Shown: positions 1 to 39,184 of the stretch, in pieces
Layout: each line of letters begins with the position of its first letter
Numbering within the stretch: the stretch's first letter is position 1
Source of the DNA: a virus
Virus record (IMG/VR): IMGVR_UViG_3300008954_000113
Location: 1-39,184 of that record
Direction: 5' to 3' (one strand)
Length of the DNA stretch: 39,184 nucleotides
The notes under the pieces: generated by a model
Told to the model about the DNA's origin: nothing
Database searches by the model: none
Seen by the model: only the letters and a program-made list of their open reading frames with translations
Position numbers and translations under genes: made by a program

Positions 1-251
1 GCAGCGACTTCGTATGCTCTTGGGGAATCGCCCTCTGTTGCAACCTTGAGGATGCCTTCTATTGCGTCCTCGCCCGTAGAAATGAGTTCCTTCATGTTCC
101 GACGCACCAACCAATAGTCCTTTTCGCTGTCATTTGCATCAATCTCAACCTGAGTTATTTTTCTCTTGGTTTCTATCTCTTTTGCTTCTTTTTCAAATTC
201 AATATCCAATGCTTCTGACAATTTCTCATCAACACTTTTTTTATCAATCAT
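1..251 (-). CDS. 16: Terminase small subunit, gp16-like (partial, N-terminal 83 codons)
   Basis: The small terminase subunit recognises phage DNA and stimulates the large-subunit motor during head filling. Reading down from an ATG at 251 gives an acidic N-terminus followed by a conserved helical stretch (NMKELISTGEDAIEGILKVA, then SPRAYEV). This matches the 'Y..LI..G.dAl......A....hPRAYEV' signature of T4-type gp16. The ATG overlaps the stop of the gp15 gene by 8 nt (ATGATTGA), which implies translational coupling. The place after gp13-gp14-gp15 is the T4 order, and gene 17 (large terminase) should follow beyond the window edge. The C-terminus is cut off by the window. The family call is from motif recall, without an alignment. 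Confidence 0.78.
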   Translation of the reverse strand, partial: MIDKKSVDEKLSEALDIEFEKEAKEIETKRKITQVEIDANDSEKDYWLVRRNMKELISTGEDAIEGILKVATEGDSPRAYEVA

Positions 252-1011
252 AATAATACTCACCATAAATTTGATTACCTGCGGTGTATCCATCGCCCGT
301 GAATCCACCTGTTATACCTATACGAAGATCGTGTGGATCTGATACCAACCCATCAAACGCTGTGTCAACACCATGAATATCAATTTCAGATTGAAGAATG
401 ATGCGATTTGTTTTCTCTGGACCATAAACATATGTCTTTGCAGTAAATTCAAATGACGTTGTAATATTTCTTCTTGTGTCGAATGTGCCTTCATATTCTT
501 CGACTGTATTAACTGAATTAAGAACAATAGGAACATCTACTTTAGAGTTTACATCATTTATTTTGAATGTTACAATAAACTCTGGACTAAAATATGGGAG
601 AATCTGTTCAATTATTTGTAGATTGTCATCTTGGTTTCGGGTAAATGAATACAAACCAAAAGAAATATTATACGGAACCTCCGCATAGTTCCACTTCTGA
701 ATAAGACCGTCCTCGGAAGTTGCAGAGGTTGTTCTCAGTTTGTTTCCTCTCCTTGTGGGATCATATGAAAATCCAGTGATATCAAATCCCAATCTGGGAA
801 GAGTTATTTGCGTATGGGTATTGCTGGAGATGCTGCTATCTTCTTGAATTCTTCTAATGAACTTTTCTTTGGGACCATAAGACAAAGGTACACGGATAGT
901 CTCTTTGGTTGTACCATCCGCATTCTTTCGTGCAATCTGAATATCGTTGAAAATAGAACCAAATCCAATTACAGTCTTTCTAATAGATTCGTTGTAGAAT
1001 TGTGTAAACAT
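244..1011 (-). CDS. 15: Tail sheath stabilizer and completion protein, gp15-like
   Basis: gp15 caps the head-proximal end of the contractile tail and makes the joining surface for the head. The 255-residue product is close to T4 gp15 (272 aa). It has the family's opening 'MF.qFYN.siRk...g.gsiFndIqi.R', then RVPLSYGPKEKFI at about residues 40-52, LPRLGFDITGFSYDP at about 70-85, and FTRNQDDNLQIIEQILPYF at about 122-140. These correspond to the T4 gp15 landmarks IRVPITYASKEHF, LPRI...FSYN and FTRYEDDMFQIVEQILPYF. The start codon overlaps the stop of the upstream homing-endonuclease gene (TAATG), and the stop overlaps the gp16 start, so the three genes form a tightly coupled unit. Confidence 0.93.
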   Translation of the reverse strand: MFTQFYNESIRKTVIGFGSIFNDIQIARKNADGTTKETIRVPLSYGPKEKFIRRIQEDSSISSNTHTQITLPRLGFDITGFSYDPTRRGNKLRTTSATSEDGLIQKWNYAEVPYNISFGLYSFTRNQDDNLQIIEQILPYFSPEFIVTFKINDVNSKVDVPIVLNSVNTVEEYEGTFDTRRNITTSFEFTAKTYVYGPEKTNRIILQSEIDIHGVDTAFDGLVSDPHDLRIGITGGFTGDGYTAGNQIYGEYYYD

Positions 1012-1721
1012 TAGTAACCTTCTTTATATCCATGCTCAACAAGACTGTTCCATTTGTCTGTGTTAGGAACAGCCATTTTTCTCTTACCATCTTTATTTAG
1101 GTATTTGATGCCCTTCTTTGCTTCTCTGATTTTATCAACATGGATTGGATTGTTCATAGCATTGTTCTGTTTCATCTTCTCTATAGTTTCTGGTTTGTGC
1201 TTCTTTCCGTGCATCCCGATTTTCTTTTCTCTTTGAAGCCGTTTGTTGTTCTCGCTAATCTTCTTACAGGTTTCCGGTGTTCTTGGATTCTCTTTGTAGT
1301 GCTTTTTCATTGCAATTGAAGTTTTATTTTTTGCTTCATTTGTCCTTGGGTGGTTTTTGTTATGCTCCAATAATGATTTTGATATTTTTTGTTTTACGGA
1401 CAGTCTCTTATTATTATCAGACCACCAAAGAACACCTTTATGGTTTTTTAGATTATAATATCGTTTTCCTAATTCGTTTTCGTCTATCATAGATAAAAAA
1501 ATATATTCTTCGTCTAGCAAATCTTGTCTATTTGAATAGACTCTTTTTAATATTCTTCTTTTAAAATCATCAGGTCTTCTTTTATATGATTTCCTCATCC
1601 ACGGAGAACTACAGATATATCCGTCATTTTCATGACCCCAATGACACCCAATATAATATCTCTTATGTTTTCTGTCATACCAAATATACACAAATCCGTA
1701 TTTTTCTTTCATTGCATTCAT
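1011..1721 (-). CDS. Free-standing GIY-YIG homing endonuclease with NUMOD3 repeats
   Basis: This is a selfish DNA endonuclease of the Seg/I-TevI type, 236 aa. Residues 9-25 hold the catalytic signature (GFVYIW, ten residues, YIG). A candidate catalytic arginine lies at about residues 43-48 and an acidic DEEYIFLSMID segment at about 70-80. The C-terminal half is very basic and has several NUMOD3-type DNA-binding motifs, for example KQKISKSLLEHNK, TPETCKKISENNKRL and HGKKHKPETIEKMKQNN. The start ATG has a strong SD (AAGGAG, 7 nt spacing). It sits between gp14 and gp15, which are adjacent in T4, with 41 bp after gp14 and a TAATG overlap into gp15. This is the usual position of a mobile endonuclease between essential late genes. 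It has no role in virion structure. Confidence 0.88.
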   Translation of the reverse strand: MNAMKEKYGFVYIWYDRKHKRYYIGCHWGHENDGYICSSPWMRKSYKRRPDDFKRRILKRVYSNRQDLLDEEYIFLSMIDENELGKRYYNLKNHKGVLWWSDNNKRLSVKQKISKSLLEHNKNHPRTNEAKNKTSIAMKKHYKENPRTPETCKKISENNKRLQREKKIGMHGKKHKPETIEKMKQNNAMNNPIHVDKIREAKKGIKYLNKDGKRKMAVPNTDKWNSLVEHGYKEGY

Positions 1722-1762
1722 TGCAAATCTCCTTATATATTAATATATATAAAAAGTGTCCC

Positions 1763-2692
1763 CTACACATTCCCCTCACTGAATGGATCTGTGTCTGTAA
1801 AGTCAAAGATGTCATCCATATCTCTCAGCAATTCAATATCTTCGTTATCGCCCGAAGGTTCATCATCTTGTGGTTCTTGTGGAATTATGAGAGTAGTTGT
1901 GGTGCTGCTGTTAATTTCATACTCTGCACCAGAAACAGCACCCTTGAGGGTCTGACCGGACGCAGTTGATATTGTACCAACAATGTTTGTTAATGTTAAT
2001 TTTGTGGTCAGTGCATCCCAGTCCGTCGCTGTCGCAGTTGCGGTTGCATTTGCAAGAACTGCTGACTCTCCACTCACATCTAACACTTGGAATATACTTT
2101 CACCTTCAAAAAAGTTAGTTGCAGTGGTTGCACTAATTTGTGTTCCAAGACTAAATTCAACTGCAAACTTCTTAATTTCATCCTCAACCGTATCAATATC
2201 GGTATATCCCGTATCAATTTCTTCTTGACTATAAGTGAAGACCTCACAGGACAATCTATAGGTAAATAGTTTGCCCAATTGATAAAATGGATTTTCATGT
2301 TCCACGAAGTTAATTTCAAATAAAGTTTTACTGAGAGGAAAATAAATCAAATCTCCCTCTCTTGGTCTTTTTATTTCCTCGTATATACCAACCGTTTCGT
2401 CAAATCTCTTTCTAGAAACGATAAGATCCATTTTATCTCTAATTTCAATTCCAAATTTAGAAAGAACATCACCCTCACCCTCAAACCCATCGACACTTGC
2501 AACATACATTTCTAATTGATAACCATCATCAAATTTAGAAATGGTGTCCTCACCGAAAAGATCATCTGTGTTGACTAGAGTTCTAGGAATATAGACCATA
2601 TCTCTACCCATTGATTTGATGGTTTCAATGGTGAGGTCTTCTACGACGTTTTGTTCGCCGCTATAATCTTTGAAATACGGATTTCTTGCCAT
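1763..2692 (-). CDS. 14: Head completion/neck protein, gp14-like
   Basis: gp14 forms, with gp13, the neck to which the finished tail binds. The product is 309 aa against 256 in T4. T4-like landmarks are the N-terminal [12 protein letters not shown], an [13 protein letters not shown] stretch at about 25-37, [11 protein letters not shown], and [30 protein letters not shown] at about 113-142, the last nearly matching T4 '[30 protein letters not shown]'. Between about residues 185 and 260 there is an extra Ser/Thr/Ala-rich beta segment ([20 protein letters not shown]...) absent from T4 gp14. It resembles small beta modules in other marine phage structural proteins and explains the greater length. 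The acidic tail is typical. It starts 4 bp after the gp13 stop. Confidence 0.92.
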   Translation of the reverse strand: [309 protein letters not shown]

Positions 2693-2696
2693 CAGT

Positions 2697-3500
2697 CTAA
2701 CCTACATTGAAATCGATTGGAAGTTCGTATGTAGTCTTCAATTCTTCCTCTAGTCTTTGTATTTCTTCATTTGCTTCGTTGTATATTTCACCACCCCGAA
2801 GAGAAACACCACCGGGCAATTGAACCCCCTCAAACTTGGACATATTCTGGCCCCATTGACGTTTAATAAGTGCAGTTGTGTATTTCTTCAGCCAAACATC
2901 ATCAAATATCTGAGAGAATGTAACAGAAGGAACTTTAACATACGCTTCAATTATAAGGTATTTGTCTACTACAAGATCAGCATCGTTCATATCTAAATGT
3001 ATTCTGTTTGACACTTTATTGAATCTGATTCTTTTTTCTGGTTGGAAAAAATCTTGAATCATGTTGATGTATCGTTTTGTTGAGTCATACCGAGCAAGTC
3101 CCATAGAACTGTTGTTGCCCAGTCCTCGGTTTATTCCGAAATAGTCTGTCAATGCCATTTGATAACGCACATCAAACATATTGATGTTTGCAAATGTTCC
3201 AAATTGAAATAACCGGACCACACTCAATATATCTTTTCCGGTGGGTCCGTCTCCGGTTGCACCATTCACTGGACCGAGATCATCGGTGCTAATATACATG
3301 TTATCTTTATCGGTTTGAGTGATTTGATACCGAAAATATGCCTTCTCAGAACCGTCAAAGTGTCGTTCTGAAAACATCTCCAATGCTTCATCTAAACGAT
3401 CTTCACATTGCTGTCTATCAACATTTATTTCTACAACCGGGGAACCTAGTTTACGGAGAGAATAGTCTATCAATTCATCTCTAGATGTTGGTGCTGCCAT
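2697..3500 (-). CDS. 13: Head completion/neck protein, gp13-like
   Basis: gp13 joins the portal vertex of the filled head to gp14. The 267-residue product has the family opening 'R.EL.DYsLRKLGsPVvEInvd..Q..DRLDEALEMF..rHfDGsEK', and ends in a basic/acidic helix (EANEEIQRLEEELKTTYELPIDF). T4 gp13 is somewhat longer (309 aa). The ATG at 3500 has an SD (AGGAG, 8 nt spacing). A TATAATAA element lies just upstream at 3519-3526. It is the first gene of the gp13-gp14-endonuclease-gp15-gp16 run, downstream of the unknown Cys-containing gene. Confidence 0.92.
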   Translation of the reverse strand: MAAPTSRDELIDYSLRKLGSPVVEINVDRQQCEDRLDEALEMFSERHFDGSEKAYFRYQITQTDKDNMYISTDDLGPVNGATGDGPTGKDILSVVRLFQFGTFANINMFDVRYQMALTDYFGINRGLGNNSSMGLARYDSTKRYINMIQDFFQPEKRIRFNKVSNRIHLDMNDADLVVDKYLIIEAYVKVPSVTFSQIFDDVWLKKYTTALIKRQWGQNMSKFEGVQLPGGVSLRGGEIYNEANEEIQRLEEELKTTYELPIDFNVG

Positions 3501-3518
3501 AGAAAACTCCTAATGTCT

Positions 3519-3526
3519 TTATTATA
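3519..3526 (-). promoter_or_regulatory. Possible promoter element TATAATAA before gp13
   Basis: On the minus strand TATAATAA lies 18 bp before the gp13 ATG. This would give a short leader containing only the SD AGGAG. The octamer differs from the T4 late consensus TATAAATA at two positions, and no good -35 box is present 17 bp upstream. It may be a variant late promoter, a weak -10, or chance in AT-rich DNA. Confidence 0.3.
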
Positions 3527-3552
3527 TGTATAAAGCATCAAGAGTGAATTGT

Positions 3553-4119
3553 TCATGAATCTGTTTTTGGTGATTCGTTGGGACTGGGCGGGGGGTTGTT
3601 TTCTTTACGAATTCCCACCCTCACAGGCATTTTTTGAATTTCTTTATAATCAATATTTTCAATATAATACTTGCGAGTAACAGGCTCTTCTGCTTCGTCT
3701 GGTGTGCTTATACCATAATTTGAGAATCCAGGCATTTGCAGCGGACATGCAACTTTTGGATAATCTAATTTACTATATTCGTCTGCTTCTTGAACAAGCC
3801 AAGTCATTTTTTTATCACCGCATCCGCACGCACCACAATAATGTTTTCCTTCGCCTGTTTCGCTTTTCATGAGATGCTCACATTGAGGTAGAATTCCTCC
3901 TTGCTTTTGATTACCAAAACAACTCAATACGCGAAGTTGTTTTATGGGAGTATTTATTTTTTTGTTTTGCATACCCCGTGACGCAAGAGCGGTTGCGAAA
4001 CTTTGCACCATGTTTAATTTATTTTTAATTCCTCTTTTATTGGGATCTATCGGTACACTTCGGAACTGAACGTCATTGGGGTCATTAGATTTGGGTGTTT
4101 TTTCGTCATCGTTTCTCAT
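3553..4119 (-). CDS. Conserved-looking Cys-containing protein of unknown function, upstream of gp13
   Basis: I do not recognise a characterised family. The 188-residue product has a charged N-terminus and a cysteine cluster at about residues 67, 80, 95, 98, 100 and 125 (CX12CX14CXXCXC, then VACPLQMPGFSNYG). This resembles a metal-binding ribbon more than the disulfide modules of the neighbouring adhesins. A proline-rich tail (NNPPPSPNESP) follows. An upstream in-frame ATG at 4158 exists. I chose 4119 because it has an SD (GGAG, 7 nt spacing) and because a near-consensus promoter with its -10 at 4147-4152 would start transcription between the two ATGs. The gene sits where the T4 map has whisker and short-fibre genes before gp13, but nothing in it looks fibrous. 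It could be an assembly factor or small regulator. Confidence 0.75.
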   Translation of the reverse strand: MRNDDEKTPKSNDPNDVQFRSVPIDPNKRGIKNKLNMVQSFATALASRGMQNKKINTPIKQLRVLSCFGNQKQGGILPQCEHLMKSETGEGKHYCGACGCGDKKMTWLVQEADEYSKLDYPKVACPLQMPGFSNYGISTPDEAEEPVTRKYYIENIDYKEIQKMPVRVGIRKENNPPPSPNESPKTDS

Positions 4120-4146
4120 GTTGATCTCCACAATATATAATAAAGA

Positions 4147-4175
4147 ATTATACCACAAATATCAATTCAAGTCAA
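4147..4175 (-). promoter_or_regulatory. Near-consensus sigma70 promoter
   Basis: On the minus strand TTGACT (4170-4175) and TATAAT (4147-4152) are separated by exactly 17 bp. The -35 begins directly after the stop codon of the upstream lectin-domain gene. The predicted start, about 7 nt past the -10, leaves a short leader with GGAGATCAAC before the ATG at 4119. It is the best sigma70-type match I found in the window and contrasts with the TATAAATA late elements elsewhere. It suggests that the 188-aa gene, and perhaps gp13-gp16 downstream, can be read by unmodified host polymerase. Confidence 0.72.
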
Positions 4176-5738
4176 TTATTTTATTGGTATTAGTAAAAAT
4201 GGTCGTGTGTAAGATGTATTCGTGATTGGTTTAATTCCAACTTTTGACTCTAAATCAAAACTTTGAATATATGCATGCACTTTAGAATTTATTTTCTTTT
4301 CATATAATGTACTAGTCCAATAATATTTATTTTTCATGTGTTGGTAGGAATGATGTTTATCTTTATCTATATTTTTTATAAACTCTTTCGTATTCATTTG
4401 TCGGTATGCGAACGAAAGGATACCTAACGAAGGTAATGTCCATTTAATATATTTAGTATTTTTGCTGTTTAAAACATCTTGAGCAATATTAATCCATTCA
4501 CTGTTAATATTCGTGTCCCATGATGAACTATTTAATATTGTTTCTTGTGTTATATTTACATCACTTTTGTCTAATTGCGTTTTATTAACAAACAAATCCT
4601 TATCGGCAACAATAACAGCATATTTCTTTTTGTTATTTTCGTTTTCTGTATAATCCATTGCAATATAATCTCTAGCAACACCGGTTTCGGGTCTTCCGAA
4701 ACACACACTACCGGTTCCAAAAGAAGAAGAATGCACATTAAACGTTCCTATATACCTTCCATCAAACACACGTTCACCTATTAACCACTTATTAACATAA
4801 GATGAATTTATTTGACCGTCGTTTGAATATAAATCTAATATTTCTTCACATCGGGTGGAGTTTGTTGGATTGAAATCTCCATCAGGATCTACACCCGACC
4901 ATACACCATTTAATGATATACATTCGTCTTTGTTTAATATCGAAGAAACTACATTGTTATTTTGATCAATGTATACACAACAAGAACCCATATTTTCAGT
5001 TTTTTCTTCTGTTCTTACGGTTGTTCTCTTTGGATCTTTATATGATATCAACAGACCCGTTCTAATGTCTCTAATAGCCGCAGATCTATAAAAACCGTCC
5101 AAACAATCTGTTTCTTCGCAAGTGCTATTTGGTCGCCATAAAATATCTTCGGTTGGTTCTTCTATTTCAGAACATTCTTTTGCAGAACATAAATTATGAC
5201 ATGTTTCAGATGTGCAACAAGAACCTGGCCACCTAACATCATAGATTGTGTCAAAATTTGTACATAACGTCGCTACTTCTAGACCAACACCACTATGGTA
5301 TTCACAACTATTTGGTGACCACACACCATTCAATCTATCACATTCACATTTTGTTATGTTGTCCCTTATACCTCCATTATAACATGCAAACAAATCATTA
5401 TCATCACAATTGCTTATATTGATACCACTATAGTTACCAGAAGAGGGCGGAAACGACCCGGGCGCATTGAAAAAAGCATCAAAATCGTCAACATAAGAAC
5501 AAGAGCAACAGCATCCCCTCATGCTATCATGAATATAGGGACAAGAAAGACCATCCAATATAGGTTTACCATCTCCATCAATTTCAGTTGGTATAAAATA
5601 TCCATTTTGTTCTAAACAAAATTGATATTGGGATTCTGTAGGATCTTTTTTATTTGGCAAACAACAAGCACCCATATCAGATGCAATAAAACTATAATCA
5701 ACAGATGTTTTTATTCTTGAACGATGCTGAAATGTCAT
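4176..5738 (-). CDS. Cys-module adhesin with C-terminal DUF1566/lectin-like domain
   Basis: This is a probable virion receptor-binding protein, 520 aa. The N-terminal ~320 residues are cysteine-rich and include GACC/GSCC modules beginning near residues 24, 172 and 252 (for example MGSCCVYIDQ). These resemble the modules in the three large proteins upstream. From about residue 315 a different domain begins: WLIGERVFDGRYIGTFN, then YAVIVADKDLF, WTLPSLGILSFAYRQM, YYWTSTLYE and a final TRPFLLIPIK. This spacing of 'IG..y.G.yIGtF', 'W.LPS..EL', 'YWTST' and 'RPi..i' is the pattern of DUF1566/Lcl C-terminal (C-type-lectin-like) domains, also seen at the end of the 1023-aa protein. There is no collagen segment. 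The SD is GAGG, 11 nt before the ATG. The gene follows the 2140-codon adhesin gene by about 20 bp. Confidence 0.72.
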   Translation of the reverse strand: MTFQHRSRIKTSVDYSFIASDMGACCLPNKKDPTESQYQFCLEQNGYFIPTEIDGDGKPILDGLSCPYIHDSMRGCCCSCSYVDDFDAFFNAPGSFPPSSGNYSGINISNCDDNDLFACYNGGIRDNITKCECDRLNGVWSPNSCEYHSGVGLEVATLCTNFDTIYDVRWPGSCCTSETCHNLCSAKECSEIEEPTEDILWRPNSTCEETDCLDGFYRSAAIRDIRTGLLISYKDPKRTTVRTEEKTENMGSCCVYIDQNNNVVSSILNKDECISLNGVWSGVDPDGDFNPTNSTRCEEILDLYSNDGQINSSYVNKWLIGERVFDGRYIGTFNVHSSSFGTGSVCFGRPETGVARDYIAMDYTENENNKKKYAVIVADKDLFVNKTQLDKSDVNITQETILNSSSWDTNINSEWINIAQDVLNSKNTKYIKWTLPSLGILSFAYRQMNTKEFIKNIDKDKHHSYQHMKNKYYWTSTLYEKKINSKVHAYIQSFDLESKVGIKPITNTSYTRPFLLIPIK

Positions 5739-5760
5739 ATTTTATTATACCTCGTTCTAT

Positions 5761-8700
5761 TTATGCTTGTGGACATTCTGGATACCTGCAATTTTCGGGA
5801 TCACATGTCATCCAAACACAAACTCCACCTGGAAGTTGAACAAATCTCAATTCATCATATTCTTCCTTTTCAGAAGAAATCCTTTTAGCATTCAAGAAAT
5901 CATTCCTGTGTGTTTTATTTTGAATTTGTCTTTTCAATTCTCTTGGATGTATTGGTTCATTCGTGTTTCGGGGAGGTGGGGGTGGTGCAAATGCGCCTCC
6001 GTGTCCCAGTAAACATTGATAAGACACACCATCGTCGAAGGACACACAGTATTCGTTATACGCGCATGCAGGATTACAGTTACTGTCGTCATATTGCAAC
6101 ATACAGGTGGCTTCATTTGAATTCAATTGGACACATCGCCTCGATTCCCCACACCAATCCGGACCGTATTGGGCACAGTCACATGGGTTTCTATTCGTAC
6201 TTTTATCTAGTTCACCACAAAGAACTTCACTCACTACGAACCTTCCATCCTCACCGGCGCAGCAATTGTCTGTTTTAGCATAAGAACATTTAGTGTTGCC
6301 GTTATCTCTATATGCACAGCAAATGCCGTTCCAACAAGGTGTTTCTGGATTTTGGTCACCATCATCCAACACCCAACAGTCATCTAGATTATGGCCCGTG
6401 AGCATGAGGCCAGAATAATCTTCATAACATTCCTGCCATGTGGTTTCTTTACACTTCAAATATGTACTATCTGGACCAGGTTCTGATCCTGGAGTTCTAG
6501 AGTCCCTTCCTGTACAGCAAGTAACATCAGTATCCCAATATTCTGAACATTCGTCTCCACAAGCACCCGTTCCCCATTCGCTTGTACCACCCAAATTATG
6601 ACATACCATTGTACTATAATCAGAACAAGAACCATTAAGACAGCATGGTCTAGCATCGTTAATGTCGCACGATCTCTCACAACATTTTTGCCCTTCAAAA
6701 AATGTATAACCATTGCTGGTGCTGCATGGATACGGGTCGTCTATTGGTACTTTAGCATCATAAGAATCACCATTGCTAGTATCACAGCAGCATCCTCTTT
6801 TACATTCAACACACACGTTATTATTATAAGAACAACACCCACTAGAGCATTCGTCGTGGTTGTCACAATATCCGCCCTCATCTGTACAGGTTTGACAAAC
6901 ATTATTTACACAACACTCGGTACAATCATCACTAGATACACAATTCTCCCCATTCGGACAATTCTGACACGTTCCATCTTTACAACACCCACTGGAGCAT
7001 TCAGAACTGTCATCACATTCGTCACCATCATCTACACATTCTGTGCAATAATCATTTACACAACATCCACTTGCACAATCATTACTATTAATACAATCAT
7101 CTCCTTCACCACCATCACCGTCGCCATCACTGTCGCCGTCGCCATCACTGTCGCCGCCACCACAATCTTCACAAATGTTATTCATACAACATAAATTTTG
7201 ATCGGGTGGACAATCATCATCCTGATTGCAATAATCTACAACACAATCAGAATTACATATGCCCGGGTTTTCAGAACACACACCACTGGCACCATCTGGA
7301 ACTATACCTTCCCAATAATTTTCACACAAAGAACCCGAAGCGGTAATACACATTGAGCCAACACAACATGGACCCGGGGGGCATGATTCTGGATCTTCAC
7401 TACACATAGTCCCAATGCCCATAAATTCCTGATGAGAGCCTCCACATCCGTTCTCTTCTCTATTTCTACACCGCCCATCCCAATAACAACATGCACCAAA
7501 TGGACAAGCCTCTTCACCCTGCCCCGCAATTTCAGCACAAGTCAAACCACTATCCCACCAATCCATGTTAGGGATTCCACCAAGCATCTTGCATAAAGTG
7601 AAACTCACATCTTCACATGTGTATTGACCACCTGACTCATTATGAATGCAACAAGGTCCAAAATCCATATCATCACATGTGCTGACTTCGCATGTTCCAT
7701 CGAATGGAGAAACATAATCAAAATCATAATTCCCACCGTTATCATAACAATCCGTCCAATTGTTATATTCACAGTCTGAGTTTGTATCTGCACTAACGCA
7801 ATAACATGCTGAATCAATGCAGCAAAGCCCGTCTAATTCATAAGGAGAGCAATTATCACACCCCCCATCAATAAGGGGGTGGGGCATACCATCCGGCCAC
7901 TCCTCATTTGGATTATTACAAAAACATGGTGCATGCGGGTTGTTGGGGTCCCAGTAAGTTGTACAGAACGCAAGAGTACACGAACCATCTGGCCAGCAAC
8001 AGTGACCATCATGCGGTCCGGGCCAACTATCGTCGGGGTCGCCGCTGTCGCCGTCATGACTTGTATCACTTGTATCACATAAATCCAACAAATCGGGTAC
8101 ACATATACTCTCATATGAGCCCTCCCACCAAACATTAACACAGCATCCATCATTACATGGACAATCCCCTGTCCCACATATCCCATCACAATTCGGTAAA
8201 CAATCATAATAACCATCACATATACCATTCATACAACAATAAGTACAATCACTATTCGACGAACAAGCGCAATCATCAACGGTGTCACATCGCCCAGAAT
8301 TGCAACAAGTATAATCTTCATTTGGTCCATAAACACAAGAACAGTCGGAATGATCATTGCACGAAATCCAACATGAATTCGTCCCTTCCTCACACTCCCC
8401 GCCCGATGAATCTGAAACCCAAATTCCATTGTTCGGGTAGTTTAGACATAAACATTCTGTAGTGGTTATACAATCACCGTCCTCTGTACAACAACTGCCA
8501 AGTTCTTGTATCACACAATTAGAACAATCTTCGGCACCCTCTGTCCAAAGAGCGCAGGGGTATGATGATTCACAACTATCTAAAGTATGAATCCCCAAAC
8601 AATCAAACGAACCATTATGATTTGTATTACAACAGGATCCTAATATTTGCCAACCATCGGGACAGACGACATTAACATCGCATTCTCCATCCTCATACCA

Positions 8701-11700
8701 AATTGACTCAGAAAGAAGATCACAAGCACTTTCAGTAGTTTGGTGACAGGAATTAGTGCTGTTGAATACCCAGCAGCACGCACCAAGTGTGTCCCCCTCT
8801 AAAGAGCATCCATCAGCATCAGCATTAGAATTACATAATGTTTCATGCCAAGTGCCAATACAAAATGGTTCCTGAACATCTGTGCAAGTGTGTATTTCTC
8901 CCATATCACTTACACAACATCCACCAATCGGACCCCAACAATCTTGCAAATCATTTGGGCAACTGTCACCTGGGTTCCATTCATTAATGTATCCATGTGT
9001 GACACATTCATTATAAGTTATATCTTCTATACACCCACTATTATCAGAAGTATCCATCCAACAACATGATCCAATACTAGTACTACAATCAACAGTTGAA
9101 CAAGTATCAGTAGAATTTATCCACCACGTTCCTCCTGCATTAACACAATCCGATTCGGTCTGATCGTTGCTACACGAATAATCAGAATAACAACACAGTC
9201 TTGTTTCCGGTGGTGCTTCACATGTAATACTATTACAGTCAGTATTTTCATACCAATCGCCATTGCAATCATTTTGAGTTTCTTGAGTGCAAATATAATC
9301 GGTATAATTGCAGCATGCTCCTGTGGGAGGAGAACCACAATCTACATCAGCACAAGCGGTTCCTTCTCCTTCCCAACTACCTCCACTGTCATTACAATAA
9401 GACTCATACACTTCTGAGCATGTATAATTAATACAACACGCCCCGGGTATTGGTGGGTTACCACAATCTATATAATCACAATTGGTAAGTTGTCCATACC
9501 AATGTCCGCCTTCGCTATCACAATTAGAATATGTTTGTAAAGTGCAATTATAATCAGCACAACACGCTCTAATGGGATCTGCCCCATCCCCATCCCCATC
9601 ACCATCAGATCCCCCACACACACTACAATCAGAACCCCCGCCCATCCATGTGAAATAGCAATCCCACTCATTATTCTGTTCACAATCATAATATTCTTCA
9701 TTTGAAGAAATTACATCAATAAAATCATCAAGATATTCTATAGAATTTATTGGAAAATAATTTCCATTTGTGGTTTCAGCCATATATCTTAAAGGTTCAC
9801 CTTCTCCCAGTGAGAGATCAAAACCAACAGTCCAATATACAGAAAGTATATCATTTGGTAGATCAAACAACGTTTGTGTTGTTCCCCAATCACTTGGATC
9901 ACCATCGCTAAAGAATAGAACAGAAACATCCCCCTCAGTAGTTTCTGCAACAGTTTGATGATAATTTACAGGATATAAATAATAAGTGGTACCATAGGGG
10001 TCTGTATAGTTGTTATTGATATAGTTTAAAACATTATCATAATTATAAGTTGGAGACAATTTATCATCTATCGAATCAGTCCAAATATCAACACCAATTT
10101 TAGGTTTATTATTGTTGGGATTGTCGCCGTAAATTTCCTTAACGTAGGACACAAAATTTAATAACCAGTTTCGGATAATTGTTGATTTAGATTCTCCACT
10201 GCCCTCAAAAGGATGACTCATAGAACTGCTATTGTCCAAGGAAATTAAAATAGAACCACCATTAAACAATTGATGTTCACAGCATGCACCTTGCATACAT
10301 TTGGTCGGATTGCAATCTACCCCTCTTCCTAAAAACACACCGCCAAGATCAGAACAAGATAATGCTGTTTCTATAGAACAAATGTCACCAAGACAGCATG
10401 CACCATAATCACTATCAAGGAAACAACAAATATTATCATCCTCACCGCATTGTGATTCTGGTCCCATAAATACTCCGGGATTTACTACATCTCCTCCTAT
10501 ACTTTCACCAGCAGAACATGAAACATGATCTGTGTATTCACAATGAGCAAGATGAACTTCTCCATCTTCGTCTATAAATTCCCTATAACAGCATGCACCA
10601 TAATAACCTGCTGCTCCACAACATTCAACATTGCCGCAACTAGCACAGGAATTGTTTGGATCAACAGCCTTAGTTACAGGTGTTCCTCCATAAACATATT
10701 TACAAACTGCTGGAGACAGAGGACCAATTCCGTTTCCGCTAGAATCACCTATACATGAACCTTCTTTGCAACAAGCAAAACAATCGCATGTAGAAACACA
10801 CAAATCATTTTTCATATCAGTTCCTAATAGAATCCCCTCACCAGAATAACATCTAGGATCATACCTATAGTCGTCAAATAAACTGCAAGGAAGACGACCG
10901 CCACAATTGATTGGCATGGGTTCGTCTAGTGGAACCATCCTATAATCTGAAATTGACGGATCCCGTTCAACATAGTTGAAGGTTTCATAAAAATCACCAA
11001 AGAAGTAATTACATTCTGCCGGTTCAATATTTTCTATGCAAACCCCTTCACCATGGAAATCCCCCCAATTTCCACCAGCACTGCAACAAACTCCATCAGC
11101 GTCAAGACCACAATTTTCTAGGCACGAAGACAAAGGATTCCAATATGAATTGTTATATTCATCACATTGTTCTCTTGTTATAAAATCTTTACATTTAATT
11201 CTATCGGCGTCGTCCCTATAGCAGCACGAACCCACACCAACCACACTAGTACATTCTTTTGTACCATATCCACGCACTGTTATAGATGCATTCCAAGTCT
11301 CACCAGCATCATCAGACATTATATTGATAATATCAGTACCACAAGAGAAAAATCTTTCATTTATTTTAACATTACTTGGAAATTGCCACAGATCATTATC
11401 ACGAAGAATAAGAGTAAAATTAATCAATTCGTCCTCTCTAAAATCTCCTGTAAATCCAGAAATTCCAATTGGACATTGCACATCAAAAATAGACCCGGCA
11501 GTCACCGATAACAAAATTGCATCTCCCGGCACTCTTCCAACACAGGAGGATGGATTTTCGTGGCAAGGTTCCCCATAAATACCTACGAGTTCGTTTCTTT
11601 CTACGGGAGCAATTTTAATTATTCTATCTTCAGCATCAAGAGAAAATTGATTTCCGGTATATCCATGACCAAAGATTATATCACCATCATCAAAAGTAAG

Positions 11701-12183
11701 TCCCGTTGCAGTCAGTTCATTTTTTTGTTGCAAATAAGCATAACGTCCCTTTGAAGCATTTGAAACATTTGAATCAAAGATGGACGATAAACTTTTTATT
11801 ACAATTGAATTTTCATTTTCTTCAACACTAAGGTTTCCTTCTGCCGAAATTCCCTTAAACCAAAAGGTAGTACCGTCAGTAACCTCTTTAAGAACACCAA
11901 CACCCAAACCAAGGTTCACACCATCAGCATTTCCAACTGATCCGGTCGGTCCTACCAATCCATCAATTCTTACTTCTTCACCACTTGACAACATCACATA
12001 CAATGATGTGTCGTTTGCATAACTGGAAATCACATAAGTGCCAGTTGATCCACTTGGTCCAGTTGGTCCTGTGTTCGCTGTAGTTGGACCCATTGGACCT
12101 GTTGGACCTGTCGAACCGATATTTCCTCTTGGTCCAACTGTTTCATATGATTGTGTTATTGAACTGCTTCCAACTACTGGCAT
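5761..12183 (-). CDS. Giant modular adhesin: collagen-like stalk, Cys-module array, von Willebrand A domain
   Basis: At 2140 aa this is larger than any T4 structural protein. Order of parts: GSS N-terminal peptide (1-16); collagen-like Gly-X-Y (17-48); beta modules of phage-fibre type (50-310); cysteine-rich block 1 (about 315-640); a von Willebrand A domain (about 640-828) with a MIDAS-like DNSSSMS and a later LFFSDGDPSD strand; then a very long array of six-Cys modules (core GACC...C...C..GG.W...C...C). About two dozen modules occur in total, with Asp/Gly linkers (DGDGDGDGAD near 862; about 1675-1693) and a run of knottin-like repeats (C..S.EC.SGCC..G.C, about 1690-1800). A proline run (APPPPPR) and a short Cys-containing tail end the protein. 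It is probably a surface adhesin stabilised by many disulfides. Receptor and function are unknown. The ATG has an AGGA SD. Confidence 0.8.
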   Translation of the reverse strand: MPVVGSSSITQSYETVGPRGNIGSTGPTGPMGPTTANTGPTGPSGSTGTYVISSYANDTSLYVMLSSGEEVRIDGLVGPTGSVGNADGVNLGLGVGVLKEVTDGTTFWFKGISAEGNLSVEENENSIVIKSLSSIFDSNVSNASKGRYAYLQQKNELTATGLTFDDGDIIFGHGYTGNQFSLDAEDRIIKIAPVERNELVGIYGEPCHENPSSCVGRVPGDAILLSVTAGSIFDVQCPIGISGFTGDFREDELINFTLILRDNDLWQFPSNVKINERFFSCGTDIINIMSDDAGETWNASITVRGYGTKECTSVVGVGSCCYRDDADRIKCKDFITREQCDEYNNSYWNPLSSCLENCGLDADGVCCSAGGNWGDFHGEGVCIENIEPAECNYFFGDFYETFNYVERDPSISDYRMVPLDEPMPINCGGRLPCSLFDDYRYDPRCYSGEGILLGTDMKNDLCVSTCDCFACCKEGSCIGDSSGNGIGPLSPAVCKYVYGGTPVTKAVDPNNSCASCGNVECCGAAGYYGACCYREFIDEDGEVHLAHCEYTDHVSCSAGESIGGDVVNPGVFMGPESQCGEDDNICCFLDSDYGACCLGDICSIETALSCSDLGGVFLGRGVDCNPTKCMQGACCEHQLFNGGSILISLDNSSSMSHPFEGSGESKSTIIRNWLLNFVSYVKEIYGDNPNNNKPKIGVDIWTDSIDDKLSPTYNYDNVLNYINNNYTDPYGTTYYLYPVNYHQTVAETTEGDVSVLFFSDGDPSDWGTTQTLFDLPNDILSVYWTVGFDLSLGEGEPLRYMAETTNGNYFPINSIEYLDDFIDVISSNEEYYDCEQNNEWDCYFTWMGGGSDCSVCGGSDGDGDGDGADPIRACCADYNCTLQTYSNCDSEGGHWYGQLTNCDYIDCGNPPIPGACCINYTCSEVYESYCNDSGGSWEGEGTACADVDCGSPPTGACCNYTDYICTQETQNDCNGDWYENTDCNSITCEAPPETRLCCYSDYSCSNDQTESDCVNAGGTWWINSTDTCSTVDCSTSIGSCCWMDTSDNSGCIEDITYNECVTHGYINEWNPGDSCPNDLQDCWGPIGGCCVSDMGEIHTCTDVQEPFCIGTWHETLCNSNADADGCSLEGDTLGACCWVFNSTNSCHQTTESACDLLSESIWYEDGECDVNVVCPDGWQILGSCCNTNHNGSFDCLGIHTLDSCESSYPCALWTEGAEDCSNCVIQELGSCCTEDGDCITTTECLCLNYPNNGIWVSDSSGGECEEGTNSCWISCNDHSDCSCVYGPNEDYTCCNSGRCDTVDDCACSSNSDCTYCCMNGICDGYYDCLPNCDGICGTGDCPCNDGCCVNVWWEGSYESICVPDLLDLCDTSDTSHDGDSGDPDDSWPGPHDGHCCWPDGSCTLAFCTTYWDPNNPHAPCFCNNPNEEWPDGMPHPLIDGGCDNCSPYELDGLCCIDSACYCVSADTNSDCEYNNWTDCYDNGGNYDFDYVSPFDGTCEVSTCDDMDFGPCCIHNESGGQYTCEDVSFTLCKMLGGIPNMDWWDSGLTCAEIAGQGEEACPFGACCYWDGRCRNREENGCGGSHQEFMGIGTMCSEDPESCPPGPCCVGSMCITASGSLCENYWEGIVPDGASGVCSENPGICNSDCVVDYCNQDDDCPPDQNLCCMNNICEDCGGGDSDGDGDSDGDGDGGEGDDCINSNDCASGCCVNDYCTECVDDGDECDDSSECSSGCCKDGTCQNCPNGENCVSSDDCTECCVNNVCQTCTDEGGYCDNHDECSSGCCSYNNNVCVECKRGCCCDTSNGDSYDAKVPIDDPYPCSTSNGYTFFEGQKCCERSCDINDARPCCLNGSCSDYSTMVCHNLGGTSEWGTGACGDECSEYWDTDVTCCTGRDSRTPGSEPGPDSTYLKCKETTWQECYEDYSGLMLTGHNLDDCWVLDDGDQNPETPCWNGICCAYRDNGNTKCSYAKTDNCCAGEDGRFVVSEVLCGELDKSTNRNPCDCAQYGPDWCGESRRCVQLNSNEATCMLQYDDSNCNPACAYNEYCVSFDDGVSYQCLLGHGGAFAPPPPPRNTNEPIHPRELKRQIQNKTHRNDFLNAKRISSEKEEYDELRFVQLPGGVCVWMTCDPENCRYPECPQA
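9700..10263 (-). other. von Willebrand A domain nested inside a Cys module
   Basis: Within the 2140-aa adhesin, residues about 640-828 form a vWA-like domain. A strand SILISLDNSSSMS supplies the MIDAS DxSxS motif, IGVDIWTDS and VSVLFFSDGDP follow, then a YWTVGF strand. The domain is preceded by GACCEHQLFNGG and followed by YYDCEQNNEWDCYF...GGGSDCSVCGG. The vWA therefore separates the CC of one six-Cys module from its remaining four cysteines. Confidence 0.7.
12040..12135 (-). repeat. Collagen-like Gly-X-Y segment of the 2140-aa adhesin
   Basis: Residues 17-48 follow Gly-X-Y with many GPT/GST triplets, with a break at TTAN. Such segments form trimeric stalks in other phage fibres. A trimer here is inferred. 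Confidence 0.8.
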
Positions 12184-12208
12184 GATTTAATTCCTAACGG
12201 TAATAACA

Positions 12209-12216
12209 TTATTATA
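12209..12216 (-). promoter_or_regulatory. Possible promoter element TATAATAA before the giant adhesin gene
   Basis: GGGTATAATAATG on the minus strand lies 25 bp before the ATG at 12183, in the 83-bp gap between the two largest genes. The distance to the start codon resembles that of the TATAAATA elements at 24117 and 36575. It is two substitutions from the T4 late octamer and has no clear -35, so it is only a candidate. Confidence 0.32.
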
Positions 12217-12259
12217 CCCATTTACAAACTCTGAAATATATATCTATGTTTTATTATTC

Positions 12260-12285
12260 ATGAGTATCATCGATGAGTATCATCG
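12260..12285. repeat. Perfect 13-bp tandem duplication across a stop codon
   Basis: ATGAGTATCATCG occurs twice in direct succession. The TGA stop of the 1673-aa gene (12267-12269) lies in the first copy. The 13-bp unit is not a multiple of three, so the duplication changed the final codons of that gene (DDTHR-stop, where a single copy would read DDTHE-stop). Confidence 0.9.
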
Positions 12286-15200
12286 TCACCGTCACCAATT
12301 CCCCCAGAACAATCATCACAACCGCCTCCGGCCATTGCTTCGCATGTTGGTTGGGCAACACATGAATCACAAGTTGGACTCACACATCCCGGCTCACCAC
12401 CTTCACCAGGTGGGGGTACTGTTGGGTCGTCGCCTGGATCAACCTCTCCGTGTTCGGTTTCACCTGTCCAGTGATTACAATTGCCATCAGATCCTCCTCG
12501 ACAGGGGGGCCCGTCAATATCACCATCACCATCACTACCACCATCACTATCACCATCACCATCACTATCACCATCACTATCACTACCACCATCACTGTCG
12601 CCGTCGCCGTCACCATCACTGTCGCCGTCGCCGTCACCATCACTGTCACCCCATGGTGGTGGGTCATCATCATTGGGGTCTGGACAATGTATTGGGGGAC
12701 AATCGTGTCCATCGGTTGGACCATCCCAACCACCACAGCCGAAACAAAATGGACAGCAACTACATCTTGGAGGATTGCAGTTATCATAAACTCCATCGGG
12801 AGGATCACCCTGCGTGGGATCTCCGTCACTATCACCTACAGGTGGATCCCAGGGGGAGTCGCCATCACTGTCACTGTCACTGTCGCTGTCACTGTCACTG
12901 TCACTGTCGCTGTCGCTGTCACTGTCGCTGTCACCATAAATAGATTCACAATCAACAGAGTTTCCTTCGCATTCATAACAATACCAACCACCAATCTCTC
13001 CTCCGTGTGGAACTCCATTGCATAAATGATTGTGCATGCATAGTGTATTAGAACCACCCCAAATGCCCCCCAATTCATTGTGACATTCTTGTGGTCCTTG
13101 TGTTAATATACATTTAGATTCAAAATCTCCACCCGATACATGCACACAACCACAACATGCTCCCCACGCATTTGATCCACATCCTAAATTATCTTTAATG
13201 TGGTTGGGAACTTCTTCTATAGTTTTAAATCTAGGAGACAATGGAACGCCTAATTTACCTGTGGTTGGAAAATCATATTTTAAACATTCTTCCCAGGTGT
13301 TTGTTGAAACTAAACCACTTTGTGTACAACATACAATTTGATCGAGGGAACACTGATCTTCCCAATCGGGATCGTAGTTCCTATAATCATAATCGTTATT
13401 GGAGATATAAACTTTCACTCCCTGACAACTTTCACCACAACATTCAATTGGCTCGGGTGAACCATAACCAAAATCTTCGGGGGCATCCATACCATATTGA
13501 TTGGTGTCAATAGATTCAAAGTAACCCATGTGAGCATCACATGAAGCATGAGTAAAATTACATGCATCTATTACATCTGTTCCTAAATCTAAACCGTCTA
13601 AAAAGGATTGAACATCATCAGCAGAACCATTTTCGTTTAGATGTTGTAAATAATTCCAATCTCCCCAATACATTGGACCCATACAACACCTACCTCTTTT
13701 TGCACAAGAGGTGCATTCATAATCTATATTTCCCGAATCTATACCAAGCATACTCGGCCATTTAAACCAACCACTATTAATATAACAGCCTTGACAATGA
13801 CGAGCATCAATGTCTCCAATGCCACCATTGGCAATGGAGTCACATATCGTACACGAAACAATACTAGGACATTCATATCTACTATATCCCGTATCTCCTA
13901 AATATCCAGGCCAATCTCGCCATTGCATGAAACCGGGATTGAACGAATTGTCTATGCTGTTGGTGGGGTCGATTCTCGGATCCAATATCATCGATCTGAC
14001 AGGTTCGTTTATAACATCTCTATACATGATTTTATCACATGTGCTATTTTGCCCTATCCCGTAAGGACTATCATCCCCTAGATTTGATCCATGCCATACT
14101 AAATTTGGTCCATCGCACAAAGCACCAATTATATCTGCACACGTTCCCCTATAAGTGTTGCAACATGCTCCTATTCTACATTCTATGTCCTCACATAATT
14201 GACCTTCTGTGAAAATTCCGTTATCTAAAGAACAAGAGAACATGTCTGTATCTTCGCACGCTCCACTCCCATCACTAGAGCAACATGCACCAAGAAGTGG
14301 ATCTGGGACAGGTGTGTCTTCGCAGCAGCATTCCCAACACTGACCATCTACCAACAACATAGTTCCAGATGATAGTGTTTCTCCAGTCGAACATGTTCCA
14401 ACTTCACACGGACAATCTACACCATTGCATGCACATATGTTATATTCAAGACCCGTTTCGGGGTCATAACATGGACCATCTTTGATTTGTTGCCACCCTA
14501 TACAAACTGATGTGCATGGTGGGAAGTTTCCATCCGGGCATTTTCCGTTTTCATCTAATGTGGCACCTCTAGTACCATCTTCCAACAAACAATCAAACGG
14601 AGCATATGCAGTAGTGTCCCTTTTTGGACCAGCACATCTAGATCCCACTCCCCAGAAAACCCCCACTCCACCATTATTTGATCTTAGTTGATTACATACC
14701 ATAGGTGTAGTTTCATAACATACTTCATCAACGCAACAACCTCCCATCTGACCACTTAAACAACAATTGAAATTTTCACAACTTTGAGTTGAATGGAATG
14801 TACTATTTGGAACAAAGGAACATTCTTCCTCTGTCAATTCATAGCAAATATTATCAATACAACAGGCTGCTCTTTCTTTACACGGCTTTGGACATCCACC
14901 AAGTACATATTCCACATCATTACAGGTTTTGTTCCTAATGAAGAAACCACCAAACAATAAACATTTTTCCGAAGTCGTGTCTATACAACCCCCATTCACA
15001 CAACATGAACCTTCCGTGTAGCAATCTGGTCCTTCAGGTCTTTCTGTGCAAGGCAAAGAACTAAAAAGTCCTCCAATAGTTTCACAATAAGAATCTGTTG
15101 TATAATCTAAACATTTTGGTTGAGAATAGTCATCGTCCCCCTCTAATCCCTCACAGAAACAACAAGAACCCAAAATGTTTGGCGATGTGTATGTTTGATC

Positions 15201-17288
15201 AAACACAACATTAGAAAACCTATAAATTACACCAGAAGAACTACCATCGTTCTCCGATGTCATTCCCATGTGCAACCCGCTTTTTAAAATTTCAATATCA
15301 CCCAATGCACCAGCAAACGAAAACGGAACATCCGATCCCTCAAGAAAATCCTTGTTGACTATAGTGGTCGTGTTTTCTGGACCATTCAATAAATTATTAC
15401 TATCTAGAGATTCCCTGTGATTTGTAAATTGTGCAGTAAGTTTGCTACCATTCCACTGTGTGTTTAAAGCCCCCTCAGCCGAATTGCCCGAAAATATGTA
15501 CAGCAATTCTCCCGTATTACCAACAATACCACCATTTGGAAGTTCCTGAGATCCGTTGAAAAGAACAGTATATTCAGAAGAAGAATTTATTGATATGTCA
15601 CGACCGCTAACAGTTAATGTTCGGAAGTATGCAGTGGCACCGTCCCTTTCTTTGAATAATCTTCCATGTTCTATGTTTTCGCTGGTATTCAGAATGTTAT
15701 ATTCTGGATTATAATCTGTGCCCGTCGGACCTCTTGCACCAGTAATACCGATTGAATATTCTATATGTCTGTTGTTATATGTTTCATTTTCTTTTACATT
15801 GACGCTTAATTTATTTTTAGATAAAATATATGCAGATGAATACGTTTTATATTCATCATAATCATAGTTATGAAGGGATATATCAGATAAGGAGTTTCCG
15901 CAGGTTATATCATCCCCTGCATATGAAATATTCACACCAATCCCCGGACCTATAATATAACCCACCGAAGGGTGGATGGATATAGTTTGTTTTGGTGATA
16001 ATATAATATTTTTTAATACTGCTGACTCATATTCGTTTTCATGATTGAGTTTGTATATATAAATTCGACCGGGGCTATAATCACCACTTGTACTATCGTT
16101 ACCTGCACCATAACTGCCAACCACAAGAGTATCATCCCACACATCCAACCCATGTCCAAAATTAGATCCTGTTTCTGGAAAAGGATTTATTATTATTTCA
16201 GATTGTATCCAATTATCATCACTATTTTTCGTATAAACATAAACTGCTCCATTGTAACCATCCTCTTCCCAAAAACGAACAGAACATGCACCAGCACAAG
16301 CAACATTACCGTGAATAGAAACGTCAAGACCATGTGAAGGTGAGAATGGGAGGGCTGTACAATTGGTGTATGGAAAATCAGTGCAACTTCCTCGTTCATA
16401 GAATTTTCTTTCCCAATCAGAATTTTGATAATCATATTCATATATTGTAACACCACCTCGATAACCACTGCTCCCAAAAGGTGAAATTATCATTTTACCA
16501 TTTCTTATACAACCAGTTCCTGGTTCGTATCCCCCAGTCTCCTCAAGGGCCCATCCATATATCTCTGTCAGTGTTTTATTACTCCATTCTGTATTTTCCG
16601 TCCACGATGATCCATTATCCGATGTGGTATAGTGATAAAAAAATGCATCATTATTATCCGTCCGTCCGACAGAAAAGAATAAAGAATTACTAGAAGCATC
16701 CACTAAACATGCTCCCTTTCCAATCAACTCCCAGTCGTCTTGAACGCCGCTGGGACGAATTTTCTGAATCTGTGACCATGTTCCAGAAGCACTATCTCTT
16801 TTCCACACATATACTGCTCCTGTGTCATAACCATCCTCTTCAGCCCCTAATGCACCACCAACAACAACAACATCATCATTATCAAAAACAGTAACATCTA
16901 CATTCCTTCCAAGTGACCAACCAGCACCACCATCATTTGCATATAATGTGGCGTCTAACACCCATGAATCAATTATCTTTTTATATACAAAAATTCTACC
17001 GGTGCTGCTGCTCCACTTGGGGTCAGAAATGAGTTTATAATCACCATCTTCAGATAAACCATATTTTCCCATTTTTATAGCGGTCGCCCCTGATCCTTCT
17101 ACATAAACTACCGGACCATATGACACAACACTAGTAATTCTATGTCCAGTGGGACCAGTAGGGCCGATTTCTCCGATCGAACCAGTTGGACCAGTTGGAC
17201 CGATAGGACCAGTATTTCCTGTGTTCCCTAAAAAACCATCACCACCGATGGTTTTTGGTATTTGACTTGAACCGTGTATTTCTAGCAT
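12267..17288 (-). CDS. Giant modular adhesin: collagen-like stalk, FG-GAP-like propeller, Cys modules, SD/DGD repeats
   Basis: The product is 1673 aa. It opens with the GSS peptide shared with its two large neighbours, then a collagen-like segment (18-48) and a short VVSYGPVVYVEGSG beta strand. From about 60 to 480 there are repeated blades of the type 'GR.v.v..ddv.vVGg......GavYVyk......W', ending with LDVWDDTLVVGSYGAG. This is an FG-GAP/integrin-like propeller pattern. A second short collagen-like bit (GITGARGPTGT) and a beta domain lead to cysteine modules from about 704 (LGSCCFCEG, EGSCCVNGGC, RAACCIDNIC, LGACCSSDGSG). Ser-Asp dipeptides fill about 1452-1477 and Asp/Gly/Ser repeats about 1546-1592. 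The tail is Cys- and Gly-rich. The likely role is a long surface adhesin. The SD is weak and distant (GGATG), so initiation may depend on coupling. Confidence 0.8.
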   Translation of the reverse strand: MLEIHGSSQIPKTIGGDGFLGNTGNTGPIGPTGPTGSIGEIGPTGPTGHRITSVVSYGPVVYVEGSGATAIKMGKYGLSEDGDYKLISDPKWSSSTGRIFVYKKIIDSWVLDATLYANDGGAGWSLGRNVDVTVFDNDDVVVVGGALGAEEDGYDTGAVYVWKRDSASGTWSQIQKIRPSGVQDDWELIGKGACLVDASSNSLFFSVGRTDNNDAFFYHYTTSDNGSSWTENTEWSNKTLTEIYGWALEETGGYEPGTGCIRNGKMIISPFGSSGYRGGVTIYEYDYQNSDWERKFYERGSCTDFPYTNCTALPFSPSHGLDVSIHGNVACAGACSVRFWEEDGYNGAVYVYTKNSDDNWIQSEIIINPFPETGSNFGHGLDVWDDTLVVGSYGAGNDSTSGDYSPGRIYIYKLNHENEYESAVLKNIILSPKQTISIHPSVGYIIGPGIGVNISYAGDDITCGNSLSDISLHNYDYDEYKTYSSAYILSKNKLSVNVKENETYNNRHIEYSIGITGARGPTGTDYNPEYNILNTSENIEHGRLFKERDGATAYFRTLTVSGRDISINSSSEYTVLFNGSQELPNGGIVGNTGELLYIFSGNSAEGALNTQWNGSKLTAQFTNHRESLDSNNLLNGPENTTTIVNKDFLEGSDVPFSFAGALGDIEILKSGLHMGMTSENDGSSSGVIYRFSNVVFDQTYTSPNILGSCCFCEGLEGDDDYSQPKCLDYTTDSYCETIGGLFSSLPCTERPEGPDCYTEGSCCVNGGCIDTTSEKCLLFGGFFIRNKTCNDVEYVLGGCPKPCKERAACCIDNICYELTEEECSFVPNSTFHSTQSCENFNCCLSGQMGGCCVDEVCYETTPMVCNQLRSNNGGVGVFWGVGSRCAGPKRDTTAYAPFDCLLEDGTRGATLDENGKCPDGNFPPCTSVCIGWQQIKDGPCYDPETGLEYNICACNGVDCPCEVGTCSTGETLSSGTMLLVDGQCWECCCEDTPVPDPLLGACCSSDGSGACEDTDMFSCSLDNGIFTEGQLCEDIECRIGACCNTYRGTCADIIGALCDGPNLVWHGSNLGDDSPYGIGQNSTCDKIMYRDVINEPVRSMILDPRIDPTNSIDNSFNPGFMQWRDWPGYLGDTGYSRYECPSIVSCTICDSIANGGIGDIDARHCQGCYINSGWFKWPSMLGIDSGNIDYECTSCAKRGRCCMGPMYWGDWNYLQHLNENGSADDVQSFLDGLDLGTDVIDACNFTHASCDAHMGYFESIDTNQYGMDAPEDFGYGSPEPIECCGESCQGVKVYISNNDYDYRNYDPDWEDQCSLDQIVCCTQSGLVSTNTWEECLKYDFPTTGKLGVPLSPRFKTIEEVPNHIKDNLGCGSNAWGACCGCVHVSGGDFESKCILTQGPQECHNELGGIWGGSNTLCMHNHLCNGVPHGGEIGGWYCYECEGNSVDCESIYGDSDSDSDSDSDSDSDSDSDSDSDGDSPWDPPVGDSDGDPTQGDPPDGVYDNCNPPRCSCCPFCFGCGGWDGPTDGHDCPPIHCPDPNDDDPPPWGDSDGDGDGDSDGDGDGDSDGGSDSDGDSDGDGDSDGGSDGDGDIDGPPCRGGSDGNCNHWTGETEHGEVDPGDDPTVPPPGEGGEPGCVSPTCDSCVAQPTCEAMAGGGCDDCSGGIGDGDDDTHR
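12513..12650 (-). repeat. Asp-Gly-Ser (DGDGDSDG) repeat tract
   Basis: Codons for alternating Asp, Gly and Ser fill residues about 1546-1592 of the 1673-aa adhesin, including near-identical tandem DNA units (gtcgccgtcgccgtcaccat on the plus strand). Such tracts are flexible and may chelate calcium, as in thrombospondin type-3 or dockerin-like sequences. That role is inferred. Shorter relatives lie in the 2140-aa adhesin. Confidence 0.85.
12858..12932 (-). repeat. Ser-Asp dipeptide repeat
   Basis: About a dozen consecutive SD dipeptides are encoded by 6-bp units (plus strand tcactg or tcgctg). They resemble the SD stalks of staphylococcal Sdr/Clf adhesins, which hold a binding domain away from the surface. 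The stalk role here is inferred. Confidence 0.88.
17145..17237 (-). repeat. Collagen-like Gly-X-Y segment of the 1673-aa adhesin
   Basis: Residues 18-48 read as ten Gly-X-Y triplets (GNTGNTGPIGPTGPTG and onward), ending at GPTGPTG. Confidence 0.85.
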
Positions 17289-17307
17289 TTATTATATATC
17301 ATCCTCA

Positions 17308-20300
17308 TCAATCTTGATTTATTCCGAGATCTGAATCCCGTAGAACTTTTGGAAGTCTCCATAATTTTTCATTTTCTTGACCTCCAGTTGCATATAAACC
17401 ATCAACCCGAATTATCCGTATAGGACGAACTTTGTATTTCTGTTGTGTTCTATTTTTCTTACCAAACTCAAAACTATTAGCGTCTCCACTGATATCAAAT
17501 TTTATCGCCCATGCTAATGAACCAGGATCAGCAGTAGTTCCTGTTTCGTTGATATTTATAATACCTTCCCCCGTTCCTGCCGTAAATCCTTTTGTTTCAT
17601 CAAATGCACCAGTAGAAGTCCAATACCAATCATTAAATGGAATCCCTTCTTCGTGTGACAATAAATGTGAATTTAAATTAAATTCATTGGATGGAACACT
17701 TAAACACTTTTCTGCAATAAATGCCAGTTCATCGTGACTTGGAATAAACCATTGTGATATTTGTGGTATGTTTTCGCCGGTGCTTCCTGCTGTTGCCCCT
17801 CCTGTAGCAGAAAGATTGTCTGGAAGCAATCTTGCCGCACGGAAAGCGGAAACATACGAAGCGGTCAGTCCAGGACCAAATTGGTCAGATGAAAATGCTC
17901 CAGATATGTTATACCCTTGAGATAATGCATTATCAGCACTTATAATTCTGATGTTGTTGTAAAGTCCCCAATTCCTATGCCATAAGCCGTGTGCAGAGTG
18001 TGGAGATTTTGTTAATATTTTTTCAACGGGATCATCGCCGTTTCTTCTCGCAGTTTTACAAGAGGGGAAGGTATAGAGGGGTATGTTATTAACAGAACCT
18101 GTTATTCCTTGCACATACCAGTAACCTTCAGACAATCCAAATATATTTCCATAAGACGCATTTAGGTCATCAAATTTAGTTGTATTTTTGTTATAAATTG
18201 GACCCCAAGAACTTCCCTTGTTTCCCCAATAAAAATCTTGAATGGCATTTGGGTGTTCGTTTAGATTTACTACCTCTCTATCGCCTGTTATTGCAATAGG
18301 AGACAAAGATGTTATGATGTAATATGCATCAGAAAGACTATCATTTGAAAATACATCAATTGTGTTATATTCAGAACAATCACGATCTGATGTAAATCCA
18401 TATCCGTTGTAATCATATGATGAACGATAAAACTCAGCAGTATATCCGATATTCGATGTTGATCCAGCACCACCCATCATTAATTGCTGCCAGTTTGAAT
18501 CTCTATTACCTCCGAATTCTTTATTACCGTGCAACACTGATCCTGTTGGTCTGTACAGACCAACTACCATACCACCACCAAAAATATCACCCATTTGTAA
18601 ATTTAAAGATGTTATGTTGTTATTTTTTGTGTTCCTTTTCTCATCACATCTAACATCTAAACATAAACTACCGTGACCTGCATACAAATAGTTGTTATTT
18701 ATACAATCGGTTCCTGAATATTCATCAACACACTCATTCAAGGTACAGCATGCACCGGTGCCCCCAGAACATACATCTATACCATTGCTTAATTTACACG
18801 ATGAACCTACACCTAAGAAATATCCACCACCATTTATGCAGTCTGATTCGGTTTTATTTTCACAACCGCCCAATCCGTCGCAACATGCGCCCATTTTCTG
18901 GGAAACACCGTCACAATAAACATCAGAGCAATTTAATCCAACTCCACCAAAAACAGCATCATTATTTAATACATTCCCAAGATTAATACATTCGTTTATA
19001 GATAACCCATCAAAACATTCAGCATAACCATTGGGTTTATAGTAAACACAACATGGTCCTTCGTTGTAGCAAGAACCACTAAGAGTAACCCCACACGTTG
19101 AACCAGAACCCATAAAATATCCAGTACACATTGAAGAAGTGGTATGAACACATCTACCATCTCCAAGACAACATGCACCTGTTGATCCAGTTGTTCCATT
19201 TTGAGATATATGAAATTGGGGATGATAAACAACACCAACGGGGAAATTCCTCGGGTCACCAAGACCCCCATTGCACCAAAATGCAGTTTCATCTGTTGCA
19301 GTTTCAGAATTCCATTGCACAATAGATCCATGCCAGGAAACACCATCTGGACAAATATCAAAGTTATTTGGATCGGCTGGATTACTTGCTCTACGTTCAC
19401 AAGGCAGCCAATAAAAATTATATATGTCCGTCCCCCCACTAAAACACGGTTCGTTGTCATATGGCCAAATTACATTTCTGAAACGATAATTCATATATGC
19501 AGAATTGGTAGCACCATGAGTAATAAGAGTGAATGCTTTACTTAAGGTTTTGTTGTCGTGGTTGTTGTTTCCCGTATAGCCAAATGTGGCATCTTCTACT
19601 TCTATTAAAACTCGTTTATCATCATCATCAACGGAATTAAGTTGATTCATGTCTAAAACATATGTTTTATGAGTATTGGGATTAATTATACCTTGGAATA
19701 AGTATTCAGGTTCACCACCAGAATTTAAGTTATAGAAATCTTTCGTTGAATCCGATTCAGATACTTCAAAATATTTAGATAATTCTTTAAAACTTTTTAA
19801 TTTCACATCAACGGCATTTGTGTTGGGGTTATATGATGTTCCAGTAATACCATATAATTCTAAGTCCCCACCATCTGGATGAAGAAACCCAACCATCTGT
19901 CCTGTATTTCCAGAAGCAACATTTGCATAACCAGAAATTATTCGTTCGAAATGGATATTAATTGTATCGAGGGATTCGTCTTGGGTTAAACTTATATCAT
20001 CTCCCTCAACTTCTATGGTTTTTAATACAATACTGTCGTCGGTGTGCTGATCTTTATATACAGTAGCACCCCCATATGGTCCAGCAAACCCCCATGTATT
20101 GCCAGCATCAATCTCTATTTGAGTTGGACCTGTTGGTCCTTGAAAATTATTTGAGGTGGTGTAACCCGCCGTCGATCCGTCCCAATAAACAAACGTAGTG
20201 TGAAGTTTTTGATTTTCTAGATATACATCAATTATACTAGCACCGGTATATCCAGTTGGACCGGTGGGGCCCCATCCTGCTGGTCCTGTTGGTCCTGTTG

Positions 20301-20379
20301 GTCCTGTTGGTCCTGTTGGTCCTGTGACTTGTACTTTTCCTATAGGACGAAAGTAACTGCTACCTTGAATGATTGCCAT
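17308..20379 (-). CDS. Modular adhesin: collagen-like stalk, Cys modules, DUF1566/Lcl-type lectin domain
   Basis: The product is 1023 aa. It has the shared GSS peptide (6-8), an uninterrupted GPT collagen-like segment (20-46) and a beta module (about 50-160, ending in INIHFERI). A beta-rich region follows to about 390. Four six-Cys modules start with TGACCLGDGRC at about 400 and run through GPCCVYYKPNG, MGACCDGLGGC and TGACCTLNEC to about 570. From about 595 the C-terminal domain reads MGDIFGGGMVVGLY, then WFIPSHDELAFIAEKC, NDWYWTSTGAF, AWAIKFDISGD and KYKVRPIRIIRVDG. That is the DUF1566 pattern, which in Legionella Lcl follows collagen repeats and binds polysaccharide. It is a likely glycan-binding adhesin on the baseplate or fibres. 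The SD is GGGAG. It starts 12 bp after the 441-aa gene stop. Confidence 0.82.
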   Translation of the reverse strand: MAIIQGSSYFRPIGKVQVTGPTGPTGPTGPTGPAGWGPTGPTGYTGASIIDVYLENQKLHTTFVYWDGSTAGYTTSNNFQGPTGPTQIEIDAGNTWGFAGPYGGATVYKDQHTDDSIVLKTIEVEGDDISLTQDESLDTINIHFERIISGYANVASGNTGQMVGFLHPDGGDLELYGITGTSYNPNTNAVDVKLKSFKELSKYFEVSESDSTKDFYNLNSGGEPEYLFQGIINPNTHKTYVLDMNQLNSVDDDDKRVLIEVEDATFGYTGNNNHDNKTLSKAFTLITHGATNSAYMNYRFRNVIWPYDNEPCFSGGTDIYNFYWLPCERRASNPADPNNFDICPDGVSWHGSIVQWNSETATDETAFWCNGGLGDPRNFPVGVVYHPQFHISQNGTTGSTGACCLGDGRCVHTTSSMCTGYFMGSGSTCGVTLSGSCYNEGPCCVYYKPNGYAECFDGLSINECINLGNVLNNDAVFGGVGLNCSDVYCDGVSQKMGACCDGLGGCENKTESDCINGGGYFLGVGSSCKLSNGIDVCSGGTGACCTLNECVDEYSGTDCINNNYLYAGHGSLCLDVRCDEKRNTKNNNITSLNLQMGDIFGGGMVVGLYRPTGSVLHGNKEFGGNRDSNWQQLMMGGAGSTSNIGYTAEFYRSSYDYNGYGFTSDRDCSEYNTIDVFSNDSLSDAYYIITSLSPIAITGDREVVNLNEHPNAIQDFYWGNKGSSWGPIYNKNTTKFDDLNASYGNIFGLSEGYWYVQGITGSVNNIPLYTFPSCKTARRNGDDPVEKILTKSPHSAHGLWHRNWGLYNNIRIISADNALSQGYNISGAFSSDQFGPGLTASYVSAFRAARLLPDNLSATGGATAGSTGENIPQISQWFIPSHDELAFIAEKCLSVPSNEFNLNSHLLSHEEGIPFNDWYWTSTGAFDETKGFTAGTGEGIININETGTTADPGSLAWAIKFDISGDANSFEFGKKNRTQQKYKVRPIRIIRVDGLYATGGQENEKLWRLPKVLRDSDLGINQD
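20242..20322 (-). repeat. Collagen-like (GPT)n segment of the 1023-aa adhesin
   Basis: Residues 20-46 are nearly pure Gly-Pro-Thr (GPTGPTGPTGPTGPAG), encoded by direct 9-bp repeats (ggtcctgtt on the plus strand). Confidence 0.9.
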
Positions 20380-20391
20380 TTACATCTCCCG

Positions 20392-21717
20392 TCATTTTGT
20401 TGTGATTCTCGTTGTAAAGATGGGAGTTTGGTTATTAATTTTTTCCTCCAAAGATTGGACGGTATCTCCAATTTCCTTAATGGTTTGTGTTAAATCAGTA
20501 ACCCTATATGCTGTGTTTTCAACATCAATTTGTTTTTTGATTGTTATACTATCAAATGTTGCATTTGGAACTAAAGTTACGGCAAGTCCCTTCCCGTCTG
20601 CTGGAATTTTTAGAAATGGCACTTCGCGGACGGCTAAGGGATTGTTGTTCATGTCCACAAATGATGATCTGGTCGTTCCTCTGGATTTTGATATTGGATT
20701 TGCAAATGCTGTGATGGACGAACTTTCTATTGTATATGTTTTTGTACCTATGTGTATTTTTTTACTATTATCTAAGTTATATGGACCTTCTAGCCATAAG
20801 ATATTATTTGTATTGTCCGCATCAACTATATTATATTTTCCTATGATTGTTCTTGAAGAATTCTTTTGTGTTGCCTTTTCGTTTATTATTGTAGAAAGAG
20901 AAGAGCCAACAACACCAGAAATTGTCACTTTATATCTAACACCCGCATAGGCACCAAATGCTTTATATGACTTGACATATAAGTCGCCTTGATAATTTAA
21001 ATCATCGATTGTTATGGGGAACCAGTTTCTTTGGGTAGCATTAATCCATCCATCTTCTGCTAAAGAAGAACCATCATCATCACCAAAAAGAAAAGTGCTA
21101 GCATATGTTCCAGCAGGTTCGGAGAAAGTTTCCTCCCCTACCACATTCCCACCAATTTGATAACCAATATAGTTCACTACTTGTCCAGTGAAAACTCCAT
21201 CTGGAGCAATTTGTAGTACTGGTTTTGCAACAGTTCCAGGTGTTATTGGCGCAAGATTTTGTAATTTACCAGCGGTCACTTCACTTAAGAAGTAAATGTC
21301 ATTACCACCGCTGGCTCCAATAATAGTAGTATCGCCCATGTCGGGATCAATGTGTGTAGCATTTACAAGTTTTTCCGTTGGATATTTAATTTGACCTGCA
21401 ATAACAACAGTAACAGAATCATTATCTTCATCTATCTCTTCAATAACACCTACCACTTCCGAATGTTGTGCAATATCCCCTTTGGACTTTGTGTACTTTT
21501 CACCACTTGGTTCTGTGTTTATATCATACGGTAGTGGGTTATAACGAACAGCATCGCCGGAGGTAATACCATCACAATTGTCGGGACACGAACCAACAAC
21601 ACCTCCAGAAAATCCCGATAATGGTATAGTCATAAGTAATCTTGCACCACTGTGTGTGATGCTATTAATGTTTACGTTTCCACTTAGGTTTGAACTGTTT
21701 CCACTACAACTTGGCAT
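20392..21717 (-). CDS. Fibre-associated structural protein with C-terminal coiled coil
   Basis: A 441-aa protein of no firmly recognised family. Residues about 55-205 contain a module (SGDAVRYN, SEVVGVIEEI, NDIYFLSEVTAGKL, GTVAKPVLQIAPDG, GQVVNYIGYQIGG) that also occurs in the adjacent 784-aa fibre protein (CIYFLSPGNSGGF, HVSKPILLGVTSD, GYVVNYRGQLLQ). The two probably share a beta-rich fibre fold. Residues about 395-435 (DLTQTIKEIGDTVQSLEEKI) have heptad spacing suited to a trimeric coiled coil. The N-terminus is Ser/Asn-rich with a few Cys. The SD is GGGAG. The position between the fibre gene and the large adhesins suggests a connector or fibre component. Confidence 0.65.
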   Translation of the reverse strand: MPSCSGNSSNLSGNVNINSITHSGARLLMTIPLSGFSGGVVGSCPDNCDGITSGDAVRYNPLPYDINTEPSGEKYTKSKGDIAQHSEVVGVIEEIDEDNDSVTVVIAGQIKYPTEKLVNATHIDPDMGDTTIIGASGGNDIYFLSEVTAGKLQNLAPITPGTVAKPVLQIAPDGVFTGQVVNYIGYQIGGNVVGEETFSEPAGTYASTFLFGDDDGSSLAEDGWINATQRNWFPITIDDLNYQGDLYVKSYKAFGAYAGVRYKVTISGVVGSSLSTIINEKATQKNSSRTIIGKYNIVDADNTNNILWLEGPYNLDNSKKIHIGTKTYTIESSSITAFANPISKSRGTTRSSFVDMNNNPLAVREVPFLKIPADGKGLAVTLVPNATFDSITIKKQIDVENTAYRVTDLTQTIKEIGDTVQSLEEKINNQTPIFTTRITTK

Positions 21718-21733
21718 TTATTGGTTGCTCCCT

Positions 21734-24088
21734 TTATGTGTTTGGCATATTTTCATTTAAATCTGCATCTGCAACGTAATGAACAGAAACGCTGTCGTAC
21801 ATCACTGTTCCCATTGGCACATATAGATAAATACCATCTTTAGTTTTGTATTCTGATGTTATCGTTGTTGCTCCAGATGATGCAACTCTTGGATTGCCCC
21901 CATGTCCTTTTGTGCCAGATGTTTTTCTTAAATCTCTACCGGCTGATCTGTTGAATGCATCACCTGTCATACCGGTTTTCGGTGAATATAAAATAATTTC
22001 AGGTTCTTCCCTCATCGTTACGGGGAAATTATAGTAATGATCTTTATTGGGGGTGATATGAAAATCAATTACATTGGTGTCGGGTGTGTGGGGATCCAAC
22101 ATGGTTTCTGTATGAGTAAGTTGACCTGGTCTATAACTTCTCTGATAATATCTACTGCATAATTTTATTTCATCATCAATTAATGTTTTAGGATTGGTAG
22201 TTGCAACCAGACCTCGTTCCAATTTAACTTTTGCTAGATCTAAAGTGGTATTGAGTCGTGTTGTGTCAAACCCAAAGCCAACATAGTCTTTGTTCCCCGA
22301 AGGTGTAATTGTAATATTTGGAACCAAAAATGCAACTTCATATTTGTTCCACAATGTTCCCAACTGGACAGATGCTGGACGCGATGTATGTGTGTTTGAT
22401 CCATCATATTGGTTGACTATTATATCCATTGTAGCACCAGTAACACCACATTTTGCCCAAAATGACATGGATACATTTTCATTACGAAGAGTTCTCACGT
22501 CTTCAACACGATTTTCTATGTAAACATAATCACCCGAGAAACCACCCTGTGGGTGTATATTATTTTGCAATGTCGCATAATATGTTGGTTCGCCAAATAC
22601 GTCTGTTTGGTTAGCAGGGAAATTGTTTCTAGTTATAGAATAAGTACCTGAGGTTCCACCTCCACCAGAAACACCATCTACTCTGACCCAACGATCTGCA
22701 AAATAAGTTGTGCCGGTTGCTCCGTATGTTCCTACTCCAATACCTCTTTGCCATATATCAAAATTACCGTTAATGAGAGTGTTGTCATTCATTGCATGAC
22801 CGTAAGTTGTGCCCCCACTGCTATTTGAGCGGAATGCCCAATTTCGTGGCTCGCCAACGGTAGATGAACCGTCCCAGGTTGATGCAGCAGTATTTGTTCC
22901 ACTCCCTACGTTATGGTTTTGGTTTAATATAAATCCATCTTTTCCGTCCCCGCTTGGCCAAGCAACTGCAAATGGTTTTGCTTGTACCTGCGCACCGCTA
23001 GATGTTAGTTTACCATCACTTCCAACATATAGTAAACCACTCCCATCCCCTACCGGAAGATCTTTCACAAACCCAACACCAACAAGTTCAATATATGTTT
23101 GTCCATCCAATAGGAATGGATCACGTATAGACAATCCAACTGCATCCCCTATGTTGTCGCTTTCGGATGTTAGTTTCACCCAATCGGTGCCATTATATCC
23201 AACCACATCACCTTGAGTTATAATGGTCGCAGGATCAACACTAACAATAAATCGGTTATTATCAATACCACCAGTCCCACCAGTTCCACTTCCTTGTAGA
23301 AGTTGACCTCTATAATTTACAACATAACCAACATCGGAAGTGACACCGAGAAGAATTGGTTTACTTACATGCCCGCTAATTGATGGTTCAGTTCTAGTGA
23401 ATCCGCCACTATTACCAGGACTTAAAAAGTATATACAGCCAGCACTTAATCCAGAGTCAAAATCACTTGCGCGAGTAAAATCTCCTTGTATTTTACCGTG
23501 TGTTGTTACAGTAACATATGTGTTTGAAGAATCATATGGTCCCTCTGGAAGACCATCATTACTTGGCCAAGTAACTCCAGATACCACTCCAAAAACTTCA
23601 GCATAGTCAACATCATCTGCTCTGGATAACCTGTAATCTGTACCACCATCGTCTGTAGATACGACCCGAACGGGCATTCCAAAAGTAAATCCTCGGGTTG
23701 CAGTATAACCGCCGATAGGATAGATGAGGGATTTAATAGAACTTAATTCTGTGTTGGATAAATCATAATTTAAAATACCATTAATGTTAACATCGCCGCT
23801 AATGGTAATATCATCAGAAAATGTTATACCTTTTGGTATTATGTCTGCGATGGAACATCTAAAGACACCAGCATCTAAATCTGCTCCAGACGAATATCCA
23901 CCAACAGGGTCGTTAGGAGCAGTTGTACCCCTAACAAACACAATGCCATCGCCAGATACTCCATTGTATATGGACATCTGATTTAATTTCTCAACAACCA
24001 ACGTATTATAATGACTAACCCAATCTGCAAATGTTGTAGTTGGTGTTAAGTTCCATATTTGAAATAGATTGTCTTCTGTGAATCCCAT
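21734..24088 (-). CDS. Tail fibre protein with C-terminal carbohydrate-binding-type domain
   Basis: The product is 784 aa. The N-terminus (NLTPTTTFADWVSHYNTLVVEKLNQM) matches the 'lt.tdTF.eW....N.....LN' attachment motif of tail-fibre proteins in T4-like cyanophages. Residues about 120-400 hold fibre beta modules (FGMPVRVVS, AEVFGVVSGV, YFLSPGNSGG, VSKPILLGV, then a second, divergent copy with QGDVVGYNG and DAVGLSIRDP). The C-terminal third reads LINGNFDIWQRG, YFADRWVRVDG, ENVSMSFWAKCGV, LAKVKLERG and CSRYYQRSYRPG. This arrangement is common in receptor-binding phage fibres and resembles carbohydrate-binding modules. A TATAAATA late element lies 28 bp before the ATG, so the gene probably heads the fibre/adhesin transcript. 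Confidence 0.8.
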   Translation of the reverse strand: MGFTEDNLFQIWNLTPTTTFADWVSHYNTLVVEKLNQMSIYNGVSGDGIVFVRGTTAPNDPVGGYSSGADLDAGVFRCSIADIIPKGITFSDDITISGDVNINGILNYDLSNTELSSIKSLIYPIGGYTATRGFTFGMPVRVVSTDDGGTDYRLSRADDVDYAEVFGVVSGVTWPSNDGLPEGPYDSSNTYVTVTTHGKIQGDFTRASDFDSGLSAGCIYFLSPGNSGGFTRTEPSISGHVSKPILLGVTSDVGYVVNYRGQLLQGSGTGGTGGIDNNRFIVSVDPATIITQGDVVGYNGTDWVKLTSESDNIGDAVGLSIRDPFLLDGQTYIELVGVGFVKDLPVGDGSGLLYVGSDGKLTSSGAQVQAKPFAVAWPSGDGKDGFILNQNHNVGSGTNTAASTWDGSSTVGEPRNWAFRSNSSGGTTYGHAMNDNTLINGNFDIWQRGIGVGTYGATGTTYFADRWVRVDGVSGGGGTSGTYSITRNNFPANQTDVFGEPTYYATLQNNIHPQGGFSGDYVYIENRVEDVRTLRNENVSMSFWAKCGVTGATMDIIVNQYDGSNTHTSRPASVQLGTLWNKYEVAFLVPNITITPSGNKDYVGFGFDTTRLNTTLDLAKVKLERGLVATTNPKTLIDDEIKLCSRYYQRSYRPGQLTHTETMLDPHTPDTNVIDFHITPNKDHYYNFPVTMREEPEIILYSPKTGMTGDAFNRSAGRDLRKTSGTKGHGGNPRVASSGATTITSEYKTKDGIYLYVPMGTVMYDSVSVHYVADADLNENMPNT

Positions 24089-24116
24089 TTAGATATTCTC
24101 TTTTGTTGTGTTGATA

Positions 24117-24124
24117 TATTTATA
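24117..24124 (-). promoter_or_regulatory. T4-type late promoter octamer TATAAATA
   Basis: This is an exact TATAAATA on the minus strand in the 38-bp gap between the 338-aa gene and the 784-aa fibre gene. It lies 28 bp before the fibre ATG, the spacing expected for a gp55/gp33-type late promoter. Finding it at an operon head supports function. Confidence 0.6.
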
Positions 24125-24126
24125 AA

Positions 24127-25143
24127 TCATCTTTGACCTATTAGTAAATTATTCATATAACGAACAGTACCTTCTGCTGGGTTCACCTTACACACTAAAC
24201 TCAATCGTTGTCTTTCGGATACGGCTGATGAATCCCAAACGCCGCTGGAATTTGGACTGGCTTGACCCACAGAATGAAAACCAACACCATAACGACTAGC
24301 ACCACATGCAACTGAATTTGCAAACCCCGATGAATTGTCTGCTAATTCAAAATCATCACGGCATTCAGGATCGTCGTTGCATGGTTCACATGTGTAATAA
24401 TCACTAGTAATTCTAAAACCAACAACCTTTTCAATATTTCCTTCGTTGGGATTCATTGATACAGTTGTACTGAATGCTGGAAATGCAGGATCTTCGCTGG
24501 TAAGATATACCCAATGTTTTAGTCCACTTATGTGTTCTGGACTTTTCGTGTCAGATGCGGGGTTCCACGAATCTGCAAGTTCAACTAACCACCAACCTGG
24601 CCAAAAATCCAACTTAACTATTCCTCCACCGGAATCGCTAAATTGTGCAGTAACTGGAAAAGAATACCCGGGCAGATCACCAGGAATAAAAGATGTGTGG
24701 TATGGGTGTAAGGGACAAGAGCCTTTCCAACCAGGACCACTTATTGCATAATTTGAATCGCCCAACTCACCTGTTGGTGCCACACCACCAACACCAATTC
24801 CGTTTTCTGGAACATCAAGAGGAACTACATCACTCCCCTGACCCCCCGAATTGGCAGATTTATACGAACCCCAGTGTTTTCCGACACCAGAAGTTATCCA
24901 GTTGTGCATCATTGTGATTGAGAGTGTAAGTTGCATCTGGAAATGTTCTTGCATTTCATTCAATTCGGAGGCTTGCAAAGGAAACCCAGGTCGGAATGCG
25001 ATAAATTGATAATTTTTTGGTAAATCTTCGTTGTTGTCAAATACCAATTCTTGTGATTCTACCCTACTCATATATGGAGACACAGAAAGAGGAAATGAAG
25101 GGACTCCTCCTCCGTATAATGGTTGTATGTTATAGTCTGCCAT
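24127..25143 (-). CDS. Baseplate or fibre-base structural protein with a FRPG.PLQASELNE motif
   Basis: The product is 338 aa. Residues about 45-70 read NYQFIAFRPGFPLQASELNEMQ. This is the N-terminal signature of several phage baseplate/fibre-base proteins (the 'F.PG..lQA.ELne.Q' pattern of DUF4815-like families). The middle holds a Gly/Ser-rich region and Trp-rich strands (KLDFWPGWWLVELADSW). A short Cys-containing loop (YTCEPCNDDPEC) precedes a C-terminus ending RYMNNLLIGQR. It lies where T4 has gp9-gp11, which connect fibres to the baseplate periphery, so an adaptor between wedge and fibre is likely. The SD is AAAGGA. The exact T4 counterpart is not determinable by eye. Confidence 0.6.
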   Translation of the reverse strand: MADYNIQPLYGGGVPSFPLSVSPYMSRVESQELVFDNNEDLPKNYQFIAFRPGFPLQASELNEMQEHFQMQLTLSITMMHNWITSGVGKHWGSYKSANSGGQGSDVVPLDVPENGIGVGGVAPTGELGDSNYAISGPGWKGSCPLHPYHTSFIPGDLPGYSFPVTAQFSDSGGGIVKLDFWPGWWLVELADSWNPASDTKSPEHISGLKHWVYLTSEDPAFPAFSTTVSMNPNEGNIEKVVGFRITSDYYTCEPCNDDPECRDDFELADNSSGFANSVACGASRYGVGFHSVGQASPNSSGVWDSSAVSERQRLSLVCKVNPAEGTVRYMNNLLIGQR

Positions 25144-25160
25144 GTTTTTTCCTTTTATAA

Positions 25161-27062
25161 TTACGAACCAAAGAATATATCAAATCTAAACGATGAAGGA
25201 TAGTTTGGATCATTTCCTCTACTTATATCTATATTGGTTTTTTCTAGATGTAAAATATCGGCTTTTCTTTTATCAATAATTGATCCCCCATACGACACGG
25301 GAATTGTGACACTATCTATCACCCAAGTGTCGTTATCATATTCAAACTCGTCACCATTTACAATTGCTTCTGGGTGACTGGTTGCAATTTCCATCACGGA
25401 TATTGCAGTAGAACCGTTTTTTAATTTTGATCCTAAAACTTTCATTTCTTTTTTTGTTGTTTTATAATCTCCCATTGCATATGGATTTGTGAGAGAACTT
25501 AAAGAGGAGCCTTTTTGAGGCAAATCATCTGGATTTAGGGATGTTGTGATTTTTTTGTGCGCTTCAATGACAACACTTAAATTTAAACTATAGTTCTGAC
25601 TTGGAGCCAAACCAGACAATGCATCATTTCCGTTGTTATCTTTAATTTTTTGTATACTTATCAGATTAAAATCTGTTTGAAGGGTTCCAGAATTTACAAT
25701 ATCATTTTTACTTATATTCAATGAAAGTAAAGAACCGCATTCAAATATATTATTCAAATTTGAAGTGAAGCCGCCATTGGGGATTTTATCAACAAACAAA
25801 CGATCAATAGATACACCAGGAAACATCTCCAACCATGTTGTTTCATTTATTCTAATATCACCAATTCCGTTACCATGATCTAATGGGTGTAAAAATCCCT
25901 CAATATATTCATTGTCGTTATCGTCAGTATATGTTTTTATTTGAACAACTGCTTCTGTTCCATTGCTTGAGACATCAGAAACAAACGGAACGAATTTATC
26001 TTTACCTTTCCAGCCCGAAGATACTTTTCTATTTTCTAAAGAAATATCTTTTAAATTAATTGATACCCTAGATAAGGATCCATTGCCATACTTACTCTTT
26101 CCAGTTTCTTCAAATTTTGCATTTACCCACCAGGACAAATCGGATGAAATGTCATTATCGTTGATTATATTTTTATAATAACTTGTTTCGTCCCAGTCTA
26201 TAGCGCAAGGGCAGGGCCCACAATCGTCTGGATATTCAGTAGAATTACAAGATAAACACCCACCACCCGTTCCGCCGGTTTCTCCGGTCCACTTGTTAAA
26301 CACATATTGCATGTTTAAAGATTGTGCTAATTCAATACATTGATAACATTTGCTTTCTACGCATTTATATAAATCACCAGAAGAAAAAGTCACATCTGCA
26401 ATAGAATCATAAATTCCAGTTGAATAATATAAACAACAAGTACCACATGTCTGTTCGTTACCAGCACCACATATTTTAGTTGCGTTGTTTTTGTTACTTG
26501 AATGATATTGTTCTTTTTCTTTGTTTAAATTTTGCACATTAAAATACGGAATATAATGAGTTCGATAATTTATTACCCAATCATCTGGTAATTTTTGAAC
26601 CGCACAATATCTAATATTACCACTTGGTGTTGTTGCAATGTTACCAGAAATATCAGTTAAATTTTCTTTAATTACTATGGGATCGCTTTCTAAATCAAGA
26701 CGGTTGTTTGACGTTGTAGACAAAATAAGAAATAAATAGTTTCCGTAATGGCCTGATCCATAGAACAAAGACCAATTGTCTTCATTGATGTTTCCTAAAT
26801 TTCTGGAAGTATAGGATCCAACCTTTTTTGTAGAACCCGATTTCCATATTGCAGGAATTACACCACTCGGCAATTTAATTGCTTCATTTATATTTCTTGG
26901 ATCAACTTTAAAAGCAACAGAGGATGATGAAAGCAATTCTTCTTGGTTGTTCATAGATCTATCAATTGTTTCTGTTGAATTTCCAAGAACAAACGCCACA
27001 TTTTCTTCTTGTAGATGTTTTTTTATGGCTTCAGATATGATTTTTTTATTTATCGTGGACAT
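25161..27062 (-). CDS. Baseplate wedge protein, possibly gp8-like, with Cys-rich insertion
   Basis: The product is 633 aa. The N-terminus (KKIISEAIKKHLQEENVAFVLGNST) resembles the start of gp8-like wedge proteins, which open with a helix and an 'yyf.fGr.' strand. Conserved-looking pieces are a WSLFYGSGHYGNYLF strand and DDWVINYRTHYIPYFNV. A cysteine-rich insertion at about 195-275 (CGTCCLYYSTGIY, CVESKCYQCIELA, GGCLSCNSTEYPDDCGPCPC) has no T4 equivalent. The C-terminal half is beta-rich with LHLEKTNIDISRG near the end. The assignment rests mainly on synteny: it follows the gp25, gp6 and gp7-like genes, as gene 8 does in T4 (gp8 is 334 aa). A different structural protein is possible. Confidence 0.5.
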   Translation of the reverse strand: MSTINKKIISEAIKKHLQEENVAFVLGNSTETIDRSMNNQEELLSSSSVAFKVDPRNINEAIKLPSGVIPAIWKSGSTKKVGSYTSRNLGNINEDNWSLFYGSGHYGNYLFLILSTTSNNRLDLESDPIVIKENLTDISGNIATTPSGNIRYCAVQKLPDDWVINYRTHYIPYFNVQNLNKEKEQYHSSNKNNATKICGAGNEQTCGTCCLYYSTGIYDSIADVTFSSGDLYKCVESKCYQCIELAQSLNMQYVFNKWTGETGGTGGGCLSCNSTEYPDDCGPCPCAIDWDETSYYKNIINDNDISSDLSWWVNAKFEETGKSKYGNGSLSRVSINLKDISLENRKVSSGWKGKDKFVPFVSDVSSNGTEAVVQIKTYTDDNDNEYIEGFLHPLDHGNGIGDIRINETTWLEMFPGVSIDRLFVDKIPNGGFTSNLNNIFECGSLLSLNISKNDIVNSGTLQTDFNLISIQKIKDNNGNDALSGLAPSQNYSLNLSVVIEAHKKITTSLNPDDLPQKGSSLSSLTNPYAMGDYKTTKKEMKVLGSKLKNGSTAISVMEIATSHPEAIVNGDEFEYDNDTWVIDSVTIPVSYGGSIIDKRKADILHLEKTNIDISRGNDPNYPSSFRFDIFFGS

Positions 27063-27070
27063 ATGTTACC

Positions 27071-28396
27071 TCAACTCCAACATGCTCCAGCATCCGCATC
27101 TCCATATGCAGTACAACCAGTCGCACCTAAATTTGGACTTCCGTTAGACGGACTTAAATACATAAACGCACCAATATATATGTTTCCAAAAACATTCTGC
27201 TCTGGATCACCAAATATTCCATCTGACCAACTTGGATATGCATATGTTGGCATATGATAATCCAATGTGATACCACCACTGCCTACCGCATTCCATGCAT
27301 TACCATACGTCCATCCATGAATGCCGCCCAATTCCCCCTCAGAAAGAAGGTTATACATTGCTGTTGGTCCGTCGTAATGATATCCACTTTCACCAGAACA
27401 TCCAGTGCAATGATCAAGAGATTCGTGGTCGTTTAATCTATATGGAAAGTAGTTACCCAAAACTGAAGTTTCTATAACGTTAAACCCACCATCATAATCA
27501 TCAGGTGCGACATAATCATCTTGTGTTTTTTCCAAGAACATCTTCAGTCCTGCCGGATGAAGTAAAGATTTTAAAAGTTCTGTATAAATTGGCTGACCAG
27601 TTTCTTCGTCCACTAAAGGAACTTCTGTCGACAAGACATAAGAATATTCTTGGAACCAGTTGCTGTCTTGTATACTGAAAGGGCCATTTAGGTAACTACC
27701 ACCAAGATGAATTGCTGCTTTATCGGGCCCGTCATCGCCGTCCTCGTCAAAATATGTGCCAGTGACCCCAGATGGATCTGCATACGGGAACCCATCAAAC
27801 CTACCACCATTTAATCTTAACATGTGGGTTTTGGGATAGTATAAATTAACATTTACATCAATTGGATCTCCATTTTCATCATATTGATCCCCATACAACA
27901 TTTCAAAGAAGTATCTATATGCTTCTTCATTGCTTTTCTTCTGATAGAAAAATTGACGAATCCCGGATATGAAATTTCTTATACCAACAGAATTGGCCAA
28001 GTTTTCATCATCTTCAAGTAAACCACTAACAAACTGCTCGGGAAAACCAGAAACGTATGTTTTTACAAAATGGTCTAGAAATTGTACTGGGGTTTCATTG
28101 ATATCGACTATTTTTTGAAATCCTGATGGATTAAAATCAACTGTTGATAGTTCATAGCCACTTTTATCATACAACCAATTGTAATACTCTTGTGTAAAAT
28201 CCAATAAAGTACCAGAAGAATTTTCGTTATTTTTTTCTCGTAACCACAGAGGAAATAAATGTTCTATATCGACAATGTTATTAACAGTATCGTCCAATGA
28301 AGGAATGTCCTGTCCCAGCAGAAGCAACTTATAACGTGCTGACTGACTTCCTCCGCCTTTATTTTTGGGATTTGAAAATATAGTTGAATAATGCAT
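27071..28396 (-). CDS. Baseplate wedge protein, gp7-like
   Basis: The product is 441 aa. The N-terminal half is helical: LFPLWLREKNNENS, FTQEYYNWLYDKSGYEL, FVKTYVSGFPEQFVSG, then IRQFFYQKKSNEEAYRYFFE and a YYPKTHMLRLNGGRFDG strand. This 'fy.sKgteeaYr.fF..lyg......YyPk..mlkls.G.' series occurs in gp7-like wedge proteins of T4-like marine phages. It directly follows gp6, as gene 7 does in T4, though T4 gp7 (about 1030 aa) is much longer. The C-terminus (about 330-441) is Gly/Tyr/Trp-rich with Cys pairs (HCTGCSGESG, ATGCTAYGDADAGACWS) and could be an exposed decoration. The SD is GAGG. Confidence 0.6.
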   Translation of the reverse strand: MHYSTIFSNPKNKGGGSQSARYKLLLLGQDIPSLDDTVNNIVDIEHLFPLWLREKNNENSSGTLLDFTQEYYNWLYDKSGYELSTVDFNPSGFQKIVDINETPVQFLDHFVKTYVSGFPEQFVSGLLEDDENLANSVGIRNFISGIRQFFYQKKSNEEAYRYFFEMLYGDQYDENGDPIDVNVNLYYPKTHMLRLNGGRFDGFPYADPSGVTGTYFDEDGDDGPDKAAIHLGGSYLNGPFSIQDSNWFQEYSYVLSTEVPLVDEETGQPIYTELLKSLLHPAGLKMFLEKTQDDYVAPDDYDGGFNVIETSVLGNYFPYRLNDHESLDHCTGCSGESGYHYDGPTAMYNLLSEGELGGIHGWTYGNAWNAVGSGGITLDYHMPTYAYPSWSDGIFGDPEQNVFGNIYIGAFMYLSPSNGSPNLGATGCTAYGDADAGACWS

Positions 28397-28413
28397 TATT
28401 ATTTAATCTACCT

Positions 28414-30219
28414 CTACCCGACTACATTTCTTCTTTTGATTGTCAAATTAGTTTTTGTAATTGTGTACATTTCTTCTTTTGATTTAAATGACTGAGTTCC
28501 TTCAGTTGTTGGTTCCACATATAACATAAATTCTTCGCCTGCGAATGATTCTGTAAAGATAACTTCACCGGTATTTATTATTATGTAACCAACCCTCCCA
28601 AGATCCACGGTTAAATTATTCCACTTATATTGAGCATTGATATAATGAATACGCTTTCCCCCAACAATATAATATATACGACTTGATTTTATTGTTATTA
28701 TTTTGTCTTCGTTTTCTATTAAACTGTGGTATGATGGTGCTGCCACGAATTCGTCTGATACTAAACTCGACCCTATACATTTTGTTCGGAAATTGACATT
28801 TTTTGGTTTGTTGTTTAAAATAGAAATGTTATTTGATATAATCAATGATAGATTGTTTGGATTCACATAAAACGCTTTGTTTGTTGCATTTATATAATTG
28901 GCTATTTCTCCCGTGTCATAAGAGCGATTAAATCCATTTATTTGTTTTGAAGAAATTTCACCAATGACATTGGACAAAAGAATATCTGAACTAAGTGGAC
29001 TATCCATTGGTTCATAATAAACATTACCTCTGACTTCAACATAAAAACGATCAACATCAATAAATTCTGGCAATATAGTCACACAAGTTTTTTGTTCTAA
29101 TATATCAATTGCCTTTGTTGCAGCAACAGGATCTTCTTCTGTAGTATCGGCCAATGAAACAAACAACCTTCCATATCTTGGAGGGTTCATTTCTTCTCCC
29201 CCCCAAATATTAAATTTAGAATATGGGTCCGACGAATCACTAACAAAACCTTCTTTTGCTAGCAATGCTCTACAATCTTCTGTTGTGACTGCTCTATCTT
29301 GTGACGCAAACCATTTGGGCGCGAAAAATTTAACGGATTCTAAGTCGGGCTCATTTGATCCACCAGACGATAGTTTTACAACTTCCGTTGTTGCTGAAAA
29401 TCCTACAATTTGAAAATTTCCAATCTGATTTCCACGTTCTCCATCACTCTTTAAATAACTAACACGAACAAGATCATTTGGTTTTATTTCTTTGCCGATT
29501 TGAACAAATGCACTACTTTCTAAATTGCCACCAAAAACAATAAAAAATCCCAGATCGCTTCTTTCAAGCCAATAGACATGACTTGAATCGTCCAGTCCTT
29601 GCTCTATATTACTTGCCCTGCCCCATTCTTTCCATTCGCCATCGCCCTCAGAATCCAGCACCTCAACACGAAGTGTGCTTATATCAATATCTAATCCTAA
29701 TATAAAACCTTTACCTGTGTCTATATCTATTATTAGGGGTTGTTCTTTTATCAATGATTTTGCTTGAACTATTTCTACTAAAGATTCTCCGTTTAGAGAG
29801 TCCTGACCATATTCTCTTATTGTATAAAAATTATATGACACCCCACCGTCATTATGTCCAGTAAATCTTGTATAAATCGGTAAATTGACATATCCCGAAT
29901 TGTCACCACCCTGTCTAATTTTAACCAACCCTCTGGACGATTTTGCACCAGGTACAACATATCCTAAAGGTTTAACTAACGATAAAACTGAAGATTTTCT
30001 TTGGGCGGTGTCTAAAAACATCTCACTTGCAATCATGTTTGAATAAAATCCATAATACATGGTATTGTATGCTAAAACGTCAAGAAGGACTTGCATTGCA
30101 GATCCTTCATAATCATAATCCTTCAATGTATTCTGCTGCTTTAAATGATCGATGATACTATTTTTTATAGCATCAAAATCCAAAGAACCCATCTGAACAT
30201 TTATTTTACTGTCTGCCAT
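28414..30219 (-). CDS. 6: Baseplate wedge protein, gp6-like
   Basis: gp6 dimers form the inner ring that links baseplate wedges and undergo the rearrangement that starts sheath contraction. At 601 aa it is close to T4 gp6 (660). The N-terminal segment FDAIKNSIIDHLKQQNTLKDYDYEGSA, followed by VLLDVLAYNTMYYGFYSNM, ASEMFLDTAQRKSSV and KPLGYVVPGAKSSRG, matches the T4 landmarks 'F.eIK.nLi.wL..Qne..DYDFEGS...vL.DLLAYNT'. DRAVTTEDCRALLAKEG at about 310 fits the family's J-like core. The start has an AGGTAA SD. It lies 5 bp after gp25, its structural partner. Confidence 0.93.
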   Translation of the reverse strand: MADSKINVQMGSLDFDAIKNSIIDHLKQQNTLKDYDYEGSAMQVLLDVLAYNTMYYGFYSNMIASEMFLDTAQRKSSVLSLVKPLGYVVPGAKSSRGLVKIRQGGDNSGYVNLPIYTRFTGHNDGGVSYNFYTIREYGQDSLNGESLVEIVQAKSLIKEQPLIIDIDTGKGFILGLDIDISTLRVEVLDSEGDGEWKEWGRASNIEQGLDDSSHVYWLERSDLGFFIVFGGNLESSAFVQIGKEIKPNDLVRVSYLKSDGERGNQIGNFQIVGFSATTEVVKLSSGGSNEPDLESVKFFAPKWFASQDRAVTTEDCRALLAKEGFVSDSSDPYSKFNIWGGEEMNPPRYGRLFVSLADTTEEDPVAATKAIDILEQKTCVTILPEFIDVDRFYVEVRGNVYYEPMDSPLSSDILLSNVIGEISSKQINGFNRSYDTGEIANYINATNKAFYVNPNNLSLIISNNISILNNKPKNVNFRTKCIGSSLVSDEFVAAPSYHSLIENEDKIITIKSSRIYYIVGGKRIHYINAQYKWNNLTVDLGRVGYIIINTGEVIFTESFAGEEFMLYVEPTTEGTQSFKSKEEMYTITKTNLTIKRRNVVG

Positions 30220-30224
30220 ATTGT

Positions 30225-30632
30225 TTACCTAATCTTTTTTAATTCTAAACGAATACTATCTCTAGAATTAGATTTTTTTCCTTTCAGGATGATGAACTCG
30301 ATTGTTATTATAATTTCATTTGAATCAATATTATCAGAATCTACTATAACTCTCTCGACTTCGGCTCTTGGTTCGAATGTACGAACAGACCATATAATGT
30401 CTCTCTGCAAAAATGCTTCGTCCAGCGGACTCCAATTTTCAAAAAGATAATTATGAATACCAACACCAAAACCAGGAGCAAAGGGTTTTTCGCCCGGTCT
30501 AGTCATTACAATATTCATGATAGATTGCCTTATAGCATATCTATCTCTAGCAACAGAAACATCATTTATAAATTCATTTTTGTTAAAAAGTATATCAAAA
30601 TCTGAGTATTGACATTGAATTGGTGATGACAT
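30225..30632 (-). CDS. 25: Baseplate wedge protein, gp25-like
   Basis: gp25 nucleates the tail sheath on the baseplate and interacts with gp6 and gp53. The 135-residue product is the usual size (T4 132). It shows the GPW/gp25 family pattern: YSDFDILF, DVSVARDRYAIRQSIMNIVMTRPGEKPFAPGFGVGIHNYLFE, and a final beta strand series EIIITIEFIILKG. The 'eaIrqsi.nil.t.pGErp..P.fG.gl..ylFe' core is unmistakable. The SD is AAGGA, 8 nt from the ATG. It stands directly before gp6. Confidence 0.95.
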   Translation of the reverse strand: MSSPIQCQYSDFDILFNKNEFINDVSVARDRYAIRQSIMNIVMTRPGEKPFAPGFGVGIHNYLFENWSPLDEAFLQRDIIWSVRTFEPRAEVERVIVDSDNIDSNEIIITIEFIILKGKKSNSRDSIRLELKKIR

Positions 30633-30679
30633 GAATTGTTCCTTAGTCTTTGAACTATATATGCACTATCATCACATTA

Positions 30680-31471
30680 CTAAAAAAAAGAACCGAGAAA
30701 ATCCAACACCGAGGAAAGCAAACCTTTAGATGTGTTTGGATCTACTACAGTACTATCTCTTGTTAAAATTAAATTCATCTTATGACTACTTGAAGAAATG
30801 ATATGTTCTATATCAGAAACCAACCACCGTCCAGTAATTTTTTTCTTCATTTCAGAATTCTCGTCACCTGCAACTACATTTGCAATGCTTATTAGTTTAC
30901 CTGGACGTAAAGTTAAATCTCCATTTAGAACAATAGACATTTTTTGGGAATTAATAAGTTGCATTTGAGCATTCCTCCACAAAGGAGTTGTTTTTGGGGT
31001 GTCCCAATATGTTGCATCTGTTCTGTTATATTCAACATACTTTTTAAATTCACTTCCCTGACAAGGACAATTGCAACTAGAGGGGTGGTTAGGTGTCTTC
31101 CATAAACATCCAAGATAATCCTCGCCCAAAACATCCTCTATCAATTCACATTCTTTTGTTTTTTCGTACGCCTCTTGAATTTCTTTATCGGTCGGTTCTA
31201 CATTAGTTTCTCCATCTCTCCACAACCACCCACCCAACCCATAATCAACAAGAAGCCATGCCCAATGTTCTTCTAGAACTTTATCGGGTCGTAAATCCTG
31301 ACATGGACAGTTACAATACGGTTCATCTTCAGAGCAATCTGAATTATCAACATTACCCTCGGAATTTAAGCACGAATAAGAACCTCCACTATAATAAGAA
31401 GAAGTTGAGAAATCAGAATCTGAAAACGCTCCCGCCAATGCCCCCAGTCCTTCTAAAATTAAACCCAACAT
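30680..31471 (-). CDS. Cys-rich protein with a baseplate-hub C-terminal-type domain
   Basis: The product is 263 aa. Residues 1-15 are hydrophobic (MLGLILEGLGALAGAF), followed by Ser/Tyr-rich sequence. Two copies of a CNCPCQ motif (EPYCNCPCQDL, SSCNCPCQGSE) frame an acidic Trp-containing region. From about 168 to 245 the text changes to MSIVLNGDLTLRPGKLISIANVV, KKKITGRWLVSDIEHIISSSSHKMNLILTRDS. This is the typical final domain of myovirus hub/gpD-like proteins ('l.Gd..LrpG..I.i.......l.G.wlVsdi.H.i....h.m.l.LtRD'). It may be the separated C-terminus of the hub whose N-terminal part is the 713-aa protein two genes upstream. The SD is AAGGAG, 8 nt. The hub part is inferred from pattern only. Confidence 0.55.
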   Translation of the reverse strand: MLGLILEGLGALAGAFSDSDFSTSSYYSGGSYSCLNSEGNVDNSDCSEDEPYCNCPCQDLRPDKVLEEHWAWLLVDYGLGGWLWRDGETNVEPTDKEIQEAYEKTKECELIEDVLGEDYLGCLWKTPNHPSSCNCPCQGSEFKKYVEYNRTDATYWDTPKTTPLWRNAQMQLINSQKMSIVLNGDLTLRPGKLISIANVVAGDENSEMKKKITGRWLVSDIEHIISSSSHKMNLILTRDSTVVDPNTSKGLLSSVLDFLGSFF

Positions 31472-31496
31472 TCAACAACTCCTTCTTCTTTATGTA

Positions 31497-32471
31497 TCAG
31501 CATGTGACATGATCACCACTACAATTTGCTCCAAGTATAAAAAATGAATTTTCACCATATTCACTCAAACATTCTGATCTTGTAATGTGGTCAATGCAGT
31601 CACCATCAGCACAACAAGCACCCTCTTGCTGAAATACACAGTCCTCACATGGCACATCAAAAGAACAGTTATTACAACCCCAACAATCATCTTTATAGTG
31701 TATATCTAATTTTTCCTGATCACAATGTGTGTCTATAAAATGTGCCCTCATTAAGTTAATAGTTGTCGCCATATAATCTTCATTATGCATTTCATATGTA
31801 AATCTACGCATATCATCGGAAGATTGCCCACAAGGAGAGGCTGCACACATTTCTGCATCACAGCAGCCCCAAGAAACACACGAAGGCCCATCAAAACATG
31901 GATTAAATTTACTTTCGGCTATTTCAGAGCCCCACAATTCCTCAAATTTGTTATACAATCCGTTCACTATTGGACTACCTTCGTCCCAAGTAAAAGATCC
32001 AGAAACGTCGATCATGAACCAAATTTGTGATGGATATGGATTGGTTTGCCCGTTTTCTAATACAGGACTACCAAATCGATTGATTATTTCATCATAAATA
32101 TAATCAATAGCATTTTGAATCTCATCATCTCTATGATACTCATACCGAAGGAAGGGCAAATCATAACACTGAGGTGGATCGGGAATATCATCACAATCAC
32201 CATATTGATAATCACACGAAGGATGAAGAAAAATTTCCAATCCAACCCTGACCATTCCATCTTCTTCGATAAATTCATTTGTAATGCCGTATTTTGATGC
32301 CTCAATTTTAGGGTGAATTACATCTTCGTCCATTAAACAAAATGGATTACCATCTCCGAGATCTATTGTGTCGGAATAATCAGAACTGCTATCTTCATCT
32401 GGACCTATTGATATAAAAACTGCTGGTCCGCCTGGACTAGGCCCACAACAACAACTATTATAACCAAGCAT
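31497..32471 (-). CDS. Cys-rich protein with vWA-like MIDAS and a terminal six-Cys module
   Basis: The product is 324 aa, of unknown function. It opens with MLGYNSCCCGPSPGG. At about 147-158 IWFMIDVSGSFTWDEG has the DxSGS pattern of a von Willebrand A MIDAS, preceded by an amphipathic helix (AIDYIYDEIINRFG) and followed by a helix (IVNGLYNKFEELW), as in vWA folds. A Cys-containing loop (PSCVSWGCCDAEMCAASPCG) interrupts the domain. Near the C-terminus GACCADGDCIDHITRSEC...C...C is one complete copy of the six-Cys module that fills the distant giant adhesins. It is placed between two hub-like genes, so this module is also part of the baseplate. The SD is GGTGGA. Confidence 0.6.
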   Translation of the reverse strand: MLGYNSCCCGPSPGGPAVFISIGPDEDSSSDYSDTIDLGDGNPFCLMDEDVIHPKIEASKYGITNEFIEEDGMVRVGLEIFLHPSCDYQYGDCDDIPDPPQCYDLPFLRYEYHRDDEIQNAIDYIYDEIINRFGSPVLENGQTNPYPSQIWFMIDVSGSFTWDEGSPIVNGLYNKFEELWGSEIAESKFNPCFDGPSCVSWGCCDAEMCAASPCGQSSDDMRRFTYEMHNEDYMATTINLMRAHFIDTHCDQEKLDIHYKDDCWGCNNCSFDVPCEDCVFQQEGACCADGDCIDHITRSECLSEYGENSFFILGANCSGDHVTC

Positions 32472-32492
32472 ATTGATTTGTTTCCACCATTA

Positions 32493-34634
32493 TTAACATC
32501 CACATGACCCATCATGTACATTCACAACATTGAAAAAGTATATTTCGTTTGGTGTGTTAATATCATCTTCTGATTCATCTTCATAGGTTGGTACAATAGA
32601 CCTCAACAAAGTGTAAGGTATCTTTTGCATTTGAACTACATGTCCATGGAAATATGTTTCTTCGTTATTTTCTCGAATCTCACATGGTTTATCGTCTATA
32701 TTGAAAAATCCCCCAATTGGCATCATTTGGTGTGCGTATGGATATCTGTTAAATTCTTCGCTAGCAGCATTAACTCCTGGTCCTACATAAACTTCATCCC
32801 CCTCAGTTTTGTTCATAAATTCGTTTAGATTAAACGCTGGGTTGGTCCATTCATCACTATCATCTTCTCTGAAAGATCCATGAAGTCCGTTTGGAATTGT
32901 TACTATCTTAATAGGAGAATTTTCGTCTGTTAGTTCTTCAGTCTCTTCATCCAATTCTAAAACATGATCGTTTGGCCAAAACTCTACTTCTTTCCATGAA
33001 TATTCATATATTCCTCCTCTACCTTCGTCACCAGATATTTTCTTTGCTCCTTCAATAACAGCAAAAAATTCAAATTTACTGCTTTCTTCAGAGTCACAAC
33101 AAATAGATTCTTTATAAACCTTCCAACGTTCTTTTAAGTTTTTCATCTGAATGAATTCCTCAAGAACCTTAGAATCACGAATTGGTTTTTTGATTTCTTT
33201 TTGTATTTTATATAATACATCTCCACCCAGATCGGTTTGATCAAACATTGACTTCCAAACGATGTCATTTTGAGGTCCGTATTTCCCATTGGTTTGCAAT
33301 GCACCAAACATATCTGTTGTGTTGTAATTTGGTACATTATAAGGAGAACTAAAATACCCATAAATACCACTTTCATCATAGAATCTTCTACTTTTTATAG
33401 AAGAACCATCAGTATCAATGCTGTCTGGTAAAATTTTAAATTGTTCTACTCGCCCACCATCGTCAACGCCCCCCCACTCATCATCATGATAACTATACGA
33501 TATGACTTCTCGTTCTCCCCAATAATCTGCATCGGACTTTTGATGGGAAGACACAAAATCTAAATAATCAAAATAAGGATCGTCATAGTTTGGTTTAACT
33601 AATTCATAATAAGCAGAATATGCTCCATCCTTCCACATTTTGAAGTGGTTAAATTCGCTGATTATATTCATCGCAACAATTCTAGGATCTCCAAAATTCC
33701 AATCTTTTTCTGGTACATCCATGTCTGTAATGAAATATTCTCGGGGATCTTTACCCAACAGACCAAAAAAATAACTTCCCGCTTCGTCCTTTATCATTTT
33801 TCTAATAGATTTAAAATGCCACCCGTCTAAATCGGCATAAAACAAATAATTAACACCCCTTTGATCTTCCGTTACTGCATTTTCACTTAAGTCGGTTATA
33901 AGAGACAACAAATTATCATGATGAACATCTTTGCCCCACGGGTACATGTTGTGATGCGTCTTTAACCACACTGAATTGTGCGTGTTTTCTATTTCCATTT
34001 TGTTTTTAGAAAAACTATAGTCAGTGGCTTCGGGGTTGAAGTATTTTTCTGCTAATTGATTTACTAGTCCAGTATTGCCATCAAAACTATCCTCTGAGTT
34101 TGCAATATGACCAATATAATCTTCATCTTTCGCTATATCAATTTCAGCCCAATTCAAATAAAAATTTTCACATGTAATAAATGTCAGCAACCAACCCGCA
34201 TCTGCTCTTCCTGCTGGTCCTCCTAGAGATTCTGATGCTTCATTTCCAAGTTTCTTCGCATCGTCAACACAAAAAGTTAAAGTTTTTCTTGATTCTTCGA
34301 TGCCCGGTGATTCAATTATAATTTCGATTAACTCCCCACCGGTGAAGTTAAATTTATCACCAGTAGAAGTATCAGATTCTACTGGCTCACGAAATTTTAA
34401 AATTCCCTGCACACCAGCATTGAAAATGCTTTCAGTCATACTGAGACTTATAAAGATGTCTCCCGATTCTACCTTTTTGTTTTCTTCTTTTTCTTTTTTC
34501 TTTTCAACAACAACATATTCATTATCACTGTTTACTTTTTTTATCTTAATTTCTTCGATAATTATATCAGATGTGTGGCGACGGCCTATTGTATCCGTTT
34601 TGTTTTCTTCTGCGGGGGGAGGAGGGGGTGTCAT
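32493..34634 (-). CDS. Large baseplate protein, probable hub component (gp27/gp5 position)
   Basis: The product is 713 aa from the ATG at 34634. A TTG four codons upstream (34646) directly abuts the gp53 stop. I prefer the ATG, with GGA about 7 nt upstream. After a proline/charged leader, residues about 55-110 read GDIFISLSMTESIFNAGVQGILKFREPVE, then GELIEIIIESPG and KTLTFCVDDAKKL. This is the opening beta domain of gp27-like hubs ('..i.v.EsIf...l.G.l.i.D.......GeE.l.i.f..p'). LVNQLAEKYF and later IVAMNIISEFNHFKMW fit hub-like proteins. The C-terminus ends in DGSCGC. It follows gp53, as the hub gene 5 does in T4. No lysozyme domain was seen. The hub role is inferred from N-terminal pattern and position. 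Confidence 0.55.
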   Translation of the reverse strand: MTPPPPPAEENKTDTIGRRHTSDIIIEEIKIKKVNSDNEYVVVEKKKEKEENKKVESGDIFISLSMTESIFNAGVQGILKFREPVESDTSTGDKFNFTGGELIEIIIESPGIEESRKTLTFCVDDAKKLGNEASESLGGPAGRADAGWLLTFITCENFYLNWAEIDIAKDEDYIGHIANSEDSFDGNTGLVNQLAEKYFNPEATDYSFSKNKMEIENTHNSVWLKTHHNMYPWGKDVHHDNLLSLITDLSENAVTEDQRGVNYLFYADLDGWHFKSIRKMIKDEAGSYFFGLLGKDPREYFITDMDVPEKDWNFGDPRIVAMNIISEFNHFKMWKDGAYSAYYELVKPNYDDPYFDYLDFVSSHQKSDADYWGEREVISYSYHDDEWGGVDDGGRVEQFKILPDSIDTDGSSIKSRRFYDESGIYGYFSSPYNVPNYNTTDMFGALQTNGKYGPQNDIVWKSMFDQTDLGGDVLYKIQKEIKKPIRDSKVLEEFIQMKNLKERWKVYKESICCDSEESSKFEFFAVIEGAKKISGDEGRGGIYEYSWKEVEFWPNDHVLELDEETEELTDENSPIKIVTIPNGLHGSFREDDSDEWTNPAFNLNEFMNKTEGDEVYVGPGVNAASEEFNRYPYAHQMMPIGGFFNIDDKPCEIRENNEETYFHGHVVQMQKIPYTLLRSIVPTYEDESEDDINTPNEIYFFNVVNVHDGSCGC

Positions 34635-34646
34635 ACTATAATCCAA

Positions 34647-35684
34647 TCATTCAATAACTGTAGTAGTGCCTCTAGGTACATTACCATTCATTAAAGATTT
34701 ATATTCGTTAATGATTGCCGTTACCATTTGAGGAGAAATTAATTTTATTTTTCTTCTCTCATCATTTTTACTAATCATTTTCGTTAAGTTGGTTGTTGTT
34801 TTGATGCTATCAGACAGAGATCTATTCATGTATTTATACAATATGGTTCCAGTCATACCACATACACTTTGGTAACTATAAAAATCTCCAGACGGACCCT
34901 CATGATTTTCTACAGGATATGCACTGTATGGATTTATCATATCATCATTGTATGAGAAATAACACGCTGCGTCTGAAATTTTCTCTTTCCTTTGAACGAT
35001 TGCAAACGTAGACCCAGCAGTTGCGCACGGTGGACCCCAACCCTGATAATTCGGACCAGCAATTTCAATGCATACAGGAGCCCCATAATATTGCTGATAG
35101 CACCCCGTTTGGCCAAAGCCATCCACGCTATGCCAATTGTCTTCATCTCCGATTTTACTGTTTCGGAAAACATAAACCTCATCACCTTCGTTGATGTGTC
35201 CTTTTATTTTTTTTACATCTATTCTGTGTAGAAGTTTATCATAGTTGTCAATTTCGCCGTAATTGTTTAAATCAATAGATCCATCTTCTTCTGTGTCTCG
35301 TCGGACTATAATATCACCTTCTATTATATCTAAATTTTCAAAAACAAAGTAACTGTATCCTTTTAAGAAATTATAAAAAGACGAATCTATTTCTTGGTTT
35401 GATTTTGACCATTCGCCAACATAATCAATTATATTGTTGCATAATAGAACCACCCACCAAAGGTGAGGATTTCCATAAAAATCTGCCGCAACTTCTTCTG
35501 GTTTTTGTCCATCAGAAACAATATATGTTTCAAAAGAACTAAAATCTTTCTTTGTGTTCTCTGTGAAAACAACTCGTCTGAATATATCTTTCATTAATAC
35601 ATCTGGTACAAAACCGCCACTAGAGCCCTCGGTGTTTTCCCACATGAAATTATATTCAGCATTTGGTATGTTTTGAAAATACAT
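34647..35684 (-). CDS. 53: Baseplate wedge protein, gp53-like, with a Cys-containing insertion
   Basis: gp53 clamps neighbouring wedges around the hub. The product is 345 aa, well above T4 gp53 (196). The N-terminal landmark FETYIVSDGQKPEEVAADFYGNPHLWWVVLLCNNIIDYVGEW (about 51-92) corresponds to T4 'YYIKGSPRPEELANAIYGNPQLYWVLLMCNDNYDPYYGW', a LysM-like segment. The C-terminus RRKIKLISPQMVTAIINEYKSLM matches the T4 end 'LRQIKIIAKSDINSFMNDLIRIM'. The extra length lies at about 140-290 and includes a beta stretch (NEGDEVYVFRNSKIG) and a Cys/Gly/Tyr loop (TGCYQQYYGAPVCIEI, GWGPPCATAG). This insertion is probably surface-exposed. The SD is AGGA. The gene follows gp48 by about 34 bp. Confidence 0.88.
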   Translation of the reverse strand: MYFQNIPNAEYNFMWENTEGSSGGFVPDVLMKDIFRRVVFTENTKKDFSSFETYIVSDGQKPEEVAADFYGNPHLWWVVLLCNNIIDYVGEWSKSNQEIDSSFYNFLKGYSYFVFENLDIIEGDIIVRRDTEEDGSIDLNNYGEIDNYDKLLHRIDVKKIKGHINEGDEVYVFRNSKIGDEDNWHSVDGFGQTGCYQQYYGAPVCIEIAGPNYQGWGPPCATAGSTFAIVQRKEKISDAACYFSYNDDMINPYSAYPVENHEGPSGDFYSYQSVCGMTGTILYKYMNRSLSDSIKTTTNLTKMISKNDERRKIKLISPQMVTAIINEYKSLMNGNVPRGTTTVIE

Positions 35685-35718
35685 TTAATTAATCCTAAAA
35701 ATGATTATTTGTGTTAAA

Positions 35719-36543
35719 TCAATTATCGCTATCTATTGTATCATCCGCCACACCTCGGACCTGACTTCTAGACATTAAACCACTTTCAGTGTTTATGGCT
35801 GGCTCAAGTTCAACAAAATTAAGTGAAAGAGTAGTCACTGCGGGATAACTTTTTTTCTTTTCGCCTTCGACTCCTTGTGTTGCTGCAAATGGACCGCCTG
35901 CTGAACCCTGTGTGCCTATATTGACAGATTCTAATACAGAAGGAAGTGGTCCCATGTCCCAGCGAAACCCTTTATAATCATCTGCATTAAGATTCATAAC
36001 ATTAATAAACCAAATTGGTGGATGAAGAACCCTAGAATAGGTATCCGCAACAGTACGATTTGGATATGCCATTCTTTGAAATTCCCTTACAATTGCAGTA
36101 ATTGTTGTTGCATCACCAGGTGCTTTGGGAGCCAATTTCCAAGAATAAGAATGTCGTCTGAATTCTGCTCCCTTGAAAATGCTATCACTTTCATCCATCG
36201 GTCTGTGACCCAAAGCAGAAGAAACTCCTAGAATGTCCATTGCAGAATTTATACGAGTGATATCCAAAAACGCACTCCACAACCCAGTAGCAGTTGGGTC
36301 AAAAATACTACCAGACACATCGGCTTGACCTCTGCTATACCTAATTCGGTTATCTATTTTTATGTTTCGGGGCATAGGCAGTGTAATGTCTGCCCAAGTT
36401 CCTGTCATTTTTTGAACACCCGAATATGCCCGGACTGACTGTTTGTTAGAATATCTAGCAGCAACAAAATTTATTCGATACTCTCCTAAATCTTCAACAG
36501 AATCAAAATTACCGGTTGGTGGAAAAATTAATCTATCTGTCAT
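35719..36543 (-). CDS. 48: Baseplate tail tube cap, gp48-like
   Basis: gp48 binds the top of the hub and with gp54 starts the tail tube. The product is 274 aa (T4 364). The second half matches T4 gp48: SYSWKLAPKAPGDATTITAIVREFQRMAYPN, then VLHPPIWFINVMNLNADD, MGPLPSVLESVNIGTQGS and a final VTTLSLNFVELEPAIN. These parallel T4 'FTWDLTPRSTEDLMAIINIYQYFNYFSYG', 'NPTVWMVKNFG', 'FGPCQIQSIRFDKTPNG' and 'STFTLEITMREIITLN'. It is the first gene of the minus-strand run. Its SD is AAGGA (7 nt), and a TATAAATA late promoter lies 31 bp before the ATG. It overlaps only an implausible upstream extension of the divergent gp4 ORF. Confidence 0.82.
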   Translation of the reverse strand: MTDRLIFPPTGNFDSVEDLGEYRINFVAARYSNKQSVRAYSGVQKMTGTWADITLPMPRNIKIDNRIRYSRGQADVSGSIFDPTATGLWSAFLDITRINSAMDILGVSSALGHRPMDESDSIFKGAEFRRHSYSWKLAPKAPGDATTITAIVREFQRMAYPNRTVADTYSRVLHPPIWFINVMNLNADDYKGFRWDMGPLPSVLESVNIGTQGSAGGPFAATQGVEGEKKKSYPAVTTLSLNFVELEPAINTESGLMSRSQVRGVADDTIDSDN

Positions 36544-36574
36544 GTTTAATCCTTATTGTGGTTTCTGTACTATA

Positions 36575-36582
36575 TATTTATA
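36575..36582 (-). promoter_or_regulatory. T4-type late promoter octamer TATAAATA heading the minus-strand baseplate operon
   Basis: This is an exact TATAAATA on the minus strand in the 38-bp divergent gap, 31 bp before the gp48 ATG. Its last base (36582) is also the first base of the gp4 ATG on the other strand. Context and spacing agree with the second exact copy at 24117. Confidence 0.62.
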
Positions 36583-37016
36583 TGGCTTACAAAACAAGAT
36601 ACACAATCCAAAATCCCTCTAAATATATAGGAGATCCTTTGGGAATAATTTGTCGTTCTTTATGGGAAAGACGAGTGTGTCGCTATCTGGATGAAAATAA
36701 AAACGTTATTCGATGGGGCAGCGAAGAATTGCCAATTCCGTATTATTCGCCATTAGACAAAAAAACACACAGATATTATCCAGATTTTATCGCAGAAGTT
36801 AAAAAACAAAACGGCGATATTGTGACATACATCATAGAAGTAAAACCCAAAAAACAAACAAAATTCCCCGAAAGAAAAAAGAAAAAAGAAAAAACTTATG
36901 TTCAAGAATGTATGACATACGCCATAAATAAAGAGAAATGGTCTTCCGCACATAAAATGTGTAGAAAAAATGGCTGGAAATTTTTAATAATCACAGAAGA
37001 TAACATTCTACCATAA
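36582..37016 (+). CDS. 4: Head completion protein, gp4 (gp50/65)-like
   Basis: gp4 is a head-completion protein of T4-type phages that finishes filled heads before tail joining. The 144-residue product (T4 about 150) starts MAYKTRYTIQNPSKYIGDP. It continues IICRSLWERRVCRYLDEN, then IRWGSEELPIPYYSPLDKKTHRYYPDFI and YIIEVKPKKQ, and ends CRKNGWKFLIITEDNI. The PD in YYPDF and the ExK in IEVKP form a PD-(D/E)xK nuclease-like motif, as known for this family. A longer reading from a TTG at 36516 would add a hydrophobic 22-residue leader not typical of gp4, so I use the ATG. No convincing SD precedes that ATG. It lies on the plus strand, divergent from gp48. Confidence 0.88.
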   Translation: MAYKTRYTIQNPSKYIGDPLGIICRSLWERRVCRYLDENKNVIRWGSEELPIPYYSPLDKKTHRYYPDFIAEVKKQNGDIVTYIIEVKPKKQTKFPERKKKKEKTYVQECMTYAINKEKWSSAHKMCRKNGWKFLIITEDNILP

Positions 37017-37025
37017 GAGTAACAA

Positions 37026-37619
37026 ATGATTTTACCATTACCACAAGCACCACACACTGACAAAAACGGATCGAGTATTGATTTCTTCAAAAATAACTTT
37101 TTAAAAGGAGGTCTATCTAGACCAACTCGTTATTCTGTCTTAATAGAAACTAATGCATTTGAACCAACTAGAATGTTACTTCAACCAGAAGGTGTTATTG
37201 TTCCTGGTAGATCTTTTAGAACGTTTCAGGATAATTTGTGGGGGCCCATTAGAAAAGTTCCAGTCAGTCGAACGTTCGAAAATGATTTGGTTATGTTGTT
37301 CCCAGTCGGTAACAACTGGGAAGAGAGAACAATATTTGAAGCATGGATGGATAAGATAATAAATCCTATCACCAACGTAACAAGTTATTCCGATGACGGC
37401 GAAACAGCAAAAGGGACGATAACCTTATATTGTACAAACGAAATGAACGAAACTAAAGCAGTGTTTAATTTTGAAGAAGTTTATCCCTCTAGCATAATAC
37501 CCATGAACATGGGTTTTGACCAAATCAATCAATATAACCGATTACAAGTAGTATTTACTTACAGACAATATACATACAAAGCAGAGAATTTTGATTCTTC
37601 ATCACCCCCCACTCAATAA
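37026..37619 (+). CDS. Tail tube initiator/tube-fold protein, gp54-like (alternatively gp19)
   Basis: The product is 197 aa with the tail-tube fold pattern: FFKNNFLKGGLSRPTRYSVLIE, GVIVPGRSFRT, PVSRTFENDLVMLFPV, TIFEAWMDKIINPITNVTSY and a long final hairpin YNRLQVVFTYRQYTY. The WMDKIINP...F.V.FtYR series is closest in my recall to T4 gp54 (WVNSVQDP...TFDVTFAYR), the initiator on which gp19 polymerises. T4 gp54 is larger (320 aa) and gp19 is 163 aa. Neighbours gp4, gp26 and the divergent gp48 favour a tube-initiation role, but it could be the main tube subunit if gene 19 is absent elsewhere. The SD is weak (AAGAG). Confidence 0.7.
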   Translation: MILPLPQAPHTDKNGSSIDFFKNNFLKGGLSRPTRYSVLIETNAFEPTRMLLQPEGVIVPGRSFRTFQDNLWGPIRKVPVSRTFENDLVMLFPVGNNWEERTIFEAWMDKIINPITNVTSYSDDGETAKGTITLYCTNEMNETKAVFNFEEVYPSSIIPMNMGFDQINQYNRLQVVFTYRQYTYKAENFDSSSPPTQ

Positions 37620-37652
37620 TTTTGTTTGTGAATAATAAAGGAATTTTGTATA

Positions 37653-38372
37653 ATGAATGCACTATCTAAAATGTTGCTGGAAAAAACACCAAAATATAAC
37701 GTAGAAATTCCATCAACAAAGAAAAAAACAACATTTAGACCTTTTCTTGTCAAAGAAGAAAAAATCCTTTTGATTGCACAGGAAACAGGATCATATAAAG
37801 AAATGTTACAAGCAATAGAAAATGTAATAGAATCTTGTGTTGATGATATTGGAGACGTAGATACTTTACCTGTTTTTGACATAGAGTATTTGTTTCTAAA
37901 GTTAAGAGCCAAGTCTGTCAGTGAAATATCTTCTCCTGTAATACAATGTCCAGTGACTGACGAAGAAATAGAACTTCAAATTAATTTAATGGACATTGAA
38001 CCAGTAATAGATAAAAATCATACAAAAAAAATACAAATAGAAGACGATATTATTGTTGAGATGAAATACCCATCACTGAGAATGATGAAAAATGATGAAG
38101 TTAATACATCATATGATGATCCTGAATCTTTTTATGATATGATAGTAAAATGTATAAGCAAAATCAAAACAAAAGATGAAACAGTTAACGTCTCATCTCT
38201 TCCAGATTCCGAGATAGAAGATTTTATTGGTAACATGAATAAAAATCAATTTGAAAAGGTGTTAGATTTTTTCATAACCTCCCCTCAACTTAAACATACG
38301 GTAAAATACACCACCTCAGACGGAGTTGAACGAGAGGTTACTTTACAAGGAATATCGGATTTTTTAGAATAG
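37653..38372 (+). CDS. 26: Baseplate hub assembly protein/tail chaperone, gp26-like
   Basis: The 239-residue product matches the T4 baseplate gp26 family (T4 208 aa). Landmarks are PKYNVEIPSTKKKTTFRPFLVKEEKILLIAQETG (about 13-46), CVDDIGDVDTLPVFDIEYLFLKLRAKSVSE (about 62-91), QCPVTDEEIELQINLMDIEP, MKYPSLRMM and DFFITSPQLKHTVKY. Proteins of this group act in hub or tail assembly and in many phages are followed by a short partner ORF before the tape measure. The gene ends GGA ATA TCG GAT TTT TTA GAA TAG. The T TTT TTA heptamer in this frame, just before the stop, is a canonical -1 slippage site into the next ORF. The SD is AAAGGA. Confidence 0.87.
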   Translation: MNALSKMLLEKTPKYNVEIPSTKKKTTFRPFLVKEEKILLIAQETGSYKEMLQAIENVIESCVDDIGDVDTLPVFDIEYLFLKLRAKSVSEISSPVIQCPVTDEEIELQINLMDIEPVIDKNHTKKIQIEDDIIVEMKYPSLRMMKNDEVNTSYDDPESFYDMIVKCISKIKTKDETVNVSSLPDSEIEDFIGNMNKNQFEKVLDFFITSPQLKHTVKYTTSDGVEREVTLQGISDFLE

Positions 38373-38400
38373 GATTGAGTCATACTAGTCTAAAAGATTA
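38347..38400 (+). promoter_or_regulatory. Predicted programmed -1 ribosomal frameshift signal
   Basis: Three elements are present. The slippery heptamer T_TTT_TTA at 38360-38366 lies in the gp26 reading frame (GAT TTT TTA). An SD-like AAGGA at 38347-38351 lies 8 nt upstream and could stimulate slippage, as in bacterial dnaX. A weak hairpin (TAGTCT, AAA, AGATTA; one G-T pair) lies at 38386-38400. After a -1 slip the reading continues AGA ATA GGA TTG AGT, directly in frame with the small downstream ORF. The gp26 stop (38370-38372) is passed in the shifted frame. Confidence 0.7.
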
Positions 38401-38590
38401 TTATACTCTCTCCTTTCAATTAGTGCAGCACCACAAATACAGTTTAACTGAATTGGAAAATATGATTCCTTGGGAAAAGGACATATACTTAGCACAATTG
38501 ATTGAATATATAGAAGTGGAAAATGAAAAAATCCAATTAGCAGAGATTGATCGTAGACGCGAAAGAAAAAACCAAGGGATGTTTGGATAA
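38375..38590 (+). CDS. Small tail-assembly chaperone partner, probably expressed as a gp26 frameshift fusion
   Basis: The ORF encodes 71 aa: YYTLSFQLVQHHKYSLTELENMIPWEKDIYLAQLIEYIEVENEK. The 'ysltEle.miPWEkdiy...L..yie.eneki' pattern is that of small ORFs next to gp26-like or lambda gpT-like chaperones, before the tape-measure gene. The only upstream in-frame start is a TTG at 38375, with the nearest AGGA touching it (zero spacing). The first ATG is inside the conserved part. The frame is -1 relative to gp26 and open back through the T TTT TTA heptamer. The natural product is therefore probably a 312-aa gp26 fusion (238 residues, then RIG, then this ORF). It might alternatively start weakly at TTG by coupling with the gp26 stop. 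Confidence 0.7.
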   Translation: MSHTSLKDYYTLSFQLVQHHKYSLTELENMIPWEKDIYLAQLIEYIEVENEKIQLAEIDRRRERKNQGMFG

Positions 38591-38593
38591 AAC

Positions 38594-39184
38594 ATGACAA
38601 AAAAGAAAAACAACAAGATAAATTCCTTCAAAGATGCAATGCTATCGCATTTTAAAAACAAAAATACATCAGATATAAAAATAGTTCCACCTAAAATAAA
38701 AAATCTCCCTACAATTTTAAAAATAATTTCACCTCTACAAGACAACATTCAAAAAAACAATATTCCTAAACGAGAAAAAACATCAGACATTAAAAAAGTT
38801 CCAAACAAGAACAAGGAATATTTAAACATCAGGAAAGATATAGACAATTTAAAGAAAAGCATTAAGGGCATAAAGAATACCAATTTAATAACAAATAATT
38901 ACACCACAAATAACATTCATAAAAAAAACAAAACTAAAAATATCACCGAGAAGAGGAGAGGAATAAAAAACAACAATAACGGTATTCAATTGCCCAAGAT
39001 GATATCAAGTGTTATTAAAAAATCCAACGAATACCAACCAAACACAAATAGAAAAAATATAAACACATCAAACACATCAAACACATCAAACGAATACCAA
39101 CCAAACACAAATAGAAAAAATATAAACACATCAAACGAATACCAACCAAACACAAATAGAAAAAATATAAACACATCAAACACA
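38594..39184 (+). CDS. N-terminal part of a Lys/Asn-rich protein, possibly the tape measure or a hub component (partial)
   Basis: The reading frame is open from the ATG at 38594 to the window end (197 codons, no stop). It begins MTKKKNNKINSFKDAMLSHFKNK, then a basic, low-complexity region rich in Lys, Asn and Ile with short helical parts (KEYLNIRKDIDNLKKSIKGI). It ends in tandem repeats of SNEYQPNTNRKNINT separated by SNT triplets. A GGA lies 7 nt before the ATG. Its position after the gp26/chaperone pair is where a tape-measure gene (gp29 in T4) is expected, but no recognisable tape-measure motif is in this part. The function is therefore inferred from context only. Confidence 0.6.
   Translation, partial: MTKKKNNKINSFKDAMLSHFKNKNTSDIKIVPPKIKNLPTILKIISPLQDNIQKNNIPKREKTSDIKKVPNKNKEYLNIRKDIDNLKKSIKGIKNTNLITNNYTTNNIHKKNKTKNITEKRRGIKNNNNGIQLPKMISSVIKKSNEYQPNTNRKNINTSNTSNTSNEYQPNTNRKNINTSNEYQPNTNRKNINTSNT
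39023..39184 (+). repeat. 45-bp and 9-bp in-frame tandem repeats at the window end
   Basis: Three 45-bp units (39023-39067, 39086-39130, 39131-39175) encode SNEYQPNTNRKNINT and are identical apart from the first serine codon. Two 9-bp TCAAACACA units (SNT) sit between copies 1 and 2, and another closes the window. All are multiples of three, so the frame is kept. The array runs into the window edge and its true length is unknown. Confidence 0.93.

Follow-up and report, generated by a model that had tools for sequence, protein, structure and literature searches.

Six-cysteine GACC modules shared by fibre-like proteins of T4-like viruses and secreted proteins of Planctomycetota

The GACC module is a six-cysteine unit that occurs in tandem in B2140, a protein of 2140 residues encoded by a 39-kb virus record with T4-like neck, tube and baseplate genes (IMG/VR record IMGVR_UViG_3300008954_000113; all 39,184 nucleotides were analysed and are called the window here). 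Secreted proteins of Planctomycetota contain the same module. We describe its predicted fold, its cysteine pairing pattern and its distribution, together with one recent DNA transfer between a Planctomycetota genome and a virus related to the window. From these data we infer virion location, host, oxidation route and adhesion function. Our preferred reading, to which we assign a probability of roughly 0.6, is that the arrays are extracellular, disulfide-locked stalk or adhesion modules of fibre-like proteins, that the phages probably infect Planctomycetota, and that the arrays are built partly from host modules.

Results

B2140 contains 228 cysteines (10.7%) and 36 CC pairs; other proteins of the window mostly contain 0–2% cysteine. 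A strict six-cysteine pattern (CC-x4-12-C-x6-9-C-x8-20-C-x3-10-C) finds 13 modules, whereas 2000 shuffles gave 0.24 on average and never more than 3, a result that bears out the tandem six-cysteine modules described in a first-pass annotation of this DNA. Its figure of about two dozen was an overcount, as the inclusion of weak HMM matches raises the number only to 15–18. The 14 modules in our alignment A1 line up on six invariant cysteines, and the common spacing on which that annotation depended is mainly C-C-x4-C-x7-C-x13-C-x4-C. The GG-x-W written into its pattern is common but not invariant, and most modules follow the vWA-like domain as it stated, except those at residues 318–358 and 594–629, which precede it. 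Many further CC pairs fall in degenerate copies or in four units of knottin-like type (C-x5-C-x2-3-CC-x4-6-C-x2-C; on average 0.08 in shuffles), and these are mixed in with the modules as described. No module match was returned by whole-protein searches of Pfam, NCBIfam and PHROGs, by single-sequence searches of the PDB or by tblastn against INPHARED.

Table 1 Features of the window
Feature	Positions	Strand	Basis
T4-like neck genes, lying downstream of the module genes: sheath stabilizer, head closure Hc2 and adaptor Ad2, plus an inserted ORF of 236 aa	244..3500	-	
A520: two four-Cys modules without C3 and C6, and one degenerate	4176..5738	-	sequence
B2140: Cys-rich fibre-like protein	5761..12183	-	ORF; orthologues in IMG/VR contigs
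B2140 residues 1845-1879: GACC module	6547..6651	-	strict pattern
B2140 residues 1697-1794: four knottin-like six-Cys units	6802..7095	-	pattern match
B2140 residues 1509-1643: three GACC modules	7255..7659	-	strict pattern
B2140 residues 872-1174: seven tandem GACC modules	8662..9570	-	strict pattern; AlphaFold2 of first two
B2140 residues 646-761: vWA-like domain, MIDAS-like DNSSS	9901..10248	-	Pfam VWA_2 match
B2140 residues 594-629: GACC module, canonical 4-7-13-4 spacing	10297..10404	-	strict pattern
B2140 residues 318-358: GACC-type module	11110..11232	-	strict pattern
B2140 residues 1-320: N-terminal part, GSS motif, collagen-like GPTGPTG, Cys-poor, conserved	11224..12183	-	PHROG tail fibre/collagen-like matches
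C1673: collagen-like N-terminus, FG-GAP_2 repeats, GACC modules, Ser/Asp/Gly repeats	12267..17288	-	
D1023: collagen-like N-terminus, four GACC modules (18646-19179), weak Lcl_C match at C-terminus	17308..20379	-	
gp6-like baseplate wedge, upstream of the module genes	28414..30219	-	
E324: 25 Cys, one GACC module at C-terminus, second DxSxS (MIDAS-like) motif	31497..32471	-	motif by eye

The first 320 residues of B2140 are 41–44% identical to five aligned orthologues and hold 1–5 cysteines; beyond this point the orthologues are cysteine-rich and variable. B2140, C1673 and D1023 share a short GSS motif and a collagen-like GPTGPTG at their N-termini, and B2140 begins MPVVGSSSITQ, without a signal peptide. 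The vWA domain of the first-pass annotation is weakly backed by a VWA_2 match and the DNSSS motif; the score (E 0.0023, 19 bits) lies below the Pfam cut-off of 27, and no relatives of this domain were found in other IMG/VR contigs. Modules had been placed in one protein; the strict pattern also finds three in C1673, four in D1023 and one in E324, and A520 carries a four-cysteine form. The four modules of D1023 stay in position across homologues of 27–66% identity, and the model of its C-terminal domain (pLDDT 60) is too poor for a fold search. E324 has no match in Pfam.

Many IMG/VR contigs of divergent sequence repeat this gene order and have module-rich proteins at the corresponding position. 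The best identity of the window's gp6 to isolates is about 31%, and B2140 and D1023 have no match among INPHARED isolates. Position among T4-like genes and the collagen-like N-terminus together suggest a fibre role for these proteins. B2140 is probably the virion protein that it had been taken for, judging by gene neighbourhood and by N-terminal and domain architecture.

For two tandem modules and a 44-row alignment, AlphaFold2 predicts a confident β-β-α-β unit in each module (pLDDT 92), which takes up the proposed check on the fold of single modules. Foldseek against 350,542 PDB chains returns four matches, all to iRhom1/2 (probability 0.66–0.97), with E values (0.13–0.86) that are weak alone. 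In VIA-align, the module model superposes on iRhom1 residues 597–637 at 1.4 Å over 39 residues (Z 3.3), and the iRhom matches as a whole range from 1.4 to 2.0 Å over 38–39 residues (Z 2.6–3.3). A profile of phage modules only (A1) likewise retrieves iRhom and nothing else from the PDB (E 1.2e-6 to 3.8e-5), and iRhom is also matched by a double-module profile (E 0.0018) and by the bacterial profile A9 (E 0.005). This relation, which the first-pass annotation missed, is thus the only one to emerge from the PDB, whether searched by profile or by fold; a fold search of BFVD gave no credible match. Pfam scans of the window proteins found no rhomboid match, and so no rhomboid-like transmembrane core, which rules out B2140 as a whole iRhom.

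The iRhom1 element (about residues 597–637) reads CC-x6-C-x7-C-x13-C-x4-C, and iRhom contains a second, partial module that starts ACC. When residues are shuffled within segments and the cysteines kept, the best iRhom E value is 0.2 and the score is 15.6 bits, against 32 for the real profile; shuffling the double-module profile removes the match. Because the shuffled frame still matches iRhom, but weakly, the cysteine frame and the other residues both contribute. Convergence of a small cysteine frame would account for that residual match, and Z scores of just 2.6–3.3 for so short a unit are in keeping with it. We consider convergence somewhat unlikely in view of the gap between real and shuffled scores, the return of iRhom as sole PDB match by two methods, and the presence in iRhom of the six-cysteine spacing of the GACC module as well as the partial copy. 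Shared descent of the GACC module and the iRhom element is likely, though not proven.

The pattern of cysteine loss indicates how the six residues pair. In an alignment of 791 modules, loss of C1 and loss of C4 coincide in 7 of 7 cases (p 3e-17, optimistic since the counts include related sequences), six of them in one protein family and the other in locus L234. Likewise, all true four-cysteine modules without C3 are also without C6 (p 1e-5 and 9e-8, optimistic for the same reason), most tabulated cases with C3 present and C6 absent being artefacts of cutting at the next CC. These losses fall in A520 (twice), in its homologues in L023, L042, L085 and L133, and in the Phycisphaerae locus L185 (twice); that in L042 was read by eye from the sequence, where another cysteine follows further on. 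On our reading, loss of C1/C4 reflects at least two independent events and loss of C3/C6 at least three. As these pairs leave C2 and C5, elimination assigns them to each other, implying a putative I-IV, II-V, III-VI connectivity. Paired loss and the relation to the disulfide-bonded iRhom homology domain (IRHD) thus favour the three disulfides per module proposed earlier.

Cysteines that bind metal, as in a zinc ribbon, or that stay reduced would need no oxidation, as might suit proteins made in the cytoplasm without signal peptides by viruses in whose records no oxidase was found. Metal ligands or unrelated cysteines are, however, not expected to vanish in fixed pairs, the relatives of the module are exported proteins, and the IRHD is disulfide-bonded in cryo-EM (PMC11248996), all of which makes this alternative highly improbable; no sequence or fold comparison gave a sign of metal-bound or reduced cysteines. 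A zinc-binding module, in which the cysteines should be kept as a set, was rejected on the observed pairwise loss. The suggested search for a phage-encoded thiol oxidase came back empty: 25 viral records, any of which may be a fragment, contain no thioredoxin or DsbA fold, and an Evr1_Alr search was blank in these records and in every control genome alike, so that its blank result carries no weight. Since the module proteins have no signal peptide, synthesis would take place in the cytoplasm, and with no oxidase genes in the fragments the simplest route is oxidation after lysis, which we regard as probable.

Searched as an exact DNA pattern, G-[AS]-C-C-x4-C-x7-C-x13-C-x4-C matches at least 120 stretches in IMG/VR, and HMM-supported module proteins are encoded in at least 47 viral loci among the matches listed. 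A stricter DNA pattern, run over the genomes of 84,980 species, again matches at least 120 stretches. By record title, Planctomycetota, mostly Phycisphaerae, account for 106 of the 120 among the matches listed, 9 are from Myxococcales, Gemmatimonadetes, Zixibacteria, Eisenbacteria or Krumholzibacteriia, and 5 all come from one further bacterium. This agrees with the first-pass annotation, which named planctomycetes in particular, and among the matches listed Planctomycetota are the main carriers of the modules besides viruses. Among the matches listed, the loci hold at least 784 strict modules, at least 288 of them with canonical spacing. Signal-peptide-like starts (a heuristic call) are found in 51 of 96 bacterial module proteins, the remainder often being cut by the locus edge, vs 2 of 47 viral ones; some bacterial module proteins carry dockerins. 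Elsewhere among phages (L071 and L114), modules adjoin tail-fibre genes.

No curated family model was found for the planctomycetal modules, and a synthetic module consensus had no match among plasmids. A Vibrio phage wedge protein matched this consensus marginally but lacks the CC and was set aside. Our literature search, which covered open-access papers, found no paper on the GACC module in phages or Planctomycetota.

A direct link between the two groups comes from a virus syntenic with the window (L093, extended as L256; Ad2 65%, Hc2 72% and sheath stabilizer 66% identical), whose gene order also matches. Its B2140 orthologue is an intact frame of 1951 codons with 196 cysteines, and residues 1765–1800 form one module whose DNA is identical at 103 of 108 positions, including 34 of 36 third positions, to a module in a Planctomycetota MAG (Nau_6). 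The match spans 110 bases, almost exactly one module. The MAG copy belongs to a secreted dockerin-like protein whose coding sequence is broken by the end of a 130-kb contig and resumes where a second contig begins; the matches L153 and L262 are probably one gene over two contigs and are counted as one locus. This MAG has 20 module matches, and a search of 298 other genomes of its class did not recover the DNA of the transferred module. This is one recent DNA transfer between Planctomycetota and a virus, which the first-pass annotation had overlooked. Composition points to the direction bacterium to phage: the GC3 of the module is 0.61 vs 0.26 for the gene, the most extreme value among 162 modules (z 4.4). 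The modules of the window are not GC outliers, so any capture there would be older.

A single transfer shows contact, and an event of this type does not identify the host of the window's phage. A host test with Ad2 over 16 + 392 genomes gave one match only, on a distant T4-like contig whose genome has no module matches, and this tells little about the host; beyond this contig no member of the phage lineage was found in the 392 Planctomycetota genomes. The GC of the T4-like loci, about 32–44%, is lower than that of L153 (59%), which also weighs against a planctomycetal host. Of the T4-type modules, 109 are closer to modules of other T4-like phages vs 54 closer to bacterial ones. These results would suit modules that are purely structural stability stalks in phages of some other host, the likeness to Planctomycetota reflecting an old, wide spread of a small domain, and the fixed positions of the D1023 modules are what a stalk would show. 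We judge this account unlikely, given the recent 108-nt exchange with a Planctomycetota chromosome and the predominance of that phylum among the matches listed. Phage modules could alternatively mimic host surface modules, docking through module-module contacts or disguising the fibre. Exchange at the DNA level and the FG-GAP_2 repeats of C1673 are compatible with such mimicry, yet the modules are diverse, most pairs being only about 35–60% identical, and we hold it to be unlikely. The distribution and the transfer suggest that phages of this lineage probably infect Planctomycetota.

Discussion

We propose that B2140, C1673, D1023 and A520 serve as tail fibres or baseplate appendages in a T4-like myovirus lineage, with a conserved, cysteine-poor, collagen-like N-terminus that would attach and probably trimerise the protein. 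Behind it, the GACC arrays would consist of units of about 36 residues, each folded as two short beta strands followed by a helix and one more strand and held together by the three predicted disulfides. Rigid units in tandem point to a stalk or an adhesion array, which may hold variable domains (vWA, FG-GAP and perhaps a lectin-like one) outside the virion. Planctomycetota, the probable hosts, build secreted proteins from the same modules, and phages may take single modules from them by recombination, turning the array into a fast-changing cassette region. Disulfide formation would most likely follow lysis, once the proteins are in oxic water.

These results supply a predicted fold, and a disulfide pairing that is open to test, for a widespread small domain unrecognised here by Pfam, NCBIfam and PHROGs. 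They reveal module exchange between Planctomycetota and T4-like phages without a match among the isolates searched, and for a T4-like virus family known from environmental DNA only, transfer and distribution offer a host hypothesis. They also raise a sharp question, namely how oxidation is achieved in virion proteins that could form some 100 disulfides. The iRhom domain, described as structurally unprecedented, gains a relative outside animals. More tentatively, the GACC module may be a mobile disulfide-locked block common to bacteria, phages and animals, with planctomycetal modules in receptor-facing fibres and an iRhom copy that came from a prokaryotic or viral source.

Several known systems share parts of this architecture. 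Collagen-like tail fibres (PHROG 1806, 5073 and 6320) have the GPTGPTG N-terminus and the place among baseplate and neck genes that B2140 has, but these matches are limited to the collagen-like N-terminus and leave the six-cysteine arrays outside. Knottins have the C-C-CC-C-C cysteine order of the four knottin-like B2140 units, unlike GACC modules, in which the order is CC-C-C-C-C and a helix is present. Secreted proteins of Planctomycetota (Phycisphaerae) carry the same module, with canonical spacing and in tandem arrays, as do the phage proteins, but they have signal peptides, in some cases dockerins, and no collagen-like N-terminus. The IRHD of iRhom1 and iRhom2 (PDB 9xy4, 9q7y, 8snl and 9o58), published as an unprecedented structure with 16 cysteines in 8 disulfides (PMC11248996, PMC10148629, PMC6451368), holds one complete six-cysteine element like the GACC module and is extracellular and disulfide-bonded, as predicted for the phage modules. 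It differs in being about 30% identical, in forming part of a larger domain of a membrane pseudoprotease, and in occurring without tandem arrays.

A module common to virus and Planctomycetota

A single GACC module, the six-Cys unit of about 36 residues, shares 95% DNA identity between a T4-like virus syntenic with the window (L093:2320-2429, and the same site in its extended version, L256) and a Planctomycetota MAG (L153:34-143). The GC content of the viral copy is foreign to the virus. The L256 gene that holds this module (L256:6335-12187, minus strand) contains a second high-GC3 part at codons about 594-738 (GC3 0.5-0.6), rich in Cys and without GACC modules, which is possibly another captured piece.

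Module-bearing proteins and neighboring genes

In the window, E324 combines one module with a DVSGS motif whose sequence looks like a second MIDAS/vWA; a Pfam search with E324 returned no match. The 236-aa ORF has a GIY-YIG-like start (YIWYDRKHKRYYIG) and, judged by eye, looks like a homing endonuclease. Strong conservation (50-67%) is seen for u201 in those relatives that cover its interval.

Features of the window and of iRhom structures
Feature	Position	Strand	Context
236-aa ORF	window 1011-1721	minus	between sheath stabilizer and Hc2 genes
u201, small Cys-containing protein	window 3553-4158	minus	between Ad2 and module genes
Ser/Asp/Gly repeats	window 12267-13000	minus	C-terminal in C1673
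E324	window 31497-32471	minus	
iRhom1 element	about 597-637		PDB 9xy4, 9q7y
iRhom2 element	about 569-608		PDB 8snl

Relatives and known systems

Extreme relatives occur at L022:3-5852 (frame of 1950 aa, 284 Cys) and L056:9618-12353 (incomplete frame of 912 aa, 132 Cys). A baseplate wedge protein of Vibrio phage EniLVp02 (L255:2108-3121) carries a GACTLDDS..C..GGRW insert, which is module-like but lacks the CC and matches marginally (E 0.1). Among PDB entries, relatives of the module were found only in animal iRhoms, within the disulfide-rich extracellular domain. The C-terminal repeats of the module-bearing protein C1673 are similar in composition to MSCRAMM SD repeats.

Follow-up and report, generated by a model that had tools for sequence, protein, structure and literature searches.

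A putative programmed -1 frameshift in the gp26 gene of a T4-like phage contig, predicted to yield short and long tail assembly chaperones

Near the end of the contig studied here, which appears to be from a marine T4-like phage, the gp26 homologue raises the question of why its reading frame closes just behind a run of six T residues, while a small open reading frame (ORF) in the -1 frame continues directly beyond it. An earlier note on this DNA proposed that the two are joined by programmed -1 frameshifting, following the logic of the G and GT tail chaperones of lambda. We conclude that a G/GT-kind tail assembly chaperone gene with a programmed -1 frameshift is very probably the right explanation for this locus of the window (the whole stretch of 39,184 nucleotides that was analyzed, IMG/VR record IMGVR_UViG_3300008954_000113). 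The G/GT-like logic of the earlier proposal is supported by the conserved heptamer and -1 register, by the unconserved start of the small ORF, by a natural control provided by T4-type phages, and by a predicted chaperone fold. The features of the locus are as follows.

37026..37619, + strand: tail tube-like gene, upstream (phrog_45, 2.8e-21)
37653..38372, + strand: gp26 homologue, the short chaperone (TAC-N), zero frame, 239 aa (PF12322, phrog_150, AF2 model)
38347..38351, + strand: AAGGA, Shine-Dalgarno (SD)-like element upstream of the slip site (sequence; anti-SD energy)
38360..38366, + strand: slippery heptamer T TTT TTA in the zero-frame register (sequence; T TTT TTN in 98/98 loci)
38366..38590, + strand: -1 frame ORF (TAC-C, C-terminal domain of gp51), 74 sense codons and a stop (phrog_634, tblastn)
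38367..38417, + strand: predicted RNA hairpin immediately 3' of the slip site, a possible stimulator (-15.5 kcal/mol)
38594..39184, + strand: presumed tape measure protein gene, first part only, truncated where the contig ends (motif in the near-identical contig L001; weak PHROG match)

The identity of 37653-38372 as gp26 is certain. The protein matches the family profile PF12322 (T4_baseplate) with an E value of 1e-56 and 192.6 bits, against a curated cut-off of 24.5, and it matches phrog_150 at 4.4e-60; gp26 of the window lineage is about 40% identical to that of cyanophages. The gene ends in GAT TTT TTA GAA TAG, with the zero-frame stop at TAG 38370-38372. The heptamer has the register that had been claimed for it, as it fills the codons 38361-38363 and 38364-38366, and a single sense codon (GAA) separates it from the stop. 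The -1 frame is likewise continuous into the next ORF, running without a stop from AGA 38366 through 74 codons to TAA 38588-38590. The -1 ORF matches phrog_634, a profile annotated as baseplate hub assembly catalyst, at 2.8e-23 over the C-terminal part of that profile. It also has a weak match to the end of phrog_150, and tblastn matched it in 556 phage records. The predicted frameshift fusion has 312 aa; predicted tryptic peptides are EVTLQGISDFLR across the junction if the frame is shifted and the C-terminal EVTLQGISDFLE if it is not.

The frequency of TTTTTTA in this AT-rich window is at chance level (27 seen versus 22.6 expected), so relatives were collected; it is position plus conservation that makes the heptamer significant. 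Relatives were drawn from 80 IMG/VR loci picked on gp26 protein similarity only, from closer loci, and from records of Synechococcus, Prochlorococcus, Pelagibacter, Methylophilales, Vibrio, Sinorhizobium, Rhizobium, Caulobacter, and Aeromonas phages. The 98 loci extracted form 34 clusters at 70% gp26 identity and 16 at 50%. When gp26 homologues were aligned, as the earlier note had suggested, the heptamer and the -1 overlap proved to be conserved in every one of these loci: an in-frame T TTT TT(C/T/A/G) lies near the end of gp26, 0 to 8 codons (nearly always 0 or 1) from the stop. Cronobacter phage S13 and Rhizobium phage IC12, which were read later, have T TTT TTN too. In all complete loci the -1 frame continues for about 57 to 74 codons without a stop (one locus is cut off at 42 where its contig ends), and the +1 frame is open for 3 to 31 codons only.

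Codon choice at the site is similarly constrained. Every sequence (100%) has TTT as its first Phe codon, the chance of T.TTT from the genes' own codon usage is 0.24 per lineage, and of the 93 other Phe-Phe pairs in these genes, only 2 have the slippery form T.TTT.TTY. The product of the per-lineage chances, 7e-22, is not a p-value and overstates the strength because the lineages are not independent. As to suppressed synonymous variation, for which the earlier note had also proposed a test, the highest codon identity within gp26 falls on the eight codons that end at the slip, driven by Ser-Phe-Phe. Synonymous constraint was looked for and not found at the Glu-Gly codons of the SD element in the 34 representatives.

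The strongest alternative is that the small ORF, as annotated, forms a gene of its own and that reinitiation or translational coupling, e.g., at TTG 38375, gives a free gp51-like peptide. In many relatives an ATG does occur no more than five codons from the slip site, and their annotation follows it, the first ATG falling at codons 3 to 7 of the -1 ORF in 16 of the 34 representatives. However, in the remaining 18 it falls at codon 15 or later or is absent, so that half of the lineages have no ATG in the first 14 codons, and the residues before it are conserved, with homology starting at the slip codon. The window has no ATG or GTG near the beginning of the ORF, as had been claimed. Its only near start candidate, TTG 38375, lies two bases past the gp26 stop and 23 nt from AAGGA, and it reads TTA in both closest relatives (L023 and L024, 77% and 69% identical). 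The C-terminal ORF in the -1 frame has no conserved start of its own, which counts against independent translation, and a separate gene would leave the invariant T TTT TTN unexplained. We consider this alternative quite improbable.

The -1 ORF of the window differs from that of L023 at 23 positions, 15 of them third positions, and the differing codons are 15 synonymous and 4 nonsynonymous. The ORF is omitted from the public annotation of S-WAM1, DSL-LC03, and ACG-2014b (L009, L010, and L022), other records begin it at an internal ATG, and a joined CDS appears in none of the regions viewed. Two distant gp26 homologues, from Vibrio phage D533 (L017 2600-2800) and the Ackermannviridae member Dickeya phage Ds9CZ (L019 2770-2960), are without T TTT TTN and stand outside the 98 loci. 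In both, the C-terminal piece (motif MPWH) follows in the -1 frame with a TAATG stop-start overlap, an arrangement that fits a separate small gene; reinitiation, or slippage at a different site, may operate in these two phages.

Elements that could stimulate slippage flank the heptamer on both sides. The SD-like AAGGA reported earlier is present, separated from the heptamer by 8 nt. Over the 34 representatives, anti-SD pairing peaks sharply 6 to 8 nt upstream of the heptamer, with a mean energy of about -6.8 kcal/mol at the peak versus about -2 elsewhere; in the window's clade the element is weak (AAGGA, or CATGGGA in L024). It may play a role in slippage, but given the lack of synonymous constraint in its codons, conservation of the LEGL peptide may account for part of the signal. 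The predicted hairpin of the window has a z score of -2.57, and 2 of 200 shuffles were equally good; over 34 relatives the mean z score is -1.4 (standard error, 0.3), a signal that is not significant in every relative. An exceptionally stable hairpin (-25.7 kcal/mol; z, -8.8) is predicted after the slip site of S-WAM1 (L009 1500-1570).

The T run itself might instead lead RNA polymerase to slip, giving a mixed mRNA pool in which the frames are joined, a process that the seven or eight T residues of some relatives would favor. Six T, however, is generally regarded as short for this, and in most relatives the run is still six T with a C behind it and the two-codon phase is kept, whereas the SD-like and hairpin elements fit ribosomal slippage. 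T runs of nine are mentioned in connection with transcriptional slippage in PMC5009743. We regard polymerase slippage as highly improbable here.

T4-type phages provide a natural control, as genes 26 and 51 of T4 are separate and divergently oriented. T TTT TTN was sought in eight distinct T4-type gp26 sequences, several of them from the T-even group, and was absent (a ninth sequence, L110, does not differ from T4 in the displayed part); the equivalent Phe-Phe or Phe is coded GAG TTC TTT or similarly. The control is small, because only 6 and 10 loci were found for relatives of T4 gp26 and gp51. By this comparison, slippery codons are present where the C-terminal piece has no other route of attachment. 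That the heptamer is a chance poly-T in an AT-rich genome, with Phe-Phe conserved at the protein level and no frameshift, is scarcely credible despite the chance-level number of copies in the window, as it is already contradicted by codon choice that is invariant at the site and neither elsewhere nor in T4-type gp26, and by Rhizobium and Sinorhizobium phages that also retain slippery codons.

A programmed frameshift would also make sense of gp51. T4 gp51 holds the whole PF12322 domain (3.9e-52) plus the phrog_634 piece (1.2e-23) and covers positions 13 to 280 of the 282 in phrog_150, and T4-type gp51 is colinear with the reconstructed fusions across the junction (VF/KLLVNPDEIFTFYQINH versus FL/RIGLSHTSLKDYYTLSF). 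The small ORF, which the earlier note took for the gp51 partner, is indeed related to gp51 but matches only about the last 50 residues of the T4 protein. It is the C-terminal piece alone and lacks the gp51 architecture of one continuous ORF with PF12322 and the C-terminal piece, which is present only in the frameshift fusion. On sequence comparison, the whole of T4 gp51 is the counterpart of the predicted frameshift product and not of the small ORF. Since T4 gp51 combines a gp26-like domain with the C-terminal piece, T4 would have in two genes what these phages have in one frameshifting gene.

This correspondence bears on earlier reports that gp51 of cyanophages and marine vibriophages lacks the first 200 residues and that Aeh1 has no gp51 (Sullivan et al. 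2010, PMC3037559). The 200 residues would appear to be missing because the missing part is gp26, and gp51 was probably deemed missing in Aeh1 because the frameshift half is unannotated there: in Aeromonas phage Aeh1 (L018 3250-3430), as in Cronobacter phage S13 (L120 2650-2830), an unannotated -1 ORF follows gp26, with T TTT TTC.

Of the neighboring genes, the upstream one has a clear tail tube match, and the downstream one is a presumed tape measure gene, with a motif and a weak match to support it in the window's clade. This gene is complete in contig L001 (3442-5124), where it encodes 560 aa with a C-terminal tape-measure-like GGVATSPTLAKIGDAISPSGKPDPEVVAP motif; a family search with it gave no significant match, and the PHROG tape-measure match is weak (E value, 0.04). 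Its identity is presumed from the motif and from the annotation of relatives, HTVC008M and Cr30 having the order gp26, C piece, small ORF, and tape measure. The window ends (39061-39184) within 45-base tandem repeats of this gene. L001 has fewer repeat units, so the repeat number varies or was misassembled. Farther upstream, 36516-37016 encodes a head closure protein (phrog_218) with a match to a TnsA-like nuclease domain (PF08722, 2e-22).

In a VIA-align comparison, the AlphaFold2 model of gp26 (pLDDT, 91) is closest to 2ob9_A, the tail assembly chaperone of HK97 (Z, 8.1; 88 residues within 1-89). Ranks 2 and 3 are 3fgx (7.4) and 3klu (6.9), which we take to be phage chaperones of the same class as 2ob9, and the other matches score 5.2 or lower. 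Foldseek found no significant match of the model in the PDB, and a sequence profile search of gp26 against the PDB found no credible relative. There is moderate support for a tail assembly chaperone fold in gp26, moderate because Foldseek alone was not significant.

Elements, conservation, homology, and fold similarity are what the data show; from these we infer the following course of events, including the slippage itself, its ratio, the part played by the stimulators, and the binding partners. Most ribosomes would end at TAG 38370 and release the 239-aa gp26 (TAC-N). A minority would slip one base back on U UUU UUA, perhaps aided by the downstream hairpin and by base pairing between the upstream AAGGA and 16S rRNA, and would produce the 312-aa fusion (TAC-NC), the last 74 residues of which form the gp51-type C-terminal domain. 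As the tail assembles, both forms probably cover the tape measure protein, the presumed product of the next gene, and recruit tail tube subunits to it.

The predicted system resembles that of lambda gpG and gpGT: a -1 frameshift close to the stop codon gives a short and a long chaperone, and a tape measure gene, presumed in the window, follows. The lambda slippery sequence differs, and the lambda frameshift is experimentally proven, whereas that of the window is predicted. We know of no sequence similarity between the lambda proteins and the window chaperone. T4 gp26 and gp51 both have PF12322, and gp51 shares its C-terminal piece with the -1 ORF, but T4 differs in having two separate, divergent genes and no slippery heptamer. 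The dnaX cassette of Escherichia coli has the same three-part signal of upstream SD, slippery heptamer, and downstream hairpin, although its heptamer is A AAA AAG rather than U UUU UUN and the genes are unrelated.

A study of T4-like tail assembly chaperones is reported to describe, in its abstract, frameshifting as a conserved feature of several T4-like groups, with genes 26 and 51 taking its place in T4. This study (Vladimirov, Gautam and Davidson, Virology 2022, 566:9-15) appears in the reference list of PMC10885494 and is the source given in the 2025 paper PMC12846349 for the poly-T frameshift signals that T4-like TAC-N genes carry. The remark that the mechanism had not been described for T4 gp26/gp51 is therefore out of date, and the unification of gp26-type proteins with GT chaperones, while supported, is not new. 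Vladimirov et al. (2022) dealt with the same gp26/gp51 gene family as that of the window, and an older review (PMC5009743) describes the frameshift as conserved except in T4. In the Vandenendeviridae and Andersonviridae, which are different phage families, the chaperone locus also has a -1 frameshift, likewise deduced from sequence conservation; the motif GTTTTT, which is invariant there, lies at the 3' end of TAC-N (PMC12846349).

The window lineage and its TTTTTTA variant add one member to the T4-like frameshifting chaperones. As the principle was apparently published in 2022, the gain is mainly one of confirmation, breadth, and annotation. We think it likely that the common T4-like state, in phages of cyanobacteria, Pelagibacter, Methylophilales, Rhizobiales, Caulobacter, Vibrio, and Aeromonas/Cronobacter, is a single frameshifting chaperone gene with a dnaX-like signal, and that the T4 lineage swapped this for a gene duplication in which gp26 lost the slip site and gp51 kept the fused form; much of this may already be contained in Vladimirov et al. 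(2022). If true, it would explain both the truncated-looking gp51 of cyanophages and the gp51 thought to be missing in Aeh1. The annotated gp51 proteins of hundreds of marine T4-like phages are indicated to be halves of a frameshift product, and the family offers a clean natural experiment, in which one protein motif occurs with or without slippery codons according to whether a separate gp51 is present.
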